DNA from: Ectocarpus siliculosus
Lineage: Eukaryota > Sar > Phaeophyceae > Ectocarpales > Ectocarpaceae
Assembly (NCBI GenBank): GCA_000310025.1
Contig: FN649737.1
Location: forward strand, 2,741,528 to 2,805,527
Direction of reading: 5' to 3'
DNA: 64,000 nucleotides
Of the stretch, positions 1 through 64,000 are shown in pieces. The first letter of the stretch is position 1. Each line of letters starts with the position of its first letter. The position numbers and the translations under genes were made by a program. The notes under the pieces are model-generated. The model did not search any database. It was not told where the DNA came from and worked only from the letters and a program-made list of their open reading frames with translations.

Positions 1-2202
1 ATGTCACACCCTCTCTGTCTCAGTTCCTCCTCGAGATCCTCTCTTTCCTTCCTGTACAACTCACACTCCCCAACTATGTGGGGTCTACTATCCTCCGATT
101 TGCCACATGGACATGTGTGTCTATCCTCCTCTTCCTCTCTCCTACGGCTGGTATACCTCTTCCTCCGTTCTGGCAAGTCCAGATCGCCTACTCGAAATTG
201 CAATTTCAGCTTTTTCGCATAGTCCATGGGGCCGTCCAAGTACTTCTTCATCCCTATCCCTTCTTTCAACTTCCCGTATATCTCCAAGTGGTCTTCGCTT
301 CGTACCTTCTTCCGAAGGGTTGCCTCCTCCCTACTCTCTAGCATCTCCTTGATTTTCGTCTTGAACCCCCCGAACCCTTCCGTGTCCAACGTCTCCTCCT
401 CGTCTCCTATCTCCTTCCAAACCTTCTCTACCACCTTGTCCCATCTGATTCCCTTCTTCCCTGGAGTCGCTTTTCCCCAAGCTGCCTCGTCAACCATGGC
501 TGGCAGTCTGTCGTCCGACATTCTACTTACCTTGTACTGCCAATTCAACTTCTGCATGTCTCTCTTTGTTTTAAGAGAGTACATTCCCAATTCTGCTCTC
601 AATACAGTGTTGCTCGTTGTACTTGAACATCCTAGTATTTTCTTGGCCGCTGCCATCTGCACCGTTTCCAGCTGCTTGACGGCCTTTTCGTTACCTTCCC
701 ATATCTCTCCTGCATACTCTAGCTTAGGTACAATCACATTCAAGAGAATACACCTCTTAATCCTAGTGTCTAGGTGTGGGTCCGTAAGGATCTCGTCCAC
801 CTTGCCTATCTGAGCTTTGCTCTTCCCAATCAACTTCGCTATGTGTGCGTCCCATGAGCACTCCTTCGAAATCTCTACTCCCAGGTACGTATACTTGTCT
901 ACTACCGGTAGTTCTTCCTCCCCCCATTTGCATTTGAATTCTACGGGATTTTCTTATCTTCGTTACAGACCACTACTGCGCATTTTCCTACGTTCGCCGA
1001 CAGTCTCCATTTTCGGGTGTATCCTACCGCCGCATCTATTTGTTCTTGCAACCCTTCTGGTGTTTCGGATACCCGCACGAAATCATCTGCAAACATCAGT
1101 CCGGACACACTCTTTCCCTCTACTTGGACTCCCTGTCTTACTGCTTCAACCGCCCTTATCAAATCGTTGATGTAAATCTTAAAAAGAGTGGGTGACATCG
1201 TACAGCCCTGTGCGACTCCTTGGAGTATATCCACGTACTTCGAAATTTCCCCATCCAACATCACCGCACTTCTTGTGCATTCTGTCATCTTTTTCAACAT
1301 CCTCCACATTTTCCCCCGGATGCCGATGTCCCACATCTTTTTCCACAATCCATTGCGCCATACGGTGTCGTAGGCTTTTTGTATATCGAGGAAGAAACAC
1401 GCCCGGCGTCTTTCCTACCTTGGATGATTTTACTCAACGTATATACATGGTCTACACAACTACGATCTGGTCTAAATCCAGCTTGTCCTTCGCTGATCTT
1501 TTGTTTTCCCTCCAACATGTCTCCCATTCTATTGTCTATCATCTTGCCAAACAGTTTCCCCACTGTGCTCAACAGGGTTATCCCTCTATAATTCCCCGGG
1601 TCAGCTTTATCTCCCTTTTTGAACAGGTTCACGACTACTCCTTCTCTCCATCTCTTCGGCGCGTACTCGTGTTTCCATATCCAGTTGAATATCCGGACCA
1701 ACATGTTAATCATCCCCTCCCCCCCCTGTTCCAAAAGTTCGTTCACAATTCCATCAGCCCCTGCCGCTTTTCTATTCTTGAGTTTCGCTACGCAGTCCTC
1801 TACCTCTTCTCGTGTGAACTCTCCCTGCAACCCGTCTACATCACTACGTTCCCTCTGAGAGCTTTCAACGTTTTCCTCTGCCCACGAGTTGATTTCCTTC
1901 TCAAACTCCGAGTCGAAGTTGTCGTTGGTGGTGGGTGTCCCAAGTTTGCGGTAGTGCTCTACTAGTACTTCCCTCTTTCCTTTAGAACTGCTTACCATCT
2001 TACCCTCGGCAGATCTTAGTGTCGTTATTTCCGTGTCTCCCCCTCTTTTGTTGCCCACTATCCCTTGAATTCCTACCCACATTTGCTTCATCCCCCCCTC
2101 AAAATCTTCGTTAGTCTTTTGGACTACTTCCTCCCACAACCCTTTCTTCTTCTTCACGACCAACTCCTTCACCCTCTTTCTACTTTCAACATACTCCTTC
2201 CA
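1..2202 (-). mobile_element. LINE retrotransposon remnant with broken reverse transcriptase ORF, continues past left edge
   Basis: The minus strand encodes a LINE-type ORF2 in several frames. From about 2172 to 1370 there is an RT fingers/palm region containing LKNRKAAGADGI and NYRGITLLSTVGKLF, then GQAGFRPDRSCVDHVY. After a frameshift near 1350 the catalytic palm continues to 941 with GVAQGCTMSPTLF and the active-site box FADD. Further frameshifts lead to a C-terminal region ending near 100 with a Cys-Cys-His-Cys cluster (CPCGKSEDSRPH...GEC), as in many LINE ORF2 proteins. The frameshifts make it a pseudogene or reflect draft-sequence errors. The 3' end and tail lie beyond base 1. It sits downstream of the last visible exon of the minus-strand PiT copy A, probably inside one of its introns. 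I cannot name the LINE clade. Confidence 0.85.
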
Positions 2203-2338
2203 TCCTGCATCTGTTTTGGGGGGGGGGGGGACTCATGGCCTTGCATGCTGTAATCGTTAAACCATTGACCTCCCATTCGGGGTGTGTGGGGGGGGAAACA
2301 ACCATGGGTGAAGAAACGAAACGTCTCCTGCATCTGTT
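2203..2338 (+). mobile_element. Short SINE-like insertion with 13-bp target-site duplication
   Basis: A roughly 110-bp segment beginning with a T/G run and a head resembling other copies in the window (actcatggccttgcatgctg, then gaccattgacct) is flanked by the same 13 bases, tcctgcatctgtt, at 2203-2215 and 2326-2338. A target-site duplication of this length is typical of LINE-machinery (target-primed) insertion. It interrupts the LINE remnant, so it is younger than the LINE. Confidence 0.6.
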
Positions 2339-2871
2339 GACCAAACCACGAACATAGGGACAAAAATCAGGGCTCGGGAGTGCCATACCGGAAAATATTG
2401 GGTGCGTATGGGCAGGGGGGCGTTCCAGAAAAAAAGGGGAAACAAACATGCTAAAAAAACCAATATATGTCGTCGCGGTGCAGTTCGTGTGCGGTCATGG
2501 TAAGGGGATAGGGGGGAGAGAGCGAGTGCAGCAGCGTTGTTGGCCTCCTTGTCGACGGAGTGCATGGTGGATAAGAGCCTTGGAGAGTTGGAGAACAATC
2601 TCAGACCGTCGCCGGGGTTGAGAAATAGATCAAGCCGTTGGTATCAAAGCGGCTAGGTCGAAGGAAAAACTCCATGCAAACGATGAAAATGTGTGCGTGA
2701 CGAACGGATTTCGCTGCATCGACTCCTCGTGCCAAGGGATACCTGTGGCTCCGAAACGACCAGTGCCTAGAAGCCGGTGGTACCAGCAGCCGCAGCAAGT
2801 TTGGGTAGAGCATATGTAGGTGGCATGTAGGTGGCATTCGAAATCAGCCTTTGTTGGTCTAATCTACTCAC

Positions 2872-5800
2872 CGTCAAGGGCGACAATGATCATTACCAAG
2901 ACGGGGAACACCCAGAAGGATCGTCGGAAGGCGTGGGGAGACCGCAGTACCTGCATGAAAGAGTTTCACACGATGCAAACGTGGAATGGGTATGGCGGGG
3001 ACACTGTTAAAAACGAGCAGCGTACTCTCATTGGTACATTCTAGCACCCTGCATGCTGCTCCAACTATTTGGGGCAGGGGGGGGGATACAGAAGCCGAAA
3101 TAAAGCTATTTTGCTGACTAAGAGTCTAAAGGTTCGACTTCGGCTTGTAAAGGGCACAGGCATAGGAGGAGAGGCAGGAGCCACATAAAATTCGACACAC
3201 AGGAAAGAGCACTCACGAAGGTACGGAGTGCCAGGAACACCAGACACGACGCGACCCCCGCGACGATCGGCGACAGGAGCCAGTACAGGAGAATGGCGCC
3301 GACTCCTTGAAAGCCAGGAAAGTGTTCCGATTCTCGGTGCCAAACGACGCACGCTCGCCCCCCGTAGGCGAGGGTCATCCCCACAATGCTGCTGATCGTG
3401 GACTGGGTGGCGGACACGGGAAGCTCGAGGTAGGACGCGAGCAGGAGCCACATCGCCGTCGTGTACAAGACACACATCATGCCGTACATGAGCACACCGG
3501 GGTTGTCGAGGAAGCAGCTCACCTGCTGGGCGGGATGCATTTTGATGCCGTAAGATCCCGGACGGAAAATCAACCTACCGACCCCAACCAAAATTTCATA
3601 CTTTCCTTCTGTTTGCGAGGGAGGCTCGTGGCGTGATATTGTCGCCCCCGAAATCGACCACCCGCGTCGCGGCTTCATGCTGTCAAGTTCTGATGTCGAC
3701 CAGAAAATGTCCCTACAGCTATGCGGTTCTTTTCACTCTTCGAAGGTACCATGCGACGCCACAGCTGTTTCGTTGTTGCTTTCCGTGCAGGGGCGGGGGG
3801 GGCGGCGCGAAAATAACCACTCTGCCCCCTACAAAAAAACATGCACTTCTGTTCAGCTAGGTAGGGGGGTGGGAGCACCGAAGATTTCTGATGTCATGGG
3901 GGTATCGCACCATCGTGTTTCATATTGGGGCGTTTCTTACGTTGTGGCCGAGATTGAGCTATGTTTCTTGGCCCTTGTTTCACATTTTTCGTAAAAACCT
4001 TGAGCCTTCTTTGTTAACATGCTTTTTCTTAACTGCGGGCGCTATCTGTAGGGTAGTCGCGTGCCAGCGATTCGGGTCTCCCACACTTTCTACAGTTTTG
4101 CTAAACCGCCCATGGGGAATGCCCATGGGTAGCCCATGGGCGGTGGACCGTCATTGAGTGCCCTTCAACCGAACCAGCGTACTCCTAGACAATAGATTAC
4201 CAGCTTTGGAAGGGGAATTGTAACGGCTAAAGATACTAACACTAAGTCTTAACCCTAATCCCAAGCCCACACGATACGTCCTAGGTTGGCGCTGGTGGCA
4301 AAGTTCTAGGTTGATGTGCCGGTGGCTAAGGTGAAGATCTAGGTTGATATGCCGGTGGCGAAGTTCCAGGTTAAGTGCCCACGGTGGGCACTTCGTTGAG
4401 AGTTCATGGGTTACCCATGGGCCCACCCATTGGCAGCTCATGGGCAGCCCATGGGCCAGTCCATGAAGTGCCAATGGGCGGCGCATGGGCTGCCCATGGG
4501 CAACGTAAATAACACAAAACTCCCAGATTCAGCGAGGATGATGTTATTCTGCAGAACCTGGTGTGTACCTGGAGGAGGAGACGGGAACGGAGGCGAAGAC
4601 ACCATGCGGGGGGGATGCTGTATGCCGATGACGCCGGCGTCGTATCGAGGTCTGCCGAAGGACTGGCGAGAATGATGACCGTCATCGTGGAGGTGCTCGG
4701 GGAGTTCGGGCTGACGGTATCGGAGAAAAAGACGGAGACGCTCCTGATGCGCGCAAAGGAGACGCAGACAACGCCACCGCCCCCACCGCCACCGCTGATC
4801 ATCGAGGAAGCATGGCAGAGGTACGCCCAGATGACTGAATTCCGGTACCTAGGTGGCCTCGTCAACGAACATGGCGACCTCACCCGGGAGATCAATTACC
4901 GGAGCAGAGCAGCGTGGGCATGCGTCAGGAGACATGTCCAGGCGCTCTTCGACAGGCCGAAAGCACTATTCCGACTCAAGACTCACCTGCTCCAGGCCGA
5001 GGCGATGGAGGCACCGCTGTACGGCTGCATGACATGGGCCCCACGTCAAGACCAATACCGGACGCTGCGGACGATACACCACCGACTGCTCCTGCGAGTT
5101 ATCGGTTACCAACGCAAGAAGGGCGCCTACCGGCAGCTTTCCTACGCCCAGACCCTGAAGAGGGTAGGGTGCCAGAGCGTGGAAAGTGATTCGGCAACGG
5201 CGCCAGCTGTTCGCGGGAGCGCCGGCAAGGCAGCCAGACGGACGACTCCCCAAAACGGGTGATGCTTGGCGAGCTGGGGGGGGGGGAGGGCCCAGGCAGG
5301 GGGAAACCGGAGCAAAACTGGTCGATGTGCCTGAAGGACGACCTCAAGATGTTCGAAGCAGAGCACGGATCTACGGACGCCGAGCCATCTTTCTTTGGAG
5401 TCCCGGAAACAACTTGGATGGAAACAGCGAAGGTGGACCAGGGGGTACCGTGGCATACAGGGGTACTGCAGGGAGCTAAGAGGTTCATGGCCTCCTGGCA
5501 CAAGAAGGATGAGGAGGCTAGCCGACAACGAGCGCTCAACCGAAACAAGAAGCCCGGCAACAACACGGACACGGCAACAACCACGGGGGCGGGAGGGGTA
5601 CAGCAGGCGGACGAGACGGCGAGGAAAGACAGGAAACGCGAAGAGGCGGACCGAGTGACGCGAAACACTGGGCCGAATTGAACCCCTTGCTGGACTCATC
5701 CCCCCCCCCCCCGGCATCGTACCATTGCACCAACCCCCCAAGAGCGATGACGTGCATTTGCTGGCTCAGGTGGCCCGTTTTGAGTTGTGTGTTTTGTGTT

Positions 5801-7667
5801 GTATTGTGTTGCTCCGTATGTTTGTTTGTGGTCTGTCGCTATAGCGTGTGTCTTCCTTTGTCTGTGTCTTTCTCGATCGCTTTCCCGTCTCTCCATCTGC
5901 CCTCTTCTTCTTCTTCTTTTTCTTTTCCTTTTTTCTTTCTTTTTCTAATCTAGGGTTACCTCGCATAGCGTGTAGAGGCGAGCGGAGTGGCCTAGACTAT
6001 CTGCCGTAGACTTTTATTGGCTTGCGGACCCTTCGGGTCCATCTTGTTCTCGTATACCTTTTTTGGGTAAGTTGGCCTGTGACCACGGGAATCGGCCCCG
6101 TCAAGTGTTAGACTATAAGTACGGACAGAGGAAGGTACCGTGGGCAGAGAGAACGGAACGATTTTTAATGTTTAAGACAACAACAACAACGACAACAACA
6201 ACAACAACAACAACAACAGTAGTGTGGGAGATGGCAGCAGGCACAAAGTTTGGTAACTTGTTGGTAACTTGGGAAAAGCGGTGGTTGGCGCGTCGGTGCT
6301 TGGTATGCATACAACAGGTACAGTAGTTTACAAGTGCTGCAAGGGCTACCGACTCGCAAATCAAATCGCGTGACATTCATAGTTGACATGATGGAATTGA
6401 TCAAGTTGTATCCTAGGGCTACCGATGCAGAAAACTGGACACGGGGTTACCGTTGACATGTCAAAATCAAATTACGGTTCCGTATGCATACGTTTCTCTA
6501 AAAATTGCGCACCTACCCTGCTGCCACTCGGCGAGAGTCCAACAACGATTCTGCACAGAGAAACCTAGCTGCCGCCGATACACAGCTAAAAAAATGGAAC
6601 CACCAACAACGTTGTGGTTGGTAGCTTGCAAGGGTGCGAAAAAACCAAGACGCAGCTGCATGTAAGTGTCGTATCGCTCAAATGATACGTGATCACGTGA
6701 TGTTTTTCAAGAACCCCCCCCCGAAAACACCAACAAGAACAAGGGAACTATGTACCTGCTTAGACGGCGGAACGTGCACTACAAAAGATGGTAGTAACCC
6801 ACAGGTCCAGTGCGAACGTAGCTAAACGCAGTGCACGCCTCATGATAGAGTTCGGCGAACTTACGTAGGGTCGCGAAGATACTTGCTGTCCGCCTGAACA
6901 CAGGTAAATGTTCTACCCCATGCCTCATCCTTTCGTGCGCAGGAACAAATAAATACGAAGTACAGCAGTGTACAAATGTTTGTGCGCTCCAGGTAGAATA
7001 TAAGCGTGGTAGACTATGCATACTCACATCAGCAATGCTCTCGGAAATCGCTGTCATCGCCTGACGACCCAGGAGCAGCGCACCAAAGAACTCGCATATG
7101 CCCGCCAGCAACAGCGCTTTCCTGTTGTGTCATTGCAAGGCGCCATGGGAAAAAACGAAAAAACGAACGACCGCAGTGTGCGCGAGACTGAGACACGGAT
7201 GAAGTGAACTGGAACTGCATGGCATATGTACAGGAACGAGGAGACAAACACAGAATCAGAACCGACGGGGGGCAGCAGCAGCAGGCCACAGCGGGCAAAG
7301 CGGCGGCAAGCAGCAGTCCGCCCTCCTTGAACCTTCCCATCAAGACAGCCCACGTGTTACAGCAGTCGTTGAGTTTGAGGTGGCATCGCAACGGTTTGCA
7401 GAACCATATCTGGGTGTTTTATTGCAGGAGATTATTTAGGGTTATAGTAACGTTGCACCGAAGGGTTGAAAAAAAGCAAGTTGGTTGTACTCACTTCAGA
7501 GTCAAGGCCTTGCTCCCCACAGATGTCGCAAAGGAGTTTGCGACATCGTTGGCTCCAATGCCCAAGGCCGCGCATAAAGCACCGAGAGAGGCCACCGAAA
7601 CAATCCAAAGCCACTGGCCCGTAGCCTCTGGTGCGAGCACGCGCTGCTCGTGAAACGTCTGCGTCAT
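2872..7667 (-). CDS. PiT-family (SLC20-like) phosphate transporter, copy A, 5' four exons (partial)
   Basis: Sodium/proton-coupled inorganic phosphate transporter of the PiT/PHO-4 family, an integral membrane protein. The exons on the minus strand are 7667-7495 (start ATG at 7667, MTQTFHEQRVLAPEA), 7121-7028, 3522-3217 and 2950-2872. Phases are continuous and all introns are GT-AG. Exon 1 holds the family signature [20 protein letters not shown]. Exons 3-4 hold [14 protein letters not shown] and the membrane segments around LLLASYLELPVS. Exon sizes match copies B and C exactly: exon 2 is 94 bp in all three, and exons 3+4 sum to 385 bp, the size of the single exon 4 of B and C. Unlike B and C, copy A has no intron before GIGANDVAN but has one in the middle of the 385-bp block. 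The second half of the protein is not seen; a LINE follows and the window ends, so whether the gene is intact is unknown. Intron 2 (3523-7027) carries another LINE fragment and a CCCATGGG repeat tract. Confidence 0.88.
4108..4510. repeat. CCCATGGG-rich short repeat tract
   Basis: Variants of tgcccatgggc recur at 4110-4142 and 4400-4505, around three diverged ~35-bp repeats with the core aggttgatgtgccggtggc (about 4280-4390). Many copies contain the palindrome cccatggg. It lies in intron 2 of PiT copy A directly upstream of a truncated LINE. No coding role is seen. Confidence 0.6.
4525..6220 (+). mobile_element. 5'-truncated LINE with RT fragment and (CAA)n tail
   Basis: Plus-strand LINE remnant in an intron of PiT copy A. 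The frame from 4561 encodes the end of an RT palm with the active-site box YADD (near 4620), followed by FRYLGGLVNEHGDLTREI and a thumb/C-terminal region to about 5260. A frameshift in the G-rich stretch near 5270 moves the frame to 5259-5681, which ends at a stop. A pyrimidine-rich 3' UTR follows (5870-5950). The last 200 bases contain ctgtgaccacgggaatcg and end in imperfect (CAA)n at 6176-6218. The same 3' end occurs at 29333, 31021 (inverted) and 61500, which defines the family. Confidence 0.85.
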
Positions 7668-10457
7668 GCTTTATTTAGGAGGGTACGCAACACATCACCT
7701 GCAAATCTGCTTGCCGAGTAACTCCGGTCCTTGGAGAAAAAACAAGAGCTGCTGTCCTGGAGAAGCGGTAGATAGCTCCCCTCGACTTACGAAACTGCTG
7801 AAGAGGCAGGGGGGGAGAGTTCTCTAATGAAATCCGATTGCACGTGGTGTGGGCCAACCGCGGCAAAACGGAAAACATGAGGGGGAGCGAATTTTTATAT
7901 TTTCCGTCCCCGAGAAATTTTGAAATTTCGTAAGGAATCATGAGCTTGCGCAAGAAGCTACGGCCGTAGAAGACTAGTTGTCTAAAAGCAGGTTGTACAT
8001 ACCCCTGAATATGCCTAAAACCCCAACACGAACACGAACCGGTTGATGTGAGGTCACAGCAGTACACTGCTACACAAACGTTGACATGTGCTGTATCGTG
8101 TTACAGTATGGTATTTGGACTGTTGGACTAATTATAGTACCATCTAGGAATTTCCCGACCACCTGCCCCTCCTATTGTACAAGGATTCTGACTTATATAG
8201 CGGCAATCGTTAGTATGTAGCAGCAGCAGGCGATCTACAAGCGTTCCCCCTTTCTCAGTATTGCGTGGGAGAGGGCGATAGCGAGCGACTGAGAGAGAAA
8301 GGAAGGATACAAGGAAGGAAACGGACTGAAGAAGCGAAGCGGCTCCAACCTGCGCACAGGTCGGACTATGTAGCCCCACACTGAACCCGCGTCAAACATC
8401 GTCACAATCGTTATCGTTATCGTTATCGTGCAAGGCGGAGTGTTATACTTCGTGTATATTGGTACATTTATATCGTGGCCCCGCGTTTGGACGGCCGACT
8501 AACCACCGACAAGATTTTTGTGCTGCTTGGTCGAATCAATATAAATGGCGGTCTCCATGGTGGTCTGTCTCCATGTGAGGCGACTTTGCTACGTCGTTGT
8601 CGAGGGCAATGGACGGACGGTTGATACAGCTCGGTTGTTGATAAAGCTACATTGACACATAGACTATTATACTGGTATACAAGAAGAACGAAAGACACGG
8701 CATATTGTTTATCTCTAGCTACATATATCAGACTTATGATCCAGTCGTCACCAACTCCCTATCGGTTGGTGTGAGGTTAGTGCCCCGCCGTGGTAGGTGC
8801 AAAAAGGCGTACACAGGATCTATCTGAAGGCTACATTAGTCGTGTGTATTCCAACATGAGACCACTCTTTCTTCTGAAATTACGTATATCGCCGCCGGGT
8901 GACTACTTTTTTTTACGAACATGGAGAGCGATCTGGTTGTCGAGCGAGTCGGAAACATGCAAACTACCATTGTAGCAGGTTTCCCCCGCGTTCACCGTGA
9001 AGGTTTCATCATCGCATCCCCTTCGAAAGTGGAAATATCTCGAACGGGGTAGTCTATCTACCTTTGTAGATGTGGGCATATTCTTCGAATAATATACGTA
9101 CGTTGTTATTGTGGTTTCGGCACGTGTGGTTTGTTGTCACGCTCGCGGGGGCTTCCTGTTGAGAGCGTTTCTGCACAGAACGTGACCGTTATGATGAGTG
9201 AGAACAGGGGGGGGGCGAGGCCCGAGCGGAAACTCGCGAGTCAAGTCCATCAACCCATAGAGTTCACCCACGTACCACCCGGAGATTCATGTTCTGCCGA
9301 GTACACACTAACAGCCTCCCGACGCAAACAAGAAATACAATCTACGATCTACGAAACCTTCCTCACGAATCGCCAGGCGAAAAGCTAGTAAGTCAATAAA
9401 CCCGAATCCAAATCCATCGTTCGTTGTATCCAAAGCATATCTTCACGGACCACCTCCGACTCTCGGATCTACCATTCAGATTCTGGAATTATACTCCTCC
9501 ACCAATTCTTACGGGCCGGCCACTGGACGATTCAGTCCCGTTCCGCAAACCCCCGATTTCCTTCATTCTATTTCACATTCTATGCATAGAGTCATCATTC
9601 AACAGTCTACCCTCTCAAGACGTATCGTCACAGATTCACAGCCCCCCAGCTGCAACATGGTCCCAAACACAACTTTTATCCGCCCAAACAGATTGCCCAT
9701 CCCAAACACAAGATCCCTCGACTACTAACGCGGTAGCAAACAAACAACAATGAATTTGCCTCCAGATTCCGCAAATAACACGCAGGAAACGCAAAAAAAA
9801 CAAGTAACTTTGAAATCCCCCGTATTCTAACAATTACGACACGTAGTTCACCGCAGACAACGTGAGGTAAAGAGCGTCGATTCGCGGATAGCTCATATCC
9901 TCAAGGAGCCAGAACATTCGAAGGCAGGAGCGTGTGCTCAGCTAGGCATACACGTATCGAAGCCACTCGTACGCGAAGTAACCCAACGTGCCAAAAACAG
10001 CATCTCGAACCCGGCCCCGACGGAAGACAGCTGCAAACGACAACAATCCGTGTTCTGCTGATTGTACACTTGACAGTTTCCACCTGCAAAGCAGGTCGTG
10101 GCCTCCAACAGATGTCTAGATTGTATGATGAGTCAGGTGATAACCAACAGGAGAGCGTGACCCGGAGCTGTGTATCTCTGGTACTTGCACAGTTGCATAA
10201 CACCGCTGGTGTCAAGCACTTCGACTGGAATACTACCCTCTATACGTGTACATGTGCGTGCTACGAAAGGCATAACTGGTGTGGCCTTTGGAAAGGCGGG
10301 GCAGACTCCTTTTACATGACGCGGCACAACCTTTGCACGATACAAGTGGGCGATTTGAACCTAACAGTTGCTTGTCCTCAACACTGACTGCACCGCATCC
10401 ACAACAAGAGCGTGTCATCCACGATGTCCTACCCCCGTTTTTCGATGCACGCCCCCT
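7668..10457. other. Region upstream of PiT copy A, no recognised gene
   Basis: This lies between the start of PiT copy A and the 3' end of the polyprenol reductase gene, both on the minus strand. Open frames are short and show no recognisable motif or paired splice signals. A small gttatc microsatellite sits near 8408-8428. The promoter of copy A should be in the part nearest 7668, but no element can be pointed out with confidence. Confidence 0.5.
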
Positions 10458-11479
10458 TCACCACACCCCGGGGATAAGTCTCCTACGGTCCCGGGGGTAG
10501 TCCTCGAACTTCTGCTGGTACCACGCCTGGACCCAACCGGCGACCAGCGCCTGGTTCGCGAACACCCATGCGAACGCCACGAGGTAGCCTTGCCCCAGAC
10601 CTCGGCCCTTGAAGCTCCCCAGCAGGACGAAGGAGCCGTACACTAGCAGCTCGGCGAAGTAGTGCGGGCACGACACGTACCGGAACCAGCCCGCCGTGGG
10701 AATGGCGTACTTGGTCGCCTGGGTGGTCGATGGGGTGCACGAAAGAGGTGGAAGGGGTGGCGGTCGTGCCGCAGGGCGCGGGGCTCCAGTGGTTGCTTGC
10801 CGAAGACAACCGGGGATAATTTTCCTCGGTGACCCTCACCCTAGTTGGGCGAGAACGCCGCGAAACAACGACAGCTGCTACTACAGCAGCAGCCCGCGTT
10901 GATGTTTCGCGTACATATGCTGCGATGGTGAACGAGATTGCGGTGTATCCGTCGATGCTACACAGCACAATATTTCTGGGGCTGACGGAGTAAGACGCGG
11001 CCCTTGCGCTCGTATCACTCCATGCCGTCCCCGACAGACCAACAGACAGCCCCCATATACGCAGTAATGCTAATACCGACTAGATCTTGCCCAATAGGTC
11101 ATTTCCGAGGCAGAAGGGCTCTGTGCTTGGTGGGTAGCACGCACGGGCGGCACACCGACATTGCAAGACTAGCGCCAACATCGTGCTTATCTTTCTTGCC
11201 CACCGTTGGCAGGGTGGCAAAAAGTGCGTGCTTACCCGCAGAACCCATCTTCGTTGTGAAGTGTGAACACACACACACACACAAACAGCCTTCTCAGACG
11301 TATGCAGTTTTCTTCTGTTGCTACTGGTTCTATTTTTTATCCGGAGAATAGGTTGGTCTCCCCCATGCCGCCCCCACACGGGGTCCCAGTTAATGGCATT
11401 TAGAAGTGTTTCGTGTTTTCAACCGCTCCGAGACTGACGTCTTTTCATTGGTCAGCCGGTTAGCGCGGTCGACGCGAAT

Positions 11480-11523
<44 letters not shown>

Positions 11524-13763
11524 TGGTGCCGACGTTCCCTTTCAGGCTAGCAAGATGCCGGATCGCCTCGTGCTGCCGGACAAAGCCGATGATGAACAGA
11601 CCCATCGCCACGGCGTGGCGGAGCTTCACCGACGTCGCTAGCGCCAGGACGATGTCCGAGGCGCCGCCGCTCGACCTCGACCAGGCCTCCTCAGCCAGGA
11701 GACCCAGCGGGGGAGCCTCCACAAGAACTGTGAAAACCATCAGCTGGTAGTGCACGACGCCGGCCTGCATCACAATTTACGGCGGCGGGGAGGGGTGTGG
11801 GTTTGAGCTAAATCCGGAGGGGGCGTCATAGGCGTCCGTCCTTTATCTGGAACTAAAAAAAAGGAACCCTTCGTGGAAGCCGGGAACAAACCAACATTTC
11901 CAGACAAGGAACAAAATATTGTTGAACTGCCGGGGGAGGATGAAACTTAAACCGGATAGGTGTGCCTCACGCGCGCCGTTATTGAGCAGCATACGTTGCA
12001 CGCCGGCGGCACGAGCGCGGCAAATGACGCCTTCGATTCGGTTTGGTGCATCAGTGCGGGCGATCTCCGCAGCCACAACGCCAAGAAACAGAGCCTGCCC
12101 TTGTTTTCAGAAGAGGGAGTTCGAAGTGACCGCCGCAAATACAGTGCTGGCTGGTTGCCCTTCTGGCGCTGGAAACAAGGTTTCAAAGCAAGGCAAGCAT
12201 CCGAAGCAAGGCATTAAAAATTGAAGGCGAAGTACCGCAGGAGGGGAGGGTAGAGAGAGGCTCTTCTGTGTGACCACGGGTTGGAATAAAGGGCACTAGT
12301 GCTGTGAGCGCTGATTTGAAGTGAAGAACAAAAAAAAAAAAAAAAAAAAGCATCCGCAACGACAAAGACCATGCACCCCGACAACAAAAAACGACAACAA
12401 ACAGCAACAAACACACACCGCGTATCCAGCGAGGGACATTCGCGATGATCCCCAGGAGGACACCATGACGCACTCCCACAGCCTCCGGGCCGCATGAAGG
12501 TTGAGGAGCAGCAGACAGAGGAGGCTCTCGACCCCTAGCTCTAGCACTTGATCACTCCTCCCAGCGACCCTTGAACAAACGCTCTTCCCCTAGATTCAGG
12601 CAGGGAGAAGTGGGTGGTGGTGAGAATGGTGGGAGTTTTGTGGCCGTGGGAGGCGGAATGCCGATATAGAATGCTGCCGAGCGGGTGGGTTGGAAACACC
12701 CAAATATCCCGAAAACCGTGGAGAAGGGAATCGGGTGTAACAGCGGGTACCCGAGAAAATATCTGCCTTGGGATACCTCGCAACCCAAGGGATGTGTGAC
12801 GTCGAGCCGAACGCCGTGCTTCTCGATTTCTCACCATGCCACGCGCGATGTACGGAGTGCATAGGACCTCATGCCGAGAGTAGCAAAACCGACATAGAGC
12901 AAAATCGTGAATGGATGACAAACCCTTTTGGTGGGCTTTTCTCACCCCTCAAAGTTCGCCCGCCAAACACATACGGGCCCCTAGTAGCGTTGTAGTAGTC
13001 CCAGAACCTGGTACCCGGTGGCGGGAACCCGGTTCTGACCCAGCCGTGGCACAACCCTACTTGCAAGACTGGGTGAAGGATTTCGAGACGCTCTTGCGGT
13101 ATCCTCGGGGTGTGAATTATGGTGGAACCTTACTGTGTTTTAAGGCGGCAAAGGGCAAGCTCGTTCCACAAGACTGGCGTGCCAGGTATTAGGTAGGTCC
13201 GGGAACAAGAGGAGACAACACCACAAAAGTCAGAAACGATCGAGAGTGGAGGATGTCTCTTCCACGTACAGCGCCCTCGACAAAAACCAACCGCAGCAAA
13301 CCGAACACGCCGAAGGGTTTCCACAACCTCTCCACCGCTCCTCTCAAATGGCATGTCTGGCTTGGCACAGCAAAGAACGCCGGGAGGGTGACCAGCTTCT
13401 GGTTCATCCTGGTGAACCGTAGCCTAGACCGGCGAAATCGCTCCTCCGTCCTGGCATTGTCGGGAAGCGAGGTCTAACGACTAGAGTACGGCATGCGCTT
13501 GCGTGAGTACACCCCCCTCCTCTCAAACGGGTTTCGCCTCTTGGTAGCTTCAATGGCGCACCTGGACGCTCCCTACGAAGAGAGAACCGCCGTATAAGAT
13601 CGTGTCGATGAAGACGAGCGCGCTCGACACAAGGCAGAAGAAGTAGAAGTGGGAGAACAAGCGCTTGGGCACCTCAACCTTGAGCCACCTCAGCGGAAAG
13701 CCAGCTTCCGAGGTCGTAGAAGCCCCGGGCCGGAGCTTGCCGTGCAGAAAAATCGAGTACAAC
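10458..13763 (-). CDS. SRD5A3: Polyprenol reductase / steroid 5-alpha-reductase-like protein (N-terminal exon not found)
   Basis: Endoplasmic-reticulum membrane enzyme of the SRD5A3/DFG10 family, which in characterised members is needed to convert polyprenol to dolichol for N-glycosylation. Four exons on the minus strand join in frame: 13763-13562, 12538-12419, 11764-11522 and 10718-10458 (stop TGA), about 275 codons. Family landmarks appear in order: HGKLRPG, VPKRLFSHFYFFCL, LLLLNLHAARRLWECV, a hydrophobic segment with GLFIIGFVRQHEAIRHL, GWFRYVSCPHYFAELLVY and the C-terminal WYQQKFEDYPRDRRRLIPGVW region. Relatives have about 40 more N-terminal residues with one membrane span. That first exon should lie between 13764 and the divergent gene at 14776, but I could not identify it. 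The donor of the third exon listed is the first GT of a (GT)n microsatellite. The assignment to SRD5A3 rather than SRD5A1/2 rests on the PKR.FSHFY motif. Confidence 0.85.
11395..11520. repeat. Dispersed repeat plus (CA)n microsatellite
   Basis: Bases 11395-11480 (cattggtcagccggttagcg and neighbours) are an inverted relative of the tandem units at 45765-46440 and of 60310-60405. They run directly into about 20 CA repeats (11482-11521). On the minus strand the microsatellite is GT repeat and supplies the splice donor of a polyprenol reductase exon ending at 11522. Confidence 0.6.
13395..13513 (-). repeat. SINE-like repeat fragment
   Basis: Related to the repeats at 16415, 18278 and 23461. It shares ccgtagcct(a/g)gaccggcgaaa, a diverged gttgtagggatgcgag-type segment and an end in gagtacacccccc. 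It lies just downstream of a polyprenol reductase exon on the genomic plus side, inside that gene's intron. Confidence 0.5.
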
Positions 13764-14775
13764 CTGCTTGCATGTTAGGTTTGGTCGCCAAGCCGGGGAC
13801 GTGCGGGTGCGGTGAGAACGCGGGAATACATGCAAATGGTGGGATGTTTTTTCCCCGGGGCTTTTGGCCGAGGCCCCCGACTGACGGGATGATGGGTGCG
13901 CTGGTGACCCCGGCTTCTCTGCTTAACTGCTGTGGCAGCTGACAATCCCATCAGTTTGCCGGGGTTCGGCTGGGATCAGGTATTCAATATATGTTCCTTG
14001 ATAGCAACGCTGTTGTTCGTCGCACGCAAGGCATCGATGCGAGCTCCAAAATTGTAGCCCCGCCAATGGGGCAAGTCAGGACAAAGCGTAGCTGTAACGA
14101 CACGCACACGGGCGGTATACTACTGCTTCTGTAGCGCAGTGCCGTTCTTGGAACAGGACTCCTAACCCACAACAATATCATACGTAGTCGCACTTGAGAT
14201 CCTCCACCCTCCACGCTACAGCAGTATACAGGTGCCAAACGCGGAGAGATTCTCGGTATCCTGAAATCGAAAAATGTGCGACATTTGGTTGGCGGCTAGA
14301 AGTTCTCTATGGGCGACCCAGCGCACCATCAGCGTGTCGGCTGTGGTGTAGGCACCCAACGTCACACCCGCCCGCTTCACACGCCCCGTTTGCAACACGT
14401 GAGGCAGCCGCAAAACATGCGAGTCGTCGCGAGCTGCTGCATACACTTTACCTAGGGGTTGCTGCGACAAAGGCCGTTAGAATTGTCAGGACCGCCCATC
14501 CTAGACGCTCAGCATTGCAAAGTTCCACCATCTCGGTTCTAGCCTACTGCGCACGAGGCAGTGTCCACCCTGCACTCACACAGCGCCAGCAACCGAGCCT
14601 CTAGGTTGTTTCGGAAAGCAGAAAGGCGGCACAACAAGTGACGGGGCTCTGTGTGTCATGTCAACTTGCCCCTCCCTGCGCGAACCATAATCCCTCTCGA
14701 ACTTGTAACTCCCTTTCCTGAACTCGCCGCTCGGCAGCTGTGGGAAAGACAACAGACAGACCACAAGCACGCACG

Positions 14776-17700
14776 ATGATGGCGGCGATGGTATCAGCCG
14801 CGCCTCGTAATGTGGGCGGGGAGATCCTCGTGCCACCAAGTGGCCAGGTGAAGCTCAAGGACAAAACAACCCCGGTGATTGAACAGGTGAGCTAAATCCA
14901 CCGCGTTTTGTCCGTGTGTGGTCGTATCTGTTGAACACCTTCTCCCCCCGTACCACGCGTTCTCCCGTCGCTATGCCCCCATTGCTTTGGGAAGGGCTCG
15001 AGAGTCCACAAGAGTGCTAGTGGGAGCATTGCAATTGCACTCATAGAGGTGTCGCTGCCGTAAACATTTCCTTTAAAGAAGTAGAGATCAAGCTGTGGTA
15101 TCCGGCTACCAGGTTGCGTAAGATGTCACACTCCCTGGACCGATTTTCAAAGCTCGATTACTCCACGACGAAGAGAATGCCGAAATCAAAGGATATGGTT
15201 TCGGAAAACGCTCGACGAGACGGTTCCAACGCCGCCATTGTCGGCACCGTCACTGCTTTTCCTGCCGAGAAATCGAGCTTCGAAAATCGGGCCAGGCGGT
15301 GTGATATCTATCATACGTTGCGTTCGGTATGTTTTTGGGCACATCGTTGTCTGAGAGGACAGCGATCGGCTAATTACTGCGGCGCGTCCTTTCAGGTGCT
15401 CCCCTGCCCGTTCACTTGCAGCTGTACACCCCCCGCACAAACAAGAGACCTTTTGCGCGGTACTATTTCATTTCTAAACGCTTCATTCCACCACGGAGGA
15501 CCTCTCCAGCATCCATTAACCCTTGCCCGGCTGGAGTGGCATTCGGATCAAGAAGACCCACAACATAGTCTAGCATCGTAGGGCGTTAACGACGACGGAT
15601 CATGGACCATTTTTTTTCACCGAACGCACTTTATAAAAAAAACAAATTAAAAAGGTGGCAAAGGAGCAGCTGGACCCCGAAGCTCGGCCATTGGTGTTCA
15701 CGCGAGGCAGGGCGGACTTGTCCCTCTTGAAGCTGTTGCTGTCGAGCAGGGGAGCTTCCATCTGGACGGACGAGGTGGGTGTCTTTCCCTCCCTGTGTCT
15801 TTGTTTTGCTTTTGTTCTATCAACGAATTCATTCCTGTCCATGGGAAAGAGTCCTGGCAATCTTTGTTCATAGTTGACATTCCCTTGTGTTTGTTGGTGA
15901 GGTACTGGATGGAGCCCGTGTCAGGGTTGGATGTGGGACAGGAGACAGATCTCGTATCGCGCGGGGGGCACTAGAAGGGTAGTCTTTTGGAGAAAGGCTT
16001 GCGCGAAGAGGCGGTGTTTTGTGTCCGCGCGCTGCTGCTCCAGAGGCCTAGTGGCCCTGCTGCTACCTCAGCAACGACCCGCGGGAAGTTTTAATGGCAA
16101 GCCAGCTAGCTGTTCCGGGTAAAGCTCTCGTTGCCTGCTTCCTGAATGTGTTGTCGTGTTTGTCATGGCTGTGGGGCGTTGCCTTAACACCAAACGGGTG
16201 TCACCTGGACTCACTTGGAATTACAGCAGTAGCGTCGGCGCCATATTGGTTTGACGTTTGTTGGAAACCTCTCCGACAAGTGAGGTGTGCGCATTGTAAA
16301 CATCCTTTTTTCATCGTGCTTGGAGTGAGCGCACGGCAGTCCCGAGTCCTGCCACCGCTGCCTCCTCCTTCCTCCCTCTCACCCCCCCCCATTCCACCTT
16401 TGGCAAAGTAGGAAGGAGCGATTGGCCATCGGTCCTGTTTGAAAAGTTCTCCATCCTCTCGTCGAAGACACGTGGTCAACAAGTTAGGCATGCAAGAGTA
16501 CGCCCTGCTCTGGTCCATCCTTTTGAACCGTAGCCTGGACCGGCGAAAACCCGGTATATCGTCCCGGCGTTGTAGGGATGCGAGCTTCAACGACTGCGGC
16601 ATGCATTTACATCAGTACATGCCTCTTTTCGTTTGCGTTTACTTTTTGCAGGAGCACGACCGGACCAACGTGAAGATGACACGCCCGGCGCACGACAAGT
16701 GGGGTATCTCGAAGATCGTCCTCGTCTTCTGCGACGACTTCCTCAAGAGGGTGTACACGTTCCCGTGGTACCACGAGCCGGAGTGGAAGGAGGTCAGAGG
16801 TGTAGCGTTCGTTTGGCCGTGTCTTTGCCTCCATGAGCAAGTAGCGCACGCGTGAATACAACAATCACACGTCTCGACGTCGCGGGGGGACTTTCACGCT
16901 TGGTGCGCTGGCTGTCACCGTCGCCTTCCTCAAGGTTTGACCCCCCCCCCCCCCCCCCCCCCCCTTTTTTTTTTTTTTTTTTTTTTCTCTCACNNNNNNN
17001 NNNNNNNNNNNNNNNNNNNNNNNNNNNNNNNNNNNNNNNNNNNNNNNNNNNNNNNNNNNNNNNNNNNNNNNNNNNNNNNNNNNNNNNNNNNNNTAGCGTT
17101 CGTTTGGCGGTGTTTTTGCCTCCAGGAGCAAGTAGCGCAGGGGGGAATACAACAATCACACGTTTTGAGGTCGGGGGGGGACTTTCACGCTGGGGGGGCT
17201 GGCTGTCCCCGTCCTCTTCCGTCAAGGTTTGCCCCCCCCCCCCCCCCCCGCCGCCTTTTTTTTTTTTTTTTTTTTTTGCGGTAACCATAATGGTGGTCGA
17301 GTAGATCATGTTGTGCGGGGTCGAGAAACCTCACTCCGCGCAACGGGGGATGATCGCACCACGTTGTGTTAAAATGGTCAAGCTTCCTCGAGGCAGTTAC
17401 ACAGTGCTTACAACTGTCTCTGGAAGTGAAAGCACCAGAAAATAAATTAAGTCATACGTAGCTGTCATCCGTACGCAAGGAAGTAAGCACAAGATGCCGA
17501 ACACCCTTAGCAGGATGCAGCTCACCCTTCATGCGACTCGCCAAATACCTCACGGCGCTTCGCGCTTGGTGAATGTGAGCCTGGTCCGGTGAGAACCCGG
17601 CGTGCTCCGTCCCGGCTTTGTAGGGATGGGAGGTCAATGGTCAAACGATTAGGCCATGCAAGATTAGGAGTACCCCCCCCCCCCCCCCGCCGCCACAGTA

Positions 17701-20700
17701 GCCTCCACGAGGACAATAATGTTGGTTTTTGTAGGGAGTTAGGTTAGGGATACGTGACCCCCCTCTCTATTTCATATACTTATAGTAAAATCCTCGCGAG
17801 GGCGGTCCTTTCTTTAACCGTTTGCTGCACACCCCCTTTTTCTTCAGGCCTCGCAGCCCGCCCTGGACGTGCTTGGCCCCCTACTTGCTGCGCTGCCTAC
17901 TACCCCCCCCTTCTGAAAAGTATGAAGTTTTAAATTTCCCCCCCCCCCCCCCCCATTTTCCCACCGTTTGTTGCACCCCCCTCTCCTCAGGCGTTGCAGC
18001 CGGTCTTGGACGTGCTTGGCATACCGGAGGAGAAAATGGTGCGCTGCCTGCTGGCTTCGATGCCCCCCGGGTGCGTCATACCCGTCCATCACGACACCGG
18101 GCACTGGGTGCAGCACACGCACCGGGTGCACGTCGCGGTCGTCACCGACGTGAGCGAGGTGAGGGAGAGCAAGCGGCATCGCACACACGCGGAGGCGCGC
18201 GTGTGACTACTTGGTGGCCTTTGTTTGTTCTTGCTTGCATCCCGCCGTACGATGCAGAACCTACGCATGAGTACACCCCCGCGCCTCGATTGGCGATCGG
18301 TCCTGTGGGAACAGTACTCCGTCCTCTCGAGGACGCGTGGTCAATGGTCTGACAGCCAAAACCCCTCCCCCTCTGTGGACCCAGCCTATCGGTCCGTCCC
18401 GGGGTTGTAGGGATGCGAGGCCAATGATGTAACGACGATGGCATGCGATTACATGAGCCCCCACCTCCCCCTGTGTGAATCGCCGTCGCCCCCCCTCCCC
18501 GAAGGTCGACTTTTTGGTTGGGCCTGACCCGAAACACATGAGGAAGGTGATGTTCGATGAGGGCAGGGTGGTGGAGTTCAACAACCAGGCCAAGCACGCC
18601 GTCACCAACCGGTGGTCCAGAAATCGCGTGCACCTCATCCTGGACTATGTCGACGTGAGTTTTTTTTTTTTTGTCGCCTGCTTGCAGATCTGCTGCTACA
18701 CGGTACCACCTGGTACAGCAGAGGTCCCTGTTTACGGCCGCTTTGGTCCATGGAACAGCATCGGCCTTGTACAACCGGGCACCGGGCACTATTCATGGCA
18801 CGAGACAACTTGAATATTTCATGTGTGCTTAGTAGCGATTCAACCGGCCTTAGACAGGGCAACCGGCCTTAAATGCGCGGCCTTAAACAGGGACCTCTAC
18901 TGTTATTGTTTTGGTTTCCTGCTGGCCACGATTCCACGACTCCCCTCGACCCTCCCCCCCCCCCCCCCTCGACAGGAATACCCCCTGGACTTCGTACGGC
19001 TCGCCCCGGGGTCCAAGCTTGTACAGACGCGAAGAAGCATCGACGTTGAGGGTCTGGTCACGAGACAAGGGCCGGACCCTGCCTTCGTAGTCCTAGGCGG
19101 ACAGAAGTGCGGGACGACCCTGCTTTACGAGTGCCTCAACCAGCACCCGCTCGTCGCGCGCGGTCGGCGCAGAGAGACGCACTTCTTCGACTGGGCTTGG
19201 CCGGCGAAGGGGGAGTCGCTGACGGTGGACCAGCTGCGAGAATCTTGTGAGTTTTCTTGTTGTTTTTGTTTTTTTTTCGTGGTGTGCGCAAGACGCAGGG
19301 ATTGTGTGTCTTCATTCTAGACCCGGACGAGTCAACTTGTCGCAGTCGGGTGGCGTTGTTGTCGTTGTTGTTGTTGCCATTGTTGTTATTGTTGTTGTTG
19401 TTGGTGGTGGTGGTGTTTGCTGTGTTCGCAAGACGAAAGGAATTATATTACTCCATACGAGAGACAGGCTTCAAGGGACCTAGTCCGAAGACGGTACGGT
19501 GTAATCTGCCCATGATTTACCTTGTGTTGTCGCCCGTCTTTTCGAGCGACTTTTCCCCCTCGCTTGTACCTCAAAAGCCGTTTCACCCGCGGAGGTTCAC
19601 GTCGTTTCCTTTTAGCCGGCAGTCAGTGTGTGAGTTCCCTCTTACATGGCTGCTTTCACTCCGTCTCTATGCCCGCCCCCCCCGCCCCCCTCTCTCTCTC
19701 CTCTGCCTTATCGGCCTTTCCGTCTGCACGTCTCTGCCTTTGTTTCTCTATCGCTTGTGGTGTCTTGCGGTCCATGGGTGACGTGTTACTCTCTCCCTGG
19801 TCCCCGCTTTTCCCTTCCGCTTCCTCTATCGTTCTCATGACCGCGTTCAGACATGGCGTTCTTCTACGCGGAAGAACTGAAATCCCATCCTTCCATCGTG
19901 ACTGGGGAGTCGACCCCGTCATATCTATTGCGCGGGTAAGACAGATGAGAGGCGGTTTTGGAACGAATTAATAGATGGCAATTTCGTTTCCTTCGATGTA
20001 TCCCACGTGATGCCGGTGTCGGCTACGCTGTTGTACCAAAACACCTACTTCCCAATTGGTTGTTATTTGTAGGTTTTTGTTTGGTGAGGTTCTTCTTGAT
20101 ATCCAAGGGTTCGCGCTATGTGGTGCGGGGATACTTTCGAATTCAGGTACAACGCTGTTGCCCTCCTCTCTATCCGCGTGGATGACGTCACAGCACATGG
20201 CCGCCAGATGCGGGGCACACTCAATGCCGAACACCATGATTTTCGCCCCGAATCTGCGTCAACAGTGTCCCGTCGGGCATATATGACGTATTAGCCGACC
20301 CTCTGATTGCCTTAATCTGGCTGCCTCCCCGCGGTTTTCTCCAAGTGTAAGCGTCTTTGGTTACGCACGCCACGTTGTTGTATGTTTTTCGGACTGTCTA
20401 CCCGACCCATTTCTTCGAAGACTTTTTTCCTGATATGAAGTTTAAGCTTGTCGCTTGCTACTATATTGATAGCCATGCCTCCACGGTGGGCCTCTCTCTC
20501 TCTATGTGTGAACGTTTTTCACAAAATCCTCAACAGCAAGCCCAAAATACTTTGCTCGTCCTGCCCGTCCCGTTCCCTTGCCTTCGGCGGCCCGGGGTGT
20601 GTGTGTGATTTACTACAGAGATCTGGTCATACCTCGATTGAAGAACGTCGCCGGGAAGACACGCCTCCTGGTGATGCTGAGGGACCCCGTGAAACGGGCG

Positions 20701-23700
20701 TACTCTCACTACCACATGGCGGTTGACCCAGAGGGCACCCCTGCGCAGCTGAGGAGTCGAGGTGCAGTTTTGGTCCCGATATATCGCGGTTCCGAGCAGC
20801 GCGCGGTTGCCGATATATATGTACATATAAGATTTGGTCACTTTTCATGCTTCGGCGTTTCTTTCTTTCGCGGCAGCGAGCCTATTATCGCAATTCCTTC
20901 TCAGCGGCACGCAGGAGGCTCGTCGGTACATTAACGCCCGCGCCCGGAGCTCGGTAGGCCTCCGTGACGCGTGTGGTTGACGGCCAAAGTTGCGAAAACT
21001 GGCTCAAAACCCCGGGGACGCGTTCCGCGCTGACAAAGCCTGGCGAACCAATTCTGAAACCTATCAAACCCATTTAACTACGACGGTTTGAAATATTTGC
21101 CTCTTGCTTCTCCACTTTCATTCGTACATTCATTCATTCATCCGATGATTCATGGCTGTGACTCTTCATGTCATCGCATTTTGTCCAACAGCAGTACCTA
21201 CGTTTACTACACTTCGCAGCGGGCCAAGTTTAGACAAGTCTGAGAGCGTGCATCCAGCCGCAGTGTTGAACATCCCATTTGTGGTGTTGTTTCGGCTTCA
21301 AATGCGGTTCCCATCGGAAACCTGCCATCATCAATCAAAGACATCATGGAAGTCTGAGTTTTCGCTGCCAAAATATTGTCCACTCGAGCTGGCTCCAATC
21401 AATGTAGAATATAACAACGTGCGCGATGTTTTGTGCGGAAATACCAGCGTTGTAAGACATACAGTCCCTCTTCGGGCAATGCGTATGTGGTCTTGCGCCA
21501 CCTGAGGGAGGGTAGACACCCGTCCCGAAGGGAGACCTTGTATATATATATATCGTGGGAAAAAATCCTTGACACAACAAACTAGCCTGCTACTCTGTTT
21601 TTTTTTTTTCTTGTGTGTCTTTGTGAGACCATTTTGGTTCGCAGGTGCGTGCGTCTTTTAGTCATTTTATTTGCTCTTGGTTTCTCCTCTCGATGACTAA
21701 GTAAGTTACTTTTCAGGGAAAATAGTTCCTTTGGCGAAACAACTTAGCCTGCTGTTTATTTACCATTCAGGGACCTTCCTCCAATAGCGCGTGTCCCGAA
21801 ATAACGTGGTGAAATCTGTATTTTTCTATTCCGCGGCATGTGGGGACCACTATTGTATGGGACAGGAGGGTGAGGATCACACTAGCTTGCGAGCAGGTTG
21901 TGGGGGAGATGTAGAGGAGATTGTGCCTCGCGATTGCCGGGGTTGGTCCTGAAACGTCCCCTCTCGGCAAAGTGTCTTGTTTTAGTATACGCCCATGTAT
22001 AAAATGACAGAAAAATTGTACCCGTCCGAAACAATTCCACCGTTGAAGGGGGCGCGTTGAAGTCTTTGCAGTGAACTCTAAAGGATTGCTGTCTTTTTTT
22101 TGTCATCTGTTTTTTTCGCAATATCGTGTTCGTTCATCTTTTCTGTTTTTTTTGTGAGGCGGGGGTGGCTTGAAGATAGAACGCATGGTTCTGATTGGAG
22201 TGCCGTCTTTCGATATACGACGAGAAAAAATTCATACAGTTCTTGTTTTTGTCGGTCAGGCGGAGGAGGCTGGACGAGCAAGACCTTTGAGCAGGTCGTC
22301 GAGGAGGAGAGAGCGGTGCTCGAGAAAGCCGGTGTCGGCCCCGCAACTTCCCCGGGGGACTTCGCAAGGGACTACCTCAGCACACGACCAAACGGCTACG
22401 GAGGGCACAGGTTAGTGCTTAAACACAAGAAATGGTGATTTTTCTGTTCTCTTACTGAAGACACATTATGCCCATCTCTTCCAGAAAAAACGAGTCCGTG
22501 GTAGAATAGCAATGAATTCGTAGTGTTGTCCGATGACCAACTTGTATTTCGACGGCTCCCCGAGCAGCAGTTCGCGATATTGTGGGTAACAGGCTCAATA
22601 CGCACACGACCCTACGGAGGTCACAGGTTAGTTGCTTTTTTTTGTTCTCTTGCTGAAGCACACCAAATTCATCTCTTCGACAGATCACAGTCAAGGTAGA
22701 TTAGCAATGACTTCGTAGTGTTGTACGGTGACCAACTTGTATTTCTACGGCTCCCCGAGCAGCAATTACCGATGTTGTGGGTAGCAGGCTCCGTAAGACA
22801 GTTTGGTGGCCATCGTTGAAAACTGGCTTGTCCATCCGGAGTATGTCGGCACAAAAGGGATTTGATTTGCCCGTCGTGTACACGACATACCCCCTCGGTG
22901 TGTGTTCCTTGATTCTGCTGCAAAGCTCACCTCCCAACCGGATCGCCTCCCTTCCCTTGCATCACAAGAACCGAGAAAGCCGTCAGGTGTTGTTTCCCTT
23001 TTTCTGTATGCAAGGCTCAAGGTGGTCCCCCATTCACTTGCAACCCAAGGATCGAAAAGCTCGTTTTGTGGTGTTTCACTCTGCCGCAACGCTCGCTTCC
23101 GAACGGCGCCCCTCTCGGTTGGGCCCCTCACGTTCGTCGGGACATTTTTAATCAATCACTACAACCCCCCGCGTGCTCCAACGCCACTCTTGCATATTCA
23201 GCCTGTTGGGGCGAGGCCTGTACGCGTTGCAGTTGCAGCCGTGGCTTGAGGCGTTCGGCCGGGATCAGATCAAGGTCCTATTCCTCGAGGAAGTGGTGAA
23301 GGTGAGCGAGAGGCCGGAGGGCTTGGGGCGTTATGTCCACTTGTTTTTGGACGTGTTTGTTTTTCGTGTTTGTGTTGGGGGGCACATGCATGCAGACCTT
23401 GCACCCACGCTCCCAGGCACCTAAAAGCGTTTATTGAAGGCCTGGGGCCATATATACAGGAATCTCCAAGGGGAGGGGGGCGTACTCGTATGTTTTGCAT
23501 GCCTTAGCGGTTAGACCATTGACCACGCGTCCTCGAGAGGACGGAGCATTGTTCCCACAGGACCGATCACCGATGGCCAATCTATCTTTCCTACTTTGCC
23601 AAAGGTGGCTCAGAAATGAATCTTCAAGGGGGGGGATGGAGGGGTACTCATAGTCGTGCATGCCGTAGCCGTTAGACCATTGACCTCGCATCCCTACAAA

Positions 23701-24314
23701 GCCGGGACGGAGCACGCCGGGTTCTCACCGGGCCAGGCTCTCACATCACCAAGCGCGAAGCGCCGTGAGGTATTCGGCAAGTCGCATGAAGGGTGCTCTG
23801 CATCCTGCTAAGGGTGTTCGGTATCTTGTGCTTACTTGCTTGCGTACGGATGACAGCTGTGTATGACTTAATCTTTTTTCTGGTGCTTTCACTTCCAGAG
23901 TCTCCAACGGGCGGGGTGTTGTTTGCGTGCAACACGCGTCAAATGTGAATTTATCACTCTGCATGCGTCTACAGCAATACGCTTGTTTTTTTTGTTCCAA
24001 CGTCCCTGCCCCCCCCCGTCCTTTTCTTGCTTAACCTCCCCAAAGTGAAACCGTCACGCGTTAACCATCTCCCCACGCCATCCGTCCCCTTTCTCTCTCT
24101 CCGCGAATAGTCCGAAGACTCGCTCCAAGAGGCCATGGACGGCGTTTTCGAGCATGTCGGGCTCCCCCCTTCGCCGGTGGAGGACAAAGCCCCAAAGAAC
24201 CACAGGGACTATCCCCCGATGGACGAAGGCGTACGCCGGCGGCTGCGAGACTTCTACGCTCCGTACGATGCCGCGCTACGGCAGCTGCTGAGGAGAGACT
24301 CGCTTCCGTGGTAG
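14776..24314 (+). CDS. Fusion protein: Asp/Asn beta-hydroxylase-like 2-oxoglutarate oxygenase plus PAPS-dependent sulfotransferase
   Basis: Eleven exons join without a frame break into 545 codons including the stop: 14776-14886, 15655-15774, 16652-16792, 17991-18149, 18505-18654, 18976-19246, 19851-19935, 20619-20761, 22260-22410, 23202-23301, 24111-24314. Residues about 78-227 form an aspartyl/asparaginyl beta-hydroxylase-type domain. The expected Fe(II) ligands are His157 and Asp159 (IPVHHDTGHW) and His208 (KHAVTN), with Arg218 (NRVHLILD) for 2-oxoglutarate. Residues about 228-544 are a sulfotransferase: the 5'-phosphosulfate loop GGQKCGTT at 268-275, GESTPSYL near 335, the 3'-phosphate motif RDPVKRAYSHY at 367-377, and the C-terminal RLRDFYAPYDAALRQLL region. 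No signal peptide or membrane anchor is evident in the chosen start MMAAMVSAAP. An upstream exon cannot be excluded. Substrate is unknown; sulfated polysaccharide is plausible for a brown alga but is inference. It is divergent from the polyprenol reductase gene, and introns contain SINE-like and other repeats. Confidence 0.87.
15186..15335 (+). repeat. Dispersed repeat, inverted relative of 57481-57597
   Basis: The segment with gagaaatcgagcttcgaaaa and tgatatctatcatacg matches, on the opposite strand, the sequence around 57481-57597 (aatcgggctttgaacatcg, tatgatatcttacg). It lies in intron 1 of the fusion gene. No coding capacity is recognised. Confidence 0.45.
16415..16625 (-). repeat. SINE-like repeat
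   Basis: Shares gattggccatcggtcctgt, ccgtagcctggaccggcgaa and gttgtagggatgcgag with the copies at 13395, 18278 and 23461. It lies directly upstream of exon 3 of the fusion gene. Confidence 0.5.
16797..17280. other. N gap flanked by two copies of the same sequence (probable assembly artefact)
   Basis: The 100-N gap (16994-17093) is flanked by near-duplicate 180-base stretches: 16801-16993 and 17094-17279. Both start tagcgttcgtttgg, pass through caagtagcgca, gaatacaacaatcacacg and gactttcacgct, and end in a C run followed by a T run. The right copy has extra Gs typical of poor reads. The gap probably separates two reads of one place rather than missing sequence. Confidence 0.7.
17262..17690 (-). 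mobile_element. SINE-like element, long form with poly(A) end
   Basis: Read on the minus strand it starts at a G run, has gtactcctaatcttgcatgg, a box matching an RNA polymerase III A-box (tggcctaatcg), a weak B-box-like gggttctcacc about 50 bases on, and ends in about 20 A residues after taccgc. A second full copy is at 34315-34735 and a 3'-truncated one on the plus strand at 23620-23900. It lies in intron 3 of the fusion gene. Confidence 0.6.
17821..17905 (+). repeat. Decayed duplicate of an exon boundary
   Basis: The sequence tttgctgcacaccccc, cttcag, gcctcgcagcccgccctggacgt, gcttgg resembles the acceptor and first 30 bases of exon 4 of the fusion gene (17975-18025, ctcctcag then gcgttgcagccggtcttggac). 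The reading frame fails soon after. It is a partial tandem duplication carrying a decoy splice acceptor. Confidence 0.6.
18278..18470 (-). repeat. SINE-like repeat
   Basis: Contains gattggcgatcggtcctgtg, tcctctcgaggacgcgtggt, gttgtagggatgcgaggcca and an end tacatgagccccc. It is related to the copies at 16415 and 23461. It lies in intron 4 of the fusion gene. Confidence 0.5.
20815..21545 (+). repeat. Unclassified ~0.73-kb dispersed element, inverted partner at 60423-61255
   Basis: In intron 8 of the fusion gene. It runs from tatgtacatataagatttgg to gtagacacccgtcccgaagg, and its reverse complement occurs at 60423-61255 in intron 3 of PiT copy C with small indels. No protein of its own is recognised and no terminal repeats are clear, so the class is unknown. 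Confidence 0.7.
22384..22800 (+). repeat. Tandem duplication (~207 bp) starting inside exon 9
   Basis: A unit beginning in the last bases of exon 9 of the fusion gene (acgaccaaacggctacgg, then the donor) is repeated once: 22384-22590 and 22591-22800. Shared landmarks are gtagtgttgt, gaccaacttgtattt and cggctccccgagcagca. The second copy has a decayed exon end (acgaccctacggaggtcac) followed by a second potential donor gttagt. Confidence 0.65.
23461..23590 (+). repeat. SINE-like repeat, short form
   Basis: Starts in a G run, then gcgtactcgtatgttttgca, ttagcggttagaccattgac and tcctcgagaggacggagc, and ends near cgatggccaatc. It lies in intron 10 of the fusion gene and is followed by the next related copy. 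Confidence 0.55.
23620..23900 (+). mobile_element. SINE-like element, 3'-truncated copy
   Basis: Matches the minus strand of 17262-17690 and 34315-34735 from the head (actcatagtcgtgcatgccg, gttagaccattgacctcgca) to ggtgctttcacttccagag, where the match stops. It lies in intron 10 of the fusion gene. Confidence 0.6.
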
Positions 24315-25261
24315 ACAGTTATCGCGTCGATATTTTTTATTTACTGGAGGTAGATGAAAAACGAGGGTCGTTGTACAGCATGTGGCCTTGGTTTGGTGCC
24401 TTGTTTCAATGGTTCACGATGCACGTGTGCCCTGTCCTGCGTTGGTTCTGGGCGCACTCGTTTTTCACTGCCGTGCAGCGGTAGATTTCAACGGCTCTCA
24501 ATCCCGAGATTCAGCAGGGCCTGTACAAACGGCGTGTATCATCGATCTGCCGTTGTTTCTGTTTGCCGGAACCATATTAATCTCGGAATTGACCCCGTTC
24601 CGAGGGTTTGATTCCGTCGTCACAGCGGAAGCTAGCATCCTATCGCGGTTTCGGGGATGGTTTTGAATGATGTCTTCGTCACGAAACGAAACTGATGAAA
24701 TGCGGCATTCACGCAAGGAAACCCGCGAAACCTCGTGGCTGCAACAGGCCGCCGGTCCGACTCGCTCCAGAGTGAAAAGTCTCGTAGTTTTGAAGAAAAC
24801 GAGGGTATCATTCCTCACGCGCGACCAGGAAAGGGGCTTCTGAACCCGTCTTGGTTAAGGCCTTGGAGGCAACCACCGCGCAGGAGGAAATGAATGTGGA
24901 GCGTGGGTGCGTGAACACGAAGAGAAAGGTGCAGACCCCGCTGCTGTTCTGTCTCGTCACCTCGGTGAAAATGAATGCACACGTCTCCATATAATCTGTG
25001 AATATATTGCTGGAGAAGCCAGGGTCGGAGAAATTCCTTTCGGTTAGGGTCGGATAACGAACAACTGGCAGTCGGCACGCTAGCCGTTGCGACGGACCGT
25101 TTGAAGATGCCCTCTTCGGACAACCGCCGGCAGCCAATCTATTGTATCGATATCTGATATCTCCAGATATCTGGATATTTATCTTCATACTACGCTGCAT
25201 ACTACCATGTCAGTTGAACCAGTATGGACATTGGAAGGTACTGAGTCGGTCTTAACGAAGA
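24315..25261. other. Intergenic region after the fusion gene, no gene seen
   Basis: 3' flank of the fusion gene. It contains only short open frames without motifs. A small nested palindrome (gatatctgatatctccagatatctggatat) lies near 25150-25180. Confidence 0.45.
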
Positions 25262-25854
25262 AAATCGGGATTTGAAAAAAGGTGAAATCATTTAACCGGA
25301 TCCCGATTTGGGTGAACAGCGTCCATAGTTGCGGGACCACGGTCTACTCGCATTCACGGCGCGTGCCCACCTACCCCCATCCACACGAACTCCATCCACC
25401 GCCGAGCACAGAGGAAAGAAAGAACACAAAAAGCCAACCCAAAGGGAGGGTGACTGCGCATCGTTGTTGCACGTGACTGGTCCCGAAAAAAAACGTGTGT
25501 GGGATGTGTTGGTCTGTGGGGCAATCTCTCGTGGGTTGTCTCTCGTGGGTTGTCAATCTCTCGTGGGTTGTCGAACTTCAAATGCACAGACGAATTAGCG
25601 GCTTTCCGTCGGACGAGGGTCAATTCAAAGTGTCACATCGTGTCAGTACCGCACAGAGGCCATGTACGCGTTTGGTGTGTGCTTGTCGGGAGCGATAGCT
25701 CCCCATGTGGTGTGGATACGTCATAACAGTACGTCACAACAGCAATCTGGCAGTTGGCAAGCGCCGGACCTCTCGGGTTGTTCGTGGTGGATTGCAGAGA
25801 TTCGTTACCATTTGGCAGATTTCCCGTTAAGACACACAGGCCATTTCTGTCCGG
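25262..25854 (+). repeat. 593-bp direct repeat, copy 1 (partner 28073-28617)
   Basis: From aaatcgggatttgaaaaaag to ggccatttctgtccgg. It is nearly identical to 28073-28617 apart from two extra ctctcgtgggttgtc units and a 20-base indel near the end. One copy lies upstream of PiT copy B and the other in its intron 3. No recognisable coding content. Confidence 0.85.
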
Positions 25855-26579
25855 ATTTGGGTAGACTAGATCCGACTCTTTTCTTTATCTGACGACCCTC
25901 AAAAGTTCCAAATCTTTCGTGACATCCACATAGCATACGCCTCATCGTCCGAGCGGAGACCGGGATGTTTTTTCATGTGAAGACAGCAACAACAGTTTTC
26001 CGAACAAACTGCTGTTTCAGAGATACTATTCGCGATTCCCCCGACTCGGAGTACGTTGGGAGTACTTTCTCGGGGACGTGGGACAACATTTTTGGTGAAA
26101 ATGACTGATCTGTCGATCCGGCGTACGGCATGAATCCATAGCCTATGGGCCCTACCCGAGGTATGCACAGATACGGCAGCAAGCAGTAGACTAGATAGAT
26201 AGGTAGACAGGAGCTGATCTGTGCTGCTTTTAATCTTCCCATTCCTGTAGCAAAATTCTACACGTAGACTGCTGCGTGCAGCAACCGGTAGCAAATATTT
26301 TCCCCCGGTCGTTCAAGATTCAGATATTATGTACATATTCAGATATTGTCGATGCTGCTGCTGAGAAGCATTGTTGGTGCTCTGCAGATGGGTTCGGCGT
26401 GATGCGGGACCATCTTGTGTGTGCATTCATTCTCAGCAGATATATTGCGCGTTCTCGCCTCATTGTGGTTGTGGTCGCGTGGACTCTCTTTGTGTTGTGT
26501 ATGCCGACTGCCTGTGCATGGTTGGTTGGTGATGTTGGATGTGGGGTTGCCGCGTTTACATGTACCAGGATATATTTTT
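25855..26579. other. Intergenic region upstream of PiT copy B
   Basis: No gene recognised. About 45 bases near 25903-25950 (aagttccaaatctttcgtga onward) recur at 26618-26666 in the 5' flank of PiT B, and the start of that motif recurs at 58490 upstream of PiT C. Confidence 0.4.
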
Positions 26580-26975
26580 GAATCCTGTTCGAAAGGGTCG
26601 TGAAAGGCCGCACGGCGTAAAGTTCCAAATCTTTCGTGACACCCACATAGAATACGCCTCATCGTCCAACACACGCACTCAACACTTCCGGAACCAGAAA
26701 CAATCGTGACCTGAAGGCACCCACACGCCTCTCCTATTGCTCAGGGGTGACAGCTGCAACTAACTGCGAACTCGAAGTCAAAAGAGTGTTCGAGATCATT
26801 CGCAAGGCTCTCTGCCTGCAGACAAGAGCAAAAGGCGAGAAGCTAGCGCCCCTCCCTGCTGTGAAGTGGGTGCTCCGCTGCTTTCTGACACAGAAGGAAA
26901 TAATACCAAATCGCCAATATTTTCGATACTTTCCCAAGGGCGAAATCTTCGGAAAATCCGTGTGCCTCCACCGCG
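26580..26975 (+). promoter_or_regulatory. 5' flank of PiT copy B, conserved with copy C (58440-58839)
   Basis: Shares with the flank of copy C, in the same order, the landmarks gttcgaaagggtcg, gtaaagttccaaatcttt, cctctcctattgctc and gttcgagatcattcgc. The duplicated block therefore includes the promoter/5' UTR. No specific element is identified. Confidence 0.5.
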
Positions 26976-29900
26976 ATGAGCGAAGCTCTTCAGCCGCGAA
27001 TGCTAGCCCCAGAGGCTTCGGATCAATGGCTCTGGATCGTCGTCGTCGGAGCTTTCGGGAGCTTCTTGGCTGCTTTCGGTGCGTTGATTGACGGTCTCGT
27101 AGTAAATGGTATGTCAGAATACTGGACAGCAGTGCACTTCAGAGTATTTTATTGTGCACCCATACAGGTTGCTGCATGATGCATGCGTGGCATGCGGCAG
27201 GACTTCCGAATGGCGCGCTGCCACCTTGCCGAGAAGCATTCGTCGATTCCCGAGAAGGGGTGCAAAGACATGGATGCACGAGGAGACGTTATGGAGAAGA
27301 CGATTTGCACGAGTCATCACAAAGACAATATACCGACACTGCTTTGTAACTAACTGTTGTTGCGTTCCTTGTATTTTCATACACACCTCGTTTTTGTCGT
27401 TGTTTTTACTGGTGCTTTTTCGTTCGCTCCCTCGACCATCCATGTGTGCAGGCATAGGAGCCAACGACGTTGCCAACGCCTTCTCGACTTCCGTGGGAGC
27501 TCGGGCGGTCACTCTAAAGTATGTCCGAACATGGTGCATCTACCACAATTATTTTGTTGTTTCGACCCAAGAGTCATCAGTAGACCGCACAAGCACAGGG
27601 TGGAGTTCAGCGCAATTCAGCGTGCAAGCAAAAAATTATCAGTCTTTTGACACAAAACACAACAAACACAAGATACCACAGGGTACCATGTCATTCAGCC
27701 CCGTAGCCCGCCGACGTTTCGTGCAGGCAAGCGATAGTACTGGCTGGAGTATTTGAGTTCCTGGGCGCGCTACTCTTGGGCGCACCCGTAACCAAGGCCA
27801 TCCGCGAGAACATCGTCAACGTGAGTCTTTCTGCCAAACGGAGTAGATTGACTGATGGATCCATCCGTTGTGTGCATGTGTAGTCGAGACTTATATACTA
27901 GACTGCTGTGGAACACAGAGAGAACGAAAAAGTGGCCCCGTCCGCCCGTGGATGGATATCTCATCATGTGTCCTTACGGTTTGTTTCAAGCGCGTACCAC
28001 AAGCAGTGCAAGCATTGGATGTGTCAATGCCATGCGACATCAACTATGTACAGCCCCGGACGACCCAAAACCAAATCGGGATTTGAAAAAAGGTGAAATC
28101 ATTCAATCGGATCCCGATTTGGGTGAACAGCGTCCATAGTTGCGGGACCACGGTCTACTCGCATGCACGGCGCGTGCCCACCTACCCCCATCCGCACGAA
28201 CTCCATCCACCGCCGAGCGCAGACGAAAGAGAGAAGAGAACAAAAAGCCAACCCAAAGGGAGGGTGACTGCGCATCGTTGTTGCAGGTGACTGGTCCCGA
28301 AAAAAAACGTGTGTGGGATGTGTTGGTCTGTGGGGCAATCTCTCGTGGGTTGTCGAACTTCAAATGCACAGACGAATGGGCGGCTTTCCGTCGGACGAGG
28401 GTCGATTCAAAGTGTCACATCGTGTCAGTATACCGCACAGAGGCCATGTACGCGTTTGGTGTGTGCTTGTCGGAAGCGATAGCTCCCCATGTGGTGTGGC
28501 CACGTCATAACAGTACGTCACAACAGCAATCTGGCAGTTGGCAAGCGCCGGACCTCTCGGATTGTTCGTGGTGGACTGCAGAGATTCGTTGCCATTTGGC
28601 AGGCCATTTCTGTCCGGTATAGGTATACATCAATAATCTAAAATCACATTTGAGCATTAGTCCTATTATTGGAATTCGTTGAATCTTTGACTATTATTAT
28701 TATTTTTTGTTGTTTTTTTTTGGAATTCGTTGAATCTTTAATTCTCTTCGTTTGCGTGTGCAAACTAATGATTGAATCGTTATTTATTGCCGATTAGCCG
28801 CCAGGGCCGCGGCTGATATGAAGTGCCAATGCAGCCAGTCTCGGGTAGCAGATTGGGGTATAGTAATAGCTGCTCAGAAGAGTGCACAACGTCCACCAGT
28901 GTTCGATATTCAACTACATGGTCACGGTTGCACCAACGACAGCCACAATAATAACAATAACCAAGGCGACCGTGATGACCAAAACAACGGCAACAACAAC
29001 GGAAATGACAACGGCAATAACCCTTCCAGTGGCTCTGGCAGCAACGAACGGGTCCTGGCATAATGTCGACGAAATTGGTGATGGTGCATGCCTACTGCGA
29101 TGTATCGCCCGTCGCGTCTTCCATGATCGTAGCATGCGCTCTTCAGTCCGAGGGCAACTCATCGACCAATAACGAACAACCTTCTTCATATAATATGTAC
29201 CCATCCCAGGCCCAGGTCAAAATAATACCTTCTTCCAGAGCATCTCAGCGGGAATAAATTCAGGACACGTTCAAATAGCCGGTCATCCTCAGCAAACCTA
29301 TCAAAGTGCCGCACACTCGTTGATTTCTATTGACTTGCGGACCCCCTCGGGGCCAGTCTATTTGAGTGTACCTTTTTAGGGTAAGTTAACCTGTGACCAC
29401 GGGAATCGACCGCGTCGAGTGTGGGATCAGTACGGACATACGAAGGTACTGGGTAGAGAGAGATCGGAACGGTTTAATGTGAAGACAACAACAACAACAA
29501 CAAAACTACCTTCAACTTATGGCAAACCCAACCACCTACGGAACGGGAATAATAGAGATTGTAGCTGCCCAACAGCAGTTGTACAACATTAACATCAAAA
29601 TTACCCTCCCGCCTCCACCGTCCGATGATACGTGCGATTTATTATACAGCCACCAGCACTATAATACAGCACGCTACGATACAACCCCTAAATTAATTTC
29701 CATTTCCTCTTGCGTTGCCCCCGGGAGGCCATTGTACCTACATCCCGAAGGGGAGCCTTATATATATGTAGATAACGACTCCAACATTCGCGAGACGCTG
29801 AAAGCACACGGGCGGGTGCTACTACCACCTGCCGGCGCCCCTCTAACGATCCCGGTGAAGGCTTGGGTCGATAGGAGTTGTTTGCCGAACGACCTCCGTA

Positions 29901-32900
29901 CCTATATCTATGTTATTCCTTCTTGCGGGCGGAAAGTTATAATGCGCAGAATGGGACGCACTGCGTGTTGGGAGCGGAGCCGCATAACGAACGTGGTCAT
30001 TACTTCTTCAACTACACTCGGTTCATTTGAATGCAACGACAATGCGGGATTATGGCGTCCATTCACCCGACTGACCGCCCTGGAAGGTGGGGCCCCGCAT
30101 AAACCCAATTTCCTTAAGTAGACTTAACTGCAATTATGTCTGAAGCCTGAGACGCAAGAGTTCATTCGCCGACGTGGGCGTGCCACTCTCATGATCACAG
30201 CGCCCCTGTCGCAAGCTCTAGACCCCAAGGGCGGGCCGAGTTACAGCACCGTGAAGTGCGACTAGATCTCCTGCATCCGGGCGCGTCGACGGTAGGGACT
30301 GTCACTTCTTAAAACTTTCAGCTGGTTGGTCAAGATATTGTTGGAAAACGTCAACTCATTCAACCATGACCGACCACCAGCTGCCGACCACAGAGTTAGT
30401 CCCTGCTTTGTCCTGCTCCAAAGATTTTTTCCTCGATGTAAGCTTGCAACAGTAGTTAGTAGGGTTAGCGGTGGAGAGCGGACCCACCTGAATCCATCCG
30501 TAAGAAGTGCAACATTTTCTTTATTTTTCCAACATACACACAAAACACTAACAGCAGTAGGGTCTGCAACACAGAAGTGGTACGCTTTTGTTCGGACCAA
30601 AAAACTCAAAACCGTCACGATACATTATTATTCTGTAACTTTTATGTACAAAAAATTCAACTCAGGATACTGACTGATGATTGTACTGCTACATAATGCG
30701 GACCTGACCCGGCCACCAGTATTTTGTACTAAATAGCGCGCGAGCGAGCGAGCGAGTGTACTACACGCAACCTGGCACTAGCGGGTGATGATGGGGCAGC
30801 CAGTCATGGATGGATACGGTCACTCCGAGGATTAAATGAAAGTACGTGACGTTCAAATACTTTCCTTCGTTATGTCGCAATCAAAGTTGCTGCAAATGTA
30901 AGACCCAGAAAGAAATGCAGCCCACAGCAAAGTTGTTTCAACATTTACTGGAGACCTTTTGAATCATACACCCCGAATGTAAAACTACTCCTGGATGGAG
31001 TATATATTATATATTGTAACAGCAGTTGTTGTTGTTGTTGTTGTCGTTACATTAAAAACCGTTCCGATCTCTCTCTACCCAGTACCTTCGTATGTCCGTA
31101 CCGATCCAACACTCGACGCGGTCGATTCCCGTGGTCACAGGTTAACTTACTTACCCTAAAAAGGTACACTCAAATAGACTGGCCCCGAGGGGTTCCACAA
31201 GTCAAAAGAATACAACGACAGATATCCTGGAGTCCTCCACTCCCTCTGCGCGCCATGCACTCCCTCTGCGCGCCATGCGAGGTATCAACTGAGACTAGGA
31301 GTCACTATCACCGGCCGGAGAGAAAGAGGTACACCCCCTTGGTTCAATCTTGGTACTTCACATCGCAAGCAGAGACAAGGCCATCTGATACAGAAAAAGA
31401 GAGAAAGAGAGAAAAGAGAGAAAAAGAGAAAAATAAAAATAAAAAGGAAGAAGTAATAATATGTAAGGAAAGAGAAAATAAAACGAAAAATTATTATGCA
31501 AGCGCCGGGAAAAATGCAGGCTGCCCTTTGCCTGTAGTACATTTGCCAGCTTCGTGCCCTTGGTATGCTGTGCACAGCCTTCGCACGCACCACCCATATC
31601 CCTCAGCCTGACCCTGAAGGCGAGGGCGCCTGTGGCGCCCGAGCCTGGAGACCTTGTACTACATAATTTCATTCATTATATACCTGGGACTTAATTTTCA
31701 CACATTTTCCTCTCCCTTCCAGCATTATTTACAGAAATAATTTGCCTTGTTACCTACATTTATCTATTTCAGTGTACCTCTATCTATCTACTGTACAGAA
31801 AAAATCCTCTCCCTGCCTCTACTTTTCCTCTCCCGACCTATGTACTACAGAAAAAAAATTGAATGACATGTACATGTCGTTCACGTTGTACGCAGCATCC
31901 CATGCATTGAATCTCTTTGTCATACCACTTTCTTCTCAGAAATTCAGTGTCATCACAATCGAAACGCCGCTTTTCAATGCGGCACGTCACATGGTTACTT
32001 CGCCCGCCTCTCCCCCAACTCTTCATTCGGCCCCTTGGCTGCCGGAACAACTATTCAAACTGCGTATGGATAATAATAAAATACAAGTTACTGGTGTCGT
32101 AATAATACTATCATGGGGGGTGTTTGATGTAATCAATTGGCTTTCTTTAGGTTTGGGGAATGTGTTTGGTTTTTGGGCAGGTAATGTGGAGGCAAGACCA
32201 ATTATTCAGGGCGCAAACGCTGTTCGGACGACGCTCAGCGATTGTGTGCAAATATCACCAAGGCTGCAAGAATTGAACCTAGGGCGGGTCGACGCTCGTA
32301 CAGAGCGCTATCCCCTTGCCCACACACCTACGCTTCGTCATAGATGGTGGTGAAAAAATCCATTCTCAACAGCAAATACAACGAATGGCCCTGCCTGGTG
32401 CCAGGTGTCAGTCAGTGCAGCCCGGCTTCTGTATGATCAGCGGAATCAATCGTGTACGGAGGAACAGTTCTTCTACGAATCCTCTCACACTTGCCACTGC
32501 TCTGGCAAATTTAAGTATTCCATGCAATCTCAAGTAATTAAGCAATTTTCGGTTTTTACGAGACGATATATCTTCGTGCACGAAAAAACATTGCTCAAAC
32601 CAAAGGTGGAGTGCTTCCTGGACAACCCCGGGGTGCTGATGTACGGCATGATGTGCGTCGTCTACACGACCGGGATGTGGCTCCTGCTCGCGTCCTACCT
32701 CGCGCTACCCGTCTCCACCACCCACGCCACAATCGGCGCAATGATCGGAATGACCGTCGTCTACGGGGGTGCGGGGTGCGTTGTGTGGTTCCAGGAGTCC
32801 GACAGCTTTCCGTACGTCAAGGGAGTGGCTGCCATCGCAGTGTCCTGGGTCCTGTCTCCGATCTTCTCGGGAATTGTATCTCTCCTGGTGTTTCTGACGG

Positions 32901-35900
32901 TCCGCGCCTTCGTGCTCAGGTCTCCCAACGCCTTCGGCCGGTCCTTCTGGGTGTTCCCCATCTTGGTCATGGTCGCTATCACCGTCGATGGTGAGGCTTG
33001 AGGTGGATCTACAAAAATAATAAATCTCTCCCCACAAACGTTCAAGTACACGGGGCGCACGATGTCAGAATGTTGAAAAGAGTTGGAAACCTCGCGTGGT
33101 ATCGCGTGGTATCTGCATCAGTATGAGTAGGAAACCTTGGGATAGATTTTCACCGGTCGCCCCGACGCTTCGATCTGTTCTTTGGGAGCAGTCCCGACTG
33201 TCATCGTGGCCACTGGGTATGGTCGCGGTCATCATTGGAAGGAGTGGCTTAGCCTCCCCCCCCCCCTCTTCTCCACAGCCGGCCGTTTACCTTTCCGCCG
33301 AGGGAGAACGTTTTGTTGCGCTCGCTTGCCAGGGACCTGTGTCCGACAGATGACTCTTCAGAAAAGCAAGAAACCATCGCAAGTCGGTCTCCGGTTGAAG
33401 CGCATAGTCAAGAAAGTTCTCCTAGTTTTTGCAAACGTACATACATACGGTCCATGCACAATGAATTTGTTCCGTTCACGTTGTGCACAACTTTTTTCAG
33501 AATACGAACTGAACAAACCAGATAATATTCGCGATCGCCTCGTCGAACCACGTTAATAGATAGATGCAGGGTTTTTTCATGTGTGCCATTTTCGGCCAAA
33601 AAATGATGGGGTTAGGGGAGTCGTTTGCCACATTTTTCAACTCCTACGGTTGGATGTCTCCAAGGAGTCGATGGAAAACGGCCTTCCTGATCCAGATTAC
33701 GGTCAGTTCTCGCGAATTTTTTAGAATCACCAGCAATCGGGAAAACCCACAGGGCAAATTCCGAGAGCTGTTCAAGGCCGTTGAGATATCCACAAACGGT
33801 ATGGAATAAAGAGAAATTCCAGTTTTCTCAGGAGAGCAAGTCAACGAAAGTTGCGCCTGAAGTTGAGAGGGTCTTTGGATTACTATATAACTACCCCGAC
33901 CCCGAGGAAAATGCACGTATTGATGGGAGAATGTTGGGCATATTGATTGTTGTGCATGGACCACCGTGCGGGCTACCTAAATGGTTGTCGGCAATCTCGC
34001 CTTGAGGGGAATTGATCGGTCTATCTGCACTAGTCTCTTTCGTTGTACAACCTACGACGTCACAGCGGCAACGCCCTACCTCCTGTCCGGGGTACCTGCT
34101 GATGCCCCTCCCGCCCCCCCCCCGCCGTAGCGCAACGATGTTTGCCATCGGGGTTGGGTTTTCGTCGCTTGGCAACGACATTATAAAACAGGCCGCCCCC
34201 CCTGGTGTTTGCCATCGGGGTTGGGGTTTCGTCGCTTGGCAGCAATGTTGTAAAAACAAGCCGATCACTTCGTGAGCTCGGCAACCAGGTTAACCCTTCT
34301 TTTTTGCCTTTGGTGTTTTTTTTTGCGGTAACCATAATGGTGGTCGAGTAGATCATGTTGTGCGGGGTCGAGAACCCTCACTCCACGCAAAGGGGATAAT
34401 CGCACGTTGTGTTGAATTGGTCAAGCACCCTCGAGGCGGTTACACAGCGCTTACAACTGTCTCTGGAAGTGAAAGCACCAGAAAATAAATTAAGTCATAC
34501 GCAGCTGTCATCCATAAGCAAGGAAGTAAGCACAAGATGCCGAACACCCTTAGCAGGATGCAGCGCACCCTTCATGCGACTCGCCGAATACCTCACGGCG
34601 CTTCGTGCTTGGTGATGTGAGAGCCTGGTCCGGTGAGAACCCGGCGTGCTCCGTCTCGGCTTTGTTGGAATGCGAGGTCAATGGTTAACGACTACGGCAT
34701 GCACGACTATGAGTACACCCCCCCCCCCCCCCCCCCCCCAACCGCAACTCCCCCTTTAAAAAAGGTTTTCCTTTTTTCACAAGGGGCCGAAAAAAATTGC
34801 CCCCCCCAAAAACCGCGGTTTGGGCCCCCCCCGAAGGGGGGTTAGGGTGGGGGGGGGGATNNNNNNNNNNNNNNNNNNNNNNNNNNNNNNNNNNNNNNNN
34901 NNNNNNNNNNNNNNNNNNNNNNNNNNNNNNNNNNNNNNNNNNNNNNNNNNNNNNNNNNNNCGATCCGCATCTCCTCCTTCGACAAGTGTTCGTCTTTGTC
35001 AACAAGGGCACGAAGAGTATGCACCTCGACAAGACCAGCGTTCTGGCCTCGCTCGGATGGGGGTTAGGGCTGGGGGGTGGCATCGCTCTCGTTCTGGTAC
35101 CTACAGCGATTCCGCTCCTGAGGAGGAAAGTGTCGAAGTTCTACCGAGATGGCACGAGAAGAATCTTGCCGGTACGTCCACGGAGAGTCGTTCTCGTTCG
35201 CGTTGTGGTCCTACTCTGTTTGCAAGTGCAAAGAAGGGTGGGGCTATTTTCGTGGGTTGTCGCTGTGCTTGGTATCTTCGCTGTAGTTTTTTCCGTGTCT
35301 TGCGCGGTACATTGGCGACCCCATCCCTTTTTCTCAAGCCTTCTATTGTTCCCTTGAGTTTGTTTCAACGACGAAGTTGACGACGAAGGATGGGCGCTTC
35401 ACTTCTGTGGGGTATGGGGGGCAAGCCTCTAGTGGTTACCCTTTGCTGGCAGCTCCCGTTGACCCTGTACATTGCGCATACGAGGTGTCACCATGCTCTT
35501 GAAGTCAAGTACTACACGTTCGTTCGTGGTTGTCGAGCCCTGGAGTAAGAATGCGACTCTTGGCACACTGTGCCGTCGCCTCTATTTATGCTTCCGTTTT
35601 CAGAAAAATATCGCTTTATTTTGTTTTCTTTCGAATTGCTTCATTATTTCTTCGGTTTCTAGGCTACGTGTTGGGGAGAGAGACGCACGAAACGCTCATC
35701 GTCTCTCCGGCCGCGTTAGCTGCAAAGGCCGGCGTCAACTCTTACAAATCCATCTCTCTCCCCACAAATACTAGCCGGGGGACTACGACTGCAAACGCAG
35801 GAGTCCCAAAACTGACCAAGTCCTCAAATGGTACACACCATTCTACAACACCTGACTAGATACCGAATATTCCCGAACTTATGCCCCCACCTTCGAAAGA

Positions 35901-38900
35901 AAAGGGATGGGAGGGCGGGATTTTCTAAACTGCCGCCGCTACTGCGTTAGGCGGCTGCTGCTGTCCTTCCGTTGCTTCACGCGCTCTGTAGCTGTCACAC
36001 GTTACCCGACTTTGCTACAGCCCCTGCGTGGACTCGATCACGGAATGACACCCCCAACTATAGACTAATAATTCCAAACACCGTGACCCTGGGTTTCCGG
36101 TAGAAAATGAAGCCAAATTCTAATTCGACTGTTACAAAATAAACACCAGTTTATTCTATCTGCTTCGACGAACAAACCTTTCCTTTTATTTTGTTTTCTT
36201 TCGAATTGCTTCATTATTTCTTCGGTTTCTAGGCTACGTGTTGGGGAGAGAGACGCACGAAACGCTCATCGTCTCTCCGGCCGCGTTAGCTGCAAAGGCC
36301 GGCGTCAACTCTTACAAATCCATCTCTCTCCCCACAAATACTAGCCGGGGGACTACGACTGCAAACGCAGGAGTCCCAAAACTGACCAAGTCCTCAAATG
36401 GTACACACCATTCTACAACACCCACATCGAGGTCAGTTTCTGGACGACTACCGAATAAGTCAACTATCCGTTCCCCCAGACGGTCCCCTCCCCCGGCTGT
36501 CTCGATACGATCCTACTGCCGTCTGTAAGTTTCCGTGACACTCGCCGCGAATCCTCTACATTGTTTCGCGCGTACGGCTTGTATGCATCCGACCTCCACT
36601 TCCCTTCTCTCTGAATCACTCGTTCTGCGATGTCTCCGCCCGATGCAAGAGCCGTCGCGCCTCCAATTCGCAACGAGTGCAACGCGTACTCCTGGGGGTT
36701 ACGCCCCGACCTCGCTACCACTTCTCTGAGTGCACGGAGGGCAGCAGTATACCTCACTACTCTCACTGCTCTTCCACTACGGTACGAAGCCAACGGTGCG
36801 GAGTCAGGGAACGTCGCATGACACGATAACAGCTCCACCACAAGAGCCACCGCGCCACCGCGTGCTCTCACACCTGACTGCGGTCCGGTGACTTCGTCTC
36901 GCGTACGAACCCGTATGTTTCCTTTCTGCTCTTGATCGGCCTTGTGCCCTCTAAACCTCATTTCGACACGGTCTGCTCTACGATAGTGACTAAAGACTAA
37001 TTGCGTCTCGCCAGCAAACAATGCTACGTCCGCCCTCGTAAGACAGTGTGCCTCATGCACCCTGCCCGCATCATTCGCGAACACCTCATCAGACCGTGTG
37101 ATAAAGAGATAGGACAAGCACAGACACAGCCACATCACTCTGCCCCCTTCCCCCCAGTTCTGGCTTGCGCTTTCCCCGTCCAGCAGCATACGCCAAGACA
37201 CAGGCAGGCGCACACGGCGTACCGTCCCCACAGCCACATGGTTCCTCGCAATCCCCCTTAGCGCACATTTCAACATCGGAGACGACAAGTCTAGCTCGAC
37301 AGAAGCTTCCAGCCTATGAAAATGTTGTACAGCCGTGAGTTTTCCGGATATTGTACTCGCTAGATTACCCTCAGACTCGAAACACCAGGCTACGAAGTCT
37401 ATCAACTCCCACACATGAAGGTCCCCGGCACGTTGCCCTAGGAACTTGGGCTTCTCCGTCAGCCTGCGAAACGTGCACCAAGAGTTGAAGCCTGACGTGT
37501 AAGTCCTTCTAGACGAAGACGCAACTGAGTGCTCGACGAGCTGCATGCCAAGACGTCGGTAACAAAGTCCCGTCCTGCCTGTCCCAGGTTCGAACCTGCT
37601 GATAGCCCTGGAGCCAACCTCGTGTAGACCGGCGTGCTGCCGTTCGATTTAGCCGCAGGTGCGCTGCCATCCGAGGTAGGCCCCCCCGCTACGCGGGAGA
37701 GCCCGCACCCCTATTTGTCTTTCCCGTGGGTGAAGAAGCCAGCGGCCTTGGGTCTCGCGCCGCCCTCGCCAGCGGCGCGCGCCTCTCCTCCGCGCCCTCC
37801 CCCGTTGCCGTGGCCAACGCCGCGCGCGCCGGTTGCCGGAGTTTCGGACGCTCCGCGCCTAGCGTGGGAAGGGTTCTGGGCGTGGATGTGTGGGCAGTTA
37901 CGATCATGGCAACCGGACGACGAGTTGAAGGCGAAGCAGTAACCACGAGCGTGTCGAGCGATGCCGCCACTTTCTCTGTCACCAGGACGCCTTTGCGAAG
38001 CAAGGATTGCCACTCCATCTGCGACAGTTTTGAAACTGCCGGGGGCCGCCCCAGGATGAGCCACGCTTTTACCCGGCGGAGGTCCCCCCACATCCGCGCT
38101 CTATCCTTTGCCGTAGCCTTAGCCGCCTCGGCGCTGGGTGTAGCGGGGGCCCGAGAGGCCGATGGTGGGGCGGTTGTGCCCACAAGTTGCACCCCCCCCC
38201 GGAAGGCCAGGTCCTGCTGCTTGGGTGGCGATCAGGTCGTCGATCGTTGCTTGAAGCTGCTGGCGATCACCGGCAGCCTCATCGCGCTTCCGCTGCAGCT
38301 CCTCCCTCAGGCCGTCCACCAGCCCGCGGAGAGAAGCGAGCTCAGTCTCATCAGCGGGGGGGTCGCCGCGGGTGCCTGTCCCTGGCGCTCGCGAGGAGGA
38401 TACCGCTCGACGCCTCGCGGGAGTACGTGATCCGCTGCGCGTCGAGGGGCGAGCCGTCGAGCTCGCCACCGATCGCGCGGTAGACCTCTCGTGCGTGGTG
38501 TCGAAGGTGTCGCCGCCCGACCTCGCCCTGCTTGCCCAGCCGCTGCCCTGCCGCTCCGCGTGGAGGCCCGTGTCGGCATCTGGTCGCGGTTGGAGTCGTA
38601 TAAGCAGCGGACCGGCGGCAGGCGGCGGGCGAGCGTCAGGGCGGCGTTGCGGGAACACTTCTTTTCCTCTTCATCGTGGGCGTAGTCGATCGCGCGCCTG
38701 GATCTGCAGTTAGAATGGTCTACAAATCCTATCTTCGGGCGAAACTATCTGACGTGGGTTTTCGTCGGGCCCAGAACGACGCGTTGTTATATCGCGAGCT
38801 CGCGTTAGTTCATTCTCGACGCCTGTGGATTGAATGGAGTGATTATTGCTGCTGACGCTACGGTCACCGGACGTCGACCAATCCCGAATATTTCTCTCTT

Positions 38901-41900
38901 TGGAACACTAGCGATGGTTTCTCTTTTTTTTTTTTTTATATATATATTTTCTTGGATTCGGTGAACCCCGGTTCGCCATCGGCACGGGTGCTTCCACTCA
39001 TTGGCGCGTCCCGTGCTGATACGTGTTTTTTTTTTTTTTTCGATGCGTTGGATACGGTGAACTCCACTTGCCAACAGCGCGGGTGCTTCCACTCATTGGC
39101 GCGTCCCTCGCTGAAACTGACAACATATATGCAGCACGGGTGCTTCCACTCATTGGCGCGACCCGCACTGATGATACTTGTACGCAGCGCGGGTGCTTCC
39201 ACTCATTGGCGCGTCCCTTGCTGAAACTGACAACACATATGAGCACGGGTGCTTCCACTCATTGGCGCGTCCCGTACTGATACGTGTATGACTTCGTTTT
39301 CGATGCGTGGAGATCGGTTAATTCTACTCGCCCAACAGCACGAGTGCGCCCACTCATTGGCGCGTCCCGTACTGATACGTGTACGGCGTTTTTGTTCTTT
39401 CTTTTTGAGATCGGTTAACTCTACTCGCCAACAGCACTCATTGGCGCGTCCCTTGCTGAAACTGACAACACATATGCAGCACGGGTGCTTCCACTCATTG
39501 GCGCGTCCCGTACTGATACGTGTACGACTTCGTTTTCGATGCGTTGAATTCGGTTAACTCTACTCGCCAACAGCACGGGTGCGTCCACTCATTGGCGCGT
39601 CCCGTGCTAATACGTGTACGGCGTTTTGTTCTTTCTTTTTGAGATCGGTTAACTCTACTCGCCAACAGCACGAGTGCTTCCACTCGTTGGCGCGTCCCGT
39701 GCTGAGGCTGACAACACATATACAGCACGGGTGCTTCCACTCATTGGCGCGTCCCGTACTGATGCATGATTTGTGGTATTTCCTACCGCTGCGTTGAATT
39801 CGGTTAACTCTACTCGCCAACAGCGCGGGTGCTTCCACTCATTGGTGCGTCCCGTGCTGATACGTGTACGGCGTTTTGTTCTTTCTTTTTGAGATCGGTT
39901 AACTCTACTCGCCAACAGCACGAGTGCTTCCACTCGTTGGCGCGTCCCGTGCTGAGGCTGACAACACATATGCAGCACGGGTGCTTCCACTCATTGGCGC
40001 GTCCCGTACTGATGCATGATTTGTGGTATTTCCTACCGCTGCGTTGAATTCGGTTAACTCTACTCGCCAACAGCGCGGGTGCTTCCACTCATTGGCGCGT
40101 CCCGTGCTGATACATGTACGGCGTTTTGTTCTTTCTTTTTGAGATCGGTTAACTCTACTCGCCAACAGCACGAGTGCTTCCACTCATTGGCGCGTCCCGT
40201 GCTGAGGCTGACATCACATATGCAGCACGGGTGCTTCCACTCATTGGCGCGTCCCGTACTGATGCATGATTTGTGGTATTTTTCTACCGCTGCGTTGAAT
40301 TCGGTTAACTCTACTCGCCAACAGCACGGGTGCTTCCACTCATTGGCGCGTCCCGTGCTGATACATGTACGGCGTTTTGTTCTTTCTTTTTGAGATCGGT
40401 TAACTCTACTCACCAACCGCACGAGTGCTTCCACTCATTGGCGCGTCCCGTGCTGAGGCTGACATCACATATGCAGCACGGGTGCTTCCACTCATTGGCG
40501 CGTCCCGTACTGATGCATGATTTGTGGTATTTTTCTACCGCTGCGTTGAATTCGGTTAACTCTACTCGCCAACAGCGCGGGTGCTTCCACTCATTGGCGC
40601 ATCCCGTGCTGATACATGTATGACTTCGTGTTTCGTTGCGTTGAGATCGGTTAACTTCCACTCGCCAACAGCACGGACGAGTGCTTCCACTATTGGCGCG
40701 TCCCGTGCTGGTGCGTGTCCTTGTTTTTTTTTATTTTCATTGAGATCACTTCCGCATAGACAATCCTACGGCAGGTTGACGAGTTTTTGGCATGCATCAA
40801 TTGCTGTCCGGGCGTTTTTGGTCGCTTAATCGTCGATGGACGTGACGTATTCTTATAGAAGGTTTGTGTCACGGCGGCAATAAATTTGACGTGATGCCCC
40901 TCGAGACCGTGATGCACTCACATGGACCGCTACCTGACGTTCCTCGCGAGTTCGAACCTCGCGTGTCACATCCACCTCCCCCCCCTATTTTTTTCTCATC
41001 TTCTTTTTCCTTATGCATACAGCACGTAGTTCGCTGTCTCGTTTTTTTTTTCTCGTCTTCATTGTTTTTCAGTCTTTTTCTTTGAGTCTTTCTCTCGCAT
41101 GCATGTGTTTTTGCTTTTATCCGTTCCCGTGAATGCTGTTGAATGCACTTTCCGATTACGTATGCGGCCGCTTTGTATGCCATGGGACTTGTCGATACCA
41201 TCAGTGGGGACTTGTCAATACCATCCGTGGAGACGATTGCTTACGTGAGTGGGCATATTATCGTCGATTCCTTCAGCTATATGCCCCTCTGTGCGCGGCA
41301 CAGACAAGATTGTACCGGCAAGTAGTCCCTAGTAAGCCGGGGGAAACAGAAAACAAGGCACCTGCCTCATGTGCATAATCGTGACAGCATCATGCCCTAC
41401 TGCCGCGGGTCGATTGGTTATGTCCGATGCCGCAGGGTTCCTCCACCCCCGTGCAGTACAATGGCTGCTATCAACCGCGACAAGTCAGCGTGCGACCATA
41501 CAACAGGCCCCGCTCTTTCTTTTTGCCGTTGAATTTTTTCTTCAGAGAGAGTACGTCTGGTTGGGACGAACCGCATTTTTTTTCTTCAGCGAGAGTACGT
41601 CTCGGTTGGGATGAACCGCATCCCATGTTTGGGAAGGGACCTATCTGAGCGGCGCGGCGAGCGAGACTGCGTTGGCTTGCCGCCGCTTATCTTACTGCAC
41701 CCTCCCCCCTCGTGCTAAATGCACGCAGCGGTGAGGTCACAAGAGTAGCGGGACGCGAATAGGAACACGGCCGACACGATGGATGTTGGACACGAGTACA
41801 CACCTTTATATGGAGAGTCGCGTGCTGGTCACTTCCCCAATGCTTGCGCCGTGTCCCGTCCCGCCCTTTTCTAAACTGCCGCCGCTACTGCGTTAGGCGG

Positions 41901-44900
41901 CTGCTGCTGTCCTTCCGTTGCTTCACGCGCTCTGTAGCTGTCACACGTTACCCGACTTTGCTACAGCCCCTGCGTGGACTCGATCACGGAATGACACCCC
42001 CAACTATAGACTAATAATTCCAAACACCGTGACCCTGGGTTTCCGGTAGAAAATGAAGCCAAATTCTAATTCGACTGTTACAAAATAAACACCAGTTTAT
42101 TCTATCTGCTTCGACGAACAAACCTTCCTATCACAGGGGCTTCAAGACGCCGATACGTGTCAAGGACACCAACACGTGTGCGGAACATGAATTTAATGCT
42201 TTGGTCCTAAACATGTAGCGCAAACCCCGTGCGATGACTCCGACCCGCGCGATTCTGAATAAATACAAAGCAGCGATGGGGATCCAGACCGAAAAGGGTC
42301 ACTGATCCGTGCCAAGACCCGCATATGCGGTGACCAGCCAATGCTCGCTGGGAACTATCCTTGTGGATGGAACCCACGACCCCGTGGTAGAGGGAACCGT
42401 TTCATTTTTCACGTCCTCCACACCACGAACGGGGCACCAAATCCGCTTCCCCGTCGTACGAATAGGGATAGTGATGACAACTCTAACTTCCTCCGCAACA
42501 CGCACCGATCAACGGCCCTTATGGCCTAGAGTGACACACATTTTCACTCACTCCCTAGCATGTATCACACGAATCAACTACTGCGTGTAGGTCCGGCAAA
42601 CCCGGTTTTCACTTCCTCAACAACACGCATGGATCAACCAAACCCCCATCTTCGAGTGAGAAACAACATTTTTCACTCCCTCTGCGGCACGTACCAATGG
42701 AGGCAGAGCGAAACATTTTTCCCTTCCTGTTCTCGGTAGGTCGACAACAGCGGTCCGTATGACCCCGAAGATGTCGAGGGTGGCGGCAACGGTAGCGGCA
42801 GTGGCTGCGGCAGCGACATCGGCAGCGGCAGCAGCAGTAGCAGTAGCAGTAGCAGGGGCAGCAAGAGTAGCAGCGACAGTGACAGCAGCAGCCATAATGG
42901 CAGGGACAGCAACAGCGGCAGCGACAGCGGCAGCCGCAGCGGCAGCGGCAGCCCCAGCGGTAGCGACAGCGGTAGTGGCAGCGGTAGTCGCTGGCGGTCC
43001 TTCATCACCGAAAACCTGGAGCACGACGTTCACGCCTACCTGGAGACTTTCGAAGAGGTAACCCAAGAGGTCCCCACGATTCACTCTGACAGCGAGGAGT
43101 TCGATCCTGTGGAAGGTGTGCATACGAATTTTTTCTGCTATCCTGTACATGAACCCGGCTGGTTCGGCAAACACATGGGCAATACACGTACATGCCGACA
43201 GGAGCAGATTTGACACCAAGGGTACATAACTAGGACGGGAAGCACACATATCAAGCACACGTACCTCTGAAGCGCCCAAACGGAAAGCAGCTCGCCGGAC
43301 GGTGACCACGAACGACTGGCATCGTGTGTTGTTGCAGTAGTAGCCAATGCTATGCGCATCGAATATTTCTACAGTTCCGCCGTATGGGACCCGTCTATCA
43401 AGATAGATAGATAATCATTCAGTGTCTCACGATCTCCGTTGCTATGGGGTCCGATACATTTGCGAGAAAAGATACTACTTTCTGTGACAACCTGTTCTGT
43501 GTTGGCCAATACTTCAATCCTTCTTCGGCTTGCCCACGTGCTCCGAGGTCCTCTCTCGCGCTCACAGGCACAACCACCTACGACACCGATGCACGCACGT
43601 GTGCTCTCCTCTCGTGTCCAAAACACGCGAAATCTATTATGCGTGTACCAGTCCAATGATGCGTTACAACTCCATCGGTTACAACAAACATTTGTTTATT
43701 CCGTCTCCGACAACAAACTTCGGTAGCTTTGACATTGATACCAGTTCAATTGCGAGAAACCACGCCCTTAAGTGAACACGAACGCATTTTTGCGGTTATC
43801 GACAGGCATCACGATCCGCTCTGTAGTTCCAAGGCGTGTTTCTCACGAGAAAATCACACGTCCGTGGCAAACTCGCACGAAACATAAATGATTGACCGCC
43901 GACCTGAAAAGGTGAACCGCCGTTTGGCAAGCTCGTGTCTGCAGTGGGAAATGGAGTGATGTCACATCCATCCGTACTTCGAGAATTTCAAGGATAATGA
44001 CGACATACACGCTGTTGCCATGTGTTTGACGTGGTTCGCCGAAGCTAGCTTCGTGTCAAGTTGTTTCAAAAGAGGTAACCGCTAGAAAGACCAAGTTAAC
44101 TTCATTTACCCCAAAGATTGTAACAGGCGCGTTTTTTTGCCAGCCCGACATTCTGGAAGCTACCCCCCTATCTGTACAGCGCACCCCATCAAACTCTCTC
44201 GTCTCCAGAGGAGGAATCGCAAGTGAGTGAAATATGGAAGTGTTGCCTGTCACCATGCGCTGCGCTGACGACCGAACCAACCGTCTGCGCTGTTCCATGC
44301 ACACCCCAACCGTTCGACGTCCAGAGGTGTTCAAGTACGTCCAGGTCATGACTGCAATATGCGATGCCTTCGCTCACGGAGCTAACAACGTGGCCAACGC
44401 CACGGGGCCCTTTGAAATCATCTTGGCGGTATATATCGATGGGGAAGTTCGGATGAAGGGAAGCCTCTGGAAGCTGGGATACCTGTGAGTGCTCGCGATC
44501 CGCGTCACGATAGGGGTAGCACCCGCGATCACATTCATTCAGAATATTCTGCGGCGCTGCTCTTCTTCACTTAACAACGGAACGACGCAGGTCGCTTTCC
44601 GCACCGTCATTCGCAGCCTGCCTGTAGATTTGTTTTCTTCCAAGTGCCATATTTGAGAGAGATAAGCGAATTCTGGGAACCTTGGCCGGTCGTGCAATGC
44701 ATGCCCCCTTGTCGTGCGAGCACTGTTGTGGTTGAGGCGTAACGACACCGCCATTATTTCCTTTTTTTTACTTCCACGATTGAAACGACCCTGACTAGAC
44801 ATGTCATAAGTGTTTCATAAGAATGTCATCGTTTTGGCGCGACACTTCTGTATCTATTCTCCTCGACGATATTGTGAATTTTATGAACATCGAGGAGAAA

Positions 44901-45698
44901 ATATTCATTCGGCGGTGTGAATCTCCAATATTTTTCCCGCCCCGCGCATCGTAACACGTTTCAATAATATAAGGACCCTTGCTCTCGGAGGCTTCGGCAT
45001 CGTAGCCGGGTTGTCGCTGTACGGGCACAAAATCGTCACGGCAATCAGCGTGAAGATCTCTAAGATCACACCGTCCCGCGGCTTCAGCATAGAGATCGGG
45101 GCGGCCCTGGTCATGATCACTGGCACAATGCTGGGGGTTCCGCTGTCCTCTACGCACTGCCAGGTCGGCGCCACCTCGGGAATCGCCCTGCTGGAGGTGA
45201 GAGAACGCGCGGCCGCCTTCCTCCGAAGTCTCCCTTCCTCCCCCTGTACCCGAACGCTGGGAATGAATTGATCTTCCACGAAGCTCTCCATACACCTTTC
45301 AATCTGGGTACGCAGCACTCACTACGTCTAACCCCCCCCAACCAACCGTTGTGGCCCAGCACACTGGGGACGCCCCCCCCCAACCCTATCACATCTTATT
45401 TTTACCCGCCCCTGTAGTAGCAAAGAACGATTGGCCATCGGTGATCGGTGCTGTTCAGTCATCTCGACAACGCAACGTCAATGGCGTAAAAACTAAGGCA
45501 CGCAACACGAGCCCTCCCCTCCACCCTCATGTCACGCGGTGTACGATCGAAACCAAGGGTCTTGGCGGGCTCAACACTAGGATGGTACTCAAGATCATGG
45601 CCGGATGGGCCGTCACGACCGCCATCTGCGGGGTGTCCTGCGCCCTGCTCTTTGCCCAGGGGGTGTACGCCCCCTTCGTTTTCGACACGGAAGAATGA
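26976..45698 (+). CDS. PiT-family (SLC20-like) phosphate transporter, copy B, complete
   Basis: Inorganic phosphate symporter of the plasma or an internal membrane. Nine exons join in perfect phase into 578 codons: 26976-27078, 27452-27518, 27727-27820, 32606-32990, 34987-35171, 42740-43115, 44325-44484, 44974-45196, 45558-45698 (TGA). The two inverted-repeat halves of the family are both present: [11 protein letters not shown] at residues 35-45 and [14 protein letters not shown] near 418-431. Also visible are [10 protein letters not shown] in half one and [11 protein letters not shown] in half two, and a C-terminal membrane segment ending [12 protein letters not shown]. Exon 6 encodes the cytosolic loop between the halves: a 70-residue Ser/Gly/Asp tract from AGC/GGC triplets, then [20 protein letters not shown]. 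Introns 3 (4.8 kb), 4 (2.0 kb with an N gap) and 5 (7.6 kb) are enlarged by repeats and transposons. Tandem partner of copy C. Confidence 0.92.
28073..28617 (+). repeat. 545-bp direct repeat, copy 2 (partner 25262-25854)
   Basis: Same sequence as 25262-25854 but lacking a 20-base stretch before ggccatttctgtccgg and with a single ctctcgtgggttgtc unit. It lies in intron 3 of PiT B. The two copies bracket exons 1-3 of the gene. Confidence 0.85.
28618..29060. other. Intron 3 of PiT B, AT-rich and repeat-like, no gene
   Basis: Contains a duplicated tggaattcgttgaatctttgattattatt-like stretch near 28670-28745 and an AAC/AAT-rich tract (28935-29030) that gives Asn-rich or Thr-rich frames. These frames are best read as low complexity. 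Confidence 0.4.
29061..29172 (+). pseudogene. OTU-like cysteine protease fragment
   Basis: The frame ending at the stop after 29172 encodes [20 protein letters not shown] followed by [16 protein letters not shown]. This resembles the N-terminal part of OTU deubiquitinase domains: an Asp-Gly-x-Cys-Leu catalytic-Cys motif followed by a helix ending in an Arg-rich vR..v segment. The downstream part with the catalytic His was not found. OTU domains are often carried by transposable elements, and this piece lies 160 bases before a LINE tail, so a transposon origin is likely. The match is short. Confidence 0.45.
29333..29515 (+). mobile_element. LINE 3' tail fragment with (CAA)n
   Basis: Contains cttgcggacc, taacctgtgaccacgggaat, ggtactgggtagagagagat and a terminal (CAA)n. 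It matches the 3' ends at 5970-6220 and 61500-61633 and the inverted copy at 31021. It lies in intron 3 of PiT B. Confidence 0.8.
29519..30121 (+). CDS. Unrecognised 200-codon open frame in an intron
   Basis: ATG at 29519 to stop TAG at 30119-30121. It starts four bases after a LINE (CAA)n tail and is enclosed by two LINE tails that face each other. The predicted protein has proline-rich stretches and segments such as [19 protein letters not shown] and [21 protein letters not shown] recognise no family and see no introns or promoter. It could be a chance frame, a remnant of an older element or a small gene nested in intron 3 of PiT B. Length is the only support. Confidence 0.25.
   Translation: MANPTTYGTGIIEIVAAQQQLYNINIKITLPPPPSDDTCDLLYSHQHYNTARYDTTPKLISISSCVAPGRPLYLHPEGEPYIYVDNDSNIRETLKAHGRVLLPPAGAPLTIPVKAWVDRSCLPNDLRTYIYVIPSCGRKVIMRRMGRTACWERSRITNVVITSSTTLGSFECNDNAGLWRPFTRLTALEGGAPHKPNFLK
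31021..31660 (-). mobile_element. LINE 3' end, inverted copy
   Basis: On the minus strand: a purine/pyrimidine-biased 3' UTR (31385-31500), then cttaccctttttaggg-type sequence, gtgaccacgggaatcgaccg, gtactgggtagagagagatc, and a (CAA)n tail at 31045-31021. It faces the plus-strand tail at 29333-29515 across 1.5 kb. The 5' limit is approximate and no RT frame is retained. Confidence 0.7.
31661..32605. other. Rest of intron 3 of PiT B, no gene
   Basis: AT-richer intron sequence with short open frames and no recognised motif. The frame reaching exon 4 (from about 32405) is open by chance upstream of the acceptor at 32605. Confidence 0.4.
32991..34314. other. Intron 4 of PiT B, first part, no gene
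   Basis: Shares patches with intron 4 of copy C, for example tttgcaaacgtacatacat-like near 33430 versus 62940 and cctacgacgtcacagcgg-like near 34045 versus 63045. This is consistent with a shared origin. A short tandem repeat (tttgccatcggggttgg ... cgtcgcttgg) occurs at 34140-34180 and 34206-34245. Confidence 0.45.
34315..34735 (-). mobile_element. SINE-like element, long form with poly(A) end
   Basis: Closely matches 17262-17690 in the same orientation. It starts after a T run with gcggtaaccataatggtggt and ends with gagtac and a C run. Read on the minus strand it has a tRNA-like head and a poly(A) end. It lies in intron 4 of PiT B. Confidence 0.6.
34736..34980. other. Low-quality sequence and N gap
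   Basis: Bases 34740-34860 are a string of homopolymers (C, A, T, G runs with aaccgcggtttgggcccccc). This looks like poor base calling running into the 100-N gap at 34861-34960. Exon 5 of PiT B begins cleanly at 34987, soon after the gap. Confidence 0.7.
35172..35614 (+). other. Start of intron 5 of PiT B, conserved with copy C
   Basis: Clearly homologous to 63328-63760 of copy C. The frame stays open past the donor gtacgt in both copies (B to about 35357, C to 63600) and encodes similar hydrophobic residues ([12 protein letters not shown] versus GIFAVVLSVSCA). Joining exon 5 directly to exon 6 gives the normal protein, so this is treated as intron. Confidence 0.5.
35615..35852 (-). repeat. 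Split direct repeat B2 (outer)
   Basis: 238 bp, identical as far as read to 36185-36422 (offset 570). It contains an acceptor-like ttctag followed by a frame that looks coding, but it is explained as a terminal repeat of the YR element. Confidence 0.75.
35921..36180 (-). repeat. Split direct repeat A2 (inner)
   Basis: 260 bp from ttttctaaactgccgccgct to acgaacaaacctt, matching 41867-42126 (offset 5946). Confidence 0.8.
36185..36422 (-). repeat. Split direct repeat B1 (inner)
   Basis: 238 bp, same sequence as 35615-35852. It abuts A2 with four bases between and begins 42 bases past the 3' end of the recombinase frame. Confidence 0.75.
36464..37546 (-). CDS. Tyrosine recombinase (DIRS/Ngaro/Crypton-type integrase)
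   Basis: A 360-codon uninterrupted frame. The N-terminal part ([17 protein letters not shown]) is a core-binding-like domain. The catalytic part shows the expected pattern: Arg in [10 protein letters not shown], a lysine region [12 protein letters not shown], the HxxR box in [12 protein letters not shown], then [13 protein letters not shown] with the candidate nucleophile Tyr and the Trp/His position. It would cut and rejoin circular cDNA during integration of a YR element, acting in the nucleus. It is flanked by B1 on its 3' side and a gag-like frame on its 5' side. It is the only intact frame of the element, so the protein may still be functional. A Crypton-type recombinase is the alternative, but the split repeats and gag-like frame favour a retroelement. 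Confidence 0.85.
   Translation of the reverse strand: MQLVEHSVASSSRRTYTSGFNSWCTFRRLTEKPKFLGQRAGDLHVWELIDFVAWCFESEGNLASTISGKLTAVQHFHRLEASVELDLSSPMLKCALRGIARNHVAVGTVRRVRLPVSWRMLLDGESASQNWGEGGRVMWLCLCLSYLFITRSDEVFANDAGRVHEAHCLTRADVALFAGETQLVFSHYRRADRVEMRFRGHKADQEQKGNIRVRTRDEVTGPQSGVRARGGAVALVVELLSCHATFPDSAPLASYRSGRAVRVVRYTAALRALREVVARSGRNPQEYALHSLRIGGATALASGGDIAERVIQREGKWRSDAYKPYARNNVEDSRRVSRKLTDGSRIVSRQPGEGTVWGNG
37711..38658 (-). pseudogene. Gag-like protein with CCCH zinc finger, frameshifted
   Basis: From an ATG at 38658 a basic, Arg/Ser/Pro-rich stretch leads to a predicted coiled coil ([20 protein letters not shown], then [11 protein letters not shown]). The frame is lost at a run of eight or more G/C near 38193. 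A second frame (38192 to about 37950) encodes [21 protein letters not shown] return to the first frame gives [21 protein letters not shown], a Cys-x7-Cys-x4-Cys-x3-His finger, ending at 37711. The layout fits a nucleic-acid-binding Gag of the YR element. The frameshifts may be real decay or homopolymer errors. Confidence 0.6.
38950..40720. repeat. Array of 22 hairpin-forming repeats, partly in a 250-bp higher-order unit
   Basis: The motif gcttccactcattggcgcgt recurs 22 times between about 38985 and 40710. In most copies it is flanked by an inverted pair cagcacggg ... cccgtgctg, so each unit can fold into a 7-9 bp stem with a ~21-base loop. From 39490 on, three hairpin units form a higher-order repeat of 250-251 bp (starts near 39738, 39988, 40238, 40489). 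The linkers alternate between gatcggttaactctactcgc, gaattcggttaactctactc and ctgacaacacatatgcagca types. It lies in the leader region of the YR element. Confidence 0.85.
40721..41866. other. 5' part of the YR element between hairpin array and A1, no gene
   Basis: Contains T-rich tracts (40985-41090), a tRNA T-arm-like palindrome at 40945-40961 and a 44-bp tandem duplication near 41530-41620 (cagagagagtacgtctggtt and its repeat). No RT or other protein motif is seen in either strand. Confidence 0.45.
41867..42126 (-). repeat. Split direct repeat A1 (outer 5' end of the YR element)
   Basis: 260 bp matching 35921-36180. It marks the right-hand boundary of the element; the flanking intron resumes at 42127 (cctatcacaggggcttcaag). 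Confidence 0.8.
43116..44324. other. Intron 6 of PiT B, no gene
   Basis: Only short open frames without motifs. The (AGC/GGC)n tract just upstream (42785-42985) belongs to exon 6, and its antisense Ala- and Leu-rich frames are shadows. Confidence 0.5.
45411..45490 (-). repeat. SINE-like repeat fragment
   Basis: Contains gaacgattggccatcggtga and caacgcaacgtcaatggcgt, related to the copies at 16415 and 18278. It lies in the last intron of PiT B. Confidence 0.4.
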
Positions 45699-45764
45699 GG
45701 CTAGCCCGCCCGGGTCACAGCGCCGTGAGAGAACGGTGTGTGTGTGAATGCGTGTGTGCGGGGG

Positions 45765-46440
45765 GTTATCATCGACCGCACTACATTAGCCGGCTGACCA
45801 ACAAAAAGACGTAAGTAAATCTTGTAGCGGAAACAAAAACACGGTTTTCTATGTGACCAAAAAGGTTCTGCCGACAGGGGGGGCGGGAATGTAAGTGACT
45901 CTTTAGCTGGCATCGACCGCGCTGTGTGTGTGTCTTTACTTGTTAGCATCAACCACGCAAACCGACCGGCCAAAATAGAGAAGTCGGTCTCAATGCATTT
46001 GAAAACACGAAATTCTTCGAAATATCATGATCTGGGACGCCTTGAGGGGGGACTTATCTCCGGATGTAAGACAGAAAGATTTGTGTAGGTATGTTTCTGC
46101 AGTTGGCATCGACTGCGCTGGCCAGCTGACAATGAAACGGTTACAGTAGTCCTGTAGCGGAACAATAAACGTAAAAATGGTTTCTAACCGAAAGGTTCTG
46201 CCACCAGTGGGGGGGGGGTGTCTGTGTGATTCTTTAGCTGGCATCGACCGCGCTGTGTGTGTGTATTTTTACTTGAGTACCATCGACCGTGCCAACCGGC
46301 TAACCAGTGAAAATGGTGGTGTCTCAGTGCGGTTGCAAACACGAAGTGCTTCGAAGGGTCATGATCTGGGACACCTTGAGGAAGGGTCATGGGGGAGGCT
46401 TGCTACGGTGTAAGCGTTGTTTCTTGAGTAGTATCGACCG
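45765..46440 (+). repeat. Two ~335-bp tandem units of a dispersed repeat
   Basis: Units share aaaggttctgccgacag/aaaggttctgccaccag (45865 and 46190), tagctggcatcgaccgcgct, gtgtgtgtgt, aaccgac/ggctaacca, tgatctgggacgccttgagg. Parts recur inverted at 11395-11480 and 60310-60405. Confidence 0.7.
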
Positions 46441-47179
46441 CCTTTAACCGGCGGTGTGTGTCTACCCCCTTGTCACCACGAGGGGCACTCTCGAATAGGA
46501 CATACGCTTTGTTTTTGTTTCCCTCGTAGAATGCTTGATATATTTTCTGTTGCAGGAACACCCGCCTGACCGGCAACGCCTCGTGTCGTGGATGCTGCTA
46601 CTGCATGTTCTTGGTGCAGCGTAGGAAAAGGGGGTTCAGGCCGTAGGTAGCGATTGTCCGCAAACACATTGGAAATGATCGTCTTGTGTGTATCGCATAT
46701 TCCCCGTGTTGGGTTAAGGTTAGGTTTGGGTTGGGAATAATGCTTTGCTGTGTTGATGATGCAGCCGTGTCATACTCCACGTTGCTGGCAGTTTAACCCT
46801 CCTCTTAGTTTAAGCACGCGTATTTTTAAGTATGATTGTAGTATAAGCACGCTTAATGTAAAATCGATGGGGATACTATACCGGTAACATGCGCAGCGTA
46901 TTTCGATTTCACTATTATTGCGCAACGAATCAACATGTAAGCAAAATGGTGGTCGGTATCGCAGCCAGCGACGTCAAGACTGCAGTGTTCCATCTCTTGT
47001 TTGTGTTAACACGAAGCCTGAGCGTATCTACAAGAAAATCTTTCATTTTTTGTAGGCGGGAGGGGGGTAGTTTGCCGTGGGGGGGGGAGTGACGAAACAC
47101 GAGTACCTATGAATGACCCCGGCACTTTGGGGGGATGCACCAATTCTGAAGATTATCTCTTTGCTGAGCAAGGAGTGCT

Positions 47180-47480
47180 TCAGCGATTTGTATGTGTCGT
47201 CCTTGTGATTGTGCGTGCATGTTGTGGAAGGCGAAAACTAGACGGCAATTAAGCTCACCGTGAGGTGTGTTTTGTGTGAACAGCTTTGATTGTCCGAGGT
47301 ACGCTGGTGCCGATTGATTCATTCACCGCGCTGTCGTTTTGTGATTATTCGTGCTCGTTGTGGAAGGCGCAAAATAGACGAAAATGAGGTTGATCTTTTT
47401 GGCGTAGTTTGTGTGAACAATTTTTATTGCCAGAGGTTCCATGGTGCCCGGTGTGCGTGGAGCGGGTGCGGTGAATGAAT
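47180..47480 (+). repeat. Two diverged ~150-bp tandem units
   Basis: Shared landmarks: tgtgattgtgcgtgcatgtt / tgtgattattcgtgctcgtt, gtggaaggcgaaaactagac / gtggaaggcgcaaaatagac, and gtttgtgtgaaca followed by a gtccgaggta/gccagaggtt segment and gattgattca/gaatgaatca. Confidence 0.6.
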
Positions 47481-48427
47481 CAGTCGAGGCTGGACGTGGG
47501 GCGATGGGCCGGCCCCCAGAAGTGCTGTGCATGTTCAGGGAGGCCTCCTGTTGACGAAGAACGTTAGAGGCTCTCACACCGGTGGATGTCACGGTAGAGA
47601 TCGCACCGGCTGCTATTGGCGGCGGCGATCGTAACGGTGGCATCAGGCAAGGCTACGTCAATGGTGCACTCGTTGAAGTGAAAGAGAGGCAACATATGTC
47701 CAGCTTAGACGCTCTCTGGGGCCCTGCTTGGTCGTCGCCGTAGCCATCTCTCTTTTGACTGCGGCATCCGGCAGACAGGAAGCACGCAGGCTGGCCGGCC
47801 CGTCCAGAGCCACCGCATTGTTGGCATTTGTCTTGTGGTTCACAATTCTACGTACGTCCCTGCTGGATATGTTTGGGAAGTGTTGGTGCGCGTGCGTATA
47901 GTTCTGAATGTATGTCGTTGTCCCATCAATTCTGGGCGCCAGTATTCTACTTTCAGGATTTGACGTACAACCGGGGTCACGCAGGAGGCGGGTGTTCACT
48001 GGAGATTGTCGATTTGTGCTACATGGTATGTTGGTAGGGTGTGTTTCATGATAAGTTGTTGTCGTCGTTGAGCGTCGATGACAGCGACATGGGCCCTTTG
48101 AGCGTAACCTCTGCCTACATGGATCGGTTCGGATCATTGCTCGCACCCCTGGGTCTCGTGTTTTGTAATACAATTGACTCTGGCTTGTTGGACTCGGGAA
48201 TTCGGTGTGAATGCTGCAGGCTTCGACACAGCTTCATCGCAGAAAAGAGTATTGTGGTTGCGAGTTGATGCAACTGTAGGACTCCCGATAGTTCATGAGT
48301 TTGTTTACCAGCGACGTTCATATCGGTAGGCAAGGCCGTGCGGTCGTAAGAAATTCGAGCGGCGATTGAAATTGGGATAGACAGCGACTACAGCCAAAGA
48401 GCCACACAGATATTCATTGAGCAACAC

Positions 48428-48752
48428 TGAAAGGTAAACTACGCGGGGTGCAGCAAGCACGTTCTGGACGTTACTTGGGGCACTGGGTAGTCGGCCGTGT
48501 TAGGCCGAGAGAGAGAGATTGAGAGAGAGTTGGAGAGAGAGTGGGAGAAGGAAACTTGATTGGAGAGAGACGGTGGTGGTGGTGGAGAGAGAGAGGAAGA
48601 AGTGAGCGCAGCACGCACGCAAGCTTCATCGCACCAACCACGCCAAAAGGGTCCCCGTGACCGCACCGATGGTACCCTGCAACACACGAAATTCCCAACA
48701 CGTATCCCCCTGGGATCCTCACGACCACGCACTGCTGCGAGTATATCTAACA
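48428..48752 (-). repeat. Copia LTR (left; 3' LTR in element orientation)
   Basis: 325 bp with TG...CA ends on either strand (tgaaaggtaa ... atctaaca). It contains a GA-rich stretch near 48510-48600. It differs from the right LTR at the accacgcact versus accaggtact site. Confidence 0.9.
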
Positions 48753-48753
48753 T

Positions 48754-51700
48754 CCCCCCTGCTCGCAACAGTTATTCACTGAAAACTTCGCGAACACTCG
48801 ATACTTGGGTGCGGCCGCGCTTGGCCCTGGTGCGTCCCCGTTTGCTCTTGGTTCGACTGAAAAGTCCGTTGACATCAACCGCTTCCACCGCTCCCTTGCC
48901 CACGCTTGCGAGCCCCTTTTGAGAGAAACCGCCCAGCAGAGAGGCATCGTGCTCACCGGCAAGCTGGAACCGTGCACGGACTGCATGAAGGCGAAGGGCA
49001 GGCGAGGGTCGGTGCCGCGGGGGCCGGGAGCGCGGGCGTCCAAGCCACTCGGGCGTGTTCACCTGGACTTGTGTGGACCGCTGGGGCCTTCCCTGGGCGG
49101 CAACCTCTACCTGTTCGTCGCCGTCGACAGCGCCTCGCGGTGGAACAAGGTCTACGGTCTCCGGCGAAAGTCCGACGCGCTGGCGGCAACGAAAAGGCTG
49201 CTGGCGGACGTGGGGCGGTACGACCTCGGGCGCATCGAGTGTTTCCGCATCGACAACGGCACCGAGTGGACCCGTGGCGACTTCCGGCAATTCTGCGACG
49301 ACAACGGCATCGGCGTCGAGTTCACCCCGCCTGGCACTCCGAAGTACAACGGCGTCGTCGAGAGCGCCATCTGGCGGATTATGAAGGCCGGCATGGCCGC
49401 CCGCCGCAGCGTTGGCCGTGTGTTCAACGTCGACTTCGCCTCCATCCCCGGCCTCGACGAGCGCGGTGACCGTCTTTGGATGGAATCGGCGAAGTGGGCC
49501 GCCGACGCTCTTAACCAGTCGGCGACCAAGGCCAACCCCGGGCGGCGCTCGCCGCACGAGATGTTCACCGGCGAGCAAGGGCCGTTCCGCGTGCTGCCGT
49601 TCTTCCAGCCCGGCTTCATGCGCGAGGATCGCCGCACCAAGCTCGACGACCAGGCCACCCTCTGCTTCTACCTGAACGGCGGCGACAACCACCCGAGCGG
49701 CACCGTCAAGGTCCTCAAGGCGTCCACCGGTCGCGTCGTCTACACCAACAACGTGTCGTGGGTGACGTCGGCGCCAGCCGGCGAGGGGGGTTCCGCTGGT
49801 ATCACCGCTGCACCGACACCCCCCCCGTTCACGCCGCCGGTCGTCTCGATCAACTTTGGCCCAGCACCGACGCCTTCGACTGCCGCAACGCCACCCGCCG
49901 CAACGCCGCCGCCAGCGACCACGTCGCCGTCCGCTCCCACGCCTTCACAGCCGCCCTCTGCCACTTCGCCGCCACCGACGGCGACCCCCGCCCCTGGCCA
50001 GCCGTCTTCTGCCTTTGCCGTCACCGTTGGCGACCCTCGATCCAGACCAACCGCCGCCGCCGGACCCCGCGATGCCCCCGCTTACGGCTCACGCCATGCG
50101 GCAGCTTCGCCCGGGTACAAAGGCCGAGGGTATGATAGACCCGCGGCTGCCAAGCCGAACGAGATCGGGCACGAGGCACAGCACAGGACTCATCTCGATG
50201 CTAGACAAGAACACTCTGGTGTCGATGCTGGAGGCTCGGAGCGCGGTGGATGAGGAGCGCAGGGAGCTGGGGGGGGCGGAGGCCGGAGAGCCGGGGGGAG
50301 CGGGGGCCGGAGAACAGGCGGGAGCACTCGCAGCGGTGGACCCGGGGGCTGGAGGAGCGGGCTTTCCACTCGCATTTGCCACGCTCCTCGCCAACCGGGA
50401 AGACATCGACGCCACGCTGCGAGACCAGCGCCCGCCGGAGCAACGCCCTGACCTTCCTCACTGCCAGGCCAGCGACCTTCGTGTCCCCAAGAGCTACAAA
50501 GAGGCCATGGCGTCGGAGCACCGGCACCTTTGGAGCGACTCTATGCAAAGGGAGTTTTATGGCTTGTTGGAAGCAGGGACTTTTACTCCGGCGAAGTAGC
50601 AACTAGTGGAGAACGCAATTAACGCTAAGTGGGTATTCGATTGGAAGGCAGATGAATTTGGATGGCCCACTAAGGTGAAGTCGAGACTTGTAGCGAGAGG
50701 TGATATGCAGAGAGAGTACATTGACTTTGGAGAGCTGTACGCGCCGACCGTTTCTGTTTCGTGTGTTAGGATGTTGGCTGCGTTGGCGTGCGAGTTGAAT
50801 CTCGACTTGTGTCATTTCGATATTGAGCAAGCTTTTGTGCGCTCGGAGTTGGAGGAAGACGTGTACATGCGTTTGCCACAGGGATGTGGAGCTCTATCTG
50901 GAATGATTGTAAAACTAGGCAAGAGTCTGTATGGCTTGAGACAGGCATCTAGGCAGTGGCATGCAATGCTGAAGAGGTGTTTAGTGGCGTTAGGTTTTGA
51001 GCAGTGCATGGCCGATGCTTGTGTGTTTCGTTTGATTGAGGATGGATGTGTTGTTTTGATTTTGGTAGTACATGTAGATGATATTTTTGCTGTGGGAGAG
51101 AGGGAGAGATGTGACAAGTTTGGCGCCGACCTTAACAAGTCCGTGCCAGTGAAGAACCTGGGAGAGTTGAGATGGTATTCTGGGTGCTTTTACGAGAGGA
51201 ACAAGGAGACCGGAAGGTTGACGATTTCTCAGCAGACTTTCACGGACGAGCTCGCAGCAGAATATGGAGTGTGGGAGGTAAGAGCGTTCCGATGTCTTCG
51301 GGGGTGAAGCTTTCTGATTTTGATGCGGATGAGGTGGCGACAGACTTTCCGTTTCGTGAGCTGGTAGGATCGTTGATGTGGCTGGCGACTCAAACTAGGC
51401 CAGACATTGCGAATGCTGTAAGGGCAGTAGCTAGGTATTGCGCATCTCCGAAGCTGGTACACTGGAATGCAGCGATGGATATTTTAGGCTATGCGAGGAG
51501 GACGAGTCACTTTGGTATTTCATTTCAGAGGGGTACAGTAGAAGGATTCAGCTTGCAGGGGTACGCTGATGCGGACTTTGCAAGCAAGGCAGCAGACCGT
51601 AGGTCGGTATCAGGGGGAATCGTGACGTGTGGAGGAGGCGCTGTGTCTTGGTTTTCCAGAACGCAAAAGTGCGTCACGCTTTCGACGACAGAAGCAGAGT

Positions 51701-52023
51701 TCGTCGCGCTTGGTGACACAGCAGTGAAGAAGATTTTGTTTTTGAGGCAGATTTGGCGTTTCATGTTGCCGCAGGTCGGCATGCCGTGTATCCCCGTCTT
51801 CGAGGACAACCAGGGGGCGATTCAACTAGCGCAGAACCCCATCTCAAACTCGAACTCGAAGCACATAGATGTAAGGCATCATTTTCTCAGGGAACTGGTA
51901 GAGAGGAAGGAAATTTCGGTGATCCACGTGCCGTCTCCGTACCAGCGTGCAGATTTTCTCACGAAGAGCTTGCCGAAGGACGCTTTCGAGTCTCACCGTG
52001 ATTTTGCAATGAATTTGGCATGA
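48754..52023 (+). pseudogene. Copia pol: integrase, reverse transcriptase, RNase H, with two frameshifts and a stop
   Basis: The frame open from 48754 to 50253 encodes a zinc-binding N-terminus (FHRSLAHA ... CTDC) and the integrase catalytic triad (LDLCGP, RIDNGTEW, GVVESAIW). Coding then shifts frame in the Pro/Thr-rich linker between about 49850 and 50200. An in-frame TAG at 50597-50599 precedes the RT, which has HFDIEQAFVRSELEEDVYM and the active-site box VVHVDD. A one-base loss near 51280 moves the rest into another frame: RNase H with GYADADFASK, STTEAEFVAL and KHIDVRHHF, ending at TGA 52021-52023. The element cannot make a continuous polyprotein. The strand is opposite to the LTR and gag direction of the same element. 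Confidence 0.88.
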
Positions 52024-52123
52024 ACATTTTATTGTTTTTCTGATGGGTTGTGTTTTGGTTTTGTTTTGTTTCATATAACATAAGAGGGAAAAACAATTCA
52101 AAGGAACATGAATACTGCATCGT

Positions 52124-54122
52124 CCATGATGTCCTGACGTTGCGTACCCTTGAGACTGTGGTGAGGGACGCCCACGTGGAGATGGAGCGCGAGAGGAGCA
52201 AGGGGGAGAGGCGCGAGGTGGAGCTCGCTCTCGCCGCATCCGGCATGGGCCGGCGCGGCGGGGGCAGTGGGGGGGCATCCTGGGGTCAAGACGGCGGTCA
52301 GGCAGCAGCTGGCGGCCAAAATCGTGACGGAGAGAAGAAAAATAGTGACGTGTTCAACGACGACCCCGGCGGATTTTGCCGCTACCACCAGTCCGAGCTT
52401 CACACCAACGAGCAGTGTCGTCTCCAGCAGCAACTGCGGCGTGCGCGTTCGAGAGAGGGCGCCGAGGAACGTCGCTCGGGCGGCGGCAGCCGCGGTGGCG
52501 GCGGTAGCCAGCGAGGGGGTAGACCGCCGCCGGGACCCGGCCGCGGTGGCGGGCGATGGGTGAGGATAGAGCAGCAGCACCACACCGGTCATGGTGGCGG
52601 TGGCTGGAGCCAAGCCTCACCCCCCCCGCGACCTCTTCGTGGACGTGGGCCTGGTGGTCGTCTGGGGCGTCACCCGGGGGGTCGTGGGCCCGCGGGACGC
52701 CACAGCAGCGACGGGCGTGCCGAGAGAGATCGGGCAGGGAGAGGCCCGGGGCACGCGCGTTCTGGCCACGGAAGAGAGCAGGCGTACGTTGTGTACTACA
52801 CCCACGATGATGGTGGCTACTACGAAGATTACGGCGACTACGACGAAGGCTACTCCTACGACGACGGCTACCACGACGCCGGGTACGCCCACTACGCCGG
52901 CGGCGGGGACAGCTACAGCTACTCCTCCGGGTACGAAGACAGCCGTTCATCTGACGGCGGGATCCACTACGTCTACTACCCTCCCGCCGGTCAAGATTCA
53001 TCATCCGAGCAGCCACGTCAGCCCCCCCCCGCGGGCAGCAGCAGCACCGCTTCCTCCTCGTCCTCTGCCCCTTCTCCTGGCGCGCCTCCATCTTCGGGCT
53101 ACCTCCACCTCTGCACGGCACAATCGGTGCCCCTAGGCAAGTCTCACCCCGAAGATTGTTTTGGTAGGATAGGAGTGACGATTGGAGTTGAGTCTGCTGC
53201 GTCTGCTTCGTCTTTGCTGAGTGTGGAATCTAGTGAGGGGCCGCCTGGTAGCGAGAGATGGGTAGCTGATTCAGGTGCAAGCAACAGTTTTACCAACAGT
53301 AGCCTACACATGTACGATCTGCAGGAGATCCCCGCCAATAGAAAGTATGTCGTCGTAGGTGATGGTCGACTGCTAGAAGTGCAAGCTATCGGTAGCATCA
53401 ACCTTAGTTTCTTTCAGGAGGATGAGAACGGTGAAAAAACGACGATGTGTGTTAAGCTGACTGACGTGTCTGTAGTAGAGAACCTGAGCTTCAATTTGTT
53501 TTCAACGCATGCAGTTTCTCGAAAGCAACAAATCCTGCACGACGAGCGTGGTGCAACCCTCCAAAATGGACTGCTATTTGCTAGGGAGGAAAAAGCGTCT
53601 GCAGCATATGCCATGCGCTTACCATACGACCCATCTGCAACTATAGTAGACTCTTATGCTTTGCCTGCATTCGTGACTGCCCCCGATTCCGCCCCCGCCG
53701 TTGGCTCCACGCGTTCCCCTTCCCAAAAAGGGGGCTCCGCGGAATCATTGGTGTCAGTGTTGCGTTTCCCTCCCGCTGGCTCTGCTAGCGTAGTACCTTC
53801 GAGTGAGAGCGTCACGCCCGCTGGTCCCACCAGCGTAGTACCTTCGACTGATAGCGTCACGCCCACTGGTCCCACCAGTGTAGTACCTGCGAGTGAGAGC
53901 GTCCCGCCCGCCGGCTCTGCCGGCGTAGTACCTTCTCCGGCGTCCGAGTTTGTTTGTGTGGGTACTTTTCCGGGTATGGATCTTGGAGACACGAGTGTGC
54001 TCACCGACGAGCAGCTCATGGATGGCTATGATGACACCCCGTATCAAGAGTTTTTCCCCGCGTTTATCCCTGAGACTGATGCTGCGAATGTAGCTGCTGT
54101 TTTGGATAGCATTGATGGGGGT
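52124..54122 (+). pseudogene. Copia gag C-terminus and protease segment, displaced
   Basis: Bases 52124-53022 repeat, on the opposite strand, the gag region 54123-55021 almost exactly. They encode the knuckle CRYHQSELHTNEQC and the Arg/Gly- and Tyr/Asp-rich tail. The frame continues into a retropepsin-like segment (WVADSGASNSF) and a GAG-pre-integrase-like region, then a short repeat of SVVP units (53760-53935) and stops making sense at the inverted junction, 54123. It follows the RNase H stop directly, so order is RH then gag-PR rather than gag-PR then IN. Confidence 0.8.
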
Positions 54123-55899
54123 GCTGACGTGGCTGCTCGGATGATGAATCTTGACCGGCGGGAGGGTAGTAGACGTAGTGGATCCCGCCGTCAGATGAAC
54201 GGCTGTCTTCGTACCCGGAGGAGTAGCTGTAGCTGTCCCCGCCGCCGGCGTAGTGGGCGTACCCGGCGTCGTGGTAGCCGTCGTCGTAGGAGTAGCCTTC
54301 GTCGTAGTCGCCGTAATCTTCGTAGTAGCCACCATCATCGTGGGTGTAGTACACAACGTACGCCTGCTCTCTTCCGTGGCCAGAACGCGCGTGCCCCGGG
54401 CCTCTCCCTGCCCGATCTCTCTCGGCACGCCCGTCGCTGCTGTGGCGTCCCGCGGGCCCACGACCCCCCGGGTGACGCCCCAGACGACCACCAGGCCCAC
54501 GTCCACGAAGAGGTCGCGGGGGGGGTGAGGCTTGGCTCCAGCCACCGCCACCATGACCGGTGTGGTGCTGCTGCTCTATCCTCACCCATCGCCCGCCACC
54601 GCGGCCGGGTCCCGGCGGCGGTCTACCCCCTCGCTGGCTACCGCCGCCACCGCGGCTGCCGCCGCCCGAGCGACGTTCCTCGGCGCCCTCTCTCGAACGC
54701 GCACGCCGCAGTTGCTGCTGGAGACGACACTGCTCGTTGGTGTGAAGCTCGGACTGGTGGTAGCGGCAAAATCCGCCGGGGTCGTCGTTGAACACGTCAC
54801 TATTTTTCTTCTCTCCGTCACGATTTTGGCCGCCAGCTGCTGCCTGACCGCCGTCTTGACCCCAGGATGCCCCCCCACTGCCCCCGCCGCGCCGGCCCAT
54901 GCCGGATGCGGCGAGAGCGAGCTCCACCTCGCGCCTCTCCCCCTTGCTCCTCTCGCGCTCCATCTCCACGTGGGCGTCCCTCACCACAGTCTCAAGGGTA
55001 CGCAACGTCAGGACATCATGGGCAAGCAGTATTCCTTTTTGCACGGCATACAACGAAGAGGGAAGGCCACGAGCAATGTCTTTGTTGGCATCTGTTTCAT
55101 CCTTAATCGTGCCTACAGATGCGAGACGCAGGCGAAGGGCCTCTGAGCGGGCAATGTAATCCTGTGGACTCTCGGACTCTTTCATCTCCAACTCCTTCCA
55201 GTCCTGCTCCAACCTCGACTTTTCTGACTGCCTTTTCTCCTGATAGAACTCGGTCACTATTTTCCAGCCCTTTTGGGGACTCTCACACGCCAGAATCAAG
55301 CTCTGAATCGGGGGATACATAACCTTGCTTATGAGGATATTCCACAGTTTGAAAGACTTGTCTACCACTTCATTTCCAAACAGTCTCCGAAGGTCTCCTA
55401 CATTCACACCCCCGACCTTGACCTCGACCTCCAGTTCCAACGCATCATGCACACCCTCCTCCTGAAAATATGAAATCATCTTACCACGAAAAATATCAAA
55501 CATAATGTACAAGTCCTGCTCCTTCTTTACACTACCAAGCCAAGGTTCGATTTCTGAGCCTGGATTGACACGTAACGTGCCTGAGCGGGCAAAGCCCTGT
55601 TGTTGAGCGATGGCCTCAGCTGTCGCCTTGGCCGCTTGCGCCACGATGTGTGCGACGCTGCTGGGGTCGTTGAATGTGGCTGGTGTACCCTGGCTGGAGG
55701 GTGATGGTTGGTTGCCAGTAGGTGGGACTGGGTTGCCGGTTGGAGTGGCTGGGTTGCCGGCTGGTGGTTGGGCAATGGTGACTTCACCCTCGTTGATCCT
55801 GTTGGCTTCGAGTTCGGCTTGCACTCGTTGCTGGACGATCTCCTCCACTTTTTGTTGTAGCTCTTCCCCGCTGAGGGCGGAGAGGTCGATGTCCTCCAT
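54123..55899 (-). CDS. Copia Gag, start to C-terminal tail
   Basis: ATG at 55899 (MEDIDLSALSGEELQQKVEE). A UBN2-like capsid region follows (FYQEKRQSEKSRLEQDWKEL, ESPQDYIARSEALRLRL), then a zinc-knuckle variant Cys-x2-His-x4-His-x4-Cys (CRYHQSELHTNEQC), an Arg/Gly-rich stretch and a Tyr/Asp-rich stretch. The frame runs on to 54064, but sequence past 54123 belongs to the inverted protease segment. It would form the virus-like particle and bind element RNA. Its start lies 95 bases inside the right LTR, the expected place for gag in the minus orientation. The protease that should follow is present only inverted. Confidence 0.82.
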
Positions 55900-55994
55900 G
55901 ATGTTTGGTGTTGTGGGAGTCTACCGATTGCGCGTGACTGCACAACCCCCGGATGGCTACGCCCGCGCGCAGATACCGTGATATCGCACTAGTG

Positions 55995-56319
55995 TGAAAG
56001 GTAAACTACGCGGGGTGCAGCAAGCACGTTCTGGACGTTACTTGGGGCACTGGGTAGTCGGCCGTGTTAGGCCGAGAGAGAGAGATTGAGAGAGAGTTGG
56101 AGAGAGAGTGGGAGAAGGAAACTTGATTGGAGAGAGACGGTGGTGGTGGTGGAGAGAGAGAGGAAGAAGTGAGCGCAGCACGCACGCAAGCTTCATCGCA
56201 CCAACCACGCCAAAAGGGTCCCCGTGACCGCACCGATGGTACCCTGCAACACACGAAATTCCCAACACGTATCCCCCTGGGATCCTCACGACCAGGTACT
56301 GCTGCGAGTATATCTAACA
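55995..56319 (-). repeat. Copia LTR (right; 5' LTR in element orientation)
   Basis: 325 bp, nearly identical to 48428-48752. It is followed by the target-site duplicate aacac at 56320-56324. Confidence 0.9.
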
Positions 56320-56324
56320 AACAC

Positions 56325-58439
56325 ATTCCTTTCATGTTCGCGCCGTATGGGAGAGAGAGTATGGCAGCGAGTTGTCTGCGACATATATCGATGTGGTGAG
56401 ACTTCATAAGCCATAATGATAAAGGAAAGAGCGTGAATTTTAGCAGCATAAGGCTTCGGGAGGTGGGTCTAGCGTGAAGTGGCACACGTGTGAATTTTGA
56501 GTCTGCATTTGCACCACTCAGCCACAGGACGATCGAGCCTGTAGGGACCAACCGCATGAAAAATCCTGCAGAACGAGCGAAGCTGGTACAGTTGGCGAGA
56601 GAGTTTGCTACATATTTACTACCCTCCACGGAATACATGCGATCATGCGAGAATTGGGCTTGGTTTATGTTGGCCATATACTCCGTCAGGCAAGAGGGCC
56701 TGAAGCTCAATTTTCACTGCCTCATTGTATATCAGTGAATTTTGCCATCACCACGCACGCGGCCTCCTGGCAACCTAACGAATTCCTAAGCGACCTTTCC
56801 CGTAAACCTCACTGGTGACCATGTCAGGAAGTTGTTCCATCTGGTCTGAGGCGAGCACCCGGTGCGAATGTTGGTAGCTGGCGTACTTGGAGGAGTGAAA
56901 TAACCACACCACATTCACTCCGTTGCACAACGAATCGTACAACCTTTGTTGTAGCCACGCCCTCCTGTACATACGAACAGCCTTTCGTAGCGACGGTAGA
57001 GGAAGCGATGCCCTTCGGGCATCGTAAGCGATTCAAAAAATCGCCCGACTTTACTCTTGCTTCCTGCTTGGTTCAATCTTAGTGAATCGGTGCTACTGTG
57101 ACACCTGCCGGTACCACCGCCGTCGCCGTCATTGCCGTCGCCGCAGCCGCCCCAGAAGAAGTCGGTGGTGGTCGTGCTCTTTCTGTAGAGTAGGCTCCAG
57201 TGCCGTATAGTTCCACCGCATGCCACTACTCGGACTGCTGTCCTCGCCACATCTGCCGTTGCTGCTGCTGGTACCGGGAGCTTGTTTCCCTCGAATTTTT
57301 CGTGGCTTCAGACCAAGTTACCGAAAGTGCATGTTTGGGCAATGCTGTCGACGCTGGCATGTTGCTGTGTTGTTTCCTCTCTTCTCTCTCTCTGTTGCCT
57401 CTCTCTTTGCGGGTGCGGTGTCTGTACCCCCTCTCTGCAGCTGTCGCTGGTGTGCGGTGCGGTGAACGAAACGCTGATGAACCGTGCTTGTATCGCATGT
57501 GACGTAAGATATCATACCCCCTCCGTCGATGTTCAAAGCCCGATTTCTCCACAGCAGGGAGAGTTATAGTAGCGCCGAAAACGGCAGTCACGTCTGTCCT
57601 TGGCGAGAGCTTTCCAAACCCCTATCGTGTGGTGTATTCATCCTCTGCGCCGTGGAGTAATTGAACTTGGAAAACCGGTCCACGGGGTGGGGTGACTACG
57701 GTATATCGGCATACATACACAGCCGAATAGCAGTTCTAAGTGCGGTGTCTTATGTGCAGTGCGTTGCAGTGAAAAGTCTCATTTGTCCCCTACCTGGTAC
57801 GGTGTCTATTTGTGTGCTGTGTGGCGGCGCGGTGTGTGCTAAATACTGCGGTGCAGGCGGCGCGATCACTTGGTTCTTGCCACGGCCTGACCAAATGAGT
57901 CAGCTTTGAGCTTTATTGGTGCTTGTAGAGGTTGCTCTCCGAAGCTACTACTCTCCGAACCTCCTTTTCTGCCACGTTCCACTTTCCACCAAACAAACGT
58001 GTGAAACAAAAGACACTCCTGTTGCAGGATGCATGTCGCCAGCCGTACTACCCGCTGTTGATGCATACGTAGACTGCAACAGCAGCATGCAATAGTCTGA
58101 TCTAATCCGCAGTAGGTAACCCACATACAACCATGCTGTCCTGCGCAGCGATATATCTTTCCCCGCGTCTGCATCTGCATCAGAATCTTTTCCTGGTGCC
58201 TCTGAAGAAGACGGACCATCGTAGCGGTCGTTGTTGTTGTTGTTGTGTACATATCAAGGAAACAGTTTTTTTGGCGTGCTGCGCAACTTTTTTGTGGCTG
58301 TTACGCTGGCGCGTTCTCGCCTCTTCCGTGTCGCGCGGAATCTCTGTAGTAGTCTACCTGGTAGGCTGTTTGCCATGGTTGTATTCCATGTTGGGCGGAG
58401 AGGTTGTTGGTCTCTCTCCTCCAGTCTCCCAGCGTGATG
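56325..58439. other. Intergenic region upstream of PiT copy C, no gene
   Basis: Short open frames without motifs. Bases 57481-57597 are an inverted relative of 15186-15335. No splice-consistent gene could be built. Confidence 0.45.
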
Positions 58440-58839
58440 GTTTGTGAATGCGGGTTCGAAGGGTCGCAAACAAACGCATCGCCCGCGTAAAGTTCCAAAT
58501 CTTTACTTGCTCGCCACAGAGAATCAATCCAACCCATAGCAAGCCAAACGGACACGAGCGAACAGGCACCTCTCCCATTGCTCCGTGGTAGCAGAAAGTT
58601 GCCTAGCTCGAAGGACAAAGGGGTGGTTCGAGATCGTTCGCGAGGCGTTCTGTCGTGGTGCCGAGAGAGAAAGCTCCGTATCCGGTTGGGCGGCGCTCGT
58701 GCAGCCCTATTGTGCCCACCCAGAGTAATTTTTCTAAAAAGTCCGAATCTTCAGAGACTCTCGAGATAGGCACATACAGTAGACCGCCAAGCTTTTGCCG
58801 ACAGTACCACGGCTGGCTGCTGTGTGTACGTGCCTCCAC
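58440..58839 (+). promoter_or_regulatory. 5' flank of PiT copy C, conserved with copy B
   Basis: Collinear with 26580-26975: gggttcgaagggtcgcaaac, gtaaagttccaaatcttta, cctctcccattgctc and gttcgagatcgttcgc. It marks the duplicated unit as including the promoter/5' UTR. Confidence 0.5.
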
Positions 58840-61800
58840 ATGAGTGAAGCTCTCCAGCCGCGAATGCTTGCCCCAGAGGCTTCGGATCAATGGCTCTGGA
58901 TCGTCGTCGTCGGCGCTTTTGGGAGCTTCTTGGCTGCTTTCGGTGCGTTGGTTGATGGCCTACCGTGTGTTCATGCTGATCCTGTCGGAATGCGGAATGC
59001 TGTCTTACTGAGGTGTAGTCTAGACCATGTATGCATACAACAAGAGTTTAGTTAGTGTAGAGAGTTGCGGCAGGACCACCACAAGATAGTCAACTTTCCA
59101 AACGGTACACCGCCACCCTAGCCACGCGGAGAAGAGCCATGTCGTGCAAGGGGACATTCATGCATGCTCGAGACACGCACGTTGTGGAGAAGCAGATTCG
59201 CACACAAGTTTGTCGGAAACCGTGTGTCCTCCGACTTCACCCGCCCTCATTTTTTTCCCTGCTTGCTGATTTCTTTCTTGCGTCCTCGACCATGAACGTC
59301 TAGGCATAGGGGCCAACGACGTCGCGAACGCCTTTGCGACCTCCGTGGGGGCTCGGGCCGTCACTCTAAAGTATGTCGAAACATGGTGCATCTACGACCA
59401 TTGGTCACAGTTTTTACCCGAGAGTTCATGGTGTGGAGCACACACCACGCAAGTAAGAAATCAGGTCAGCCGCAGTGGGTTGTTTCAGGATGCATAACAC
59501 CACGAAGATGTACAATGTTTCGCCGTTTGTATTCGCACGACACACGAACGAACGCGGTCGCCTCCCGACGTTTCGTGCAGGCAAGCGATAGTACTGGCCG
59601 GAATATTTGAATTCCTGGGCGCGCTACTCTTGGGCACACACGTGACGAAGGCCGTCCGCGAGAACATCGTCAACGTGAGTTCGTCTGCCAACCAGATATT
59701 GACAGATCCGTTGCACACGCGAGTGAGTGTCTTTCTGGTGGTATGTATGCATACGGGGCTGAAAGGTTCGCGAAGTGGCGCCGCGTCCACCCCAAGTCCA
59801 CCGTGTGAAAGTGCCTCACGGTGGTGTCTCGCACACAGTTTGTTCTTATACATAGCTCTACGCCCCGCACGCTGATTTTTCCCATGTAGACTACAAGTAT
59901 ATATATATATGTAGCATCAAGCAACCCCGGTTGTGTTTCAACGATCGATCGCAATCTGTACCGTACGGTTGCGAGTCAGCGCACCGCCGTGCGGTCATTT
60001 CGCCATTTAGTTTACATCGCACCCCTGTGCGATGGCTCGGGACCGTGCGGAGACCCCGAACTTCGTGCGGAAATCGAGTTAAATCATTTGAAATTGCATT
60101 TTGCATTGATATTATACCAAGCACCCTTGTGCGATAGATAACTCCGGTATGTGCGGTGCTCGAAAAATCTTTGCAAACGGACGGACACCTCAGTTGTGCT
60201 GCGGTTGCAGGCTACACATGCAACGTACACACGCACACATCGATCAGTCAATCACAGCAGTTAGCACGGTGGATTCTCCTGCAGTAGATTTTTGAGAAAG
60301 CATACACACATTTAGAATTGGTTTGTGTTCAACCGCACTATTGTTGACGTCTTTTCGTTGATCATCCGCTTAGCGCGGTCTATGATTGGGTCTGATTTCG
60401 GCTTCTTAGGTCGATGCTAAAAATTAATACATAAAAGGTCTCCCTTCGGGACGTGGGTGTCTACCCTCCCTCACTTGACGCAAGACCACATGCACATTGC
60501 TGGAAATAGGGACTAGCTGTGTGTCTTGCAACGCTTGTATTTCCGCAAAAAACATCGCGGCACAAAACATCGCGCACGTTGTTTTTCTACGTTGAAGCCA
60601 GCTCGAGCGGACAATACAGCGAAAACTCAGACTTCCATGATGTCTTTGATTGATCATGGCAGATTTCCGATGAGAACCGAATTTGAAGCCGAAACAACAC
60701 CACAAATAAATGGGACATGTTCAACACTGCGGCTGGATGTATGCTCTCAGACTTGTCTAAACTTGGCCCGCTGCGAAGTGTAGTAAACATAGGTACTGCT
60801 ATTCTACAATGCGATGACACGAAGAGTCACAGCCATGAATCGTCGAAAGAATGAATGAATTAAAATTAACGAATGAAAGTGGAGAAGCAAGAGGCAAATA
60901 TTTCAAACCGTCGTATTTGATGGGTTTGACAGGTTTTAGAATTGGTTCGTTCGACTGTGGGTATCTCGAATGGGTAGTCTTTCTGTGTGTCTGTGTGTGT
61001 ATTTATTTTTCCTTAGTTGGTTCGCCAGGCTTTGTCAGCGCGGAACGCGTCCCCGGGGTTTTGAGCCAGTTTTCGCAACTTTTGCCGTCAACCACACGCG
61101 CCACGGAGGCCTACCGACCTGCGGGCACGGGCGTTAATGTACCGACGAGCCTCTTTCGTGCTCCCGAGAAGGAATTGCGATAGAAGACTCGCTGCCGCGA
61201 GAGAAACAAACGCCGAAGCATGAACAGTGACCAAATCTTATATGTACATATGCATACACACTACACACAAATGCGACGAAATACGAAATCCGGCGCGCGG
61301 CGGGCGGAAAAGAATCATTTCCCGCCCACCGTCGAGTTGTGCCCACACGCGACACACAATCGCTTGGCATTCATGTCGGAGGGTTCGAGTACCGAGGGCC
61401 GCGGTCTCAGGGACTAAATAGTGGTGGCGACCCTTCCTCTGCGGACACGGTAGTTTGGGGTGAACGGACAATGAAAAGTTTTCCGATCCAATGGTTATAC
61501 TACCCTGTGACCACGGGAATCGACCGCGTCGAGTGTTGGATCAGTACGGACATCAAGGTACTGGGTAGAGAGAGATCGGAACGGTTTTTAATGTGAAGAC
61601 AGCAACAACAACAACAACAACAACAACAACTACCGGGTATGTTTCATTTCCTTCATAACTCTACGTGTGGTGTGCGACCATACCCTACCAATAAACCAGA
61701 GCTAACATGCTAGCACTGGCCTGGTCGCAGGGGTGAAAGCTGCCTCGGAATTACTGGCACTCAACTACCCTTGGTTGCGAGTCATTGCACGCCTGTACGG

Positions 61801-63327
61801 TGACTCCGCACCCTGTGCGGAAATTGAATTAATCCTTTTCGCCGTTTAATTTGCATCGCACCCTGTGCGATGACTCCGGACCGTGCGGAGACCCTGGACC
61901 GTGCGCTGACTCGCAACCTTCCGGTAAACGTTTTCGCCCTTTTCACAAGGAAATATCCGACTTCTCGAACGGGAACTACTACAACTGCCCTGCAGGAGAC
62001 TGCCGCTGTTGAATAGACGCGAACATATTCCTCAAGGTGCACGTAGCTTGCAGTGTCAGCTTCGCCATATACGATTTATCTGGAGCTCCAGTCACACAAC
62101 ACAAACACGGCTTCTCCATTGGGCATATCTCAATTATACTTCAACTGCTCCCGCTCTTCGCTCTTTGTGTAAGGTCGCTCTCTGTGATCACCCCCGTGCT
62201 TTTCAACAAGATGCACTTCTACAACCGCACCACACCACCTTGCAATCGCCGCCAGGGAGCCTTACGGTCCCTAGCTGCCGCACCAATATTTACACGCCAT
62301 CCAATCCAATTGCACGCGTCATGAATATTCTCAAACGAAGGTTGAATGCTTCCTGGACAACCCTGGGATACTCATGTACGGCATGATGTGCGTCGTCTAC
62401 ACGACCGGGATGTGGCTCCTGCTCGCGTCCTACCTCGAGCTACCTGTCTCCACCACCCACTCCACGATCGGCGCAATTATCGGAATGGCCGTCGCCTACG
62501 CGGGGTCGGGGTGCGTGGTATGGTACCAGGAGTCCGACATTTTCCCCTATTTCAAGGGAGTGGCCGCCATCGCGGTGTCGTGGGTGCTGTCTCCGATCTT
62601 CTCCGGAGTTGCATCGCTCCTTGTGTTTCTGACGGTCCGCGCCTTCGTGCTCAGGTCTCCCAACGCCTTCGGCCGGTCCTTCTGGGTGTTCCCGGTCTTG
62701 GTGATGGTCACCATCGCCGTCAACGGTAAGAGGCCGGGATCTACAAGTATGTGTAGCTGTAGTTTAGTGTGTTCTTCGCGCGGCATACTTTTCACGGACA
62801 GCCCAAGTACACGAGCATTTGCAAACGACGTTGGAATATTGAAAACAAACTCGCGTGGTATCTACAACAAATATGAGTATGAGCACATGATTGCATGGTC
62901 GGGGAAGTTCTTCAGATTTGGCGAACGTAGTTTTCTAAGTTTTGCGAACGTACATACATGCGAGACGCGTTTGTAGTGGCAATCCTACACCTTTGAGGGG
63001 AAAGTGATCGGTCTGTCTGCACTACAGTACCCTGTTCGGTTCTACAACCTAGCGGCCCAGCGGCCACGCTCCCGTCGTCCGGGATACTGCTGATCCCCCC
63101 CCCCCCCCTCTCCCCCCGATCTTCATTTCCTCCTCTGGGAAGTGTTTGTCTTCGTGTACAAGGGCGCGAAGAGTATGCACCTCGACGAGACCAGCGTTCT
63201 GATCTCACTCGGGTGGGGGTTGGGGCTGGGGGGCAGCGTCCCTCTCGTTCTGGCACCTACGGTGATTCCCGCTCTGAGGAGGAGAGTGCTGAAGATCTAC
63301 GGAGATGGCACTAGAAAAGTTTTACCG
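58840..63327 (+). CDS. PiT-family (SLC20-like) phosphate transporter, copy C, first five exons (runs off right edge)
   Basis: Exons 58840-58942, 59304-59370, 59581-59674, 62341-62725 and 63143-63327 have exactly the sizes (103, 67, 94, 385, 185 bp) and phases of copy B. The start is [14 protein letters not shown], as in B. The first signature [17 protein letters not shown] spans exons 1-2. Exon 4 reads CFLDNPGILMYGMM ... LELPVSTTHSTIG, closer to the usual family sequence than the [13 protein letters not shown] of B. Exon 5 ends at the donor gtacgg. The loop exon and the second half, with the second GANNVANA-type signature, should lie beyond 64000. Intron 3 (59675-62340) carries an inverted dispersed element, a LINE tail and a MITE-like repeat. 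Intact as far as seen. Confidence 0.88.
59960..60140 (+). repeat. Sequence related to the MITE-like repeat at 61773
   Basis: Shares ggttgcgagtca, cgccatttagtttacatcgc, ctgtgcgatggctc and ggaccgtgcggagacc with 61773-61918, but the right-hand inverted end is missing. Confidence 0.5.
60423..61255 (-). repeat. Unclassified dispersed element, inverted partner of 20815-21545
   Basis: The reverse complement matches 20815-21545 over most of its length, with insertions such as the stretch near 60930-61015. It lies in intron 3 of PiT C. Confidence 0.7.
61500..61633 (+). mobile_element. LINE 3' tail fragment with (CAA)n
   Basis: ctgtgaccacgggaatcgac, ggtactgggtagagagagat, ggaacggtttttaatgtgaa and (CAA)n to 61633. 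It belongs to the same family as 5970-6220 and 29333-29515. It is heavily 5'-truncated. Confidence 0.8.
61773..61918 (+). mobile_element. 146-bp MITE-like element with perfect 12-bp terminal inverted repeats
   Basis: Ends are ggttgcgagtca (61773-61784) and tgactcgcaacc (61907-61918). The interior has further inverted pieces (gcatcgcaccctgtgcgatg). Only a possible TT duplication flanks it. No protein. Class not assigned. Confidence 0.5.
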
Positions 63328-64000
63328 GTACGGCGGCGGAGAGTCGTTCTCTTCGCGTTGTGCAGTCGCACTCTCTCTCTGATGTATGTGCAACGAAAGG
63401 CGTGTCTCTCTTGGTGGGTCGCCACCGTGGCTGGTATCTTCGCTGTAGTCCTTTCCGTGTCTTGTGCGGCACGTTGGGGAGAGCATCCCTTATTCTCAGG
63501 CGTTGTATCGTTCTCTTCAGTTTGTCTCAACAACAGACTTCACGACGAAGGATGGCCGCTTAGTATTTTTGCCGCGGGCGAGGGGCAAGCACCTACATAG
63601 TGGTACATAGAACGAAAGGTTTTGGTTGGCAGCTCCCGATGATTTGTACATTGCGAATTTGAGGTGTCGCTTTCGGGTATTATGCCCTTAAAGTCCCAGT
63701 TCACATGGTTGTGATCGGTCGAGCCCTACCCTCCCAGTGTTTTCTGGGACTCCTCTCTCTGAGTAGAATCCGCGCCCTCCATTCTTTCCGGCACTCATGG
63801 ATCAACGACAACCCTCCCCATACTGGAGTGAATGGCGTCATTTTTCACTCCGTCCCAAGCATGTGAAGTATGATTCAACGATCCTTACCTGTCGTAGAGA
63901 TGGTAAGGACAATCTTAACGTCCACCGCAACACGTACGGACCACCCCCACATCGTAAAAAAAAGAGTGAGTGACAATGCTTTTCAGTCACTGCCGAGCAC
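63328..64000. other. Intron 5 of PiT C to the window edge
   Basis: Homologous to 35172-35545 at its start and, near the edge, to 42300-42700 of copy B (cgcaacacg ... ttttcactc units). This shows that the 6.5-kb YR element of copy B is missing here. No exon is seen before the window ends. Confidence 0.6.

Follow-up and report, generated by a model that had tools for sequence, protein, structure and literature searches.

A predicted oxygenase-sulfotransferase gene in the brown alga Ectocarpus siliculosus and the recurrence of this domain pair in Pseudomonadota

The question raised by this locus is whether a single algal gene encodes both an Asp/Asn-hydroxylase-like oxygenase and a PAPS-dependent sulfotransferase and, if so, what the joined domains might do together. 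We examined the locus within the window, i.e., the whole stretch of 64,000 nucleotides of contig FN649737.1 that was analysed, and compared both halves with bacterial, phage and plasmid proteins.

The gene model and the junction between its halves

A preliminary description had proposed eleven exons in continuous phase, and rebuilding all of them from the window confirmed this model at 14776-24314 (+). All ten introns are GT-AG, the CDS is 1644 nt long with its stop, and the remaining two frames contain 21 and 8 stops. The protein has either 544 or 547 residues because exon 4 can end at either of two donors in the same phase, GTGAGC at 18150 (544 residues) or GTGAGG at 18159 (547 residues); the length, His208 and Arg218 given previously are consistent with the former. 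Residue numbers here follow the 547-residue form, in which H211 and R221 correspond to His208 and Arg218. The idea that this longer form matches the relatives better was not upheld by an oxygenase model of 14 bacterial and phage sequences, with the alga left out. The 544- and 547-residue forms scored 73.0 and 71.8 bits, which is nearly equal with a slight edge to the shorter, so that either form is plausible. The features, all on the + strand, are as follows.

Exon 1: 14776-14886, +, ATG start at 14776; residues 1-37
Exon 2: 15655-15774, +, residues 38-77; the oxygenase half begins
Exon 3: 16652-16792, +, residues 78-124
Exon 4: 17991-18158, +, residues 125-180; presumed iron ligands H157 and D159; alternative in-phase donor at 18150
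Exon 5: 18505-18654, +, residues 181-230; presumed iron ligand H211 and 2-oxoglutarate Arg R221; PF05118 ends
Intron 5, between the halves: 18655-18975, +, 321 bases, GT-AG, phase 0
Exon 6: 18976-19246, +, linker, then the PAPS 5'-phosphosulfate loop GGQKCGTT (271-278) and E297 of RETHFF
Exon 7: 19851-19935, +
Exon 8: 20619-20761, +, 3'-phosphate motif RDPVKRAYSHY (370-380)
Exon 9: 22260-22410, +
Exon 10: 23202-23301, +
Exon 11: 24111-24314, +, TAG stop at 24312-24314

A 100-N assembly gap with near-duplicate flanking sequence lies within intron 3 (16994-17093) and affects no exon. There were no Rfam matches within 13000-26000.

We then considered whether two neighbouring genes had been joined by mistake in the model. 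A possible cryptic first exon within intron 5, ending at 18824 with the weak donor GTGCTT, would allow for a separate downstream gene. Against this, the end of exon 5 (18654) and the start of exon 6 (18976) are both in phase 0, the donor is GTGAGT, and intron 5 is the shortest of the ten. Moreover, there is no ATG in the open frame 5' of exon 6 (18814-18975), and the first Met past the junction is residue 322, downstream of the PAPS loop, so the sulfotransferase half could hardly be a separate gene. Third codon positions are GC-rich on either side of the junction (0.84 in exon 5, 0.77 in exon 6). The earlier statement that no stop, start or long intron separates the halves thus holds, and we regard a joining of two genes as very unlikely. 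In summary, one gene appears to encode a single two-domain polypeptide by way of a predicted continuous transcript.

Matches elsewhere in the Ectocarpus genome, all outside the window, numbered 13 for PF05118, 21 for PF00685 and 7 for PF13469. No PF05118 place had a sulfotransferase place closer than 0.3 Mb on the same contig, a result that does not imply the absence of a second fusion, as all three genome profiles missed the gene in the window itself. Protein queries against the same genome returned only the gene's own exons and two sulfotransferase fragments (E 0.18 and 0.75); this search scored the best candidates only, in a gapped assembly, and a further copy may exist.

Domains and catalytic motifs

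The oxygenase half matches PF05118 at residues 139-229 (30.2 bits, above the cut-off of 22.6) and scores 72-73 bits against the model of 14 relatives. The HHD near 157-159, the His and the Arg singled out in the preliminary description are all present: H157, D159, H211 and R221 occupy columns that are invariant across seven aligned rows, and the HxD...H...R residues are also invariant among the 14 relatives. From the family, we take H157, D159 and H211 to be iron ligands and R221 to be the 2-oxoglutarate Arg.

The algal half belongs to the same Pfam family as AspH, whose fold also resembles the one predicted for a bacterial relative of this half. AspH is not known to have the Asp ligand, whereas the algal protein carries HxD. 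AspH proper acts on EGF-like domains and has a TPR domain beside its oxygenase, whereas no TPR family was found by Pfam in the algal protein at E values up to 1. Neither algal half had an NCBIfam match. A bacterial relative, L042, shares 37% identity with the oxygenase half over the best segment. Its predicted fold resembles those of proline hydroxylases and of AspH, the best Foldseek hits being 4p7w, 1e5r and AspH. The top hit, L-proline cis-4-hydroxylase (4p7w), is 22% identical to that relative. A PHROGs search with the oxygenase half returned phrog_274, named DNA endonuclease V (E 2.4e-4), and phrog_32420 (E 0.028).

The sulfotransferase half matches PF00685 at residues 265-480 with 25.4 bits (cut-off 22), and PF13469, also with 25.4 bits, falls slightly below its cut-off of 27. 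GGQKCGTT at 271, E297 and RDPVKRAYSHY at 370 are present, and an alignment to heparan sulfate 3-O-sulfotransferase structures (1t8t and others) and to 3rnl spans the PAPS motifs as well as the E of ExHFF, in agreement with the earlier claim that both PAPS-binding motifs are kept. The main match to these structures extends over roughly the first 120 domain residues.

The modest Pfam scores of the two halves, together with the long branch of the oxygenase in the tree, raise the alternative that one half is no longer catalytic and now serves as a binding or regulatory domain. Since the protein keeps all four iron and 2-oxoglutarate residues, along with both PAPS motifs and their acidic companion E297, we consider this unlikely, and both halves are presumably active.

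Heparan sulfate 3-O-sulfotransferases are Golgi enzymes, and Golgi glycan sulfotransferases are membrane proteins. In a 19-residue hydropathy scan of the algal model, the maximum mean was 1.0, which falls short of what a membrane anchor would require and suggests that the protein is soluble. An upstream exon outside the model could alter the lack of a hydrophobic segment.

Bacterial fusions and neighbouring genes

The preliminary description had called the coupling of the two activities unusual. Its picture of an unbroken model whose two domains both look intact is supported. The coupling is, however, not unique, with fused proteins in about 1% of the sampled genomes (2/385 and 5/369): in eight proteins of Pseudomonadota (L044-L047 and L100-L103), chosen for long frames or a match to the fused model, the oxygenase is likewise N-terminal and the sulfotransferase C-terminal, with both domains above the Pfam cut-offs. 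HxD...H...R is invariant in the four of these fused proteins that were aligned. A fused match was seen in G983. We found no name for bacterial PF05118-PF13469 fused proteins.

The bacterial fusions differ from the algal protein in several respects. They have 162-196 residues between the Pfam domains, compared to 35 in the alga, their PAPS loop is PRSGST or PRSGSS instead of GGQKCGTT, and their Sulfotransfer_3 scores are far above those of Sulfotransfer_1. Neither the long spacer nor the PRSGS-type loop that characterize them in our model A4 is found in the algal protein. Their oxygenases also take another position in the tree: the free tree sets the algal oxygenase apart from the fused bacterial ones (99/98), while a forced clade was not rejected (AU p 0.092). 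The algal oxygenase branch is very long (2.39), and its position is therefore unsure. The different spacer length and sulfotransferase subfamily favour, without proving, an independent fusion of the two domains in the alga and in Pseudomonadota.

The closest bacterial relatives of the algal oxygenase were L002/L076, L063 and L056 in the tree and L039, L040 and L042 by BLAST; all are stand-alone oxygenases, with no sulfotransferase nearby in the fetched stretches. The whole algal protein had no match in viral contigs, where alignments of the oxygenase and of the sulfotransferase gave 30 and 2 loci, respectively; none of the 30 phage-contig oxygenase loci had a sulfotransferase in its fetched stretch. 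A genome-contig scan gave 6 loci, and no sulfotransferase was found in their flanks with the algal sulfotransferase as the query. This flank test was too narrow, because a bacterial-type sulfotransferase model later revealed a fused protein in L044 that the algal query had missed.

A sulfotransferase was fused to or neighbouring 13 of 32 low-scoring PF05118 loci (3 fused, 10 sharing the same ~4 kb with a sulfotransferase gene) vs. 2 of 23 high-scoring controls (Fisher p 0.013), counts that relied on models made from positive loci. In a check of controls at the Pfam level, L090 scored 26.9 bits, just short of the cut-off of 27, while L091 gave no match. The recurrence of the pair as fusions and as neighbouring genes, directly seen in these bacteria, is a Rosetta-stone type of argument, and it supports the view that both reactions share a pathway.

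Candidate functions and substrates

As the best explanation, to which we give about an even chance, the gene would encode a soluble bifunctional enzyme. Its N-terminal half, a small Asp/Asn-hydroxylase-like Fe(II)/2-oxoglutarate oxygenase of the PF05118 family, would place a hydroxyl on a carbon atom in a substrate resembling an amino acid or a peptide. The C-terminal PAPS sulfotransferase would then sulfate this molecule, most simply at the hydroxyl just added, or else a partner from the same pathway. When four fused neighbourhoods were inspected at 12-13 kb, only that of L101 had the look of a peptide cluster: there, the fused gene adjoins PqqD, a lasso-cyclase-like Asn synthase and an HPr-kinase-like gene, neighbours that suggest a peptide substrate, and a short frame nearby may encode a precursor. 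Those of L100, L102 and L103 contain a TPR-sulfotransferase gene, accompanied in L100 by an AMP-binding gene and in L103 by a TonB receptor.

It is conceivable, though doubtful, that both joined domains are active on different molecules and were fused for co-expression or localisation. The bacterial pair often consists of separate neighbouring genes, which fits one pathway better than one substrate, but the same order of fusion in both the alga and Pseudomonadota argues against this reading. A more specific and equally tentative proposal is that one protein performs an unrecognised two-step modification of a peptide or amino acid, first hydroxylating it and then sulfating the hydroxyl so formed, whose steps are obligately coupled and were for this reason fused independently in the two groups.

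The plasmid data bear on whether the substrate could instead be a glycan. There were 33 plasmid records matching the algal protein; among the 30 matches listed, none covers the oxygenase, all beginning at residue 221 or later, and the oxygenase half alone matched one plasmid and one phage record. Three of four inspected plasmid sulfotransferases sit among glycosyltransferase genes (the fourth is without annotation), so glycans are indicated as much as peptides. Alternatively, the protein could be a sulfotransferase for carbohydrate (fucan) that carries its oxygenase as an accessory, in line with the similarity of the second half to heparan sulfate 3-O-sulfotransferases and with similar bacterial sulfotransferases found among glycosyltransferase and polysaccharide export genes. 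We nevertheless judge this quite improbable, since the algal model has no hydrophobic segment, unlike the membrane-bound Golgi enzymes that sulfate glycans. A further point on the fucan side comes from the brown alga Nemacystus decipiens, for which PMC6418280 describes the fusion of a sulfotransferase gene with one for an alpha/beta hydrolase, supported by RT-PCR, with the authors wanting the mRNA examined further. As in Ectocarpus, a brown-algal sulfotransferase is joined to an enzyme, but the partner is a hydrolase and not an oxygenase.

Both kinds of enzyme in the proposed bifunctional protein are already known. We found no account of a 2-oxoglutarate oxygenase in fixed pairing with a PAPS sulfotransferase in the open-access literature searched, and the word "hydroxylase" is absent from the main text of three papers on algal sulfotransferases (PMC7291590, PMC11468063 and PMC7554865). 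A new Ectocarpus aryl sulfotransferase is described in PMC6337836, with no evident tie to this gene. The bacterial fused genes provide a short list of candidates for establishing the chemistry, which could afterwards be carried over to the alga.

Gene model and domains of the algal protein

We rebuilt the predicted fusion gene (14776-24314, +) from the window and found all eleven exons in phase, with GT-AG at every intron, which bears out the exon span of the preliminary description. Exon 4 has two in-phase donors 9 bases apart, GTGAGC at 18150, giving 544 residues, and GTGAGG at 18159, giving 547. The preliminary description numbered the 544 form, while residue numbers here follow the 547 form. 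Against a model from 14 relatives with the alga left out, the two score nearly alike, at 73.0 and 71.8 bits, respectively. The three-residue difference that these tandem donors would create lies within the oxygenase core.

As a criterion for a single gene, we asked whether the sulfotransferase half could exist on its own. No ATG was found in the frame of exon 6, which is open upstream as far as 18814, and the first Met past the exon 5/6 junction, residue 322, lies C-terminal of the PAPS loop (271-278). Only two cryptic first exons could be drawn within intron 5 (18655-18975), both short, with starts at 18750 and 18795 and a shared weak donor, GTGCTT. Intron 5 itself has the donor GTGAGT and is the shortest of the ten introns, and third-codon-position GC remains high over the junction (0.84 in exon 5, 0.77 in exon 6).

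Two irregularities lie further upstream. Intron 3 carries a 184-base repeat (86% identity, 16803-16986 and 17094-17277) flanking a 100-N gap, a duplication that is probably an assembly artefact. The start of exon 4 is preceded, at a distance of 143 bases, by a decayed partial copy of itself (17833-17877, 80% over 45 bases) that has an acceptor too; splicing onto this copy would run into a stop at 17914, after 22 codons.

Pfam matches of the algal protein
PF05118, residues 139-229: 30.2 bits, cut-off 22.6
PF00685, residues 265-480: 25.4 bits, cut-off 22
PF13469: 25.4 bits, slightly below the cut-off of 27

The solved structures nearest to the sulfotransferase half are 3rnl and the heparan sulfate 3-O-sulfotransferases, in which counterparts align to the algal GGQKCGTT, E297 of ETHFF and RDPVKRAYSHY. 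In the oxygenase half, H157, D159, H211 and R221 occupy columns that are invariant across seven aligned rows. The predicted structure of a bacterial oxygenase relative, L042 (mean pLDDT 84.9, folded with 13 other rows), gave L-proline cis-4-hydroxylase, proline 3-hydroxylase, a nucleoside-antibiotic hydroxylase and AspH as top Foldseek matches; in VIA-align, this group reached Z 16.6 to 14.5, with AlkB and later rows at 13.5 or less. This suggests a proline-hydroxylase/AspH-like fold for L042 and, only indirectly, for the algal half.

Protein searches of the algal genome (189 Mb, 492 contigs) returned nothing beyond the gene's own exons except two sulfotransferase fragments (E 0.18 and 0.75). 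By profile, other PF05118 and sulfotransferase places were never less than 0.3 Mb apart, the same profiles having missed the fusion gene itself.

Bacterial fusions, neighbouring genes and origin

PF05118 matches were present in 102 of the 398 Pseudomonadota genomes searched. The first seven places fetched, chosen for long or odd frames, included three oxygenase-sulfotransferase fusions (L045, L046, L047) and one pair of neighbouring genes (L050). A fourth fusion (L044) came from a locus in a scan of genome contigs; four others (L100-L103) were retrieved for matching the fused model over its full length. Both domains exceed the Pfam cut-offs in all eight proteins, which were selected for being fused and of which L046 and L047 are closely related. 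Full-length fused matches occurred in 2 of 385 genomes of a first class-level draw (G026, G471) and in 5 of 369 of a second (G037, G875, G983, G992, G786); that in G786 consists of two pieces in one frame, and that in G983 comes from the model search alone. Two fusions have a small stand-alone PF05118 frame on the opposite strand, next to the fused gene in L044 (4701-5342 + and 5457-7418 -) and overlapping it in L103 (6996-7883 + and 5289-7370 -).

We then took the 32 PF05118 places with low scores, at most 68.8 bits, among the matches listed in the Pseudomonadota search and compared them with 23 hand-picked high-scoring ones, using models derived from positive loci. Among the low-scoring places, 3 were fused and a further 10 had a sulfotransferase gene within the same stretch of about 4 kb (L050, L057, L058, L059, L060, L062, L066, L067, L070, L072), compared to 2 of the 23 controls (L090, L091; 13/32 vs 2/23, Fisher p 0.013). 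Independent Pfam support at the cut-off was obtained for 10 of the 13 pairings (3 fused, 7 neighbours); L057 (25.9) and L060 (22.4) missed the cut-off of 27, and L062 had no Pfam match. At this level, control L090 scored 26.9 and L091 had no match. Within the 32, pairing was confined to places matching the algal and fused oxygenase model at E 1e-15 or better (13/20, against 0/12 of the others), a partly circular grouping. By frame coordinates, seven of the ten neighbours lie on the oxygenase strand, abutting or overlapping it, while L058 is convergent and L059 and L072 are divergent. The pairing was absent from all 30 phage-contig loci checked.

Since this kind of fusion exists in bacterial genomes, the algal case is new by its spacer and sulfotransferase type. 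No paper on the oxygenase-sulfotransferase pair was found among the open-access papers searched. The available part of a domain-architecture paper (PMC554113) gives TPR-sulfotransferase only. A brown algal sulfotransferase fused to a different enzyme, a hydrolase, is reported in PMC6418280.

A tree built from 40 oxygenase domains puts the algal row among stand-alone bacterial ones (99/98) and outside the fused and adjacent clades, but its branch is very long; constraining it into the fused clade was not rejected (AU p 0.092). The sulfotransferases belong to different subfamilies: a model containing the algal one found no fused ones at E 1e-3, and L047 only at E 0.005 with filters off. The alga also differs from the bacterial fused proteins in PAPS loop type and in spacer length (35 residues vs 162-196). 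These sequence comparisons favour, short of proof, independent fusion in the alga and in bacteria.

Proposed reaction and substrate leads

In the best supported scheme, the Fe(II)/2-oxoglutarate oxygenase half would create a C-OH, and the PAPS-dependent half would then sulfate that C-OH or another hydroxyl of the same pathway. We infer that one molecule may receive both steps.

The leads to a substrate disagree. At L101 (G992:C3:368500-381000), the fused gene has the following neighbours:

lasso-cyclase-like Asn synthase: 203.8 bits, short of the NCBIfam cut-off (525)
HPr-kinase-like gene: below cut-offs
PqqD: 59.1 bits, cut-off 23.4
second sulfotransferase: 90.4 bits, cut-off 22
possible JmjC-type oxygenase: 18.9 bits, under the cut-off of 22

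By gene content, this neighbourhood looks like a peptide-modifying cluster, in which a short reverse-strand frame, judged by eye, could be a candidate precursor. A review (PMC8498205) refers both to a sulfotransferase gene found in lasso clusters and to CanE, a 2-oxoglutarate hydroxylase that acts on the linear precursor. The other three fused neighbourhoods read, L100, L102 and L103, do not resemble L101: all have a TPR-sulfotransferase gene near the fused gene. L100 also holds an AMP-binding gene, and within 13 kb L103 has a TonB-dependent receptor as well as a PF05118 gene of the TPR type. Four sulfotransferases from plasmids, all close to the algal half, were inspected: three lie among glycosyltransferase genes and the fourth is unannotated. 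A hydropathy scan of the algal model found no membrane-like segment; provided that the model's start is correct, this makes a Golgi glycan enzyme less likely.

Other features of the window

3118-3732 -, 32354-32998 + and 62275-62973 +: PHO4 phosphate transporter fragments, above the Pfam cut-off
48751-51304 + and 54067-55920 -: Copia-type retroelement pieces (integrase, RVT_2, gag)
1297-2232 -: RVT_1 piece, slightly below the cut-off
36467-37648 -: open frame of 394 residues, unmatched in Pfam at E 0.001

The three PHO4 fragments are related sequences dispersed around the fusion gene, and the 394-residue frame looks, by eye, like a tyrosine recombinase.
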